A stretch of DNA of 64,000 nt, taken from Gracilaria domingensis (taxonomy: Eukaryota > Rhodophyta > Florideophyceae > Gracilariales > Gracilariaceae). The notes under the pieces are model-generated. The model did no database searches. It had not been told where the DNA came from and was given only the letters and a program-made list of their open reading frames with translations. The stretch spans positions 97,194 to 161,193 of the forward strand of contig VCMS01000109.1 of the NCBI GenBank assembly GCA_022539475.1. The letters run 5' to 3'. This document shows, piece by piece, positions 1 through 64,000 of the stretch; positions within the stretch are counted from its first letter, which is position 1; each line of letters begins with the position of its first letter. The position numbers and the translations under genes are program-made.

Positions 1-1126
1 GATGGCGGGCGTGGCGCTGGGGGACGATGATGTGGGAACTAAACAAGTGATTAACTGTTTTGTTAGCAGCGGCGGTCGCGGCAGCGGCGGTGCATGGGCG
101 CGCAGCGCCTCGCGCGAGCCAGCTGCGCTCACGAATTCCAAGTCGCTTTCCAGTGGGGCGGCACCGGTGCGGTGCCAACACGTGTGCGGTGGAACTGCCG
201 TTCGCGCGCCGGAGGTGGTACCAGAGCAGCGTGCGCCGGCGCGCGCTTCGCCGTTTTCCGGCGGCAGCGCGGCGAGGCGCAGGTGCCCAGCGCTCGTAGA
301 TCAGTTTTGAGCTGCGCCGGCCCGTTTACACGCGTGTTGCACAGCCGTCCGCCGCCCCAGTCCGGGAGAAGGGCAAGGAGGAGGGAGAGGCGCAGAGATG
401 GCAGAGAGAGAGGGAGAGACGAGAGCCGCGATTTCCGCCCGTGTGCGTGTCTTTGGTTCACTTTCGGTCGACTGGTGTATTGCGCCAGGCATGCCGCTGA
501 ATCAAACGCCACACTTGCTCAATGACTCTTCCCGCGCGAGACAGCTTGCACCGCGCAGAACTTGGAACAACCGCCGCCCTCGCGCCGCGTAGCCCCCGCT
601 CGCCATTAAAGAGTGGCCGCACACGCCTGTAATCCGCGGCTGTCATACAAGCCCCGCAACGCGCACATAGTGACCAGAGCACACACTTCATTGGCATTGC
701 GTATATCTACTTCCGCTACCCAGTGGTTTTTGCCCCGAGGGCGGTTCCGACATGCGAATGACCAGGATGCGCTTGCACGCGTGCCTTTGTATCAACTAAG
801 CCCCCGAAAACCGACTCATGCTTTTCTGCGCTTCTGGGGGCGCTGATTGCTTGTCTCGCCTCCGCTCGCTGTTTGGCTGCATCGCTCATCAATATTGTTC
901 CACCCGCGTGTCGCCAGCTGTCCATCTTCAACATGCAACCTCTTAAAAAATCCTCTTCTCACCAACGCTTGCATATAACTTCATCCAATGTGAAGTCACT
1001 CACCAACGTTTGCGAGCATACCGTACAGAATAACAGTTATGTTTCTCTTTATTTCATATTGATGATTACTTTTCTGTACACAATCGCATCTTCCCACCCT
1101 GCCAGGCAGTTTTGCAACTCAAGCAG

Positions 1127-1168
1127 CGGCAGACGCGAACTTCAAATTTTTTAAGTTCACGTCTGCCG
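1127..1168. repeat. Hairpin, 16-bp arms
   Basis: Arms 1127-1142 and 1153-1168 are reverse complements except for one position (CGGCAGACGCGAACTT versus AAGTTCACGTCTGCCG). They flank a 10-nt T-rich loop. No adjacent gene is recognised, so a transcript-end or mobile-element role is open. Confidence 0.7.
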
Positions 1169-1643
1169 ACCCGACCCCAAGATCGACCCACCGCTGTGGC
1201 CGCCGCTCAATGAGCTCTCTTACCATCATCACGGTCGCATTGCTACGACTACCCTTCAGTAGTCGAACGGGCCGATGCTATTGTATACCGTTTTCCATGG
1301 AAAGTACGTGAAAGCAACTAACGTAATCTGCACAAAGAAATGCGATATGAGTTATAACAAGTTGCAGCATGTTCATCAATCTCGCCGACGGTCAGCGCTC
1401 TCCAGAGAGTCTCCGTCCACTGTGTCCAAGCCAACATTCCATCCAAAACTTCCAAATGTCAGTTTCAAAAATCCAGCACCAGTACTTTTGGTTAACAAGT
1501 CACACATATTGAGACATGCAAGCCCTTGCTCACGTTTACTGTACTTCAAACGAAAATCGGACTCGTGAGAGTTTACTGAATTAGAGCACTGCAATGTGAG
1601 TGGACCTACGTATTAGAGCTCTTATAGTATGCCACCCTTGGTA

Positions 1644-1670
1644 AAGACATGATGTTCAATATCATGTCTT
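1644..1670. repeat. Perfect 10-bp hairpin
   Basis: AAGACATGAT at 1644-1653 is the exact reverse complement of ATCATGTCTT at 1661-1670, with a 7-nt loop. It lies in AT-rich intergenic DNA. Confidence 0.6.
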
Positions 1671-2919
1671 CAATATCACCCCGATTGAATTAGACATCGG
1701 CAGGCCAGTCGACAGTATTATAGCACACTATTGCAAACAAAAAAAAAAACAAAATATATCTCAGGACTATTATATTTATATTGCTTGTTGCTTGTTCGTT
1801 AGAACATATTCCAGGCCAGTAGACATGACTAACTAGTCGAAAAAAGTGGTCCACGAAGCAACTAACCATACTTTGTATCTAGTTAGTCACTCGTATGAAA
1901 CGTGTACACCGTGCACTATATGCACCGTGTAATGCGTGTTTGAGCCGCCGCATGGCTTTTAGCGAAGAAGACACAAGTGTTTGAATTTAGACTGTCTCTG
2001 TTCTAGCAAACTTGTTCATACACCTCCGAAGCGATCAAAGTGAATATTATGAACTCAATGTAAATAACTCATTTCAAACTGTTGAGCATAATGCAGTTTT
2101 GGTGACTAAGAAGCAAGAGTAGCAGCAAAACAAGAAGCAAAACCCTGAAAAAAGCAGGCCCGTATGAATGACTGACTAACTATATCTTTTTCCCACCTGA
2201 GTTCGACTGACTCACTGTGGCATTGCTTTTGAGTCATAAATTGTAGTCAGCGTGTTCTAACCCCGCCGCATACAACCTGAGTTGATCTTCGGGAGGTTCC
2301 CTTTTTTAGCCGACTGATACGTTGATTAAAGTATGTACAGTTTTGATTTTCATGATCTGCATAATCTTTTCTGTCATCATTCTTTTTTTTTTATTACGTT
2401 CTATCTCTACGTCAGTTGTACTCAGAATGCAGAAAAAAAGTTGTTCGCTTGACGTCTGTGACTCCACTGCCACAAAATAAGGGCAGCAATTATAGGCCTC
2501 CAAACTAAAGAAAATAGCTTTAATCTTCAAACAAAATGCACATAATCCACAAATGCTTCTTACCAGGCACAAAGAGCAAATAATGCGACAAAGAGATAAG
2601 CTAAAGTCAAGCACATTTTAATACAAGACTTCCCTCTAAATTATTTATGCAGCTCGTATTTTTACGAACAATGGAAAAGAAAATTTTGAATACTTGATTT
2701 GCGACTGGTAAAGAGCGATAAATCAGAAAGACCTAACCTCAGATATTATTAAACAATACCAAATCAAGCAACCGATAAGTACATGAGAAACTCCAGATCT
2801 AACGAAAAGATGACTTAGATACACTTGGATAAATCAATCGTTGCGTATTTTGTAAAGGTAAAGCCTCTCTTTTCTTACTACATCCGGTTTACTTAAGGAT
2901 CAACTGCCAGCTCCTTTCT

Positions 2920-3730
2920 TGTAGAACAATCTAAAGAAGAGAAAAACCAGCGAGCCAGTTCGAAAACCTGCTCTTAAGAGATATTCGCGCATCGACAGTG
3001 CACACCGTATCCTTCAGTGTAAGTGTAAATCCAGGAAGACTTTAGGTTATGCCACAAAGTTGAGAAAGAATGGCCAAACGAAAACAAGTGACAGAAAAGA
3101 CGGGCACAGTAGTGTAGATCGCAGGTGGACAATGACGGTATCTGTAGTCAAATGTAGACATACAAAAGTGAATCAACCAAATAAAAATAGGTGTTAATGA
3201 TGCAAACAAATAGAAAAAACAAAATAAAGAACAGAGACAAACCCAAGTACTTGCGCGGAGAGAAAGTAACTCCCGGTAAACAAATATATGTGCACTCTCC
3301 GAGTCACAAGAGAAACAAAAGAAAAACAAGACCAATGATGGTATGCACTGCGTGGCATCTCTTGGTTGGAGCCGGGGGATAACTAGACCGTGCTGCGGTA
3401 ACTCGCTCCGCGAGGAGTTGGAGTCGTCCCGCAGGCGAAATAGTTAGAGCCGCACACCGGGGTACCTTTACTAGGTTGGTGATGGCGGTGAGCCATCACC
3501 TAAGTATTAGAATTAGCGGCCCTGTAGAGGGTTATTAAAAATATCTAAGTAATAAATTAATCTAGCACCTCATGTGCACCTCCCATTCCGGGCAGTCCTG
3601 ACAGTGTCGGACCAAAACCTACGAGGAATTTCTAAAACTTTTGAAAACATTCACTCCATCCAAACAAACAAATAGTGGCACACATGTACACATTCGGGGT
3701 CCGGATGCACGTCTTCGTGCTACTTATAAC
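2920..3730 (-). repeat. 3' LTR of element B, first part
   Basis: It aligns along its length with 26572-27370 and with the reverse complement of about 16340-17187. It begins TG at 2920 and is cut by element A at 3730, then resumes at 15703. The first 60 bp show many G-to-A and C-to-T differences from the right LTR. The last five bases, ATAAC (3726-3730), are the target duplicated on insertion of A. Confidence 0.85.
3478..3500. repeat. Conserved LTR hairpin (copies at 16603-16625 and 27130-27152)
   Basis: GGTGATGG and CCATCACC form a perfect 8-bp stem with a 7-nt loop. The same hairpin is preserved without change in all three LTR copies of this family, although the surrounding LTR has diverged. 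It may be a structured RNA element in the R/U5 region, but that role is inference. Confidence 0.65.
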
Positions 3731-4704
3731 TCTGGGGCAAACTCGGAAGAGTGAAACCCACCAGACTGTCCGAAGGTCCGCTCTCGTAAGAGATGGCAGA
3801 CCAGTGACAGAGCCCTCTGTACCACCGTAACTCGGTTGTAAGGCCGAAGTGGCAACTGGCTATACCTACAGAGGTGCTAGGCCACGTCGTGAGGAAACGA
3901 TGAGAAACTCCAGAGATGGGGTGGCATCGGCAACGATGAAACACGACCAACGACAGGTGTAGTCCCGAGAGGGAAAGCAACAGAAAACAACAACCAAACA
4001 ACACCCACACGCGACGGGTAGGGCCTCCTCGGCACTGTGCCCGGAGCGGGGCGAGATCCTCCAACGGTAATGCACGGGTTTCCTTAAACACGGCAAAACT
4101 CTATACAGAGTCGGATCACTTCGTAATCTAGTTCTATACCTCCTCGGTACGACCCTCAGGTCCCGACGTCAACGACAGATGTTCCTCAAAGGTACCGAGA
4201 GGGTAGGACCACCGTAACCAGACGTGGCTATACTCGCGAGAGTGATAACCCACGTAGGCGGTTGACGCCAGAGCCTCACTCGTGTAGAGTCCACTCAGGA
4301 GAGCGCTACTCGACAAAGAGTTCACTTAGAAGTGCTCGGGTTGACTTTACAAAGGTGCTCGCGACGACGAGGTCGAGCTCACCTAAGTAGGTCTAAACTA
4401 ACTATGTACACGTGGTGCACACCCGCAGGGGTCCGTACACGTGGCTAGCCCAGTGTCAGGCACCTCAGGTGCACTACCTATTGTCCCGTAATATGCACAC
4501 ACACGGTGGTGTAGTACACGCGTCCACCTAGCGGTATTGGCCAGCAATGGCAACCCTGATTACAGGTAACTGTGGGAAAGCCATTCCAAAAGTAACCGCC
4601 AAAATTGGGTCCAACTCATAACTCTTCGAGTGCATCCTCGTATCACTCCCCTGAGTATATGAGGCGCATCATCCTGATAACCACGCAAATTGCGTTGCTC
4701 TACA
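3731..4704 (-). repeat. 3' LTR of element A
   Basis: It is a near-identical direct copy of 14729-15702. In minus sense it starts TGTAGAGC. The other end reads CCCCAGA here against CCCCACA in the 5' LTR, so the terminal CA has mutated. Short open frames inside are duplicated in both LTRs and have no recognisable domain. Confidence 0.93.
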
Positions 4705-4717
4705 TCTCCCCCTCCTT
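4705..4717 (-). other. Polypurine tract of element A
   Basis: In minus sense the sequence is AAGGAGGGGGAGA directly abutting the 3' LTR start TGTAGAGC. This is the expected plus-strand DNA priming site. Equivalents are at about 15793-15802 (element B) and 29647-29659 (element C). Confidence 0.85.
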
Positions 4718-4783
4718 AGAGCCGAGAACGACTTCGAGGCTGAAGTTTTGTGCGAAACGTAAGTACGTAAATACGTCACAGTC

Positions 4784-6637
4784 ATGAGCGGTACCAACTC
4801 CTCGGTTTCTATACCTCGCAAGCGCGATACACACTCAAGCGAACAGAGTATTCAAGTATCCGAACTCGATCACAGTACATCATCTGTCATTCCGATGAAC
4901 CCGAATCAGTTTCCTCATCACCCGACGGGTCAAGCGAGCGCGTCGAACTACCCTCAGCCGGGTTCTGCGACGGCTCCACTGCCTCAGTCTCAACCGATGG
5001 TCCCGGTGAACGTTCCGTTATGGAATTCAGCGCAAGCGATGCCGCTGATGGCGAACCAAGCTGGTTGGATATCGAGGGAATCTCTCGCAGTACGCGATCC
5101 ACTCCGTGATGGGTTTGCGTTCAGCCGTGCACCGTGGTTTCATCCGGTAGCTGTTAACGATGTCACTCTCCTGGAGTCGTATGCCGAAAACGGCTTCCTA
5201 CCGGGCGGTCTGCCGTTAGCGGTAGTGCAATCCCCAGAATGGAAAGTTCGTATAGCGATCGACCCGATGCTCCTCCGGTACGATACCCGCGAGGGTGAGA
5301 ACCTGAACACCGCGCGCGCGGAACACGCGAAGTTGGCGTACAAGAGACTCAGTCGAGTGCAACTCGAGCACCTGGTTCCACCGTCATATGGGTTCGATAC
5401 TCCGTTCTACCGTACTTTCGGTGAAGTCCGATATGGAGACAATTTGGCGGCGTTCGACCATGCGCGGTACGCTGGCGATGGCCCGACCACATCGAGGTTG
5501 ATGTTGTGCTGGAATCGGCCCATACTCCGAGCGGAGTTCCGATATCTTCGCAAGAACGCTTCCCAGGGTGGGTTCGTCAACCGCATTCGGTTTGAGCGGA
5601 AAGCTCGTTCCCGTCATGGGTATCTGATTCCGTATCCGAATATCGAGACCGAGAGGTACAGACCGCAGGCCCTTGTTGGACGGTTCCCTCCTCTACCAGA
5701 TTGGTGGCGTGATGTGGAGGTACCCAAAAGGTGTTTTGTAGAGCTGCCTCCGTGCTTGAGTTACATCGGCTCCCGATTGATCAACGATCCGCGTTCAGGA
5801 TGGTGGGGTCCCTTAGCCGGCGAGTGGGTGGCACGCGTAGCAGCGTTTCTCCTCTGGGAGGCTTAGGACAACTACCGTGTTTGGTATATTCCGCCGATGC
5901 TTCACAGCATTATCCGCTCGCTGGATTTGCACACTCCCTTGGGGTCCGAAGAGAACGTGGATGAGATCCATTACATCTTGTATGTTATCGATGGAATCGA
6001 TTGGGAAACGGTGCCCCGTTCGCAACGCGGGAAAGGTCCCCGTCGTCACTTCGACCGCTCACCCGGTAGGAGACATCCCACCGCAGGAGATTTCGTGTAT
6101 TACGACCCATGGGAGGGTACGATGACGACTAGCGCGTATGCCGAGTGGGCAGCGAACCAGCCACGGTCGATTCCAGACAGTCACCCCGTTGGGTTCATGT
6201 TCAGTGACAACTGGGTCGCCCCAGTGGATCTGGATGATCCGAACATGGATACTGGTGGAGAGGCGGCGGGAGCACTCGTCGAGATGGACCAGAAGTTGGT
6301 GAACGACCTACCGGCGGCGAATCAGGTGTTGCACGCCAGCGGCGGGGTACCCCAGGCTCCTGTGGGTTGGAATGTTCCGACTCAAGCGAGTGATCCGGTG
6401 GTGGGTCCGGCCCCTGTAGCGGCTACCGTTCCTTCGGTCCTTCCGGCCCCGACAGCTCCGGTCGCTCCGGGAGATTCTCCGGCGACCATGGCGATGTTGC
6501 GCGCCAGTCTCCAGAACGCTGGAATTATCGTGCCCGATCATCTCACCACTATGGCAGGGATACTGGCTTACGCCATTCCGCACCCTTCGCAGGGTCCCTC
6601 CGGTAGCGGCGGTGCCGGTCCCTCATCGGGGGTGTAA
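4784..6637 (+). CDS. Extra antisense gene of element A (unknown protein, one in-frame stop)
   Basis: I do not recognise this protein. The frame runs from an ATG 79 bp inside the 3' LTR edge to a TAA at 6635-6637. That is 617 codons, interrupted once by TAG at 5864-5866, where element B has a histidine codon. Residues 1-95 are Ser/Pro/Gln-rich and probably disordered. Residues 100-430 form a conserved block rich in Trp, Tyr and Arg (RAPWFH, SYAENG, LRAEFRYLR, RFERKARS, PPLPDWW, ELPPCLSYIGS, DRSPGRR). The C-terminus is Pro/Ala/Val-rich. Homologues lie at the same place in elements B and C. It is opposite in strand to gag-pol and converges with it across 386 bp of CT-rich DNA. A promoter in or beside the 3' LTR would be needed to express it (inference). 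Confidence 0.85.
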
Positions 6638-7023
6638 GATGACCAGCAGGGCTGGAGGACTTGGTCCTTAGTATAAGGTAGAAACAGTAAAACCATCTAG
6701 TGGTAACTTTCCCTTCACCCTTTTGCCTGTTCTTCACGAACTTGATCGATCTTCGATTACTTCTTCACTCACACTGTGTTCAAGTGTACTTCACTTCCCT
6801 GGTGCTTCACTTCTTTGGCGCTTCTTCTACTCTAACCTTTTTAAATCGGTACAACCGGCATTTCGGTATGCTCTTCTTTCTTTCTTCTCACTTCCTCTAG
6901 TTCAGTCTCAACCGCTTCATTGGTCTTCTTCCTTCATTCATCTCCCACACAGAAGGGGTCAACTCTCCATTCTGAGTCTTCCGCATCGCGGTATAGTTGA
7001 AAGCTCCTCACCGGGAACGGTTC
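6638..7023. other. CT-rich convergent spacer
   Basis: This non-coding stretch separates the 3' ends of the plus-strand extra gene and minus-strand pol of element A. It is rich in CTT/TTC runs. Element B has the counterpart at 18607-18966, with the same composition and a similar length. It may carry both transcripts' 3' ends (inference). Confidence 0.5.
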
Positions 7024-7377
7024 TTATCCCACCTGAGCTTGGTCCAGGTTGGACGGCAAGGCTGACCGAGTGGGACGGTGGTATGAAACGATCTTCGACC
7101 TAGGTATGTGCTCGACCGGCTCCATGGTGTCCTCCTCGGCGGAGTAGCCATACCATCGCACTTGGTACAGTACCGTCCCATCGGGGTCTACAACATGACG
7201 TACGATACGTTCGATCACGTATTCCTGCGGGTACACCTCGGTGTTTGACTGCTCTCCTTCACCCATTGTGGTTTCGTACCTTCGAGGGTGGCGAGGTGGT
7301 GGCCGGCTAACCTCTAGAGGGGTTCCTCTTGGACTTAACCAGTCACGACTCACTAGGAGTTCCTCGCTGCGCGACAA
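7024..7377 (-). CDS. Chromodomain at the C-terminus of element A pol
   Basis: About 117 residues. The middle reads EYVIERIVRH, then YQVRWYGYSAEEDTMEP and HIPRSKIVSYH, the classic chromodomain with its aromatic residues (Tyr, Trp-Tyr-Gly-Tyr) and the Glu-Pro turn. In chromoviruses this domain ends the integrase and is thought to steer insertion to marked chromatin. It shares the integrase frame but is separated from it by several stops between 7378 and 7960. No ATG precedes it, so it was part of a polyprotein. Element B keeps a damaged copy at 18967-19332. Confidence 0.85.
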   Translation of the reverse strand: MSRSEELLVSRDWLSPRGTPLEVSRPPPRHPRRYETTMGEGEQSNTEVYPQEYVIERIVRHVVDPDGTVLYQVRWYGYSAEEDTMEPVEHIPRSKIVSYHRPTRSALPSNLDQAQVG

Positions 7378-7959
7378 CTACAACTTACGCCAGGAGCGTC
7401 CAATCTTCAATCTGAAAGGTTTTTCTTGAAGTACTCTCCTTCTTGAGTTTGACGAGCTTCGGCTCGTCTTGGTTGGGCTTCCGACCGTCCAACGGTAGCT
7501 TCGGGATTCTGAGCTCCCTCTTGCTATCCAGAAGGATCGTCCGTGCGACGGAGAACGGGCAGGGTCTCGCTCGTGCGCCATGGAGGCGGATTGACCAATC
7601 ACGGTGCATATCGCGGCCTTCTGGTTGGCCAGGCGATGGCACGTGTGAGCCACGAGTTACCCTAACAGGTGTCCGTTCGCCTACGGTTGGCGACCGTACA
7701 TCGTGCACCGTTCACGTGTGGTACTCGCGCACGCGACTTACTGTCAGCAGTTCCCCGCGTCGGCGGTGCTTTCAGTACGTCACCACGTCACACAACGTGT
7801 TACTCTCCATTTGGGTGTGTCATGAGTCGTCTGCCACGCGGCGTGGGTGCACCATCCACGGTTTCCAAACTCGTACTTTGTACTTCACCTTTCCAAGGTT
7901 CTTTTCCCAAATAATACGCGGGTAAGTACGACTTCTCGTTTCCTCATACCACGGCGTGG
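7378..7959 (-). pseudogene. Decayed linker between integrase and chromodomain, element A
   Basis: In the integrase frame this stretch contains several stops, and the longest open pieces (7385-7708 and 7378-7653) show no domain. Family logic says the integrase C-terminal tail once ran through here to the chromodomain. Element B's equivalent (about 19340-19930) is likewise degenerate. Confidence 0.5.
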
Positions 7960-9423
7960 TTAACACCGGTCGGTAACATTGAGCTGATCTACCGCTTGCC
8001 GTTCTGCGTTCTCCGGAAAGCCCGGGTCTACAGATACTGTCTTCTCCGCTCTGCGGGTGGTGAACTCACTCAGTTGTGGTGTTCCCGACGGGGTTACGTT
8101 ATCCACAGCGGTATGTACCCCCTGGGTGGGTCGTGTCGTTTCCTGCGCATTGCTCAACGAACTCGACGGAGTATCACCACGAGGTACAGCGCCTCGGCGC
8201 ACCACAACGCTATCGGTAGAGACCGCGAGATTGGTTGCGGTACCTTGCGACACAGTGTGACCGTGCGACGCCGGTGTAACGGGTTCCGTACTTTCCCCCC
8301 CCTCCTTAGGCCGTGGCACGGGAGCCACGACGTCCGGTGGGGGGTCAACTCTAGTTGAGTTTTCCTCTTCGTCTCCCGCAACGGGTTGTGCTACCCGCGT
8401 GGGTGATTCTGACTTCGGTAGATCCGATAAGCCGCGATCAGGGCGGAGAGTCGCAGGGCGCGAAGATACGACCTGTTCGTCCCCTGTAGCTTCACCCAGT
8501 TGGGTGTTAACGTGAACGTAGGGTGGTGGGGCCAGCGCGACACGGTCTAACGATATCCGCTCGTAGAGATTATTGTTATCCAATACTACGGTATCTTCCG
8601 TGACGGAAATAACCCTGTAGGGTCCTTCTGCGATAGGCGAGAGCTTGTGGCGGCGTTCCTTCTCCGGATTATAGTATTCTTTGCGGAGAAATACCATATC
8701 GTCTGGTTTGACCTTTGGTAATGGGGTCTTAACCTTCGCATCGAAGTTGCGCTTATAAGCGGCCTGCGCCTTATCCATAGCTGTGCGAGCGACCGGTACC
8801 ATTTTGGTTAACCAATCCTTCCAAGCGTTCCTGTATAACCCAACAGACGGGTACGTAGAAAGCGTTTCTTGAGCCTCGATTGCAACCGGTGGTGGCACTC
8901 TTGACAATACCAACTCAAAAGGTGCTAGCTTCGTTACCCGGTGGACTTGGGTGCTGTACGCATACGTAATAGCGTCCGTATACAAATCCCAATCCTTAGG
9001 ATGATCTGCCACATAAGATCTTAATGCATTTAGCATTGTTCGGTTAAATCGTTCTACCTGACCATTTGTTTGGGGGTGGTAGGTGGTCGTAAATAGATTC
9101 TTGACACTGAAGATCCGAGAGACCTCCTTGAAAAACTTCGACGTGAACTGTGAACCGTTATCTGATAATAGATGAGCCGGTGGACCGTACACAAAGACCC
9201 AGTGGGTGACAAAAGCTTGTGCAACCACGGTGGCCGTAATCCGTTTCAGCGGGACTGTCCGTACCAACTTAGAGAACCGATCGGTGATAACCAGAAGGTA
9301 TCGATTACCTCTTGCGGTTCTGATCAATTCACCGAAGATATCGATAGCGATAAACTCCAAAGGAGACCGTGCTGGGAACAGCGTTAACTTCTTCGCGTAC
9401 TTACGAAGTTTCACGTTATTCAT
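7960..9423 (-). CDS. Integrase catalytic core and tail, element A
   Basis: Retroviral-type integrase core. The DDE triad is visible: first Asp in FIAIDIFG, second in LLSDNGSQF, and Glu in NGQVERFNR exactly 35 residues later (D-35-E). Surrounding motifs VITDRFSKLVR and TTTYHPQTNG are typical of Ty3/gypsy. After the core come the GPY/F-like region (KLSPIAEGPYRVI) and a long Ser/Thr/Pro/Glu-rich tail of about 190 residues ending in a stop. The zinc-binding HHCC region lies upstream in another frame (9416-10225), so a one-base indel near 9425 separates them. Confidence 0.9.
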   Translation of the reverse strand: MNNVKLRKYAKKLTLFPARSPLEFIAIDIFGELIRTARGNRYLLVITDRFSKLVRTVPLKRITATVVAQAFVTHWVFVYGPPAHLLSDNGSQFTSKFFKEVSRIFSVKNLFTTTYHPQTNGQVERFNRTMLNALRSYVADHPKDWDLYTDAITYAYSTQVHRVTKLAPFELVLSRVPPPVAIEAQETLSTYPSVGLYRNAWKDWLTKMVPVARTAMDKAQAAYKRNFDAKVKTPLPKVKPDDMVFLRKEYYNPEKERRHKLSPIAEGPYRVISVTEDTVVLDNNNLYERISLDRVALAPPPYVHVNTQLGEATGDEQVVSSRPATLRPDRGLSDLPKSESPTRVAQPVAGDEEENSTRVDPPPDVVAPVPRPKEGGESTEPVTPASHGHTVSQGTATNLAVSTDSVVVRRGAVPRGDTPSSSLSNAQETTRPTQGVHTAVDNVTPSGTPQLSEFTTRRAEKTVSVDPGFPENAERQAVDQLNVTDRC

Positions 9424-10225
9424 TAGCGCACTCGGTGCAAGAGCGTCGTACTGCGTAGCAGTCCAATGCCATTGACGGCCAGTAAAAATCCCTACGCAGG
9501 GTCAAGTATAGTTTTCGACCTCCTGGGTGGGCTCCTACCTTCACATAGTGTGTCATGACCAACACACGGTTTTGCAGCGAGTATGGGACCACAATTTGGG
9601 TATACGCTTCGACCAACCTAACCAGGTACCCCTGATCGTTAACCTGAAAAGGTATACGATCTCCTCCATTGAGACGAGCGCGAATTCGCGTACAAAACTC
9701 ATCCGTTTGCTGTTCTCGGATCATCTCCTCGGGAGTGATGGGTACAAAAGATCCAGTCAAGGGATCCAACTTCTCAGAAGTGAGCAGGATGTCGTCACAG
9801 ATGTCATCCGACAAAGATTCGACCCAACCTGCTTGTTCTTCCACCATAAAGCATGGTATGTCCAGACCGTCAACTGGTGCCGCTTCTGCATTTGTTCCCA
9901 AGCGGGAGAGTGCATCTGCCTGCAGATTCAACGTTCCTTTTTTGTACGTAACTGTGAAATCGAACTCCGATAACCTCAAGCGCCAACGCATCAAGCGTCC
10001 TGATGGTTCCGAGATTTCCATGAGCCATCGGAGAGATGAGTGGTCCGTATGTACCGTAAAATGGTTGCCCATAAGATATGGCCTCAGTGTAGTTAGAGCC
10101 CATACAACGGCTAAGCACTCTTTCTCCGAAACTGAGTAGTTACGTTCGTGTACGTTCAAGGATCGCGACCCCAATATCCAATTGGATGTCTCACGCCGTC
10201 TTCCGTGACCTGAAACAGGGCGCAA
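9416..10225 (-). CDS. RNase H end and integrase zinc-binding region, element A
   Basis: The piece continues RNase H (LNVHERNYSVSEKECLAVVWAL, then VHTDHSSLRWLM and QADALSRLG) and runs into the integrase N-terminal zinc finger. The finger is seen as two His spaced as in THYVKVGAHPGG and two Cys in RRSCTEC. Both flanking pieces are in another frame, so two indels about 740 bp apart, near 10165 and 9425, compensate each other. Confidence 0.85.
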   Translation of the reverse strand: MRPVSGHGRRRETSNWILGSRSLNVHERNYSVSEKECLAVVWALTTLRPYLMGNHFTVHTDHSSLRWLMEISEPSGRLMRWRLRLSEFDFTVTYKKGTLNLQADALSRLGTNAEAAPVDGLDIPCFMVEEQAGWVESLSDDICDDILLTSEKLDPLTGSFVPITPEEMIREQQTDEFCTRIRARLNGGDRIPFQVNDQGYLVRLVEAYTQIVVPYSLQNRVLVMTHYVKVGAHPGGRKLYLTLRRDFYWPSMALDCYAVRRSCTECANE

Positions 10226-10710
10226 CCAACCTGTTGTGCACTGGCGTCAGTGTCTACTTCGAATGGAAGTCCTAGCTTAGGCAAAGCCAAGATTGGCTGT
10301 GACATTACTGCGTCAATTAATGCCGAAAAGGCAGACGCTTCCGCGTCGCCTAGGGGTTCCAGTTGAACTGGTTGACCTTTCCTCAAAAGGTGGTTAAGAG
10401 GGGTCGCAATATCTGCGAAGTTCGGGACAAAACGCCGATATACATTACAAAGACCCAGAAAACTGCGGAGTTCCGTTTGTGTCGTAGGGTGTTTCGCTTC
10501 CTTCAGCGACTTCACGCGAACTGCGTCAACTGAGAGCTGTCCAGGTCGAATGATATGCCCTAGGTATTTGACAGAATCTGTGAAGAACTCGCACGTCTTG
10601 AGTTTCAGCGTAATGCCCGCGTCCTTGAGGACTCTCATGACGTCCCGGACGTGTGTTAAGTGGTCATCAAGGTTATCGGAGAACACGATGATATCGTCAA
10701 GATACACCAA
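10156..10710 (-). CDS. Reverse transcriptase C-terminal half and RNase H start, element A
   Basis: It begins with the polymerase active-site box VYLDDIIVFS, keeping both catalytic Asp, then KCEFF-like (KTCEFFTDSVKYLGHII) and LRSFLGLCNVYRRFVPNFA. RNase H opens with FEVDTDASAQQVGCALFQ. It is in the frame of the upstream protease-RT segment but is cut from it by a single TGA at 10729-10731, where element B has a proline codon. It ends at a frameshift near 10165. Confidence 0.9.
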   Translation of the reverse strand: MVYLDDIIVFSDNLDDHLTHVRDVMRVLKDAGITLKLKTCEFFTDSVKYLGHIIRPGQLSVDAVRVKSLKEAKHPTTQTELRSFLGLCNVYRRFVPNFADIATPLNHLLRKGQPVQLEPLGDAEASAFSALIDAVMSQPILALPKLGLPFEVDTDASAQQVGCALFQVTEDGVRHPIGYWGRDP

Positions 10711-10728
10711 GCAGGTCTTCCACTTGAA

Positions 10729-12372
10729 TCAAGCCAAGAGGATATCGATAGCACGTTGAAACGTAGCCGGTGCGTTGGTTAATCCGAACGGCATTCGTTT
10801 AAACCGGTACAAACCTTGGTGGCACACAAAAGCAGTTTTGTCCTTATCCTTTTCACGGATCGGAACTTGCCAGTATCCCCAATTGGCATCCAAGGCGGTG
10901 AACACTGTAGCACTCCCAAGCGAGTCAATGTATTCGTCCATCCTGGGTATGGGATAAACGTCTTTGACGGTGACCGAATTTAGACGACGGTAATCAATAC
11001 AGAATCGCCATGATCCGTCCGCTTTCGGAACTAGCACCACGGGTGAGGCCCAAGCGAATTGAGCCGCCTCTATGACGCCAGCGCGTAACATCTTCTCAAC
11101 CTGAGATTGCTCTTCTTCCCTAGCTTTGGGACCAGCCCGGTATGGGTGTTGGGAAATGGGGCTAGTACCTGGAAGTAGATCAATACGGTGTTCCGTGATT
11201 CCAATTGTCCCGAGGGATCCATCCCACATGGGTGTGAACTCCCTCAACATTTCTCTTAGCTTACCTCTATGAGATTCAGGTACATGATCAAAATTCAACT
11301 GTTCCGGTTCCTTGACAGGGTCTGTATTTTCCGTTCCTGGTGGCAACGCTTTACCCTCGGTGGGTGCCAGCGATTCGGTGACTTCGCTCGCCGGGGTAAC
11401 CGATGCGGTAAAAGCGGTTTCCGCTGATCCCTCCCCCTCCTTAGCATCGGTTATACCGGGAACATCCGCAACGGGTATCTTCGTCGGTAGGATAGCAGCA
11501 GGGTGTGGGAGAGTGGTACCAAGGATTTGGTTTTTAGCTAACCACTGTCGGGTTGTGCCAAAGTTGGAAACCAAAACTCTGAATGGTTTGTCGGGTTCCA
11601 CCGAGATTACTCCGTTCGCCAAAGCGAGTTGCTTCTGATCATACAATGATGGCAATGGTTGTACCACACGTAGACCAGACTGCTTAGTAGTTATGGTGAC
11701 CCAAACTTGGGATTGCGCAGGGATTGCGATGGCATGAGCCACATGGAGCTTAGATGATACCGGGTCGACGGTTGGAACGTCCTGTGCAGCAGGGAGCGGG
11801 ACGCGCTTGCGTGTAGCTCTCTTTAGCGGTTTCCTTACAATCGGTATTTCGGAACCATCATCCATGGTAACAACTCGAGCTCGAGGTCGAATCGCTTCAA
11901 CAAAACGATCACAAAAGTCACAACCGATTATCACCGGTGCGGCAATGCTTTTGCAAACCATGAAATCCACTTTAACCATACAGGTTCCTAATCGTACCAT
12001 GAGAGGTATGTACCCAAGAGTACGCAACGGGTTATTGTTGGCATCCGCGATGTCCAAACCTGGGCCATGACGAATTTCATCCCGTAGCGCGGGTGGCACC
12101 AACTCAAGGTGATTCAGGTTCGGTGCAGTTCCTGTATCCAACACAAACAACTGTCGAACCATGAACTGGTTAGACAAGCCAAGATCGGCATAAACTTTGT
12201 AGTTTCTCTTGGCCATCACAAGAACTCTTTCCGGAATACGGAGATTACGGGACCGTATCCACGGACGACGTAGAACCGAAAGGTGTTCTGAGCTCACGTC
12301 AGTTGTAGCCGCTATCCTTGAAAGGATTCTAACAGCTGGGGAGCGAAGCTGTGACGCCTCGGGCGCCTTCAA
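10729..12372 (-). CDS. Protease and reverse transcriptase N-terminal half, element A
   Basis: About 547 residues. A retroviral aspartic protease motif sits near residue 78 (VLDTGT; LDTGAGPN in element B), followed by the flap and IIGCDF. The RT begins around residue 395 with the usual gypsy lead-in (LLPGTSPISQHPYRAGPKAREE). It then has VEKMLRAGVIEAAQ, SWRFCIDYRRLNSVT, VFTALDANWGYWQV and FVCHQGLYRFKRMPFGLTNAPATFQRAID. The first frame codon is not ATG, so expression as a gag-pol fusion or by frameshifting is likely. A TGA ends it 19 bp before the YLDD box. Confidence 0.92.
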   Translation of the reverse strand: MKAPEASQLRSPAVRILSRIAATTDVSSEHLSVLRRPWIRSRNLRIPERVLVMAKRNYKVYADLGLSNQFMVRQLFVLDTGTAPNLNHLELVPPALRDEIRHGPGLDIADANNNPLRTLGYIPLMVRLGTCMVKVDFMVCKSIAAPVIIGCDFCDRFVEAIRPRARVVTMDDGSEIPIVRKPLKRATRKRVPLPAAQDVPTVDPVSSKLHVAHAIAIPAQSQVWVTITTKQSGLRVVQPLPSLYDQKQLALANGVISVEPDKPFRVLVSNFGTTRQWLAKNQILGTTLPHPAAILPTKIPVADVPGITDAKEGEGSAETAFTASVTPASEVTESLAPTEGKALPPGTENTDPVKEPEQLNFDHVPESHRGKLREMLREFTPMWDGSLGTIGITEHRIDLLPGTSPISQHPYRAGPKAREEEQSQVEKMLRAGVIEAAQFAWASPVVLVPKADGSWRFCIDYRRLNSVTVKDVYPIPRMDEYIDSLGSATVFTALDANWGYWQVPIREKDKDKTAFVCHQGLYRFKRMPFGLTNAPATFQRAIDILLA

Positions 12373-12416
12373 CTTTGGCTCGGAAGGCGCCCCTCCCGTA
12401 GGGGAAACTCTCGAAG

Positions 12417-14553
12417 TCAGTTTTTCTGAACGGGGCTCACCGAATTCGGTGCGTGAACTCCGTTCGGGGGGCCTAACTGAACCCCATGCATGGGTACTTC
12501 GCCTTGAACCTGGTTCGAAGGTGCCTGTGCCGGAACGGAGGGCTGAGCATAAACCGGAACCGGTAATCCCAGTTCGGCTCTGGCCTTATCATATTCCTTT
12601 CGTGGAACAGATTCCTTTTCCTCGGGCGTGAGGGCGTCGTAATACGCAATAATTTTCGGCCTGTGCGACGGCGGAAATACGCACTGCGTCGATACGTGAC
12701 CTGGAAGGTAGCACTGGTAACATATGACCGAGGCCGGTTTGTCGCGAGGGCGATTGTCCACTCGACGTTGTGGTGCTGTGTCCTTCCACCCTGGACGCTT
12801 CAGAGGCGACGAATTGTTAGCGAAGGCAGCGGGGCTGCAGGCACCCGGACACCTTGGGCATACAATGCGGGGTCTTCTTCCGTGCTCGGAATCGAGGTTG
12901 ACGGCAGGTTTGTAGATCCGTAAGAATCGGGGTTACTTCCGATGAAGTGGACGTTATCAGCATCACCGACAGCGGTTTCACGTCGCAAAACCGACATCGA
13001 TCGTGACGAACTCTCCGCGAGTAGCGCTTTCGAGCGGCGCTGGCCCGGGTTGCGGGCTCGATACGTCTCTCCTTCCGCCTGGGCGTAATTAACCAACTCT
13101 AGGTACGTCATTCGGCGTTTTTCCTCGCGTCGGCGAGCGACCATCGACCAAATGGTGGGGTCCAAACCATCAACAAACATGGTACACCGCTCCTGTGCGG
13201 AATACACATTACCACATCGGTGAAACGCTTTGTTCAACCGCGTTGAATAAACCGTTTCAGATTCTCCACTCTTCTGTCTAGTGTCGCGAACAGCAAGAGT
13301 AGCGCTGTAAATCGCGTTGGAAGTCGCGTACGACCTGAGAAGGTAGTTCACGGCTTCCGGCCAACACGTGACTCCTCCTTCCGAGGCTCTCGAGGTTCCT
13401 CGAACTGAGTTGTACTGATCTTCCGCAGTCCCTGTTAGGAAGTACTGCAGTGCCACATATGCCTGTGCTTCACTCATACCGAGTATATCGGCCTCCTGGA
13501 CGAACCTGGCAAGGAAATCCAAGATAAAGATAGGATCTGTCCCCGAGAACTTCCTTGTTTCAAGGATAACATTCAACCTTCGAATGTAGTCCTTCACCTT
13601 ACCGATTCCTCGCGAGGAGCGATTCGAAGTAACATCTTCCAACCGATAATAGGGTACGACAACAGCTTTGTGTAGAGCGGGTCCGTCGGCTTTAACTCTT
13701 TGAGTCCCAAGTGGCGCCGTCCTTTCACGCGTGATCTCATCACTGCCTGAGTAGACTGCGTCGCTTTCGACCGTGTCGAACGTGACCTATGACGGTTGTC
13801 ATCACTATCAGATGAATCTGACGAACTGTCTTCAATCATGCCGCTCGAGTCAGAGCGCGATGAATCCGAATCATAGTGAACTCGTTTTGGGTGTCGACGT
13901 TTCTGCTTCACCGAACGATGGTCTTCATCCGCAGATGGATTTCCTTGAGGAACCTGTGCGTCCACAGCTTCATCCATACGGATTGTATCCTCGAGCGTTT
14001 CCAAGCGCGAACGAATTCGACCGATATCGGTGCGCATTTCCTCGACAAATGCCCGGTACTCCATGACGAAGACGTCTGGGGTACCCAGATTTTCCATAAT
14101 GGAATTCACGTCCGTTCTCAGAAGACGTAAGTCTCCTGAGACATCCCTCACCTGGCCATTATCAACCTGCGTCCTCAACGAGGTAACATCCTGTAGGAGT
14201 TCCACGTGAGCAGCGTGATTAATATCCAAGCGGGATTCCAACCTAGCCAACTCGGCTACGGTAGCAGCGTTAGGATTAACCATGGATAATGTCTCAACGA
14301 CGGGTTGAGCAGAACCCACATTTCCCTTGGGTGCTTCCGTAACTGAATGCGTTCTCCGGGGGCGGGGTACGACCTCAAGAGGTTGCGTCTCATCTGGGAT
14401 AGACCGGGACGTCGGTGCAACGGGTGGAACCGCAGCTGACGACCGCGCGGAACCAGCTCGAGAACCTCGAGGCGGTTGCGGTATACTGAAAACCAGTAAG
14501 CAATCTGATCCAGATGATCCAGTTAAACTCGTACACGAGTCTCCAAAGAACAA
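12417..14553 (-). pseudogene. Gag of element A, two frameshifts
   Basis: Three overlapping open pieces (13594-14553, 12800-13642, 12417-12761) together match the colinear gag of element B. In order they hold a Ser/Pro-rich start, a predicted coiled coil (MVNPNAATVAELARLESRLD onward), an acidic/Ser/Arg-rich stretch and a capsid-like helical region (FLARFVQEADILGMSEAQAY). A CCHC zinc knuckle (CYQCYLPGHVSTQC, spacing C-2-C-4-H-4-C) follows. Indels near 13655 and 12830 break the frame. No ATG is seen where element B starts; the aligned codon may be the ATA in FSIPQPP. Confidence 0.85.
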
Positions 14554-14707
14554 GAAAACTCAATAAACCTTCTCGGTAAACCACCACGTCAGCGGTTCAC
14601 GTTCAAAAGTTGTCAACCTCCAAAACTCTAAAGAGTCCCCTGATCGTTGTCAGAAAACGGTGATCCGTCAACAATCAAGTCAATTCCACAACAGTGACCT
14701 AAAACGG

Positions 14708-14725
14708 TTCTAAGTCGGGAGACCA
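14708..14725 (-). other. Primer-binding site of element A
   Basis: In minus sense TGGTCTCCCGACTTAGAA lies 3 nt downstream of the 5' LTR. The TGG start matches a tRNA 3' CCA end. Element B has the same site at 26551-26568 with one changed base (CCGGA for CCCGA) and the same 3-nt spacing. I could not assign the tRNA. Confidence 0.75.
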
Positions 14726-14728
14726 CTT

Positions 14729-15702
14729 TGTGGGGCAAACTCGGAAGAGTGAAACCCACCAGACTGTCCGAAGGTCCGCTCTCGTGAGAGATGGCAGACC
14801 AGTGACAGAGCCCTCTGTACCACCGTAACTCGGTTGTAAGGCCGAAGTGGCAACTGGCTATACCTACAGAGGTGCTAGGCCACGTTGTGAGGAAACGATG
14901 AGAAACTCCAGAGATGGGGTGGCATCGGCAACGATGAAACACGACCAACGACAGGTGTAGTCCCGAGAGGGAAAGCAACAGAAAACAACAACCAAACAAC
15001 ACCCACACGCGACGGGTAGGGCCTCCTCGGCACTGTGCCCGGAGCGGGGCGAGATCCTCCAACGGTAATGCACGGGTTTCCGTAAACACGGCAGAACTCT
15101 ATACAGAGTCGGATCACTTTGTAATCTAGTCCTATACCTCCTCGGTACGACCCTCAGGTCCCGACGTCAACGACAGATGTTCCTCAAAGGTACCGAGAGG
15201 GTAGGACCACCGTAACCAGACGTGGCTATACTCGCGAGAGTGATAACCCACGTAGGCGGTTGACGCCAGAGCCTCACTCGTGTAGAGTCCACTCAGGAGA
15301 GCGCTACTCGACAAAGAGTTCACTTAGAAGTGCTCGGGTTGACTTTACAAAGGTGCTCGCGACGACGAGGTCGAGCTCACCTAAGTAGGTCTAAGCTAAC
15401 TATGTACACGTGGTGCACACCCGCAGTGGTCCGTACACGTGGCTAGCCCAGTGTCAGGCACCTCAGGTGCACTACCTATTGTCCCGTAATATGCAAACAC
15501 ACGGTGGTGTAGTACACGCGTCCACCTAGCGGTATTGGCCAGCAATGGCAACCCTGATTACAGGTAACTGTGGGAAAGCCATTCCAAAAGTAACCGCCAA
15601 AATTGGGTCCAACTCATAACTCTTCGAGTGCATCCTCGTATCACTCCCCTGAGTATATGAGGCGCATCATCCTGATAACCACCCAAATTGCGTCGCTCTA
15701 CA
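14729..15702 (-). repeat. 5' LTR of element A
   Basis: 974-bp direct repeat of 3731-4704. In minus sense it runs TGTAGAGC to CCCCACA, with proper TG/CA ends. Outside it lies the duplicated target ATAAC (15703-15707). Confidence 0.93.
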
Positions 15703-15792
15703 ATAACCTCGAAGTTCTCAGCGATGGGCGTCTCAATAATTTATGATTGTCACTACCGAAACGGTATCGCTGAGGAGTGTTTGCTCTACGCA
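15703..15792 (-). repeat. 3' LTR of element B, second part
   Basis: It continues the LTR interrupted at 3730 and matches 27378-27465, with shared blocks such as GATGGGCGTCTCAATAATTT. It ends near CTACGCA, followed by the purine tract (minus sense) at about 15793-15802. Confidence 0.85.
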
Positions 15793-15910
15793 TCCCCCTT
15801 CTTAAGAGCAAAGGACCCTGGTTGACGACGAGTTCGGTGGCGGACATCAGTATAAATATCCGACCGCGATGGCGGGTTCCGAACGCTCGGCTTTCATACA
15901 TTCACACCCG

Positions 15911-15994
15911 GACATCACACCAGTCTCTCCAGACCTCTCGAACGCGAGTGCGGACATCACACCAGCCTCTCCAGACCTCTGGAACGCCAGTGTA
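15911..15994 (+). repeat. 42-bp tandem duplication in the extra gene
   Basis: Two adjacent 42-bp units begin GACATCACAC at 15911 and 15953 and differ at a few bases. They encode two 14-residue Ser/Pro/Asp repeats (DITPVSPDLSNAS and DITPASPDLWNAS). Element A lacks it. Confidence 0.8.
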
Positions 15995-16257
15995 CCTATA
16001 CCCTTCCTACTTTCTCCTCCGAAATCTCCGATGTCGGAAAGCAATTCTAACAAACAGATTCCTCCGTCTTCCGGACAGCAGACTCCGTCCGCAGCGGGAC
16101 CTTCCCAGAATACTGGACCTTCTCCTGCTGCGGGGCCTTCAAATCCCCTGATGGGTCAGATTCATATCGGTTTCCGTTCGGTTCCTCTGTCTCCAACAGT
16201 ACCTCTTGGTCAAGCCATGGACGTGGGGGCGTGGAACGCATCCGATCCTGTGCCTAC

Positions 16258-17187
16258 TGTAGAGCAAACCGACAAATCGGTAGAATCCCGTGGGATTGTT
16301 ATCATAACCACTATGGTGATCCCGGAACATTAAGAAGTAAAGCTATGAGATGCACGGATGTTGTGGATCCCGTATGGGAAGGTGTACAGGTGTAATTCTT
16401 TTTATTGTATCAGAAGTTGGTGTACCACTATTCGGTTGTCAGGGAGGTTTGGATGTTGTCATAAGTTTTAGAAATTCCTCGTGGGTTTTGGTCCGACACT
16501 GTCAGGAATGCCCGGGATGGGAGGTGCACATGAGGTGCTAGATTAATTTATTATTTAGATATTTTTAATAACCCTCTATAGGTCCGCTAATTCTACTACT
16601 TAGGTGATGGCTCACCGCCATCACCAACCTAGTAAAGGTAAGGTAACCCGGTGTGCGGCTCTAACTATTTCGCCTGCGCGACGACTCCAACTCCTCGCGG
16701 AGCGAGTTACCGCAGCACGGTCTAGTTATCCCCCGGCTCCAACCAAGAGAGTGCACGCAGTGCATACCATCATTGGTCTTGTTTTTCTTTTGTTTCTCTT
16801 GTGACTCGGGGAGTGCACATATATTTGTTTACCGGGAGTTACTTTCTCTCCGCGCAAGTACTTGCGTTTGTCTCTGTTCTTTATTTTGTTTTTACTATTT
16901 GTTTGGTGCATTACCGCCTATTTCTTTTTGGTTGTTTCACCTTTGTATGTCTACATTTGACTACAGATACCGTCACTGTTCACCTACAATCTACACTACT
17001 GTGTCCGTCTTTTCTGGCATTTTCCCCGTTTGGACATTCTTTCTTAACCCTGTGGTATAGCCTGAAGTCCTCGTGGATTTACACCCACACTGGAGGATAC
17101 GGGGTGCGCTGTCGCTGTGCGAACCTCTCTTGAGAACGGGGATTCGAACTGCCTCGGTGGCTTTTCCCTTTCTGGGATTGCTCCACA
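16258..17187 (+). mobile_element. Solo LTR of the B family, inserted in the extra gene of B
   Basis: It begins TGTAGAGCAAAC and ends TTGCTCCACA, in the opposite orientation to the host element's own LTRs. The perfect target duplication CCTAC flanks it (16253-16257 and 17188-17192). No internal retroelement sequence is present, which indicates LTR-LTR recombination after insertion. The sequence resembles 26572-27465 reversed, including the conserved hairpin. Confidence 0.88.
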
Positions 17188-18606
17188 CCTACCGTGCCGG
17201 CAATTCAAACTTGGATTCTGCGTAGCGTACTGATCAACCTTGATCCCTTGCAGAACTCCCGATTGTATTCCCGGGCACCTTGGTTCCATACGGTAGTAGT
17301 AAATGACGCCGCATTGTTGGACTCGTATGCCGAGAATGGCGTACTCCCTGGTGACCTTCCATTTGCGGCTGCCCAGTCTTGGGATTGGCCCGTGCGCGTA
17401 GCGATACCTCTTGGTCATCTCCGTGTGAGACATGGTCAGACTCGTGACGACGCAAGAAGTAACATGGCGAGAATCGCATACCAACGCTTGGTCCGTACCA
17501 CTGGTAATACCCTCATTCCACCCGAGTACGGGTTCGATGTTGCCATCTTCCGAACTCGCGAAGAAGAATCTTACGGTGCCAACCTGGCTGCCCTTGCGGG
17601 GTGTATCCAACGGTTTGATGGATTAGCACGACCGGTCGTCCGTGAGGAATTGTTGTGCTGGGAGCGACCGTCGCTCCGTGCCGAGTTCCGGTATATGCGA
17701 AGCAACCCGCGAGGCGATTTCTTGCATGACCGCGTCCGGTATGAGCGCAAGGCTCGTTCCGAATTCAGATTCTTGGTTCCTTACCAGAACGTGGAAGCTT
17801 GAGCGATCGCAGCACGATTCCTTCATGGTCGTTATCCAGCCCTGCCCGATTGGTAGGGTATGGTGGAAGTTCTTCGTGGATGTCTCCCAGAGTTGCCTCC
17901 ATGCTTGACCTACCTAGGTTCGAAGCTCTTGGCCAACCGATATAGCGGTTACTGGTCGGTGTTTCTTACCGCATGGATTGCCCGTGTGGCCGTGTGCCTC
18001 CTATGGGAAGGGCATGATCAGTGCCAAATCTGGTATCTTGCGATGGCACTACGGAACAATATTCGTACGCTCGACCTCCGAGTTCCCCTTGGGGGTGAGT
18101 CCAACTTGAAAGAACTCAGATACTTGGTCGATGTCATTGACAGCGTGAATTGAGACACCGTGCCTTATAACCAGCGTGGTCGTGGCGCGCCTAGGGTCTT
18201 CGACCGTTCTCCAGGACGCAGGAGTTACCGAGCCGGTGATTTCGTCTATTAAGATCCCTACGAGGGCGTGTTGTGTTCGCCTGCTCAGGCTGCGGCCATT
18301 CGAGACGCACCGCGTATCATTCCTCATGGACACCCGAGGGAGTATTTCGATGCTGATGAGTTCGCACCGCCGGCCGATCTCGACGATCCAATGATGGACC
18401 ACGATGCAGTAGACGTTGACCAAGATGGTGGAATGGGCGCTCCCGTTGCGGACTTTGGTTATAACCCAGCTATCGGAAATCCTGTGGTGGCTGACCCAGA
18501 AGCGGTTACCATCCACCAGTTCCTGATCTCAATGGGTGTGAACATTCCTGGGAACGTTTCCATGACGGAAGAATTACGCGCATTCGCGGCGCAGTACTTC
18601 CAATAA

Positions 18607-18966
18607 TGAAGAACTTCCTTTGTGAGATGCTTGGGAACGCTTTGCGTTGATCCACTACATGACCTGAATGATAGGTAAACGAAATAAACAAACCAACAAC
18701 TAGTGGTAAACTTCTGATAAGTCTTCGTTGCTTCTTCTTCCTTGAATCTTCTTAATGACCATTATCGGTAAATCTTCTCTTCAACCGTTTATAGGTAATC
18801 TTCATGATCATAATTGGTAAACCATTCCATGGTAACTATCCTTCAACTTCATTCGCAAGTTCATCTTCTTCTTCTCTTCATAGAGCAACTACTTCAAGTT
18901 CTTCTTCTTCTTCTCGAGCAACGAGAGTTCCCTCCACGTGCTACGGGTGTAATCGCTACAGTAGCG
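18607..18966. other. CT-rich convergent spacer of element B
   Basis: It holds the same position and composition as the spacer in element A, with many CTTCTT runs. No coding sequence is supported. Confidence 0.5.
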
Positions 18967-19332
18967 TCACTCAGCTTGGGCTTCGCCGATATTGGGTGGT
19001 AATGGTGTACCGATGCGTCGGTGATAGCGAACAATGAGAGACCTACGCAGGTGTCCGACAGGTTCGTGGGTGTCTTCCGATGACGGAAATCAATACTATG
19101 GCACACGATAGAGCCACTGTCCATTTGAAGCTTGTTCGTGATTCACGAGTTTCTCCACAACGTACGCACGTGGATTCACCGCTTGGTCGGTCGTTGAATT
19201 CACCATGCTGTCTCCTGACGGAGTTCCCAAGATGATGCGAGTATAAGAGTCCAGCCCGCACGGCGTACTGGCTCCTCCAACAACCAGTAGTGGTTCGACA
19301 ATCAAGCATCGATGCGTCGATTTAACCGTCAT
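18967..19332 (-). pseudogene. Chromodomain remnant of element B
   Basis: AYVVEKLVNHEQASNGQWLYRV matches the chromodomain start of element A in content. Two stops follow where A has the Trp-Tyr-Gly core, then EDTHEPVGHLRRS resumes. The frame closes with TGA at 18967-18969. It is a damaged copy of the integrase-linked chromodomain. Confidence 0.75.
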
Positions 19333-19339
19333 ATTTTTC

Positions 19340-19933
19340 GGTAATCACAAGTGTAATTTAGCCAAACAAGGTATTCCCTGAAAGAGAGCGACGAGCTGAT
19401 AGTCCCAAGCTAAATTTCATACAAATTGGACAACGTAGTACAAAGTTATCCCTTCTCGAACACGAGTATTTCTGTCGATATCACGGGCGTTGACCGTTCT
19501 GACGATGGAGCTCGGCGGTTACGCGCCGTGTTGCCTGCAAGTGCAAAGTAATTCCATTGGCTGGAACACCACACAAGTGGCTCTGTGCCACTGATTCCCA
19601 TTGGGGGAACAACTGCCAAGTGGCCATGTGCACTTCCAAACATTCCTGTTGTGCAACACCATCTAATTGATTCGTCCATCTGCCACGTGGAAGTGTGCAA
19701 ACCATTTTCATTGGTAGTGCACTCAATCCACATTGGACATGATTTCTGACTGATGGGTGTGTGCAAAAGAATCCCATCGGTTGGACAACACACCAAGTGT
19801 CCTTGTGCCACGTCCCTCGTTGCGGTGGGCGACGGCGGCACCGTAATGCATCAAAACATGCCAAAATTGGCAGATTTTCATTGCGCAATGCGCTTCTTCC
19901 AAACGTACAAGACTGTTCGACAAGGGTCGGTTG
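19340..19933. other. Degenerate linker with loosely repeated 45-bp-like units
   Basis: The region lies between the integrase tail and the chromodomain of element B. From 19558 to 19810, phrases such as CAAGTGG..TGTGCCAC recur at irregular spacing of about 45-60 bp, suggesting an old short tandem array. The open frames at 19446-19934 show no domain and are not called. Confidence 0.35.
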
Positions 19934-22900
19934 TTAGGTACTGCAATCGTCGGTCAAGCCGGAGAACACGCCGTGTCGCAATTCCTGACGCTGGAGCGTA
20001 GTGAGCGAGTGGTCACGTGCTCTGCGCGTGTGATGAGTCTCCCACGAGGGTGTGCTCCGTAGCATTATGCATGACCTGAACAAGGTAGACCTTGGTGAAT
20101 TCATGGCGGTAAGCGATAAGCCAGAGTCCGCGAATACCCTCTTCGTAGTCGACGAACAATTCCTAGCGGAACTAATCAATTGGTTCTGAGGATTTCCACG
20201 CTGTGGCAACTGATCGCCCCGACATGCGGGGCTCGGTATCGAGGAGAAAACAACGTCATGCCTCTCTTCTCCGTTCTCACTCTGAGATACCGATGCAGTA
20301 ACAATCTCTGGTGTTGGGGTTACACGGGCGTGTGGATCCACAGGATTCTCTAATAGAGTGGATGAAGAATTAGCAAACTCCTGCGGCAAATCGGTCAAGC
20401 CTCGATCCGGATGCGGAACTGTAGCGGGCCGTGGCGGCGAGGTAGCTTCAGTTTCACTTAAATTACACTGTGGAGGTACCGTGATAGTTTCCACAGTAGA
20501 ATGGGGAGCAACACTGACGCGATCGCGTGAGAGCCGTCCATGAAGGCCATTGATATCCAGTACGATAGTGTCCGTTCCGGTGGAAATTACCTAATAAGGT
20601 CCCTCAGCAATAGGAGAGAGTTTGTGCTTTGGTTCCTTTCCAAGAATGTAATATTCCTTACTGACAAAAACAAGGTCGCCAGGATTAAGAACCGAGGTTA
20701 ATGGTGTACGAATTCGCTTGGCAAAGTTAGCCTTGTAGGCAGCTTTTGCTTTAGACATAGCCTTACGAGCGACCGGAACCATCTTTTCTAACCAAGCCTT
20801 CCAGGTATCCCGATATAACCGGTGTGAAGAGAACGTTCCCAACTTTGGTTGAGACTCGAAAGCGACCGTAGGCGGTATCCTCGATAGTACGAGCTCAAAC
20901 GGAGATAGACCGGTGACGCGGTGAACCTGTGTATTGTAGGCATACGTAATAGCGTCTGTAAATAAGTCGCAATTCTTAGGGTGATCCGATACGTAGGATC
21001 GTATTGCAGTAAGCATCGTACAGTTGAACCGTTCAACTTGACCGTTCTCTTGGGGATGATAAGTAGTGGTAAACAGAGTCCTGACATCAAGGATACGACA
21101 GACGTCTTGAAATAATTTCGAAACGAATTGTTCTCCATTGTCGGATAGAACCTGAATACGTGGGACATAGACAAAAATCCAATGCTGGACGAACGCTTGC
21201 GCTATCGTCGTTGCAGTGATTGTCCTTAGAGGAACTGCACGAACCAATTTGGAAAACCTGTAGGTAATAACCAAAAGAAAACGATGACCACGAGCGGTAC
21301 GGAGTAGCGATCCCAGAATGTCAATCGCCACGAACTCCAGTGGAGCCCTTGCAGGAAAAAGCGTGAGCTTCTTCGAGCATTTCCGGAGAGGGACATTGTT
21401 CTTCCAGCATTCCGTACAACTACGGCGAACTGCATAGCAGTCTACCGCCATTACGGGCCAATAGAAATCTTTGCGTAGAGTCAAATACAACTTCCTTCCA
21501 CCAAGATGAGCACCCAGTTTCACATATTGCGACAGATGTAAAGCTCTCTGCTGGAGAGTACGAGGTACCACAATCTGTGGATGTTCCTTATCAACGAAAC
21601 GAACCAAATAACCTTGGTCATTCATAGCGAACGGAATCTGAAAACCTCCATTGAAGCGAGAGCGTATCTGTGTACAGAATGGATCGGACATTTGCTCTCT
21701 GATCATCTCCTAAGGAGTAATAGGCACAAAAGAACCCGACAAGGCTTCCGTGGATTCGGTAACAAATAAATCGTCACACACGTCATCATCTATTGTCTCG
21801 ATCAAACCATCCTTGTTCATAACTATAAATCACGGTATCTTCAAGTCTTCCGTGGCGGACGTATAAGCGTTAGACCCTAGACGAGAAAGGGAATCTGCTT
21901 GGCAGTTGAGAGAACCTTTCTTGTAGTGAACTTCGAAATCGAATTCCGCTAAACGCAGACGCCAGCGCATTAACCTGCCAGAGAGTTCCGATATTCCGAA
22001 GAGCCAACGGAGAGCCGAATGGTCGGTATGCACCACGAAGTGAGTACCTATTAAGTAAGGTCGCAGTATGTTCAATGCCCAGACGATGGCTAAACATTCT
22101 TTCTCAGATACTGAGTAGTTCTTCTCATGAACATTCAGTGTCCTAGACCAATAGCCAATCAGTCCACGAGTTCCGTCTTCCAATGTTTGGAACAAAGCGC
22201 AACCAATTTGGTAGGCACTAGCGTCTGTGTCAACCGAAATATGGTAGACCGAAGTTGGTAAAGCCAAAACTGGTGGTGACGTTATAGCGTCCACAAGGGA
22301 CTGAAACGCGGAAGCTTCCGCTTCCCTGAAGGGTTCCAGTTCAACTGGCCTGCCCTTCTTCAATAGCTCGTGAAGGGGAGCCGAGATCCAGGCAAAATTC
22401 GGAACGAATCTACGATACACGTTACAAAGTCCAAGAAAAGAACGGAGTTCCGTTTGATTCGTCGGATGCTTAGCTTCCTTCAAGGACTTCACACGAACTT
22501 CGTCCATCGAAAGCTTTCCGGGACGGATCGTACGTCCAAGATACTGATTCGAATCGGTGAAAAACTCGCACTTCTCTAACTTCAGAGTTATTCCGGCATT
22601 GCGGAGAACACGCATGATTTCTCGCACATGAGATAAATGATCATCCATGTTGTTGGAGAAGATGATGATACCATCAAGGTATACCAAACAGGTCTTCCAT
22701 TTGTATGGAGCCAGAAGAATGTCCAATGCTCTTTGGGACGTAGCGGGCGCGTTTGTGAGCCCGAAGGGCAATCGTTTGAAACGATACAAACCTTGATGGC
22801 ACACAAAACCGGTTTTGTCACGGTCTTCCTTGCGGATAGGAACTTGCCAATATCCCAAATTTGCGTCGAGGGCTGTGAAAATCTGAGCACTCCCAAGTGA

Positions 22901-24388
22901 GTCAATGCATTCTTTCATTCGTGGAATCGGGTAAACGTCCTTAACTCTAACCGAATAGAGGCGACGGTAATCAATACAGAATCACCACGATCCGTCCTTC
23001 TTAGAAGCTAGTACTACCGGTGATGCCCACGGGGAATGGGCCGGTTCGATGACTCCAGCCTTAAGCATCTTCTCACTTTGAGCTTCTTCTTCTTCCCTAG
23101 CCTTAGGGGAAGCCCTATAAGGGTGTTGCGGTATCGGCCGAGTGTTCGGAAGCAGACCAATTCTGTGCTCGGTAATCGAGATCTTTCCTAGGGAATCATC
23201 CCACATCGGGGTAAACTCTCTCAGCATGTCACGAAATTTCTCACGATCAGTGTCTGATACATGTTCCAGATTCAATTCTTCCAATTCCTTAACAGGATTC
23301 TTCTGCTCTTGTCCAGGGGGACTGGCCTTTGTCTCAGGCTCTAATGATGCGTTCGGCGTACCGACATCCGAAACGGTTGCAATTATCTCCTCTTCTTCCT
23401 TCTCAGGGTGTTGTACACCGAGAATGTCCGAGAGGGTAACCTTTGTAGGTACTACAGCGGCCGGATGCGGCATTACTGAACCAATAACCTGGTGTAGGGT
23501 TAACCATTGAGGTTTAGGCCCCATATTGGCTATCAAATGCTTAGAAGGCTTCTGAGGTTCAGTATGAACAACTCCACTAGCGAGATCAAGACGGCGAGAA
23601 TCATACACTGATTGTATCGGTTGTACGACACGTAAACCATGTTGGTCCGAGCTCACAGTGACCCAAGTTTGGGATTCCGCCGGAATCGACATTGAACGGG
23701 CGCACCGTAAACGAGTAGAACTTCTATCCATGTTTGGATTATTCTGTGCGGCAGGGAGAGGAATTTGACCCTTGAAAGCTTGCCGAAGCGCCTTCCGAAC
23801 AATCGTTATGGTTGAACCATCTTCCATTTCCACACATTTGGAACGTGGACGAATCGCTTCGACGAACCTGTCGCAAAAGTCGCAGCCCAGAATAACGGGA
23901 GCAGCTAGTGATTCGCATACGAGAAATTCCAATCGGACTGTACATTGGCCGAGCCGAACCATCAGATCAATGAAACCTTCTGTCCGCAACGGATTGTTGT
24001 TTGCATCGGAAATATCCAGCGATGGACCTTGACGAATCAACGACCGTAACAAGGCAGGTAACAAACATTTAACCAGAATGTTAGGACCAGCTCCTGTATC
24101 TAGAACAGATAACTGTCGAACCATAAACTGGTTAGACAAGCCAAGGTCAGCGTAAACCTTGTAGTTACGCTTGGCCATGACCATAACCCGATCCGGGACA
24201 TGGCGATTTCTATACCGCACCCACGGTCGACGCAGGACACCAAAGTGTCTAGAGTTCACGTCGGATTCAGCCGATTTCCTAGTAAGGGTCTTGACCGGGG
24301 AGCGAGGCCATGACGCCTCGGGCGCCACACTCCTCGACTTTGTCGGCGCCCCTCCGTTCGCGGAGACTCCCACAATTTGTTTTTCCAA
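19934..24388 (-). pseudogene. Pol of element B (protease, RT, RNase H, integrase), one frame with stops
   Basis: A single reading frame carries the whole polyprotein: protease (VLDTGAGPN), RT (YRRLYSVRVKDVYPIPRM, FTALDANLGYWQVPI, RLPFGLTNAPA), RNase H (VDTDASAYQIGCALFQ), integrase HHCC (SCTEC) and DDE core (IDILG, LSDNGEQF, NGQVERFN). Only in-frame stops break it, for example near 22980 (Arg in A), 21829 (Cys in A), 21709 (Glu in A) and 20591. The RT active site reads YLDG instead of YLDD, and the integrase block VITDRF reads VITYRF. These changes confirm long decay without indels in this frame. Confidence 0.88.
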
Positions 24389-24389
24389 G

Positions 24390-26389
24390 GCGAATCCACC
24401 GAAGCGGTTTTGCCTCCATCTGAGGACTCAACGACCGCAGAGGTTTTAGCTCCTTGAGATACCGGCGCCGAGTTGGAGACCGATGCAACGGTATTCGACA
24501 AGAACATCGAACAGATCTGTTGTCATGACAAATTCGGAACAAGCCCACATTCTTCTTCCCTAAGGGACTCATAAGCTTCGATAATCTTCGACATATCTTT
24601 CAGATTGAACTGACAGTGGGTCGAAACATGACCACGATGCTAGCAAACATGGCAAATAGGCGGTGAACTATCGAAGGGTGAACGGGTATCCGTACGGTTA
24701 TCCATCTGATGTTGCGGAGTAGTGTTATCCGGCCAACCGGGTCCACTGAAACGTGTGGTGTTGTTGGCGTATGGGACCTTCGGTGGTACGATCTGTGTTA
24801 CCGCGTACAGAGCCGGGTCTTCCTCAGAGGGAATTGAGGTTGACGGGAACCCCGTACGAAGCAGGAACTGTCTGCTATGGCTTTGAGCCAAATGAACATT
24901 TTCCACACCTGGATTTTCCGTAGAACGGTGGACTAACGAGAGTGATAGTGAGTTCTCCGCATGGAGTATCCTATAAGACCGATGTTTCGGGTGTTGGCGA
25001 GCACGCAAAGCATCTCCCTCTGCATGGGCGAACTGAACCAGTTCCAGGTAGTTTGCCTTCCTGTCAGATGCCCGATACCGGGACACAAGTGTCCTGATGG
25101 CAGGATCTAAACCATCGCAACAAAGATCATCGCTCATGGTGAGAATACACATTTCCACAACGATGGAAAGCCTTATTGAGGCGTGTCAAATAAAGCGTTT
25201 CCGTTTCTCCGGATTTCTGTTTTGTATCGCGTAAAGCCATGATGGCAGACTGGATCGCAGTACCAGTGGCGTATGACCTCAGAAGGTATTTAACAGCTTC
25301 CGGCCAACAAGTTACACCTCTTCCTGAGGCACGGAAAACTCCCATGACGGAGCGAAACTGATCTGCAGCCATTCCTTTAAGGAAATACGGTAGTGTCAGG
25401 AAAGCCTGGGCTTCACTCATCATGAGTATGTCGGTTTCCGATACGAAACGGGCGAGAAAGTCCAGTACCACAATTGTGTCTTCAACACTGAAAGCGTGTT
25501 CCTTCAGCGTGAGGTCCATCCTCTTGATACAGTCCTTCAAATGACCTGTCCCACGGGGAGTGCGATCAAGTAACGAACCGTCTAAGCGATAGTATAGATA
25601 CGATAACAGTTTCTGAAACAGGATGTTAGAGGGCTTCAACTCTATGAGTCCAATGTGCTTCCTACCCTTCTCGCGGGTCATGATGGTGCCGTGCGCAGCA
25701 TAGGTTACCTTGGATCGTGTTGGTCGTTCGCGGCGGTCACGATATCCATCATTGGACGAGTCAGATAACGAAGTAGTAGAACTGTCCGAGTCGGAGTCAG
25801 AACGAACCAAACGGTTTTCATACGTAGTCGGCCAGTCCTTTCGGAACTTCTTTGAAGAATGACGAATTGAAACCCGAGGTCGGGCATCTTCCCTCGCTTG
25901 GTCAGCAATGAACTCTTCATCTGCCCGGAAAGTAGCCTCGATCGTATCGATGCGACTCTGGGCTCGCTCCATCATACTCTGGAGAGTCTCGAAACGAGTT
26001 TCAATGCTAGATACGAATATGGTCGGAGCACCAAAATCTTTCAACATGGAATTAATATCCTTACGCATGATGCGTAGTTCTGCATTAACATCCCTAACTT
26101 GGGCTTCCTCAAAACGAGCTCAGAGAGTCTGACTATCCTGCAGATGATCGCTATTCGATATACGGAGAACCTGCACATGGGTCTTTAACTCTTCAACCTC
26201 ATGTACGAGAGAACCCAATTGGGTAGATGTCACAGCCAACCCACCAGCCTGGGTAGCCGGGACATCCGGGGTCTGTTTCACTTGGGCCGATGTCGGCTTT
26301 CCCTGTGTAGGATTCCGCGACACATGCTTCGACGCGCGGGCGGCGGAGCGGTTCGAACCTTCACGAGATCCCTCTGAAGGGCCAGCCAT
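24390..26389 (-). pseudogene. Gag of element B, stops and one frameshift
   Basis: It starts with ATG (MAGPSEGSREGS). A Ser/Arg-rich head leads into a coiled coil, a stop at about 26120 (Arg in A), a second coil and a capsid-like helical segment (FLARFVSETDILMMSEAQAF). A frameshift near 25135 follows, then NYLELVQFAHAEGDALRAR and the zinc knuckle. The knuckle reads CHVC-stop-HRGHVSTHC, so the Tyr of element A's knuckle has become TAG (at about 24640). Colinear with gag of A throughout. Confidence 0.82.
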
Positions 26390-26550
26390 ATCAACTGAAC
26401 GTGGTCCGACTGATTACTTCAATACAAGTAACAAACCAAGGCCAAACGATGGCAACAAAAGCAACAAAGATATCCAAACTGGACAAAAAGAAAACAATCG
26501 AAAGCGATCAACAACAATTCACACCAACTGTGGTTAACCCGTTCTTATGC

Positions 26551-26568
26551 TTCTAAGTCCGGAGACCA
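26551..26568 (-). other. Primer-binding site of element B
   Basis: Minus-sense TGGTCTCCGGACTTAGAA lies 3 nt from the 5' LTR. It is one base different from the site in element A, so both families use the same or a closely related tRNA. Confidence 0.75.
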
Positions 26569-26571
26569 ATT

Positions 26572-27465
26572 TTTGGAGCAGTCCCAGGAAGGGAAAAGCC
26601 ACCGAGGCAGTTCGAATCCCAGCTCGCAAGAGAGGTTCGCTCAGCGACAGTGAACCCCGTATAATCCAATGTGGGTGTAAATTCACGAGAACTTCAGGCT
26701 ATATCACAGGGTTGAGAAAGAATGCCCGAACGCGAAAAAGTGCCAGAAAAGACGGACACAGTAGTGTAGATCGTAGGTGAACAATGACGGTATCTGTAGT
26801 CAAATGTAGACATCCAATGGTGGAACGACCAAATAGAAAGAGGCGGTAAAGAACCAAACCAATGGTAAAAACAAAAGAAAGAACAGAAACAAACCCAAGT
26901 ACTGGGGCGGAGAGAAAGTACCGGCCGGTTAACAAATACATATGCACTCCACGAGTCACAAGAAAAACAAAAGAAAAACAAGACCAATGATGGTATGCAC
27001 TGCGTGCACTCTCTTGGGTGGGACCGGGGGATAACTAGACCGTGCTGGGGTAACTCGCTCCGCGAGGAGGTGGAGTCGTCGCGCAGGCGAAATAGTCAGA
27101 GCCGCACACCGGGGTACCTTTACTAGGTTGGTGATGGCGGTGAGCCATCACCTAAGTAGTAGAATTAGCGGCCCTGTAGAGGGTTATTTAAAATATCTAA
27201 ATAATAGATTAATCTAGCACCTCATGTGCACCTCACATCCCGTGTAGTCCTGAAAGTGTCGGACCAGAACCCACGGGCTATTTCTAAAAATTATGAAAAG
27301 ATTCACTCCATCCAAACAACCAAATAGTGGTACACATGTACACATTCCGGGTCCGGATCCACGTCATCGTGCTCCTCGTAACCTCGAGTTTCCGATCGAT
27401 GGGCGTCTCAATAATTTATGATTGCCAATACCGAATCAGTATCCCTGGGGAGGGTGTGTTCTACA
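26572..27465 (-). repeat. 5' LTR of element B
   Basis: 894-bp LTR. In minus sense it starts TGTAGAAC and ends CTCCAAA (terminal CA mutated). It matches the split left LTR and the reversed solo LTR. TTTCT follows at 27466-27470. Confidence 0.88.
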
Positions 27466-27546
27466 TTTCTTAGACTTTTTGACTTCAGAGTGAAAGAAAA
27501 TTGTAGTCACGGATACACCCCTCGATTAAGGTAAAACTTCTTGCAC

Positions 27547-28387
27547 TGTAGAGCAATTTGCCCGAATTTATGGTCGTTTCCGATCTGATTTTTGCAAGTG
27601 TAATGCGTTTCTCGTATTGTTGCCTCAGAATGGTGATGATTGAGTTGAAGATCGCAAGAAAAAATATAGTTCATTGGTCTGGATGGCGTGGACACATTAG
27701 TTGTTTTCGTGGTGGATGTTTTCGCTCACGCGATAAGCCTTTTTATCCGAGGGTCACGGTACACGCGTAGAGCAGTGATCGGATGTTTACCAGTATAGTT
27801 GATACAGTAAGATAGTTTCCTGATCCCTACTTAACGGTGGCCTCATGTCCACCCTCTTGGGAAGTAAAGATAACCGAGTGTTCGGATCTAAGTATTTCGC
27901 CTGCGCGGGATCGCGACTCCTTCTCGGAAAGCTTTCGTGCTGTCCACAGTAGTATTTATCCATCTCGAGTCGCTGAAGAGTTCTCGTTTACCTATGGTTA
28001 TATTTATTGTTTGTTCCGTTGTTTTCTGTTTTTTGCCCGTTCTTACGGTTGCTCTCGGCCCGGTGTGTACAGCTTTCTTGTTGTTGTTCTTATGTTGCTC
28101 CTCCTTTTGGGGTCTGTGTCCCGTACATACGGCCTGTTTTCCCCTTTATCTCCCCCATTCTTTTGGGTTTCCCGTTGATGCGGTTACTACCGCATCTCTT
28201 CGGTTCATTCCTTAACTCCGTCTGTAAGTCAGGAAGAGCTCGCCCTGAGTTGCGCCCGACTAGTGTCGACCTCATCGGAGGGCTCTTCTGCTACGCCATC
28301 ATTCATAGGGATCACGTCTGGACACCTTGAGAGTACCGCGCACGCGGGTGGTTGTTGTCTCCTTCCGCGGAGTGGTTTTGCTCCACA
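27547..28387 (+). mobile_element. Diverged solo LTR (candidate)
   Basis: It begins TGTAGAGCAATT and ends TTTTGCTCCACA, like the solo LTR at 16258. It shares blocks with it in the same order, such as ATTTCGCCTGCGCG at about 27893 (copy at 16669). No primer-binding site follows. Flanks TGCAC and ATCAC are only a partial target duplication. Open frames inside (27837-28330) are LTR sequence, not genes. Confidence 0.55.
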
Positions 28388-28791
28388 ATCACAAAGGTTT
28401 CCATATAGAGCACGCCTGCAACTTCCATCCTACCAATCAGTAAGGGTGCGAGAAAACCTCTGGACCGCATTGGATGACTATCATTGTGACTGACTACCCA
28501 CAAATAGTAAATAATGACTTACTACACAGCTTATGTAGTTAATCATGTATACCGCCATGACATATTCTACCCAAAAGGCCTTTTCAACCACTAACTTTTT
28601 TAGTGTACACGAATTACTCGTTCCCATTCAACGCTGCAATGCAATAACTATTCTAATTGCAATCATTGCAATGAAAGCCTCTGCCGCCGTTTTGCAGCAA
28701 TAATAGCCGGAAATAACACGTCATTTTTCTCAGATGGTATCATTGCATCTAAAATCCGTCATCTCATAGAAGACTAACTCTCCAAAGTTTC
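28388..28791. other. No supported gene
   Basis: 404 bp between two LTRs, AT-rich, with several ATTGCAAT-like palindromes near 28640-28675. No domain or long frame seen. Confidence 0.5.
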
Positions 28792-29646
28792 TGTGGTGCA
28801 AACTCGCGTGCGGGAACATAACAGCCGCGTCGCGGAAAAGCACCGACAGGGTGTTCGAGCCCTGTTCCCTATAGGGGTAGGGAAGGTGGTAGAACCCTCC
28901 GATAGGGCTCGCACGAACCGGGTGTAAATCTCGGCCAGCACGTTCTGGGCATGACTTCCGGGGTAGGTTAGGGTAGATTCGGCGTAAAATCATGATCATT
29001 TCGGCGAGTGACAGCGAGTGGAGATATCCAGGCCAACTGTGTTGGGCAAAACGAACAACAAAGAAGCTGCGCAGCGGTGCACTGACTCGCGAGATCGTGA
29101 AATATTCCCAGAAAATGTGGGCCAAACCTGTATAACAGGACAAGAGCCGTATGACGGAAATAATAACAGTATAACAATAGAAAAGATACCGTAACGACGG
29201 CCTAGGACTCCTCAGTGGTAGAGATCGCATGACTAGCCCGGGGGTCGCGGCGGTTTGCCCGGTTAGGGACGAAGACCATTCGCTAGTGGCAAGAAAGTCA
29301 GAGCCAGAAGCCTCCTTGAGCTTTACTTCCCGTACAGTGGCGGCAAGAGCCGGCAAGAGCCGCCAAGTACATACGGCACTTGAAAACATCAACTAAAATA
29401 TCTAACTATCCGGCGCTGCCGGCCAACACTCTACACGTGTGAAACTGTGGCAGGCTTGCCACGGCGCACCGGGCATCGGGCCAACTGACCACATGTGTGC
29501 AGAAACACTACCCTCCCCAGGCATACCCTAAAATAGTGCCATTACCATAGTAGCCTCTCATAACATAAGGTGTCGAAGCCGGTAACGGAGCAACGAAGTA
29601 TGAAAAGCACCTCAGTGCATCCCTCTTCTTGGCGTTTTGCTCTACA
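28792..29646 (-). repeat. 3' LTR of truncated element C
   Basis: It starts TGTGGTGCAAACTCG, like the A-family LTR edge (TGTGGGGCAAACTCG), and ends GCTCTACA, followed by a purine tract in minus sense (29647-29659). The open frame 28730-29392 on the minus strand is an LTR frame without a domain. Confidence 0.75.
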
Positions 29647-29699
29647 TCTCCCCCTTCTCAGGCTGAGATACCGACTTCGTCGGTTCGACGCGCCTCACG

Positions 29700-30670
29700 A
29701 TGGAGATACATAAGGATGCTTCCCAAGACGGGTCTGCCCAGAACTGTTCGGAACCATCAACACCTCCGGTGACAATAGTGAACCTCGCTATATCGAGCTC
29801 TCCCAAGATGACCAACACGCTGAACGCTCACCCGTCTTGAACGTCATGCATGCAAATCTCCAACCCCCCGTTCCGGTCTGTGCCTCTCCCGCAGTCGGCG
29901 GCGGTCTCTCAGCCGGGTTTTTCCGGACAAGATCACGTTCCAGCTCAGGCTGGTCCCGCGCCCGTGTGGGATTGGTTCAACGGCGAAACGCCAGCTATGG
30001 TGGGTGGATGGCCTACTGCAGGCGCGTTGCACATCCGGGATCCGCACCGGCACAGTTTCCTTTTCGCTTATGCTCCCTGGCTTGACGCCGAGGCCGTTTG
30101 GGATACTGAGCTCGGCGACTCGTACGCTGTCGACGGTCAACTCCCTGGTGGGCTTCCTGCTGACGTTACCGGTTCATGGGACTGGATCGCCCGCGTTGCG
30201 GTCACACCGAGTTGCCTGTTCGTAGGTCGAAACGAGACGAGACAGTTTGCTCGCAATGAAATGGCCCGCATTGGGTACGCGCGACTCTTCCAAGCTCCGA
30301 ACGAGCATCCGGTGCCGGCACAGTACCAGTATGACGTGGCATGTTACCAAACTTTCGGCAAGGTCGGCTACGGCGACCATCTAGCCAATGCGTTGGACGA
30401 GATCGACCGATATTCGGACACCGTTCAGCCCCAGCAGGAGATGATTCTGTGGGCTCGGCCTATCTTTCGTGCCGAGTTCCAGTATCTTCGCCGTCCAGCA
30501 CGGTCTCAGTTCCATGAAGGCCTCCAATTCGAGAGAAAATGGCGCTCCCGCTTCGGAGTACAGGTGCCGTACCAGTGTACGGAGGTTGAGCGCATCGCGC
30601 GACATTTCCAAAACGGACGTTATCTGCCGCTGCCTTCGTTCTGGCATGCCGTCGATGTCCCACGAGAGTG
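29700..30670 (+). pseudogene. Extra antisense gene of element C, 3' truncated
   Basis: The ATG at 29700 is 53 bp inside the LTR. One in-frame TGA at 29838-29840 follows the Ser/Thr/Pro-rich head. The frame then stays open and matches the extra genes of A and B: YAPWLDAEAV, DSYAVDGQLPGGLP, IFRAEFQYLRR, QFERKWRSRFG, LPLPSFWHAVDVPREC. Similarity stops at about 30670, and unrelated AT-rich sequence begins. Nothing of element C's gag-pol was found further right. Confidence 0.82.
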
Positions 30671-31426
30671 TGAAAGAAATTTGAAGATTCTGTTCTTAAA
30701 AATTATTGTCATATGTGTGCGTTTCTGAAATACGGGTGTCCGAAAACGAGCAATGTTCTTCGCGTCCTCCCAACGTTTGAGAAGAACACTTTAGCAGACA
30801 CAGAAGAGTACTTTGATTTCGAAGACTCCATTATGCTCCATTCTTGCCATGCATTAAACATGGACGACGTTTCAGGATGAAAGGCCTGTGGTGCATGCCG
30901 TTATTCAATTTCAAAAGGAATTTGCGGATCAAGGCCTTCCTGTGATACTGCCTTTTTGCGTGAATTGGCCGATAGGTGGCTTGTTGAGTGCATTGTACAC
31001 GCGCTAACTCTGGAAGGAGTTCATTCTAAATTTATAAGAGGCAATGACCGTGCATTTCGTCATGCTCAATCTCTGAGAGAATCGGTTATCTCGCCCTTTC
31101 CAGAGCTGCAAAGTGTTCGCTTTTTGCTCGTACTGAAATTGTTCGGGGTTCGCGAGACTTTGAATTCTCTTTGTGCCTCTGGTTCAATTACGAGAAGAAC
31201 AATTGAATCTAGAATTGAGCCAGTGTTGGCCGCGAAGGACCTTCATTTGCATTCTCTGTCCCGAAAACGGCGATATTATGCCCTACAATCTTCAATGCAG
31301 GAAGCGGTTCGTTCTGTAATTTCTCTTTGCAAGTCTGAGCAGCCGGTTGTAAGCCAAGGAGGCAGGAGGAAATTGATCGAAACTCTTTGTCGTCGCTATT
31401 GTAAACAGAAGATGATTTCTACAAAG

Positions 31427-31478
31427 GTAATTGGGTTTTGTCTGAGAAAATCATGTCAGTAACTACTAAACTGTGCAG
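31427..31478 (+). other. Candidate 52-nt spliceosomal intron
   Basis: GT at 31427 (ACAAAG/GTAATT), a branch-like CTACTAAAC at 31463-31471, and CAG acceptor at 31476-31478. Removing it joins protein-like sequence on either side (KMISTK to FRTGHGLRHAY). Confidence 0.5.
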
Positions 31479-32302
31479 CAGTTTCGTACTGGACATGGTC
31501 TCAGACACGCTTATTGCGTCATGGAAAGTAGCCTCTAGTACAGACCGCAAGCCTTTTGTAACGATGTTTCCAGTTCGCAACGAGAGACCTATGGTTCTTT
31601 AAAGCAAGCTTGATAGTTTTGCTCCTGTATCTCTCCAAAAACGTGATACTGATTGTGTGAAGCTGTCGCGAAATGAGTTTTTTTCTTTTTATTAGGACAC
31701 TGAAAACATTAGAGCAAGTGCGTTTGTCCCGTTCAAGAACATGCTTAGGCCTTCTTACTACAAATTTGTCTGTAGCCCGTATTTTGGAGTGCAGTCCTTC
31801 TTGGACTAGTGTCCTTCGTGCTCTTGAGATCGTCATTTCTTACAATTCTATGGAGAATTGTAGGAATCGGTTAGTCGTTGAAAAAGAGGGGCAGAACTCA
31901 GGTGCATTTGATGAGGTGGACATCGGAAATCGACTCGTCACGGTTCAAGTGGATAGTTTTGATATGCTTCCTTTTCACAGTATGAAGGCCTCTGGAATAT
32001 CTTTGCCCATGATAAGCAGAACAGTTACAGGAAGTATTGTGCAATCACGAAATAGAAACTTTTCAAGTATCAGCGAATCAAGAAATGAGGACAAGGTTTG
32101 GCTCTCTGCCACTTCTGTGTTTTCAACCAGGGCTGAGTTTGCAACGTCGTTCACTTCAGAAGGAGACAATTGCGTGCTAAACGATTTTAGTGACGCTTTG
32201 TCTGGCCTGGTGCATTCTAATCGAGAACATTTGCTTTCTGTGTCGAGAAGGCCGAAGAAAAACAAGCGAGGGCAAACGGAGAAGTTCTATTAGCACCAAA
32301 GA

Positions 32303-32349
32303 GTAAGTCTTTGCAAGCTTTTACTGACAAGCTTTAAACCTCATCGTAG
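32303..32349 (+). other. Candidate 47-nt spliceosomal intron
   Basis: Consensus donor GTAAGT at 32303, CTGAC branch-like site near 32322, acceptor TAG at 32347-32349. The surrounding frame is damaged, so the join cannot be confirmed by reading alone. Confidence 0.4.
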
Positions 32350-35300
32350 AGCAGAAACGGAGAGCTTCTTTCTGTATGACCAAGATGTTATTTTTGTGGA
32401 TATAAGCTGTATGAAGACCGCAGATAATCTCACGATTCACCAGATATTGTCATTTTTACGACAGATTCTCACCCCTGGAGAACCTGGATTTCCTCCATTT
32501 GTTGTTGTAAGCGGTGATCAACCCACCTACAAGATGCTTGTAAAAATGTGGCGCGCTTCTTATCTGGAATCGAAGCACAATCAAGGCAATGATTCGGCCT
32601 TCGAAGACATAGATATGCACAAGTGGTTGGTGCCGTTTCCAGGCTTTTTCCAAGCTGAAGAGCAAAGCCTGTTTCCGGCTTGCAAGGAAGTTATACATGG
32701 GCTTGGTCTGCGAGAACTTGCTACCTGTTGTGGACTTTCTGAGAGGCAGGTTGAGAATATTCTAAGCCATAGTCACTCAAGAAATAATCAATCTCTTCTG
32801 TTTAACATATGCACTGCAATGATAATTCATACATCCGACATTGTTCTAGCTGAAGTTCCTACTCTGGATGATGAAGTACAGCAGCTTCTCGCGTCTCAGG
32901 AAGGGGACGACAAGTTTGAAAGCGCACGCTCGAAACCTGGGTTGTTTCAGGGTCTGAAGGACAGTATTCCATCTAGGGTTCTTCGAATTGGCGTGTCATT
33001 TGGAAGCAAGTGAGAAACTTCTTCGGTTGATATCCGAATGGACATCATATGGTCAATACATTTCTTTTTACTTGCTTGATGCCCACAGTCGGATTTCATG
33101 CGTTGTCCCGTACGGGACACACAGACGTTGTTGAGAGCTTTTGGTTGCGCCTGAACAACATTTTGCGCACTTCGAGGCACTTACAGTACCAGGATTTATA
33201 TATGTTTTACGCTTTCTTCCGGTTCGATTATGCCCCGGATGGTCTTCTCCGACTTATATCTTCGCAACCCTGGGTCAATTGTAGCAAGAGTACCAGCCTT
33301 CACCGCAGGGTTGCTAACACCCTATGACGGGCAAGGATGGACGTATGTTCACATGGATGAGGCTGTGGAGATGTTGATTGTAAGAATGGTGAAAGGCCCA
33401 AGCGTCACCACGCTGCCAGTTCTGGAGACCTCCGGAGCATGGCTACTAGTTGCGTCCAAAGCTCAATTGGTTCTAAGGAGTGTCACCGCGGCTTCTCGTG
33501 CTTATGGACGATCCAGGACTGAGGACACCAGTACTGGAGAGTCCAGTCCCTTGAGCCAGTATGATCGTGAAGAAATTCAATCTGGAACAGTAAGTTCAAT
33601 TGTACAGTTAATGCGCGATAAAGGGTTCCCTTCCGAGACCCATAGATCAGCTGAAAGGCTACAGAATTTTCTGGGGCATTCTGTGGAAGACCTGGACAAA
33701 TTAAAAGCCCAAAGTAAAATCCTAGATATCGACAAGTATGGGAAGAAGAGTGTAGAGCTTCACGCATCCGCATTGTTTCCAGACGTATTTGGAGCCATTT
33801 CGGAAGATGATGTTCGAGAGCACTTTGGGGGAAAGAGATTCAGAGGAGAATGGACAAAGATGCGACAGATACCTACAGTTGGAACAATAATGACATCGCA
33901 GAAAAATGAGGTCAAAGCTGGCGCTCAACCAGTGAAAGATCTTCAGAAAGCTTGTTCGGAACGTCGAAATACTGTCATGAAGCTGATGAACTCCCTTACT
34001 CTAGCCGAGAGAGCTGCTACTGAAAATGAGGACAAAGAAGGAGCAAACCATGCTCGCGTTAGATGGGAGGGACTCCACGCTGCTCGGCATATTCTCTCAC
34101 CTTTTGCGGATGCCTATAGATACCTCGGCCAAGGTGCCAGACATGCCAAGAAAAGCAACATGTTTTTGGCTCTGAATCAGAGCAATGTAGAGGAGCCCTC
34201 GAACAGCACATCATTTTGCGGAATGCTGCGGAGGAGCAGTAGAAAAGCTGTTAGTTCTATCTACGAATGCATTTTCCCACGATACCGCGTACTGATGATA
34301 GATTTAATGAATCAAATCTGGATCAGAGGAACAGATGCGAGAAGTGGGATTTCGTTTTTTGGGTTAACTGTGCAGAAGCTGAAAAAAAATCTACTGCAAT
34401 GGATGAGTGAGGCACGAAGCAAGAAACTTTAAAAGATTCACCCCCATATCGATGATTCTTGTGAGGTCATTTCGCAGAAAGCAGGAGACCAAAAACGAAG
34501 GGACGTATGCCGTACTGCTAGTGAAGAATGCAAGATGACTAGTGAAGATGGTATTAACAAAATCGGTTTCCATGTTCCAATAACTTTACGTTGGAGTACA
34601 ATCCTCTCCTCAAGGCAGAACAGAGATGCAATTTGTTCCTTCCATCTCTTTTGTGGAGGTGCGACCAGCTTGGAACTCGCAATGGAAAATGACCTCGACG
34701 TTACAGTATATCTGCACGGAGGTTTTTGTTTCAATGAGCAGTGCATTGGCATGAGTGTCTCAGAAAACGTGTCGGAATTAGCTCTTCGGTATGAAGCGTG
34801 CGATGTTACGCGAGAGGGCGAAGTGGTCTTGATGAACAGTAACTATCAAATTTGCCTCTCACCCAGAGAGCAAGGTCGAACGCATATTCTCTGGTTCCGG
34901 TAAGGATTTTGAGGAAATTTTGATCCGCGTTCTGCGAAGAAATACGTTGAAGATATCCGAAAGAGATGGAGTGCAGATTACCAACTTCTCACTGATTCAC
35001 GGTGAAGCTGAGACAAGTTTGGTTGCCTTTTTCGTGAAAATTGTAGAACCATATTTGTTATAAATGAGCAGCATTTTCATGGAAATCCATCAAACGGCAG
35101 GGAGGCTTTCAGAACAGATATCAAACAATCGAGTTAGTGATTATGTTGTTCTTTCAGAAGATAAAGATGTCTCAATCATACTAGCTTTATCAAAATCTCG
35201 GTCTGACACAAAGATTATCCACGTTCTTGATGACAGAGTCATCGACATAAAAGTTGTCCGCGAGAATTTATCTTCGTTGGGAATCTCTCCAGCCAGCTTA

Positions 35301-36110
35301 GCTTGTATTTATATCATGGAGAGATGTAATTTTACCCCAGGCACCTTTGGAGTCTCTCATGAGCAGTACATGCAGGCTGCTATCAGAAACAAGGATATAC
35401 TTGGTTCAGTGAGGTGGTTTGCTTCGAGATGGTTACACTATTGGCCTGCCTAGAGAAGTGTGAAAAGAAGCTCTTTTTCGACGAAGAGCACAAAGAAAAA
35501 GAGAGACAAAAATGGGTATCAGAAGGCGTTGACCCGAATCGGATTAGACAGTTGCTCTTGTTTTCCTTTTACAGTAAGCACCCTTTTGGATCAGCCGAAT
35601 GGATACTGGATGTACGAAGATTGGTTGCAGATAAAGCCAAGTCCGTTTCACGGCATCCACCTTTACCCCCATACATTTAACTTCAAGCGAAGCGTACGAA
35701 GCTGATTGTTTTCGAATACTGGGGGAGATCTTATCTTGAAGATTTGTCTGCTGGAAAAGTGAAAGGATGTGACGAGATGCACGGTTACACGGCAGGGGGC
35801 CATATTGTGCTCGAGCGAGACATCGATGTGAAGAAGATAAGTGAATCCATGCGGAATCTGGTTGCCAAATGCGGTTGTAAAGGATCTTTGTTGCTCTCGA
35901 AAGTTCTCCTGTGTCAAGCGAAGTGTGAAGTGTATTGCGTATGGATGTGATTTTCACACCTGTCGCAATAAAGTTACCAGCGTAACTACTGGTAAGGAAG
36001 AAACCACAGCTCCGCCAAATACAGTCTACCACAGTTTCGAAACCGAGTGTGTGGGAGATGAAAAATCTGAACCTCTACTGTTTTTTCTGGAGAGGATTGC
36101 CTGAAACAAT

Positions 36111-38695
36111 TTGATCTCTCAGAACTTGAACTCACAGCAGCTTGTTCTGAGCACGACATTGAAGACATCTCTCCTCAGTTCAGCACGATCTGGTGTGTTT
36201 CTGTTGCGAGGGAAATACAATGTTATTGCAATGGCGTTTCAATTCATCCGAACTATCTGTCTACAGTTGAGATTAAACGTTAAAGTAACCTGCATAACAA
36301 CGCTCTATTGGTAGATTCTGTGGAAAAGCTTTTCTAAACGCAGAGACGTTTACGTACACGTCATGTGGTCGAGAGATGAAATCCAACCAAAGTACATCAA
36401 TCCCACGTCTTTTGGCTGTGGATACTCCTCGAGGTACTCTTTCTTTCTCCAAAAAAAAAGCCCTACATGTTGAGAGACATGAGTTTTTATACCATCCTGT
36501 GTGGTGGAGTAGGGTTCTTGATGCTTGCAGGGGAGACAGTCTAGCGGAACTCTAACTAAAAAGATGCCCTTGGAGATCATGGAAGACGTTTTATCAAGAA
36601 CGCCGTACCTTTTACGGAGTGGAAGAAGAACGAAACGACAAATGGGCGTGCCCCAAGAGCGCCTCTGTCGAACTACTCTATAACTCTATCCAAAAACGTT
36701 GCGTCAAATGGCGGGGTTCCACCTCCTCTCTCAATGAAGTTTTCGTTGTCTTCTCACGTTCCAATTAATCCAAATTTCTTATCTTCATTGCTCATACAAC
36801 AATAATCTACTAACACCGCTTTCAATCACGCAGTCCGCAAAGAGCTCAAATGTTACACCACACGAAAGCAACCACAAGCTGTAAATATCTGGTGCCACAG
36901 CTCGACATTGGCTATCAAATCGATGGGCGTAATTCTCCCTCATTGCAGAACACACTGCTTCCAAAAACGACAGGTCTCTCATTCCCGGTAAGAACTCTTT
37001 TCCCAAATGCGAGGCGATTGTTTCCAACTTGATTACTATAGAACGCGGAAGACCTCTTTTGCTTTCAATGCTGTCTTTTGAATAACGCCATTAAAGCCCA
37101 CGAGCTAACTGTAGCTGTACAATGATTCTGTTGCCAACGTTTCCTGTACGAGACCTGATGTCATAGCTATTGCCGTACGCAAAACAACCGTTACCCTCGC
37201 ATTTTCGGTTTCGCATTCGAACAAGATCTATTTTGCCGTTTCCTAGTACTAAATGATCAAATACTGGTAAAACAGTTATTGTACAGCACCAACAGCTGTT
37301 TTTCGACAGTACTTTTCGCACAAATTGCGATCGCTCCAGCGCATTGTTAGTCCTTGCTCAAAGGTTCCAAGCGTCATTTTGGAGATGTGATAGACAATTT
37401 ACTGCTCAAGAGGAAAAACTGGAATTAGAAAAAGGTTTGTGAGATATGCGCAACAAGTATGGTCTTTGTATTGATGTTAGAGTTGTTTTCAAGGAAATTT
37501 GTTTGCAAGACTTCGATAAGGTATTATCAATGACCGTTTTCGTCAACATGAGCGCCCAACTTATGCCCTACTCTGCGATTGCGGAGTATGTTCAACTTAC
37601 CAAACTTTGATCAAATGCAAGATGACCATGAGAAAGATGGCACCTCAGTGATGTCTGCAGCGCTGAGAAGAGCTGCTCAGGCACAAAAAAATTTTCAATC
37701 TGTCCCGAAATACATGGTTTCTCAATGGGTCATAACTGAGCCCGAACGTCACGGACTGATGTGATATCCGCAAAGAACTGCCGTGATTGGAGAAAGATGC
37801 CTAGCGATTGAGAACCATCTTCAACGTTTGAATGATTATAATATGTTAACGTGACATTCTGTAGTGAATAAATGACACCCCTCGCACATTCGAATGTCAT
37901 TTTATGCCTAATCTATGTCAACGCAATCGGGAGGGCTCTCTGAGGCACTCAGAGGGGTATCTAGTCCGGTAGAAACTTGTTTTATGTCATATGTATGTGG
38001 CATATGACACAACAGGCACATGCTAAGCACATGTTAATTATAAGATGTACACACAACAGTAATACAGACGAGCCATACATACGGCAGGTACCTAGCAAAA
38101 GATCACCAGAGCAGAGCGGCGGCAGAGGCAATCGCGGCCACGCTGGCAACGTTGGTGGGCGAGAGCGGCCGCCGCGGCTCGTAGGACCTTCCGGGCGAAG
38201 TTGGTGGAGGGGGCTGCGGCGAAAAATCTCGAGACCAAATTCCGGCGAATATATGCGCTTTTGGACCAAGCCAGCTGCTTTCCGGACGGGCCAGAATCCG
38301 TTGCCCGCCAGCCGGACATGTTCTGTGCCAATTAAACAAATTCAAAAAATCGCTCCTTGACACGCGGCCATGGCGCCGGTATTACTTGGTATCCATTGCT
38401 TACTGTTGAACATTTTTCGGCCGTCCGCTGTACTGATCTGGCCTACAATCATAGTTCATAGGAGACACTTACCGAAAATATGTGATCGTTGCATTGAAGA
38501 TTAAGATGCGTGCCCACGTTCCATTCTACTTTACAAAGACTTTATGCAAAAAGCTTCCGAAGACAGTTCAGAATGTAACGCTTGAACAGAAAACCAAAAA
38601 CATGTACAAGCGGTCCAAAGAAAGCAGGCTTCATAAGCTAACTATTCGAAAGAGAGCAGCTAAGTGAACAACACGAGCTACTTTAAAGCAACCCT
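36111..38695. other. No supported gene
   Basis: Short frames on both strands (for example 36350-36580 minus and 37579-37764 plus) show no domain or continuity. A small palindrome GTCATATG/CATATGAC lies near 37986-38006. The segment 38100-38340 is GC-rich without a convincing frame. Confidence 0.5.
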
Positions 38696-39765
38696 TCATC
38701 TAGTGTAAGACGTTCCATCTGCGAAACTGTTGCGAGATGCAAGTGAAAGGTGAACTCGTAAGACCTGTGCACGTGATCGGTGATCATCTTTTCCATTTGC
38801 AATAAAAGACCTTGTCAAACTTTCTTCCACTTGTCTCGCTTTACTCTTAGCCGAGTCAAGAGCGATATTCAGTTCAAGACTCTGAGTCTCAAGGTTAGGT
38901 ACCCTCTCAGCCTCAGAGCTCTCATCAGATCGTGCCATGTTGACTCTTCGCTCAGCCGTCTCCTTCTCCACGACAAGACTTCCATGCTCTCTCTGTATGG
39001 CTGTAATCCGAGGGTTTAATTCTGATAGCTGTCTCTACAGAAGTATCTAGATAGTCTCTCCTGCTTGTCATCCACATCGAGCTGAATCTTGTTTACTAAT
39101 CCCTTTCATTCCATGAGCTCTCGGTCCGATGCGGCGAGCTCCTCAGCCAAAGTGTCAACCTCGACCTTACAGTCATCTGTTGAATTCACCGCTAAGTAAG
39201 CACGACGTTCAGCCTCCCTCGTGAACGCTTGTTTCTCAGTGTGCCTGCGCCTCATTTCCATGATTTCCTTAGTGATTTCATCTTCCGTATGCTTCGCGGC
39301 CAGTTTCAAGTCTGCAATCTTTGAATTTGAACGATCCGGAAGCCATTGGGCATCTTTTACGTCCTGCTGACTTGCCTCCACCTTGCTAGTCAGGCTCTTT
39401 ACCTCCCTTTCCTTCGCCGTTAACGAATTCTGCGCTTTTTCAAGTTGGATGGTGAGTTCACGCCTTTCTTTGCTTCACGAACACTTAGAATCAACATATT
39501 CAGATCTGGCTTGTTTAAATTTCTTCTCTAACTGAGAGACGTCGTCGACTTTCGCAGTCTCCAAGCGTTCTTTATCGGCTTCATATGCGCCTTGCTCACG
39601 ATTGAGCTCCTTCCAGAGTTTCTCAAGCTCATGCTTCATGTCTGTTAGAACTCTGGATCGGTGGTTGAGGACTTGAGTCGATGGTTGAGAACGTGAACGA
39701 TGGTGACTGCCGAGGAGAAGTCGGGCAGTCGACCAGGGTTTATATGGAGCATAGGACCTCCGCAA
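38696..39765 (-). pseudogene. Coiled-coil protein remnant
   Basis: Three minus-strand pieces (39475-39765, 39106-39381, 38696-38971) are dominated by Lys/Glu/Leu/Arg heptad-like sequence (LEKLWKELNREQGAYEADKE; KHTEDEITKEIMEMRRRHTE; SLELNIALDSAKSKARQVEE). Stops and frame changes separate them. The composition fits a long coiled coil, but the family is not recognised. It directly follows, on the same strand, the truncated integrase of the neighbouring retroelement. It could be the gene that element landed in or an unrelated remnant. Confidence 0.5.
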
Positions 39766-39799
39766 ATAAGATCGCTAACTCAGATTTCTAGAATATCCC

Positions 39800-42170
39800 T
39801 CAAACTAACCTGTCTATGAGTACTGGCCCTTTCGTCGGAATTAGCATCGGAAAGTCTATGATGACGATAAATATTCTCGAGATATAGCTGAGCTGTTTCG
39901 ACAGCCGTAACATTCTTGGTTGTGGGTATGATTCGTATAAGTTTCGAAAGGCGATCAACTACGTCGTGAATGGTACTGTGTCAAGACTTGGTGCGTCGAC
40001 GTGGGGTAATGAAATCTATTGTGATCTGGGGCCACTTCTTCAATGTAAGTTCTAAGGGCTGGAGATGTCTATGTGGCTCCTTGGTAATTGGCTTCCTCTC
40101 TTGACACCTCTGGCATGTTTTTGTGTAGGTGTATACGTCTTTTCTGAGGTATTCCAAAAATATGGTTTCCAAATTCTTCTTAACGTCTTCTTAAATGCCA
40201 TATATCCTGACGAAGGGAGATCATGATTTTTGAACAAAATCTTAGTTCTGATTTCTCCATTCGGTACACACAGATTATTCTTGAATTGGAGAAGATTTCC
40301 TTTTCGTTAAAAGGGGAGTTCAGGGTTGTTGTAAGCAGCAGAAAATTCTTTGTCATTCGTGTATCCTTCAGTGAATGCGCACATATCCTTCTTAGATATT
40401 TCACCAATAAGAGATATAGAGTTCAACGGGTTGGTTCTAGAGACTGCTCCATATAGTAGAGAGAGGTTACTAGCCAGCGGATCTTCAACGTGCTTAGGAT
40501 ATCTCGAGAGAGCATCTGCAACTATGTTGGATTTTCCTTTGATTGGTTCAAAAGTGAAATCAAACTCAACGATCCTTCGAGCCATCTTAGAGGCGTTGGG
40601 AAAGGTTTGGCTGTGTTTGCAGATACATCAGTGGAAAATTATCTTTACGCACTTTGAAGCTTTGGCCATGTAATTAGATTGTCCATACTTTTAACGTGTC
40701 TACAACTGCAAGACGTTCTCGCTCGTGGGCGGCGTAGCGTTGCTCGGCTGGATTCAAGGTGCTTGAATGAAATGAAACAAGTCGGGCAATACCGTTCTTT
40801 ACTTGTTCCAATACTGGTCCTAGGGCATACTGGGGTGCGTTCGTGGTTACGAAGATAGGCAGTCTTGGGTCAAAATGACGGAGCACAAGTGTACTCGAAA
40901 CTGCTTCTTTCAGATTTGTAAAGGCATTTTCTTGGTCCTCTCCCCACTTGAATGGGTTCTTTTCACACAGAGCGGTTAGTGGTTTTGATTTTTCGCAGCA
41001 TTTTTTAATCGTCGGTAGTAATTAAACCGTCCAAGAAAAGCTTGAATGTCGGTTTTACTCTTCGGTGTTTCCCAATTTGTGATGGCTTTCAATTTTTGTT
41101 TCTCTACTGATATGCCGTTTGGTGTAACAACATGCCCGAGATATTCAACTTTCTTCTTCAGAAATTCGCACTTTTAAAGCTTCCCATACAGCTTATGTGC
41201 GCGAAGTTGGTCGAATACTTTTCTAATGTGTTCCAAGTGCTCCTCTACAGTTTTGCTGTAAATCAGAATGTCGTCAAGTTACACTAGACCGAATTTATCC
41301 AAGTGATCTTTCAGTACATTGTTCATTAAGCTGATGAAACTTGCGGGTGCGTGTCTCAGACCGAAAGGTAAGACGAGAAACTCAAAGTGACCATACCTAG
41401 TTCTGAATTCAATCAATGGTATGGAGGTATCTGAGAGTCTAATTTGGCGATAGCCCCACCTTAAATCGATTTTTGAAAATACTTTTGCGCGAGGGAGTTG
41501 GTCAAAAATATCATCAATCCTTGGAATATGGTAACTTTTTTTGATGGTCAACTTATTGAGGGCTCGGTAATCAATGCAAATTCTTAGGCTTCCATCCTTT
41601 ATGACTGCGAATAGAACAAGTGCATCCCAAGGGCTTGAACTAGGTCGAATAAAACCTTGTTCCAAAAGTTCATTGAGTTGCTTCTTTAGCTCTTTCAACT
41701 CTTTATCTGACATTTGATATACGCCTTTCTTCTGAGGTGTTGCTTCAGGGAATAACTCAATATGAAAATCTTGTTGTCGGTGAGGGGGTAATCCTTTTGG
41801 TACTTTCTCTGGAAATAGCTCCTTGTATTCTTCAAGTAGTTATTTTTAAGTAGTTAGTTGAGTTTATGATCATTCGCTGGTTCATAGTTTTCTTCTTTTG
41901 AAGGCCGAAATGCTACAACAAATAAAGGTAGCTTCCTCCGAACTGACTTCTTGATTGTGTTCACAGAAACTAACTTTTCGTTCTTCTTAATGTTTTCCTT
42001 CATGAAAAGGGTTCTGGAGTTGTGAACAAAATAAATTTCATTGGTTCGGTAGTTGATCTAGGGGTTATATTCATATAGCCAGTCTTTTTCTAAAATGACG
42101 TCATATCCGTATAATGCAGATATCGCGAAGCATCTCTTTTCTCGTAGTTCTTCAATCTGGATATCTACTC
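39800..42170 (-). mobile_element. Fragment of a different Ty3/gypsy family (pol only)
   Basis: In order on the minus strand: end of protease (YGYDVILEKDWLYEYNP), the classic gypsy lead-in ([17 protein letters not shown]), RT (41279-41713: [46 protein letters not shown]), RNase H (40674-40886), the NIVADALSRYP block (40307-40585) and integrase zinc region (39981-40172: CQRCQERKP). The YLDD tyrosine is a TAA stop. Many other stops and frameshifts are present. No LTRs were found, and it is much more like animal/oomycete gypsy pol than elements A-C. Confidence 0.85.
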
Positions 42171-42171
42171 C

Positions 42172-43130
42172 AACCCGCCTTTCCATTTCCCTCGTTCACG
42201 CTCACCTGATATCCCTCATAGTTTATATCGTGAAGGCTCCAGCCATCCACATTCTGCGCAAAGTTGGCAAACGTCTCAATTGCGTTAGCACCGTAGGCTT
42301 GATATTCGCCCTGATCCAAAAGAAGTAGTGGGAATTCGTTCCCCTCCAGAGGTTCACCAAGACCGTCAAGCAAAGCGCCAATACCATGCTCATCTCCAGA
42401 CAATCTCATACGCACCATCTCTATAATAATATTGACAGCCAAATATGCGCCATCATCTAACATATGATTCTCGCGCATCGCACCATGACCGGACCTCTCA
42501 ATGGCCAGTTCAGTCTGCAAACCATTGCGATTGAGTTCGACACCTTTATCAATTACGATTTTATAGCCTCTTCGATACCTGAAATGTTTTCCACCGAGCG
42601 ACTCAGTAAAGCGTTTGAGGCCATTTGACTTGAGGCTGTCTGTGACAATCATAGACGCTGGATACTCTCGAAAAACTATATGAGCCAGAAGTGAACTGAG
42701 CTTGTTGCGATTTATCACAACGCCATTGAAAGCCACACAGCCTGATCTGTCGACAGCAGTATCGAAAATAACGCCGAGATTGTCTTTTTCTCTCTACGTG
42801 GCGTCGACGGTCATCTGCATGTCCTTCTTATGCTCCGCGTTTGGAACAAGATTCTGAAACATTCCATCCTGCCAAAGGAACTGGCCAAAAGTATCGGCTC
42901 TGAGACTGGTAAGAATTTGGGCGAAGAATCCAGCAGCGCCATTTCCAGCATCTACCACAACCACTCCAAGGGTGTATGATAATGAGTGGGATGATTGCAT
43001 CGAGTGCGAATCAAATCTGCCACATGGTGAGCGTAGACTGGGAAAGAGCTCTGATTTACGGCATTGAGAGTGGTATCGATATGGAGAGCTCGTGCGGTGC
43101 TGGCGTGCGTGACGCTGACTAACATGCCCC
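42172..43130 (-). pseudogene. Phosphomannomutase/phosphoglucomutase-like gene, broken
   Basis: Matches the alpha-D-phosphohexomutase superfamily of plants and algae. Visible: VVVVDAGNGAAGFF; the metal loop as FDTAVDRSG (normally D-x-D-x-D, so one metal ligand is now Ala); INRNKL; and the sugar-binding loop SGHGAMRENHMLDDGAYL. A C-terminal piece ends near NEGNGKAGW. An in-frame TAG (42794-42796) and a frameshift near 42975 break it. The N-terminal half, with the catalytic phosphoserine, is missing because a palindromic element starts at 43131. The C-terminal end abuts the retroelement pol fragment at about 42170. Confidence 0.8.
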
Positions 43131-44120
43131 CAGGTAAAACTCGTTAAGGGAAAACTAAAAGGGTGTTCAGTAGACTTGCAGACAAGATGACTGGTGTAGT
43201 AGGGTAATATGACCAACGTCATTGAAAAATAAGTAAGTTTTTGTTTCACTGACATTTCCATGAGTGTGATTTTTTGAAAAAATTAAATCTTCGAAAGTGC
43301 CCTTATATTTTATTGAAAGGCATCAATTTCATTTACAGCCCCATGATGATTCAATGAAAATGGGTTTTGCTAGAGGTGGCGGACGACGTTCTTATCGGCG
43401 CTGCCCTCACGTGTGAAGAACTGGATGCCATTTCGATTTGGAGGTAAATGACTCGCAGTGGGCATACACGCACATTCGTACTGACAACCTTCCAGAGGGG
43501 TGCTCATGAACATGGCCTGCGTCGTGCACATCCCAATGCGAAACAAAGCAGCACGCTCCGAAGAGCTCCGGAGCGTGCGGCGCCGCTCGCTGCAGTGCGC
43601 AGCAAGCTCTTGCCCGTAATGCGCGAATGGCGTCCCAGCTCAACGCGCACGTCCGTATGCCATGCGCGGAGCTTGTACGCGACGGCGGGCACAAAAGTGG
43701 AAACCATCTGGCTGATAGCGGCCTCCGTCGGCGTGACTGGCTGCTTTGGATGCAATTTGGGCGCCACGCCGTGCACGTTTGAGCCGTTTTGCAGGTGCAG
43801 CAGCGCCGATGATTGATACGACGGCGCCGCCGACGCCGGCAACACCGGCATCGCCGCGGCGCGCATAGACACTTCCTAGCAAAAACCATTGTCATTGAAT
43901 TATCATGCGGCGGTAAACGAAATCGATGCCTATTAATAAACTGTAAGGGCACTTTCAAGGAATTTAATTCTTTCAAAAAATCACACTCGTGGAAATGTCA
44001 GTGAGACAAAATCCTGCTTATCTTTCACTGAAGTTGGTCATATTACTTTACTGCATTAGTCAATCTTGTCTGCATGTCTACTGAAAACCCCTTTAGTCTT
44101 CCGTTAACGAGTTTTGCCTG
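43131..44120. mobile_element. Palindromic element with 245-bp inverted arms
   Basis: Left arm 43131-43373 and right arm 43876-44120 are imperfect inverted copies over their full length. Outer tips are CAGGTAAAACTCG and CGAGTTTTGCCTG; inner tips are TTTTGCTAG and CTAGCAAAA. The 502-bp centre is GC-rich and has open frames with alanine/arginine bias but no domain. The structure fits a non-autonomous terminal-inverted-repeat or foldback transposon, possibly carrying host DNA. No target duplication was found at the tips. Confidence 0.75.
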
Positions 44121-44640
44121 AGACTGTGGGAAGCGCGCGCCCGAAGGACGGGAAAGAGCGTCGCGAGGCCGTAGCGCCGCCACCGACACAAACGCGCTAG
44201 CCGCCATCACGGACGCGCGCAGCCCTGCCGCGCAAGGCCGCTGCGCGGCGCGGTGGGGTCGCACCTGCGGCCGATTTCTCCGACGCGCACGCTCCCCATC
44301 GGTGCAAGTTTCGCAGCGCGCGCGCACGAGCGCCGCACGGGTGCCGCATGTGCGCCCGACCAGCAGCGTCAGCGGTGTAGCGCCATTGCAGCGCGCGAGG
44401 GCGCGGAACCGCCAGACACTCTGCGTCAGAGACGCCAGCGCGCAATGGCGCTCGTGCGGCGCGCGGGGCCAATCATTTGGCGCCTGTGCGGCGCGCGTGG
44501 GGCGCGCGCACATGGCGCGTGCGGCGCGTGCGGCTGTCGTTGCGGTGTGGCGTCATGTTTTTGTTGCTTCTTATCGTCGCGACACCCGCACGGAACAACA
44601 TGAATGCGCGCGCCTGCGCGCAGGCCTCCAACATTTTACC
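44121..44640. other. GC-rich stretch, no supported gene
   Basis: Very rich in GCGCGC-like words. A minus frame at 44043-44513 is Ala/Arg-rich and may be compositional. I cannot tie it to the hexomutase upstream half. Confidence 0.4.
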
Positions 44641-44864
44641 TTTTTTTCTTCCTTAAGCAAAAGTGCCACCACCTATGATACCCAACCGCCGCCTCTCCGT
44701 CCCAGCCAGCACTTTTGGCTCTACTTCTACCGCCACCCCTCCCGCAGAAACCCCTTCCCCCTCCAACCTGCCTCCACCCCACCCCATCCCAAAACCATTG
44801 CCTTCTCTCGCCTCTTGTTCTCCGTGTACGCGCCACCCGGCTCCCCGTTCCCTTGCATCTGTTC

Positions 44865-45833
44865 CTAGCAGTTCGACCTAACGGAGCCGTTGATGTGGCG
44901 CTGGTAGCGGTTGCAGAAGAGCGCAACGCCTATGTCGAAGATCGGAGAATAGCGCATTATGGCGCCGCTCTGCCAAAAGGTGCAGTAGCTGACCTCGTGC
45001 ACCGCCCGGTGAAGCCAGCTCGGGTGGATGGTGTACGCGTCTCGCTCTATGAAGAAGATGTGGCCGTAGCGGCGCTCATCAAAGGTGAGGACGGCATTAA
45101 ACTGGTTGTTGCTCCCGGCAGTGATGACTGGGGTGGGGACGAAGTCCAAAGCAAGGTTGCCGGTGGACAGCGCGGCGGTGAGGGTAGCAAGGTAGAGCGA
45201 CACGTACGCGAAGCAGCGGCGCAGCACGGGTGCCAGCCGCGGCGCGCCCAGCGCGGAGCGCAGCTTCTCGACGACGCACGACGTGGGACCGTTAGACGGC
45301 CGGCAGTCGAAGAAGAAGGAAAGGTGCGCAATTGGGTGGCGCGCGCGGAACGGCGACAAGGGCGCCCGCCTAGCACTGCAGCGAGTCTTCCACGCGCACC
45401 AGGTACAGCACGATAAGCGTCATCACCATAACGAACGACAGCAGCGCGGCGCGGTCGGCCTTGGAGCAGTTGTGCAGAGCGCGTGGTCGGCGATCGGCGG
45501 GCCGTGCAGCATCTATGAGAGCCACCACAGGAAGTACGCGTACATGTCGACGAATATCCACACGAGTGGAAACAAGATGGTTTGCTGCGGCAGAAGGGAG
45601 ATTACTCTATTAAAGGTCGAAATCATCCCCTCACCCAACGGTCTTGACAGACGGGTCGAACACTGCGTGCCAGGCATGGCACCCACAAAAGTACGAGAGG
45701 CGACATTCTGAGGTGTAGCCACATGTTGAGCATCATTTTCAGCCAGTTCGTCAGTGACCCAATCATCATACTCGGACAGATTGCGCGGTGTGTGGACGAC
45801 ATGCGCCCAGAGCGAAACGGAGCAAAGAATCAC
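44865..45833 (-). pseudogene. Membrane-protein remnant, frame-broken
   Basis: Three minus-strand pieces read as one multi-pass protein with frame changes. Piece 45513-45833 ends in a hydrophobic segment (ILFPLVWIFVDMYAYFLWW). Piece 45370-45561 has LLSFVMVMTLIVLYLV. Piece 44865-45359 has FAYVSLYLATLTAALSTGNLAL, then a hydrophilic region with paired aromatic residues (YGHIFFIERDAYTIHPSW). The family is not recognised and no ATG start is certain. A CT-rich stretch lies downstream (44640-44860). Confidence 0.45.
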
Positions 45834-46586
45834 AGCGCTAGCAACGACTATGGCGACGCACGCAGAATAATGCGAGTGGCGTCGGGGCCGCTGATTACAT
45901 GCGCCCCCATCCGCTTTTGCCGGCTCTTGCTTTACAGCAATTGATTCTGTGTCGACCCAAACATGGAGAGCGTGAAGTAAGATGCACGTTACATAACATG
46001 AAGAGACCAGAATGGCAGTAAAGAAGGATAAGTGTAACCCACAAATTGTAACCTATGCTCGACGTCTCCGCAAGACGTTTTGCTGAGATGAACTTCTCTT
46101 TGCGCCGCCATCGTTCTAGAGGCTTAATCTTATCATCTCGAAGCTATTGAGACCGTACTTTTCGTCTCGTCTTGGCACCACAACGGTGGTTTGCTGTCGC
46201 CCAGCGTGGCTGTTGTTGTGATGACAAACGAGTCGGAGAGAAGTCCTAAGCTCCGCAGTATGGCCTTTTTGAGATCATTTCCCGAGGAGGACGAGAACAG
46301 TGAATATTCAACACAATATGCGCAAGTAGCAGACGAAGTTTCTCAGAACGAAGTAGCCTTACAATGCGCTTCAAGTAGAACGCAGAGACACCGGCGACAA
46401 GCAGCTATGTTAGCACGTGTACGGTAGAGAGCAGCACAAAAGAGCATGAAGGAAATGCGAGAAGAGCACACGTGATTAGATATCCGCAGCATACTTGGCA
46501 TAAGGACATCAACTGGGATAGAGTTTGTGATCAAATTGGTTGACTGGTGCCGATGAGGTAGTTGATGCCACAAAGCTTGACCGTTG

Positions 46587-47588
46587 ATGTGGCCCAAAGT
46601 GACGCAGTGGTGCTGTGAAATCACAGAAAAGAAACTAGCGACTGATTTGGCCTACCGTTTGGGCCTTCTTTACGATGACGAAAGTTTTTACAGGGAGCCC
46701 TGGAGTGTTGAGGAGGTGAATTTCTCAGGCGAAATGAGATCTGTAAACAGCCCAGTTCCCATGCAGTACTATGGCAGAAATAGAACGGAGAGCGCAACCT
46801 GGTATCGGATAGAGCTTCACACTCTCCGCGGAGCGACGTTATCGAGCGCACTTTATCGCTTAGGAATTCTGTCTGGAAGCTGCGAGGTTGAAATAAATAC
46901 GAATTTGGACGGATCTCTTGTCGTAGGTATGGAGGAAGACTTGCCGTTCAAATGTGTTGCAGCCATCGATGCATGGTGTATGAACCATGTTGGGTTTGCA
47001 GTAGATATTCGCTGAACGGGAGGCCAGGACCAAGATGCAATGAACGTAGGTCTGAGACACTTTTCCTGTATGGCTGTTTCAAAAAGCCCGTGGTTCTGCC
47101 TCGCCCTGGCTCTTATTACCGCAATAACTAGAGTAGTGAATATGAAAACAGTGCAAAGTGTACTGGCTGGCAAGGTTGTAGAACCGATGATATGTTTGGC
47201 AGACGCATACAAATGGTTGGAACTGTACATGTCATATGTCGAACTCATACGAGTTAAGGTAGGCGCACGAGACTTGGACGCTCTGTGAAAATTTATGGAG
47301 ACTAAACTATTTGGGGTGTTGCTATTTCGGCTCCAGGGAGGTTCGGATGTGGATCACGTTGTCTATATTGATTTGGATAAGGGTGAGCTATTGTGCAGCT
47401 CAGAATCGCATCCACGAACTTTATCGAAGTCAATATTAATGGCCGCGACAGAGAGCAGTTCTGAGGTGCACTGTGTGTCTGAAATTAGAGAACTGAAGAG
47501 AGAAACTAAGAAGCGATGCAAGCAAGGAAGCAGAGCGAAATGTGGATCGCAACAACAAGCAAAGAAGAAGAAAAGATACGAGAGGTAA
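46587..47588 (+). pseudogene. Unknown ORF with two in-frame stops
   Basis: I do not recognise it. One frame runs from ATG 46587 to the TAA at 47586-47588 with only TGA at 47012-47014 and 47286-47288 interrupting. Composition is protein-like in three blocks: a hydrophilic start, a middle with a hydrophobic segment (SPWFCLALALITAITRV), and an end closing in a Lys/Arg-rich tail (KKKKRYER). It could be a decayed gene or chance. A separate short frame lies just upstream (46191-46427). Confidence 0.35.
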
Positions 47589-47896
47589 AGCATTCTTCCG
47601 TAGACATGAAACCAAAGCATCTGAATTGCTTCACAAGTACAGACAAAACCAGAGTCCCTGTTCTCGAGCTCAACCAGTTCTAGATCCTCACGCAAATCGT
47701 CGGACATATCAAAAAGAAATGCTCTCGTCGTCCGAAAATCTACAGTATATCCGCCCACGCGTTGCCGTTTCTGCCACCTTCTGGTCCATCTTTTGGCTGG
47801 CATTACCAAACATAAGTTCCATGTACCCCTCCAGATCTAGTTTCTTGACAGTTATGTTGCAAGTCCGAAACAGGGACTCATTGAACGCACAAAATG

Positions 47897-49961
47897 TTAA
47901 CTTTTCCGGTTCCGTGTAGATATTCTAGGGCGACCTTGGTAGCTGACATTACGCTCGACGAAAGACGATGATGCATTAGCGCAAGTAACCCGAAGCGCAA
48001 ACTGACGGAGGAGGGATACCTTTGGGTACTCAATCCAGTAGTACACCGGCATTTGACTACACACCATTAAAGAATGCCTTGAAACCGTGTCTTGCATCTG
48101 TGAGCGCCATGCCATCCGCACAGAAACGAATTCCTTGCATATTCGATCAACCAGCCCCCATTCGCCACCTACGATAGCTACTTTTGCAGTAGCCGGGAAA
48201 CACTCCGATCTCACAAACGAGAGCATATGTTTGACGATAGGAGGACGAAATCGCGCTAAAGTCTCGGAGAGGCTTCTGATATCCATTGTGTATGCGACAT
48301 AGTGTACTGGCGCCACCAATGCCACCTTCCATCCCTGCCGGTTCATTCTTTCTTTGAAGAGATTAATTGTTTCTTCTTTTCTCTCAACAGTATGGAAAGG
48401 CGTGACTGGGAGCTTCGTGATCTTGTCTAGAAGTTGCATAGTGGCATGGCAAACTTCTGAGAGGAGCGAAGACTCGTCGTTAAAGATTCTCAGGTACTGC
48501 CGTACAAGACGAAAGATGAGGTAGATGTCCAATAGTTTCTCATATACCACGTCGTTACGTTGATTTCTTTGAAAACGTAACTCTTCTCCCTGCTTCGAGA
48601 GCCAAAGAGATTAGTGTGAAAGTCAGAGCGCTCAAAGAGCTCTCGTAGAAATGTTTTGCATTTCAAGAATGAAGCAATAATGCTTTCGGAGGATGCAAAC
48701 CGTGTTTGAGCCATCTTAGTAGGAAGAATTGCGGTCAGAGGAAGCAGCCCCCTTCCGAATTGGTGTAAATCCCCCGAAGGCTGATGTCCAAGAGTGCTCA
48801 GATTGAATCTCGTTTTCAGCTCCTTAAACCCATGGTAACGCTTCGGATGGTTCCGAAGGTCCTCGATCACTCCAGCCACCATTGAAATTATGTCGTTGAT
48901 GCACACCAATTTTCCCATATCCTGCATGAGCAGGTTGCCCAAGTGGGTGTGATCTTGATCCGAAATCATGTTAGTGTGCCTTTTCAGAAGCTTTTCTTTC
49001 GCCATCACACATGAGCTTGTATTATCGGTGACGACGGCGCAAATTCAGTTCATGTCCTCATACTCCAACATTGATTCTTCTACAACCTTTGCATAAAGAC
49101 ACGAATCGCATGTCGTGGACCCAGTGCATATAGACTTCAAGAAAAATGTCTTGCGCATAACTTCCACACCCGTAAGAGAAAGCAGTATATTAACAACTGC
49201 CTCGTTGTATGCGTCTGTCCATCCATCAAAAACAAGCGTTCCAAAAAAATCTTTCAGGGAAGCGGCAATTGATTCGTTTACACGACTGTTCATGCTGTCG
49301 TAGAAAAGGTTAATGTTCTTTGAGCCCATTTTTTGTGCATCCGAGAGCTGCTGGCTGAGTTTGTAGTTCGCCAACCGAATGATTTGATAAAACTCATCAC
49401 AACCCTCCCTGCGACTCAAAAGAGAAAAAGAAAGCATGTACTTCTCTCGAGAGCTAAGACTTTCCTGACTTCCTGTGTCCTGAGTGTTGACCTGAGAAGA
49501 AACGACAAGCTTTGATACCGGCGCAGAACAAGGGAGGGTTATGGGAGATTTTCGCCCCATCTTCACAGCAGGGGAAGTAAACCTGCGCTCCTTAGCAACT
49601 TTCAGAGTTATCGGAATACCGAACAGGTCCGACCCTCCGTCTCTATTTTTTCCCGATTGATTTTATCAAGCCGAGGATCTTGCAGTAAGCGAGGACGGTT
49701 TTCTTTCGAAACACATTTAAATCGAAGTAAATGTTCCGCGAGCTTCGATGCGTTAGTAACCTTTGGTGTGCTCAACCATGAATATCCTTTGCAAGCAGGA
49801 TATTTTGTTCCAGTGTCATAATCGTCATCATCATCCAGATATGTGCGCCATTCAAACAGTTCCACCGTCCACCATTTTCGTTTCTCCGTTCGCTTGCTTG
49901 GCGCAGATTCAGAGTCTGTCTCGTCGGTTAACGTCTGTACGGCAGATATACTGTCCGACAT
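47897..49961 (-). pseudogene. hAT-family transposase, broken
   Basis: Starts at ATG 49961 with an acidic head and a BED-type zinc-finger-like region (CKGYSW, SKLAEHLLRFKC). A frameshift near 49630 leads into the DUF659-type core (LVFDGWTDAYNEAVVNILLS, VVTDNTSS, then DHTHLGNLLMQDM and TRFASSESIIASFLK). A TGA near 49050 and a frameshift near 48560 interrupt it. The last piece carries the hAT dimerisation block (YYWIEYPKVSLLRQFALRV, ASSSFVERNVS). Domain order is that of plant/algal hAT transposases. Terminal repeats and an 8-bp target duplication were not located. Confidence 0.85.
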
Positions 49962-51510
49962 TGTCCGGAATAAAGATCAAAGCAAACCAAAGGTAAAACG
50001 ACCGTGGGCTGTGCTGTGGCGATCTTTTGGACATTCAAGACGACCTAAAGATTCTTTCCTAATTGTTCTGAACGAAATGTAACTCTGCGTAATGCAGAAT
50101 ACGCTTAAAAGAAAGAAGGTCTCAAAAGAGCGAAGTGGGGCGATATCTGCAGATTAATGGGTATAGAGGAGAGATTGAGGTGATTATGGGAAGATGAAGG
50201 CTGCGGAAATTTGAGATCGTTCTCAAGGAGAATAGATTATAGAGACTGCAGCAAAACGGAACGTAGCAACGCAGACGGGTAGAATATAGATTTGTCCTTC
50301 ATTCTAAATATTTAGAGTATACTCTGGGAAATTTCTTGGGCCAAGTGGCACAGTTCTATCGGTCGCATGCGCATGGACAGCAACAAGACGTCTACGAGCA
50401 ACAGTGAAGAGGATGTTATAATTGAGTACTACCAGCTCTATGCTGTTGTTTCTCGCAGCTCAGCTGCTCCGTACGTTCGGATTTGGAACTATGTTTAGCA
50501 CATTTTGTTGTTAAAATTAATTTGAGATGGTGGAGGTCAGCGCGCGACTAGTTGCAACTCGCAATCACACATTAAGGTAGGATTCACGTGTAATGGTTAT
50601 TGACTGGCTGGGAGAGAAATTTCAAGCCCGACGGTGGCTTATTTTCCCCGAAGGCGAAGCCCAGGGAAAACAACAATCGAGAGAAATTGGAAGTTTCCCA
50701 ACCAAACCCATTAAATAACACGCTTGTCAACACGCTAAAAACAAACTTGGAAGCTGTTTAGAGGTTACGACTTCATTAAAAGTAAACAAATGATGATTCT
50801 ACAATTTTTTTCTGTCAACAACTTTGGCCCAAGCAAGAATCGAGATATCGCCGCTTTCTGAGGGAAGATATTTATATCTTCCCTCGTTTCGCTCAAATTT
50901 CCCTCGCATCCAGTTCACAATGTGACATCGCAGCCCATCGGTCCGCCCGTTCACACGCACATCATGTGAATGATGATGGTGTAGTACACAATCAACACCA
51001 TTACGTGACGTAAAGTTAACGATACGAAACTAAGTACAGTACAAACAGCTTATGTCAGACTGCTGATAGCTTATCAGCACGACAGATTATCTGCGGCCTG
51101 GACACGCTAACGTCAAGTGTCAAGTATCAAAGCACGTTCACAAATCAGCACACACACGTCTGTGTTCTTGTTTTGCTAGTTAGGTGCACTAGAACACGAT
51201 TATCGGACGAAATTTGTCAAAGAATCTGCAAAACTTGCGTATAAGGCTATGTGCAAGCAATTAATTTCTATTTTTTGTATACAACGCTCTCATGTACTAT
51301 AGCTTTTTCTCCATTCAATGCAGAACAGTTGACGTACGCCACGATTGCTAGTATATGTTCACGAAATGAAAGCATCAGACGTATTATTTGTTGTCGTGTG
51401 GGGACATCATGTGATGTCCACCTGTGCCGCCATATTTACGTTCGCTAATTTTCTGCTAATACTCTAGAATAGTCATCATTACTACGACTACCTAGTACAA
51501 CATTCATCTT
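49962..51510. other. No supported gene; contains perfect hairpins
   Basis: About 1.5 kb without a credible frame. It includes hairpins at 50860-50885 and 51061-51079. Possibly the 5' flank of the hAT copy plus a small non-coding repeat. Confidence 0.5.
50860..50885. repeat. Perfect 11-bp hairpin
   Basis: GAGGGAAGATA at 50860-50870 and its exact reverse complement at 50875-50885, with a 4-nt loop. A second one, TGCTGATA/TATCAGCA with a 3-nt loop, is at 51061-51079. Confidence 0.7.
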
Positions 51511-51729
51511 ATGGAACCCCGCGCATGCATATCGCCACACCCATACCACTTCAAGTTGCATTCTACTTACAAGAGTCCACCGCCACCACCCTCCGCTATC
51601 TCCGCATCTGCGAAAGAAAACAACCCAAACCCTTTCGACACATCATCGCCCCCTTCCTCCTCCTTTTCCTCTCTTCCTCCACATCCTCCCAGCTCCACTT
51701 CTCCTGATATCCCACAACGCTGCTTCCTT

Positions 51730-52254
51730 CTACAGCGGCTTCGGAACACACCTGAACCCAATCCTAGTCTGTGTTTTTTTCTCCATCGTCTCCTTCTTCT
51801 CCTTTTCAACCTTCGCCCTCAATTCATCCTCCTCCACCTCTAGCTTCTTCGCTACGATTGGCCTCTTCTTCCCGTACTTCCTCTTTCGGCCCCTCTTCTT
51901 TCCTTCGTTACCCGCAACAATTTCATCCTCATCCAAACTCTCCGTAGCCGGTACAAAGCCCCTCGCATCCTCATCTGCATCTACACTAGCCCCATCGACC
52001 CCGACTCCGACCCCGTTCACAATCCTCAGCGCAGGAGTCACCGGAGTACCTCGGACTTGACGTACATCCTCTCGCTTCTCAATGAGTTCCTTCAGCTTCC
52101 CCTCCTGCTCCTGCACTCGACCCATCCACTGTTTTTGCCCATCCTTCAATCCCCTTAGCTCCCTAGCAACACATCCTGTGACCTTTTTCGTCAGTCGACC
52201 CACGTCCTCACCAATGCTGGTCTCCATCGCTCCTGCGCACCCCAACATCGTCAT
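51730..52254 (-). CDS. Coiled-coil protein with basic segment (family member 1)
   Basis: 174 residues from ATG 52254. An in-frame stop lies about 60 bp upstream. Residues 15-68 are helical and coiled-coil-like (VGRLTKKVTGCVARELRGLK, EQEGKLKELIEKRED). A GTPVTPALR motif follows, then an acidic stretch, a strongly basic patch (KKRGRKRKYGKKR, NLS or AT-hook-like) and a charged helical tail. It resembles 57021-57950 in layout and in the (G)(S/T)PVTP motif. A nuclear structural or DNA-associated role is possible, but the family is not recognised. Plus-strand frames here (51511-51843) are proline-rich shadows. Confidence 0.55.
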   Translation of the reverse strand: MTMLGCAGAMETSIGEDVGRLTKKVTGCVARELRGLKDGQKQWMGRVQEQEGKLKELIEKREDVRQVRGTPVTPALRIVNGVGVGVDGASVDADEDARGFVPATESLDEDEIVAGNEGKKRGRKRKYGKKRPIVAKKLEVEEDELRAKVEKEKKETMEKKTQTRIGFRCVPKPL

Positions 52255-52965
52255 CGAGCACCAGACCAGCTCATTTTTGTCCTCCCCTTCACCTTCCTCC
52301 GCAAAAAAATCCTCTTAATCTTCTTATGCGACCTTTCCCCTTCGCTGGGATCACACGACCACTTCACGTTCGAATGAGACTTGCCGCTCATGATCAGATT
52401 TCAATGAGCGGGAACGTATCGGCAGGAAAAAAAGAAAGGAAACGGAAAGAGAGGGAAGGGAACGGGAAGGGGAACGGAGGGGAACGGAAACAAAAGGGAT
52501 CCGAAACGGAAGTGATCCGAAACGGGAGAAGAAGAAACTCTATTCGTGCGTAGGCGCTGCGTGAACGTATCAAAACGCGAAAACCCTGTCATTTATGTAC
52601 GCGCTTTCACTACCACTGCCTAGCACCCGTTCTTATCCCTGTGAAACAAGTTGTTTCTCAAAAATAATTTCATAGATTCTAGCCCAATTTCTCAGTTTTC
52701 AACCGTCTCCCCCACTTCATATCACTGTCTCGTCTCATAGTATAGTATAAAGGGAACCAGTCTATTCAATCGTTTATGAAAACCATGTTCTCTACATGTT
52801 AGGAGCCTCCACTTTTAAAGAAACGTAATAGTAGAGCTGTTTTCCTATGTATTTTAACTCACAAACAGTCCACGTTCTAACGAATAAATGTACTGCATCT
52901 CTACAACCATCCAAAGCCCTCTTTACTCTCCTTTGGTATGAATTCGAGAACGAAACTGTTCCGCA
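52255..52965. other. Intergenic, with purine-rich run
   Basis: No supported gene. About 52425-52535 is an A/G-rich low-complexity run (GGAAACGGAAAG-type words). Confidence 0.5.
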
Positions 52966-54159
52966 ATGGTCTTTTGCAATACACACCAAGTACGGGAAAT
53001 CCCGCTAAACAATCGAATGCGTTCTGTACGTATCCAGCTGAATGCTTTCCCAGATGCAACGTACATCACTTTGAACAACTGCCTTCAGTTACAGTACGAC
53101 CTCGATGCAGAAGAAGCTCACATTCGTGGGGTGCAAACTCTCATCACTCCCCACTGCAGAATGAGCTCAATGAGCTCTATGAAATACTATATGACACACC
53201 CCGTCACGAAAGTATTCTGGAGCACCCACCGTTTACTCAAGCTATTCGAACTCTCCCAGAGCTTCCGAATTATATATCACTCAAGATTTTACTCTCGGCA
53301 TCTTCTCAGCATGCTCTCGTCACCTTCAATGGTGTTATTTGTTTCATTGTTAACGGTAGCCATAGGCGCGCTTTACGGTATCATCAAGCCCGTCTTGGCC
53401 CAAGCGCTTCTATTCAAGCGCTCCTCTCGCCATGCTCAGCTGGGTTTCACCCTTCTCTATATCATTCTGGAAACCATGTTACACATTATTCTCTTCGACC
53501 TCGCCTCCCTACATGCCGCAAGATATGGTATCCTAGCTCTCGGACCGATGATTTCTTCGCACTTGACGAGCACCTCCTCTATATTGAGGAAAAAATACTT
53601 GGGTATAGCCGTCGGTGGCCTTTTCGTTCCCAATCTCTCCATCTTCGTCACCTACCAACTCTGTTCTTCCCCCTCCAATCTTACGGATTCTGTCTGAACA
53701 GCCTCTATAGCTTTTTTTCGAGCTGGATTTCTATTCGGGCTATTCACTATCGTCGTGAACGCACTCTCTATCTTCTACTCTACAGGCAACACCTTTAACA
53801 ACATTTTACCGCTCTCGCATCGCGTAGGAACTCGATGGTAAAGGCTCTGTCTCTACATCCGTTGTTTTTTACACTCCTTCAGAAAGGCTGTCTTTTTCCA
53901 TGATGTATTGCTCTCCATCAGAATGTTTTTGAACAGAGTCGTCCCAGTATTCTTCGCCCAAATGCTTTCTGAGTCGCTAGAACCATCAGCCTTTTGTATG
54001 TACAGAGGCATCCCCCCTCTTCTTACAAACACTCTATTCGTTGCACTTCTTTTGTGTGCGGGTATCGTCAAGCACGAACCACGGGTCAACCTCAAGAAAT
54101 ACTTGTATGCACTCGGAGAGCATCCTAGACCCCAGACTAGTCATCTATTGGAGAAATAA
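52966..54159 (+). pseudogene. Multi-pass membrane protein, two in-frame stops
   Basis: A single frame from ATG 52966 to TAA 54157-54159 is broken only by TGA (53695-53697) and a TAA near 53839. Hydrophobic segments: MVLFVSLLTVAIGALYGI, LGFTLLYIILETMLHIILF, YLGIAVGGLFVPNLSIF; after the first stop FLFGLFTIVVNALSIF; after the second RVVPVFFAQML and LFVALLLCAGIV. The layout suggests six or more membrane spans after a soluble head of about 120 residues. No family recognised. The truncated first part could still make a three-span protein. The plus frame 52938-53798 is a shadow. Confidence 0.55.
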
Positions 54160-54393
54160 TATAGCCACTAGCTACGATAGTTATTAGTACTACATAGATC
54201 AAGAACAAACATTGAACTCTTTCTTAATGAAGTCCCTTTGTGGAAACATATGAACATATATGTAGCACTTGCGACATAGTTTTTTACGCAAAACAACAAT
54301 CAATATCTTCAACAACAACAAAACATGATGACGACATCTTCGGATATTCGCTCGTAAACTGCAATATCATAAAATCATAAATTCATGGCTCGT

Positions 54394-56682
54394 TCAGTTC
54401 TCCGTGCCATCCTCTGTGCCTTCCTTCATCCCCTGCGCTTCATAGTTCTCGTCTTTTTCGTCGCTGTCCCCTTCCTCGACCATCAACTCATCCTCTTCGT
54501 CTTCGTCCTCCCCATCCTCAACCAAATCTATGTCCACCGCAGGACCACCTGTGTTGTCCTTCATTCCCATGAGATCGTCTTCTTCCAAAAAAGTCGGTCG
54601 AAAATGGTGATTCAGATGAACTGCATCCGGCAAACTGTACTTCTCTGGTACCATATAAATATGGTAGCGAAACAGTGGACTTTCCGGAAATCTTCCCTCT
54701 CTAGTGCCCGCACCGGCATGAAATACATCCCCCCTCCCAATAAACACAGACATAGGTGGGACAAAGAACTCTCTCACAACCATTCTTCGTGCCAACCCTT
54801 CAAATGCCTTTGCTGTTACAGCAAAGTGACTGTGGGATCCTTCACATATCCAAAGTGGGAACGACACAGTTCCGGAGACCATCACAAAGTACCCCGGGTT
54901 CTTCCTCTCCAGCTTGTCTTCGTTTGTCAAGGTCTCGAAGTCGGTATGTAGTTGCTGTCGCTGGCAAGCCACTCCCGTACATAAGATCGTCCCTCCGGTC
55001 TTCGGTGCATACATTCTCTCATTCGGTTGCTTGTTGTCTTGTAGCCCCAACGCCGCACATATCTGACCAAGCCGAGCTTCTACCAACGCCCTCTTCTTGA
55101 CAAATAAATGCGTCTCCGGTCTATTCTCCAGCTCTTCCACTATACCTCTTCTCGTCGTCATATACCTCCCATTGTTAGCGTTGATTATAGAAATCCATGT
55201 AGTTCGATTCTCTGGTACCCTGAAGTCTGGGGCTTCTTCGAAATGTTTTTTGAAGAAGTCCAATAACTCGACGCTTACATCCCCCATCGATGAGCTTGCT
55301 GGGACTTTCAGCCATCTTCAAAAGGTCGTTGTCCCAAGCAAAGCCTTCCGAAATACAGAAACCTCTCTCCCGAAGCTCAGCCTTCTTGTTCACAAAATAT
55401 TCACAAAACATATGCGCGACGGAGTCGTTCTTCACTGCCTCTGCCTATAGGTTCCCATCATGAAACTCCCCCTCTCCTACCGCCTCGTTGAGAAGCTTCT
55501 GACCCTGATACGCAGCATGCCAAAACACAGCATGATGTACTTCTCTAAAGTCCTTCGGCTCGAGCAAATGGCCTCGGTGCTCCTTCCGGAGATGTATCGC
55601 ATGCATCCATGGATATACTGACTTAATCCCGTCCACTCCAGCAGGCCACTTGGTAAGAACTGCTTTCAACAATTTCAACCACGAACCTTTCCCCTCGTAA
55701 GGTCCTTCGTCTGCTTTCTTCAGCCTCGTGGGTGGAATTTCCGGGACTGTGTCGTCGAAAGGATCCGTGTCGTCTCCTCGCGTTTCAACATTCGGCGCTG
55801 AATCAGAGTCCGTGTCGTTGCTGAAGGAGATTTGATGAGTTTTGAGGAAGCTTCTGAGGAAGCTTCTGACCCCTTTCCGTCCGAGCGTACGCAGATGATT
55901 GATGACAAATGTTTCATCTCGGGACACTTCGCTTAATTTCGCCTTCTTTTGAGCCCTGGGGTTGTTATCGCTCATCATCTTCCTTCGTCGACGACTTCTT
56001 CTGGTGCTCCGTCTCAACTCCGCACCATTTTGCTCCAGTAAAACCACGTCGCTTACCACTTTCTGAACGTCTTCCCCGGCATTCTTCGCCTTAACAAGTT
56101 TAGAACGCGACGCCCGAGTATCCGGTTTAGTGACTTGGGTCGTAGTCGTGGTCGCTTTTATCCCTCTCACCGTAGCAGACGGCCCCACAGTCGAATTGAA
56201 ATCCACCCCGACGGACCTCTTCAGCTTTTCACGAGCATAAGCCACCCTTCTCGATATCTTTCGGCCCCAAAGCTTCTTCGTCGCTGCAGTTTCCAGGCGT
56301 GCAGCCTGTGTCGCAAGATACTCACGAAGGCTGAGTTTCTCCAACCTAGTGACTTCAATCTGCATCTCGTATACTTCCTTCAGAGAGAGTCTCTTTCTTT
56401 TCGATACTTCAACTGCCAGCCCATTTAGGGACCGGCATCATATAAAGAAATACTTTCGTATGTCTTCAAAGTGGCCCTTCGGTTTGTACTCTCGTCTCCT
56501 CGCAAAATATGTTGCCAGGGCGTCCAGGGTGAAATCATCTGTGTCCTCATCCATAGAAAAGAACTCATCAATTGAGATACATCGTCTGTGTTCTGCAAAG
56601 TGGAATATAGTCTCTTCGCTTTGGAAACTAAGCTAGTTTTGGGGCTATTTGGGGCGCGCGAGGGGGTAGCAGAGGCTGGCAC
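54394..56682 (-). pseudogene. 2OG-Fe(II)-oxygenase-like gene, copy 1, broken
   Basis: The C-terminal catalytic part matches copy 2 at 62918-64000: RQQLHTDFE (HxD iron ligands), SVFIGRGDVFHAGAG (distal His), FRYHIYMVPEKYSLPDAVH (Arg for 2-oxoglutarate), then an acidic tail. Upstream is a basic region of about 350 residues with an NLS-like run (RRSTRRSRRRRK) and a helical block (YPWMHAIHLRKEHRGH). Breaks: a frameshift near 55285, TAG at 55445-55447, TGA at 56438-56440, and a probable frameshift near 56630. All other sequence stays in frame. The double-stranded beta-helix fold is inferred from motif order. The substrate is unknown; basic and acidic ends suggest a nuclear partner (inference). Confidence 0.7.
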
Positions 56683-57020
56683 TCAAAAAATTAAGAAATT
56701 TTGGAATATTAAATTCCATTTCGCGCAGTTTAGTGCTTGGGTCCCCTAGTTTTTGTAGAGGTTCTACTTCGCCGCACCACCCCATTCACTCTTTTCCGCG
56801 ACCCTCTCTCAAAACTGCACTCGTGCTAGTTTGCGTTTCCATTTTCTCCCATGTTGCAATGCCAATCGCAACTCATCCCACCTCAATCATCCCATCACTT
56901 CTTCCCAGTCCACACCACCCCCGCTATTTACCCATTTCTCGCCCATCACGCGTTCATTTTGTAGAAGTCAGATGCACAACTCTCCCCCTTCTCGTATACC
57001 CGCCTCGCCCCAAAACGGCT

Positions 57021-57950
57021 TCAAATCCCTCCCATCCTTCTCTCCTCCTGTCCCCTCAGAATCCCCTTCGCAGTCCGCGCTACCTCCGCCGCACTCCTAA
57101 ACCCAGTCACCACCGGAGCTCCCACTCCCTCCCGCGGCACCTCCTCCACCACCTTCTTCATCTCCTTACGCCTCTTCTTCAGACGGCTCTTCCCATCCCC
57201 AACCCTACCACCCTTTGTCTTCGGTGTCACAGGAGACCCCTTCTGCACCGCCACCCTTCCCACACTTCCCTTCTCCGTCTTTCCCTCCACACCTCCTTTC
57301 ACCCTCTCCTCTTCCACCAATCTTTGCCTCTTGCACAGCTCCTTCACCTCCTTCTCCAGCACGTCCAACCTCTCGTTCAGAACCCTATTCTCCTCCCGCA
57401 ACTCTCCAACCTCCCTTCCCGCACACTCCACTATCCCATACACATGATTTCTCATCTCCACTCCCAATACCGACAACGAATTCCGCAAGCTCGAAATCGC
57501 CTCAACTGAAACACCACTACCACCCCCACTCAGCACCACACCGCCCATTTCCGTTACAATCTCCACAATTCCATCGTCCAGTTGCTCCTTCATCACCAAC
57601 CCCAACATCCCCACCCTCGCCTTCATCTCCCCCACAAACCGCATCTCCCTGTCACCCTCTCCGCCCCCACTCTCTATCTGGTCTCCAACCTCTAACTGAC
57701 TCAGATGCACCGCACCCCTTCTCTCCATTGCGACCCCCTCCACCTCCAATTCTACCCCCTTCTCCACCTCATCACCATCCCCTCTCCTCGCCTCACACTT
57801 CTTTCCTTCCTCAGCCACTTCCTTCTTCTGCGACATCCGACCAGCCGCCGTAATCACGTCCTCTTCCCGCTTTGGTGACGGCGTCTGCGGTACCTCCTTC
57901 CCCTCCAACAGCACCCACAGCTCCTCATCCTTCACGTATCCGTTCGACAT
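57021..57950 (-). CDS. Coiled-coil protein with basic segment (family member 2)
   Basis: 309 residues from ATG 57950 (MSNGYVKDEELW); an upstream non-ATG extension to 58046 is unlikely. Order: acidic head with PQTPSPKREED; a Glu/Val/Gly-rich middle; a coiled coil around residues 180-230 (VGELREENRVLNERLDVLEK, EVKELCKRQRLVEEE). KGSPVTPKTKGG follows, then a basic patch (RLKKRRKEMKKV) and a short tail. The same order and the (S/T)PVTP motif recur at 51730-52254, so the two are probably paralogues. The frame is intact. Plus-strand Pro/Ser-rich frames at 56733-57853 are its shadow. Confidence 0.6.
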   Translation of the reverse strand: MSNGYVKDEELWVLLEGKEVPQTPSPKREEDVITAAGRMSQKKEVAEEGKKCEARRGDGDEVEKGVELEVEGVAMERRGAVHLSQLEVGDQIESGGGEGDREMRFVGEMKARVGMLGLVMKEQLDDGIVEIVTEMGGVVLSGGGSGVSVEAISSLRNSLSVLGVEMRNHVYGIVECAGREVGELREENRVLNERLDVLEKEVKELCKRQRLVEEERVKGGVEGKTEKGSVGRVAVQKGSPVTPKTKGGRVGDGKSRLKKRRKEMKKVVEEVPREGVGAPVVTGFRSAAEVARTAKGILRGQEERRMGGI

Positions 57951-58050
57951 CTTCAGAAAAAGAAGTAGTAGTTGGATCGAAGTTTCCGCTGCGATACAGT
58001 GCAATCGAGCTAAACTGTGCTGTCCACCCCCACTGTCCAACCACACGGGC

Positions 58051-58583
58051 TATATCCAGCACCATGATTGTCCCTGTTTCCCTCATCCCATTTCCCGCCA
58101 AAACATCCACTGTACACCTCCGCACCTTCCACTATTTAAGCGCCATCTCTCTGTCCCCTCTTCACATAGTTCCCACCCACCTCGCCTCGACCGGCGATAT
58201 TTTTCTCTTCCACCATAACCCCACTCGATGGTTATAGCAAAACAGGAAGATATTGCCAGTGGAGGCAAGCTAGGGACTAGTGATTGTACTTAGAGTTGCT
58301 CACCCTCTGTCTCGACTGGGGGCATGTTCTTCTTCCGTCACATCCTTTGTGGGTTGTGACAAAAAAAGAATATGTCACCACTCGACACCGGATGGGTAAC
58401 AATGATAGCACGTAGAGTAGTTCATCCTCCCTCTCAGCGTCCACTGGGGATATATTTATGTTCTCTCACATCCTTTCCCGGTTGTCATACAAGAGAAATA
58501 CATCTCCAATGGAGACGGAGAATATAGTCGTGATAACACGTAAAGGTAACAATGTAATAAACAATAAATTTATGCTACTATCT
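58051..58583. repeat. Degenerate tandem repeat, about 125-bp period
   Basis: Units start with GGTTRTRRCA-like words at 58230, 58352 and (partial) 58480, and share CACGTAGAGT.GTTCA and CTCACATCCTTT.. blocks at the same offsets. Unit lengths are 122 and 128 bp. A possible fourth, more decayed unit precedes 58230. No gene supported here. Confidence 0.6.
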
Positions 58584-58904
58584 CTAACCAACCTTTCGAA
58601 AACCAGCTATGACATGAGCTGGGTTACTCGAGCCAAAGATGGCAGATCCTGCAACTGAAATGTTTGCACCGGCCTTCACTACTGCTTTCACAGTACTCAG
58701 TCCAATACCTCCATCCACCTGTATCCCTATTCTTGGGTACAACTCCCTTGCATGTCGCACCTTATCAAGAACACCCTCCATAAACGCCTGTCCTCCAAAC
58801 CCTGGCTCCACCGTCATCAACAATAACATGTCTACAACTCCTTCCTTCATAAGTGCTTCTACGACCTTTATAGACGTATTCGGGCGCAATCCAACTCCAT
58901 CCTT
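58584..58904 (-). pseudogene. rpe: Ribulose-phosphate 3-epimerase, C-terminal fragment
   Basis: Roughly the last 105 residues of a pentose-phosphate epimerase: GVGLRPNTSIKVVEAL, VDMLLLMTVEPGFGGQAFME, IGIQVDGGIGLSTV (catalytic Asp in VDGG) and VAGSAIFGSSNPAHVI. The N-terminal half of the TIM barrel is absent. An in-frame TAA lies just upstream, although AAAAG/GATGG could be read as a splice acceptor. No matching upstream exon is visible before the plus-strand gene at 59302. Probably a gene fragment. Confidence 0.75.
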
Positions 58905-59301
58905 TTATTTATGGCAATCCGAGTGAAGCTATAAAACCCGTTCACGTCATTTATGAAGCCAAAATGGCTCCTTTCATCCTGTATTCAAGCTCCCCGTAAA
59001 TCGTACTTTACAACTACTTTACAACTCAGGTTCGAAATCAGTTTCATTCATTGCACACTTTCTACTGTTCCACCTACCTTTCATAAAACATCGTCACACT
59101 TTGTGGCTTGTCGTCTCATACAAGGCCTATCATTCATTCAGTACAATCACATATCATACATTTCGCTCACTTTCACAAAGTGAACCATGTTCCCGTTCTG
59201 CGCTTCCCAACCGTTTGTACTTACGTATCACTCTTTACCCCAGCAGTTCTCCGCCCCATCTTCCCTTTTTATCGTCACACAAAAACAATCGAACACTTGC
59301 A

Positions 59302-60204
59302 ATGAACTCCCAGTCCGACATGCCTCCGACTCCGCCTCCGACTCCCAGATACTCTGACGTCCCTCAGGCCTCATCTCCCGCCCGAAGGACTCGGGCCGTT
59401 ATTGTTGGAAGGGGGCGTATAGGTACCATGCTGGCGAACGAAGAAGATACGGTCATTTCCGCACAAGAATTATGCGGCATGGCTGCTACCTCTCATCTTT
59501 CTGATGTACCGATACTAGTTTGTGGAAGAACGAACACCCTGGAGACCGTAATTCAGGCTTGCCCTTATTCGCTCAGAGAGAATCTCGTTTTCTTCCAGAA
59601 TGGAGACATCATACCATTGCTTTCGAAGCTCGGTGTGGAGAAATGTTCAAAAGTTGTCCTATACGTTGGTGTCCCCTCAAGAAACGCAGCTCCGCAGGAT
59701 GGTGTCACTCCTCAAAGTCCGGATGGTCTCACTGTCGCAACAGGAAAGTGGGCCTCCAACGTTGCAGACAGGTTTAGGTCTATGGGTCTCACTTGCGGGG
59801 TTGTCGACGAAGACACATTTCTCGTAAGCTATTATGAGAAGCTCGTGTGGCTATCAGCGTTCAACATCGTCGGGGCCTCAAGAGGTCTCATTCCTATGGA
59901 CGTAGTCGCTACGGAGTGCAGTACGGTTGTGCTCACAATAATGAAAGAGCTGTTGAAGATAGTTTCGCTTAAGACAGGTACTACTTTCAACCTGGAAGAG
60001 ACCGTTGGGCGACTTCTTGCATATGGGAAAACTCTCATTGGCTTCCCTACTTCTTTCTCCGACTTTCAGTTTAGGAACGCGTACTTCTACGACTTTTCCC
60101 GCCAAGAAAGAAACATCGTAGGCGGTGACCCCGCTCCTTTTCATACAAACTACGTCAACGTTGTTAAGGAAAAGTTATCCCCCTCCCCATTCCCCCAGCT
60201 TTGA
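59302..60204 (+). CDS. Ketopantoate-reductase-like (ApbA/PanE fold) oxidoreductase
   Basis: 300 residues from ATG 59302. The head is Pro/Ser-rich. A Rossmann dinucleotide site lies at residues 33-44 (VIVGRGRIGTML), a QNG motif (VFFQNGD) at 98-102, and a family-typical catalytic Lys at about 180 in YEKLVWLSAFNIVGA, followed by the all-helical C-terminal domain ending near PFHTNYVN. Family members use NADPH to reduce 2-dehydropantoate in CoA synthesis, but divergent eukaryotic members often act on unknown substrates, so the exact reaction is not assigned. Single exon, no stops. An upstream non-ATG extension (59101) is unneeded. Confidence 0.75.
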   Translation: MNSQSDMPPTPPPTPRYSDVPQASSPARRTRAVIVGRGRIGTMLANEEDTVISAQELCGMAATSHLSDVPILVCGRTNTLETVIQACPYSLRENLVFFQNGDIIPLLSKLGVEKCSKVVLYVGVPSRNAAPQDGVTPQSPDGLTVATGKWASNVADRFRSMGLTCGVVDEDTFLVSYYEKLVWLSAFNIVGASRGLIPMDVVATECSTVVLTIMKELLKIVSLKTGTTFNLEETVGRLLAYGKTLIGFPTSFSDFQFRNAYFYDFSRQERNIVGGDPAPFHTNYVNVVKEKLSPSPFPQL

Positions 60205-60831
60205 GGTTAGAACACATGACTTTTCGGTGTTGTAAACCTTTTAGAGATAGTTAAACATAAAAGTTACTTTATCGAAATGACCTGTTCCTATTACATTACT
60301 TATATTGTTCGTCCTTCTGTGGTTCAAATATGCCCCTTTAAATCCTACATCCCTTATCACTAATACTTCGCTAAGACTTTGCTAGATAGAAAATGGTCAT
60401 TCCATATCATTAAAGTGCACGATACTAGTAACGAAACAAGTACAAAAATTGTGATATTTCTGAAGAACTAAGCCTTTGCAATACTTGGGGCACCCGTATA
60501 AAGTAAGGTAAACCTTTTATGGGTTTCAACCCATAATGGAGGTTGTTTTACTCTTCTTGATTTCTAAGCTCATGTTAAAGATATTTACAGTTTTCTTTAC
60601 CCACTTGAACCCGTACATATAATTTATGACTAAATCATCCTTTCTTTACTTCAAATCGATGCAAAAACTTCTCCTCCTAGTAACGTTTTAAAACAGTACT
60701 ACAATACCCGTATATGGTCGTTCTTAGACTCTTTGTATACTACGAAACACCTTGTGAACATCAATCACATCCTTCTCATTCGTATACCCATACCCATTTG
60801 CAAAACGAACCCTTTCGAAAGCTTTCAAAAC
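60205..60831. other. AT-rich intergenic region with a perfect hairpin
   Basis: No gene supported. TTATGGGTT and AACCCATAA (60517-60536) form a 9-bp perfect stem with a 2-nt loop. It probably holds the 3' end of the oxidoreductase gene and the promoter of the HAD gene. Confidence 0.5.
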
Positions 60832-61704
60832 ATGTATAACTCAGAAGTTAGAGCCCAAGAAGTAACTCCTCAGCAGCTGGCTAACGAAATATTCGAAAAT
60901 GGCTACGCCGTGATTAGTGATGTTGACGGTACTCTGAAAAGAGCTGGGGAGAACATTCCTGCCGAAACAGTCAAATGCATGAAGTACATCAACGCACGCG
61001 TTGGTTTCGGAATTGCTACTGGGCGAGATATAGAGGATGCCGAGAGTTTCATGGAGCACCTGGGTGGCTACACTTTTGGCATCTCTGGAAACCAAGGCGC
61101 ACGGGTGAGATTATCCAATGGTACCGAAATTGATCAGGACCTTGACAGGGAAGGTTACGAAAGATGTGCAGCCGAACTTGAGAGACTTGCACTCTCCTTA
61201 AATGAATCGCACGGACTTCACGAAGAGCGTCAACAAGCAGTGGTGAGCACTAGAAAAGACAGTGGACTCCCTAACTTCACGTACAATGGACTGTCGAAGT
61301 GGAAAACAGAAGTTAACTCCGGTATTTCAAAAGTGTTGACATCCTTTCCGAACCTGGTTGCGTACCCTCAAGATGAAAACTGTGACATAGGGGACATTCG
61401 TTTCACGAAAAATAGTGGGGCGCTAGCCTTGGTTGAAAACGACCCCCAGTTCGACACACATTTAATCGTTGCTTTCGGGAATGCTTCCAATGATGGCCCT
61501 CTATATGAAATGGCAACCCTGGCAGTTCATGTGAAGGGAGAAGACCATCCAGCAGCGGTAACATATCTTGTTGATGGGGTGGAGGACGTGCATGAGACCA
61601 TCAGAAGGGTGGCAGAACTGTACGGGTACAGAAAATGCAAGTGTCAATGGTTTAGAAATGCTCTTGGAATTTGTTTCCAGTGCTACGATGCCTGTAATAC
61701 TTAG
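60832..61704 (+). CDS. HAD-superfamily phosphatase (Cof/sugar-phosphatase-like)
   Basis: 290 residues from ATG 60832. HAD motif I is ISDVDGT (Asp30 nucleophile, Asp32), motif II is FGIATGRD (Thr63), a candidate Lys lies in RFTKNSGA (about 193), and motif IV is AFGNASNDGPLYE (about 214-226). The cap region between motifs II and III suggests a class II cap, as in sugar-phosphate phosphatases (trehalose- or sucrose-phosphatase type). The substrate is not readable from sequence. A Cys-rich C-terminus (CKCQW, CFQCYDAC) is unusual. It lies tail to tail with its paralogue, 52 bp away. Confidence 0.8.
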   Translation: MYNSEVRAQEVTPQQLANEIFENGYAVISDVDGTLKRAGENIPAETVKCMKYINARVGFGIATGRDIEDAESFMEHLGGYTFGISGNQGARVRLSNGTEIDQDLDREGYERCAAELERLALSLNESHGLHEERQQAVVSTRKDSGLPNFTYNGLSKWKTEVNSGISKVLTSFPNLVAYPQDENCDIGDIRFTKNSGALALVENDPQFDTHLIVAFGNASNDGPLYEMATLAVHVKGEDHPAAVTYLVDGVEDVHETIRRVAELYGYRKCKCQWFRNALGICFQCYDACNT

Positions 61705-61756
61705 CTATGATATGAGATCTCAGTAATAAAAGTGTCGTGTATATCTCAATACCCTT

Positions 61757-62617
61757 TTATGATTCATGGTGGTTTTTATCGTGCTGCTTTTCCTCGTAGC
61801 CGTACAACAGAGCCACCAACATAATTGTCGAATGTACATCCTCCACGCTTTCGAACAGGTTGTGTACTCCACGCGGGATACAATCTTCTTTGACGTGAAC
61901 GCCGTACACGCCTACCTCATGCAAAGGCCCGTCGCTCAAAGCACTTCCGAACGTCACGACGTCATCCGTATCAATAAATCTCGGTTCATTATCCACAAGA
62001 TTTTCTCCTCCGCTTCCTTTTGTGTATCGCTTGTCCACAATTTCGCAACTTTTATCGCCGGGATAGATAACAAACGCATCCATCTTCTGCAACAGGTCCC
62101 CAATAGCAGAATCCACTTCTTCTTTCCACTGCCACAGTTTGTTGTACACGAAATTGGGAAGGCCACTATCACTTCTGGTCTCCACGAACCCCTTGTCATC
62201 ATCATTCACAATACCATGCCTCCTATTCAAATCCCTTGCCAGGAACAGTAGTCCGTCAACAGTGTGGTCAAGGGTGTGATCATTGAATGCACCCTTAATT
62301 TCCCTCTCGTCAGAGAAACGCATGAAAGCTCCATGATTCGCCGAGACACCAAACTTATAGTCTCCGAGTCCTTCCATTTTCCCCTCCACGTCGCCCACAT
62401 CACCCCCTGTGACAAGTCCGAAACCAACACGTTCGTCAATGAACTTCATACACTTCACAACTTCTTCTGGAATTGACTCTCCTTCTCTTCTCAACGTTCC
62501 ATCAACGGAACTTAATATACCGTAACCATTGGCATATATGAACTTAGACAAGGTATTTGGTGAAATTTCCGCCAAGTCTCTCTGTTCCTCTGCCATTTTT
62601 CCTGATACAGTCACCAT
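61757..62617 (-). CDS. HAD-superfamily paralogue lacking the nucleophile Asp
   Basis: 286 residues from ATG 62617 (an alternative ATG at 62596 gives MAEEQRDL). It aligns along its length with the plus-strand neighbour: EEVVKCMKFIDERVGFGLVTG, SDSGLPNFVYN, EDVHSTIMLVALLYGY. Motif I reads LSSVDGT, so the first Asp (nucleophile) is Ser. Motif II keeps Thr (LVTGGD). Motif IV reads FGSALSDGP, with Asn-Ala-Ser-Asn lost to Ser-Ala-Leu-Ser. The frame is fully open, so this looks like a retained pseudoenzyme rather than a broken gene. His/Asp-rich C-terminus. Confidence 0.75.
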   Translation of the reverse strand: MVTVSGKMAEEQRDLAEISPNTLSKFIYANGYGILSSVDGTLRREGESIPEEVVKCMKFIDERVGFGLVTGGDVGDVEGKMEGLGDYKFGVSANHGAFMRFSDEREIKGAFNDHTLDHTVDGLLFLARDLNRRHGIVNDDDKGFVETRSDSGLPNFVYNKLWQWKEEVDSAIGDLLQKMDAFVIYPGDKSCEIVDKRYTKGSGGENLVDNEPRFIDTDDVVTFGSALSDGPLHEVGVYGVHVKEDCIPRGVHNLFESVEDVHSTIMLVALLYGYEEKQHDKNHHES

Positions 62618-62917
62618 ACTGCCACAAGTACCGCATAGACAGGAACTGCATATACTTCTCTTAAAAGCAACCTTAAGTGCAGTTTCAGAAGTGTTAGGAC
62701 GCTACATGTTCAATTGCGAATTGAATGGTGCCACCAATGATGTTAACGATACCGAGCATTTGGCATGTTGCAATTAGACGCAACTGGACCAAAGACGTAT
62801 GACATTTGTTCAATTACCAGCCTGCCGCACCTTTTCTATGTTCATATGTATAGCCTTGTAATAGTATACTACTCTTAATACTCGCAAGACACACATAATT
62901 TACTAATCATCTCATTC
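62618..62917. other. Intergenic, nothing recognised
   Basis: 300 bp of AT-rich DNA between the HAD paralogue's 5' end and the 3' end of the oxygenase-like gene. It presumably holds the HAD gene's promoter. Confidence 0.5.
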
Positions 62918-64000
62918 TCATCCACTTCGAGGCGCTCGCAGCCTCATTATTGGCAAATCGTCATCACTACTACTCTCGAGCACTTCGGTTCTACCGGCGT
63001 CCGCTTCCACACCAATCTCCACGACCACTTGGTCTTCGTCCATGTCAACCGCCCCAACCTCCTTATCGGACAACAGTTCATCCTCCGCCTCCTCCTCCTC
63101 GTCACCATTGACAAACGTGGGTCGGAAATCCCGCACCCGATGAACAGCATCAGGTAGTGCGTAGCCCTCTGGTACCATTTACATGTGGTATCTAACCAGC
63201 AAATCCATAGACTCGGGCCTATCCACCTTGTCCTTCCCACTTGCTCCAGCATGTGTCACATCACCACGACCCACGAATACAGAGTACGGTGGGATGATTA
63301 TCTTCTTCGCTGGATACACCTCCGACATCACTCGCAACTGTTGGTTGTTCATCCCCACCAGTTGATGGCTTCCAGCGCTCACCCAGAGAGGAAAGCCCTC
63401 TTTCCCAGAGGCCATTACAAAGTATCCGGGGTTACCTGTATTCATTGTTTCCTTCGTAACCAGACCACTGAAGTCGGTGTGCAGCGTCTGGCGCTTGCAC
63501 TTTCTCGTCGTCCCCAGAAATCGACCACCAGTTTTCGGAGTGTACATCTTCACAGCTTCCCTTTCATTGTCCCATAGTCCCAAAGCCGCAGCAATTGTAC
63601 CCATTCGAACATCAAGTAAAGCACGCGACCTTACAACCCACCTGAGCTCCTCATTATCCTCCGGCTTCTCCACCGTACCCCAACGTGTCGACATCACTCT
63701 CCCCTCAAATGGTCCATCGCTACCGTCCTTCCATCCTTCATCATCGTTGATTATTTGAACAAACGACTTCTGTTCCTCTCCTTTCCGTATATCCGGCATC
63801 GCTCCATACTCATTCTCGAAGAAGTCCACCAACTTCCCCGACACATCTCCGAACTCCCGAACTTCTTCCAACTCCTCCCATTTAGGGACACCATTATCCG
63901 TCGCAAAGCCATCAAGCACGCAATATCCATTCTGCCTTAGCTCAGCTTGCATTCGGGCGAAGAACATTTGCCCAAATTCGTCATGCTCCTTCGCAGCAAC
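62918..64000 (-). CDS. 2OG-Fe(II)-oxygenase-like gene, copy 2, 5' partial
   Basis: The frame is open to the window edge (64000), so the N-terminus is cut off. Catalytic marks: RQTLHTDFSG (HxD), SVFVGRGDVTHAGAS (distal His) and LLVRYHM (Arg for 2-oxoglutarate), with FFARMQAELRQNGYCVLDGF near the start and MYTPKTGGRFLGT before the HxD. A TAA at 63179-63181 follows RYHM, exactly where copy 1 has Tyr; the frame then continues (MVPEGYALPDAVH) to an acidic tail ending at 62918. The core is complete before the stop, so the product might still fold. Substrate unknown; a phytanoyl-CoA-hydroxylase-like fold is one option. Confidence 0.7.

Follow-up and report, generated by a model that had tools for sequence, protein, structure and literature searches.

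Ty3/gypsy elements in the genome of the red alga Gracilaria domingensis carry an antisense gene that is protein-coding and kept by selection. As read from the sequence, this gene of about 600-685 codons runs antisense to gag-pol from the polypurine tract to a spacer on the pol side and recurs in several lineages; the window, i.e. the whole 64,000-nucleotide stretch of DNA under analysis, contains it in three elements (A, B and C; Table 1). Its maintenance suggests that the elements need the protein. Tentatively, we favour the explanation that this lineage of chromodomain elements has in it a true accessory gene, the mRNA of which would start at an antisense LTR promoter and whose product would act in the nucleus on its own element. 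The version in which it is the lineage-defining third gene of red-algal chromoviruses, with an unsolved fold, an antisense LTR promoter and a nuclear role as silencing counter or expression regulator, is considered rather doubtful.

Element A and its antisense gene

Table 1. Positions of elements A, B and C and their parts in the window.
Feature	Positions	Strand	Basis or remark
3' LTR, element A	3733-4704	-	LTR pair comparison; U3 side adjoins antisense gene
Likely polypurine tract beside 3' LTR, element A	4705-4719	-	by eye and alignment
Antisense accessory gene, element A	4784-6637	+	translation; 617 codons plus stop
CT-rich spacer, convergence zone of gene and pol, element A	6638-7023	.	sequence
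gag-pol, element A	7024-14559	-	frames and Pfam
Chromodomain frame, element A	7024-7377	-	Pfam Chromo, 6.2e-10
Integrase, element A	7960-9501	-	Pfam rve, 1.5e-11
Reverse transcriptase, element A	10156-12585	-	Pfam RVT_1, 1.9e-18
gag frames, element A	12417-14559	-	zinc knuckle by eye
5' LTR, element A	14731-15702	-	98.9% identity to 3733-4704 over 972 bp
Likely target-site duplication ATAAC, element A	3726-3730 and 15703-15707	.	by eye
Homologous gene, element B	15869-18606	+	several broken frames, inverted LTR fragment inside
Inverted partial B-type LTR within B antisense gene	16420-17187		about 89% to 2920-3683 and 26574-27335
Gene fragment, element C	29700-30683	+	first 328 codons of C-type gene

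Element A has the make-up of a chromovirus, with reverse transcriptase (RT), integrase and chromodomain in its pol and a pair of LTRs. Its gag-pol has breaks, one of them a stop within the RT, and two extra bases separate the ATAAC at 3726-3730 from the match of its 3' LTR. The antisense gene, which is 96% identical to the full-frame copy L002, is itself interrupted by a single in-frame TAG (5864-5866). A stop at 4760-4762 closes its frame before the first Met; of the first thirty A-type copies in the list, most have open frames of 660 codons that extend upstream of this Met across the LTR edge, so that a longer N-terminus is conceivable for the A-type protein. A chance open frame was rejected for 4784-6637: when the 1851 bases of the gene were shuffled 500 times by mononucleotide, the longest open frame reached 325 aa (mean 147), compared to 617 codons. 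Coding by the minus strand was also rejected, with zero frames of at least 150 aa there in 4763-6637.

The initial annotation had placed the start of the gene 53-79 bp inside the LTR. This range holds for the distance between start codon and LTR edge (79 nt in A, 79 in B, 53 in C and 69 in D, counted by eye), but all four start codons lie in the internal region. At its other end, the gene converges on pol over the CT-rich spacer, as had been proposed; an excess of repeated motifs was not found in this spacer.

Copies, selection and linkage to reverse transcriptase

At least 259 distinct places in the window's genome (77.9 Mb) encode the antisense protein, and the gene occurs in at least five Ty3/gypsy lineages (types A-E). 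Codons 1-360 of A served as one query against the genome, for which 114 matches were listed; G. chorda P0002, P0009, P0004, a D-type copy and P0012 were further queries, which added the C and D types. The figure of at least 259 merges the lists obtained with the A codons, P0002 and the D-type copy with 20 of the 71 P0009 rows (those judged neither A nor C type), 2 P0004 rows and 6 P0012 rows. The fifth lineage, type E, was seen in L069 (58.6% to P0001). Intact antisense proteins measure 617 (A), 599 (C) and 685 aa (D). Full frames, defined as at least 617 aa (A) or 599 aa (C) with the matched part free of stops, were found for 53 of the 114 A-type and 53 of the 77 C-type matches listed. The initial annotation had named a lack of homologues in intact elements elsewhere as the observation that would speak against the gene; such homologues were found.

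Of 19 external relatives, 2 carry an organism name, and the named ones come from the red alga Gracilariopsis chorda. Two candidate searches scored about 8000 candidates each. In viral contigs, 20 stretches matched a pattern and none of them encodes a relative. In the G. chorda annotation, two relatives figure as ordinary hypothetical proteins, which, together with the occasional capture of antisense cargo by mobile elements, would suit a captured host gene that is retained for a host-derived function; this origin is very unlikely, given that 15 family members lack a known domain at a convincing E-value and that the gene is tied to RT across several lineages.

This tie was read from the best 150 RT matches, 84 of which have the antisense gene 3.5-7 kb downstream on the opposite strand, i.e. 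the arrangement seen in element A, where pol and the 3' LTR flank an open frame that runs antisense to gag-pol. Control placements among the same 150 gave 3 (opposite strand, upstream), 0 (same strand, downstream) and 0 (same strand, upstream), and 4 other matches have the gene within 12 kb in a different placement. With a smaller gene list, 77 of the best 150 were paired (gene within 12 kb downstream on the opposite strand). For 62 of the 150, the gene is absent within 12 kb among the matches listed, and 10 of these 62 have no contig room on the low side. Three unpaired sites, picked by hand from 14 drawn at random, were inspected: L068 (A type) and L069 (E type) do carry the gene on the opposite strand, and L067 has an A-type LTR (about 970 bp) and adjoining leader where the gene is expected, with an A-type gene about 16 kb from the RT, as nested insertion would give. 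Contig ends, nesting and genes beyond the matches listed account in part for the unpaired matches.

Selection was assessed by dN/dS according to Nei-Gojobori. Pooled within types, the ratio is 0.27 for A (23 distinct sequences), 0.14 for C (11) and 0.32 for D (11). Single comparisons gave 0.28 for the window's C fragment and the C type (dS 0.33), 0.26 for L065 and L055 (dS 0.21), and 0.34 and 0.30 for L062 and L063, respectively, against L055; the window's broken A copy and L002 gave 0.56 (12 synonymous and 21 other changes). In one pair of A elements, dN/dS was 0.013/0.035 for the antisense gene and 0.013/0.044 for the RT. The third codon position accounts for 68 of the 127 variable sites of type A and for 34 of the 52 of type C; for type D, with 50 of 116, the excess is weak. 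As dN/dS is far below 1 and third positions are in excess in A and C, it is the protein itself that is conserved. The same observations make it highly improbable that the antisense RNA is the functional part, through double-stranded RNA or interference with pol, and the protein incidental, although convergent genes can make double-stranded RNA, as PMC7264820 proposes for plant elements.

Between types, identity is 45-55% for the antisense gene compared to 77-90% for RT. Elements A and B share 31, 45 and 57% in gag pieces, 55% in integrase and 42% in the chromodomain, which brings the between-type divergence of the antisense gene nearer to gag and integrase than to RT. Five-taxon unrooted trees of RT and antisense gene have the identical topology, with supports of 0.87-0.89 and 0.64-0.65, respectively, and a chance match of topologies of 1 in 15; the identities of gene and RT correlate with a Spearman coefficient of 0.62 (p 0.06). 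Given the weak support of the gene tree, this agreement is no more than suggestive of co-inheritance. Selection maintains the protein, and the claim that the gene is a stable part of the lineage is borne out by its copy number, its pairing with RT, pooled dN/dS of 0.14-0.32 and matching tree topology.

Selection and co-inheritance are also compatible with an inhibitor, i.e. a factor by which the element limits its own transposition and spares the host, and separate antisense expression would raise its dose with copy number. Copies that have lost such a gene would, however, outdo the others in the genome, whereas many of the A- and C-type matches listed retain a full frame, and we consider an inhibitor improbable.

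The protein and its possible role

Neither L002 nor 15 family members showed a known Pfam domain at a convincing E-value, noting that the HMMER filters remove most matches above E 0.1. In the family and structure libraries, nothing matched beyond weak single hits. Two AlphaFold models have a confident folded core, for neither of which Foldseek returned a match in the PDB; in P0002 the core takes up about residues 87-452, and Arg, Glu and Asp residues are invariant in the protein. The viral structure library was compared with the first model only, and VIA-align covered just the 13 and 58 chains ranked by Foldseek. Foldseek and the family searches yielded no hint of function. In the libraries searched, the protein family is undescribed, in keeping with the initial annotation, in which the protein had not been recognised.

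PRKR-type motifs are found near the start of the A and D proteins and basic motifs elsewhere in five relatives, making seven of 22 sequences; the other 15 lack basic motifs, and 17 of the 22 have a net negative charge. Simple nucleic-acid binding is disfavoured because of these 15 and 17 sequences. No membrane-spanning stretch was found in 21 of the 22 (19-residue hydropathy of at most 1.86), the remaining one being P0013, which reaches 2.15 in its N-terminal extension.

These features bear on a structural or trafficking protein outside the nucleus, either an additional particle protein or one resembling envelope or movement proteins. The gene occupies the place of env-like genes, with pol on one side and the 3' LTR on the other; its divergence between types is similar to that of gag pieces and integrase, and most sequences lack a nuclear-type motif. 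Nonetheless, such a role is unlikely, considering the antisense orientation, the lack of membrane-spanning stretches in 21 of 22 sequences, a gag with zinc knuckle (by eye) that is already present, and the failure to find a fold match. In particular, an env-like protein was rejected, as membrane-spanning segments are lacking in the 21 sequences and the gene is in antisense and not sense orientation; a capsid role, as suggested in the initial annotation, is unlikely because of the gag with its zinc knuckle (by eye) and the absent fold match. Silencing counter and nuclear factor, the other roles named there, are candidates.

In the favoured explanation of a nuclear accessory protein, an antisense promoter in the U3 of the 3' LTR would drive the gene. 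It would sit in this LTR because the U3 side of the latter adjoins the gene, and the mRNA would be separate from genomic RNA, which could give the protein its own level or timing. The product would be a soluble protein, folded in its core and disordered in its tails, with a small pair of helices at the C-terminus, and may act in the nucleus on its element, either by protecting the activity of LTR and chromatin from silencing or by handling RNA or the preintegration complex. The variant we favour is that the antisense protein regulates the expression of its element. A nuclear role would be supported by the basic motifs in seven of 22 sequences and, by analogy, by the antisense protein of maize Grande, which is nuclear according to PMC7264820. 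When the LTRs of types A, C and D were compared, no shared antisense-promoter block was found; a block at the LTR edge and tract is the only one clearly conserved. The 15 sequences that lack basic motifs, the net negative charge of 17, the absence of a shared promoter block, the absence of VANC-like repeats in element A (see below) and the 62 unpaired RT matches among the best 150 count against this explanation.

The antisense arrangement as such is already known in plants and fungi. According to PMC7264820 and PMC11963269, plant Ty3/gypsy elements carry an aORF-3R, with Retand (TRP28, PF04195), maize Grande (GENE23) and rice RIRE2 as examples, and the former source, a 2020 review, describes the plant antisense ORFs as conserved, present in most copies and of unknown function. 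The aORF-3R resembles the red-algal gene in being antisense, located between pol and the 3' LTR, and conserved. In contrast, Retand belongs to a non-chromovirus lineage of flowering plants (PMC11963269), whereas the element here has a chromodomain and its named relatives are red-algal. Membership in the Retand TRP28 family was rejected, as PF04195 was not among the Pfam matches of L002 or 15 family members. The likeness to the GENE23 and RIRE2 proteins, and that to the antisense ORF of the fungal element Boty (Botrytis), is one of description only.

One possible model of action is offered by the VANC proteins of Arabidopsis VANDAL elements, described in PMC10398659 as fast-evolving accessory anti-silencing proteins that target tandem-repeated motifs. 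They share with the present protein that they are fast-evolving accessory proteins of a mobile element, but VANDALs are DNA transposons, whereas the antisense gene resides in LTR elements. Target repeats of the VANC type were rejected for element A, in the non-coding DNA of which 7-9-mer counts are within the shuffle range. Another alga, Ectocarpus, has in Sola1-1 an accessory gene on the strand opposite the transposition gene, encoding a ParB-methyltransferase (PMC12477816); Sola1-1, however, is a brown-algal DNA transposon with recognisable domains, and such domains were not found here.

In the open-licence literature searched, neither this protein family nor a red-algal chromodomain element with a gene of this kind was found. 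The gene represents a further antisense accessory gene, apparently red-algal, whose product is large, confidently folding and under selection, and which is present in many copies in a compact genome. With it, the need for such genes in transposition can be tested cleanly, and the protein is a structural target, maybe with a new fold.

Elements B and C and other features of the window

Homology, strand and position of the gene in the three elements were confirmed as annotated, with 47% identity of the B gene to the A type over 415 aa (17167-18399) and 82% of the C fragment to the C-type copy L038. The size of about 600 codons that had been given for each holds for intact copies elsewhere, but not for the broken gene of B or the 328 codons of C. 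Chromodomains were read in A and B, the two being related with 42% identity. In an apparently nested arrangement at 2919-27464, the older, broken element B seems to have received A (3733-15702) in its 3' LTR: 2936-3730 aligns with 26588-27382 (87%) and 15704-15789 with 27379-27464 (84%), and the 5' LTR of B is located at about 26571-27464.

Directly beyond the break point of element C, 30881-34903 contains plus-strand frames of 193, 210, 239, 425 and 156 aa, perhaps another mobile element; three of these frames (32294-34900) had zero matches when scanned against Pfam. An RT fragment of a different Ty3 lineage is found at 41006-41794 (minus strand; 36% to A, with stops), and no homologue of the antisense gene was found beside it within the window, which, for a mere fragment, is weak evidence. 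Close to it, the frame 42155-42793 matches phosphoglucomutase domain III.

An inverted repeat with arms of about 245 bp (86% identity, about 0.5 kb apart) lies at 43131-44120, and a tRNA scan across the window found none. The frame at 60634-61704, with a match to haloacid-dehalogenase-like hydrolases (Hydrolase_3, 4.4e-13), is probably a host gene. Throughout 52001-64000, C is well above G on the plus strand, with a GC skew reaching -0.44 at 56-58 kb and -0.06 at 60-62 kb.
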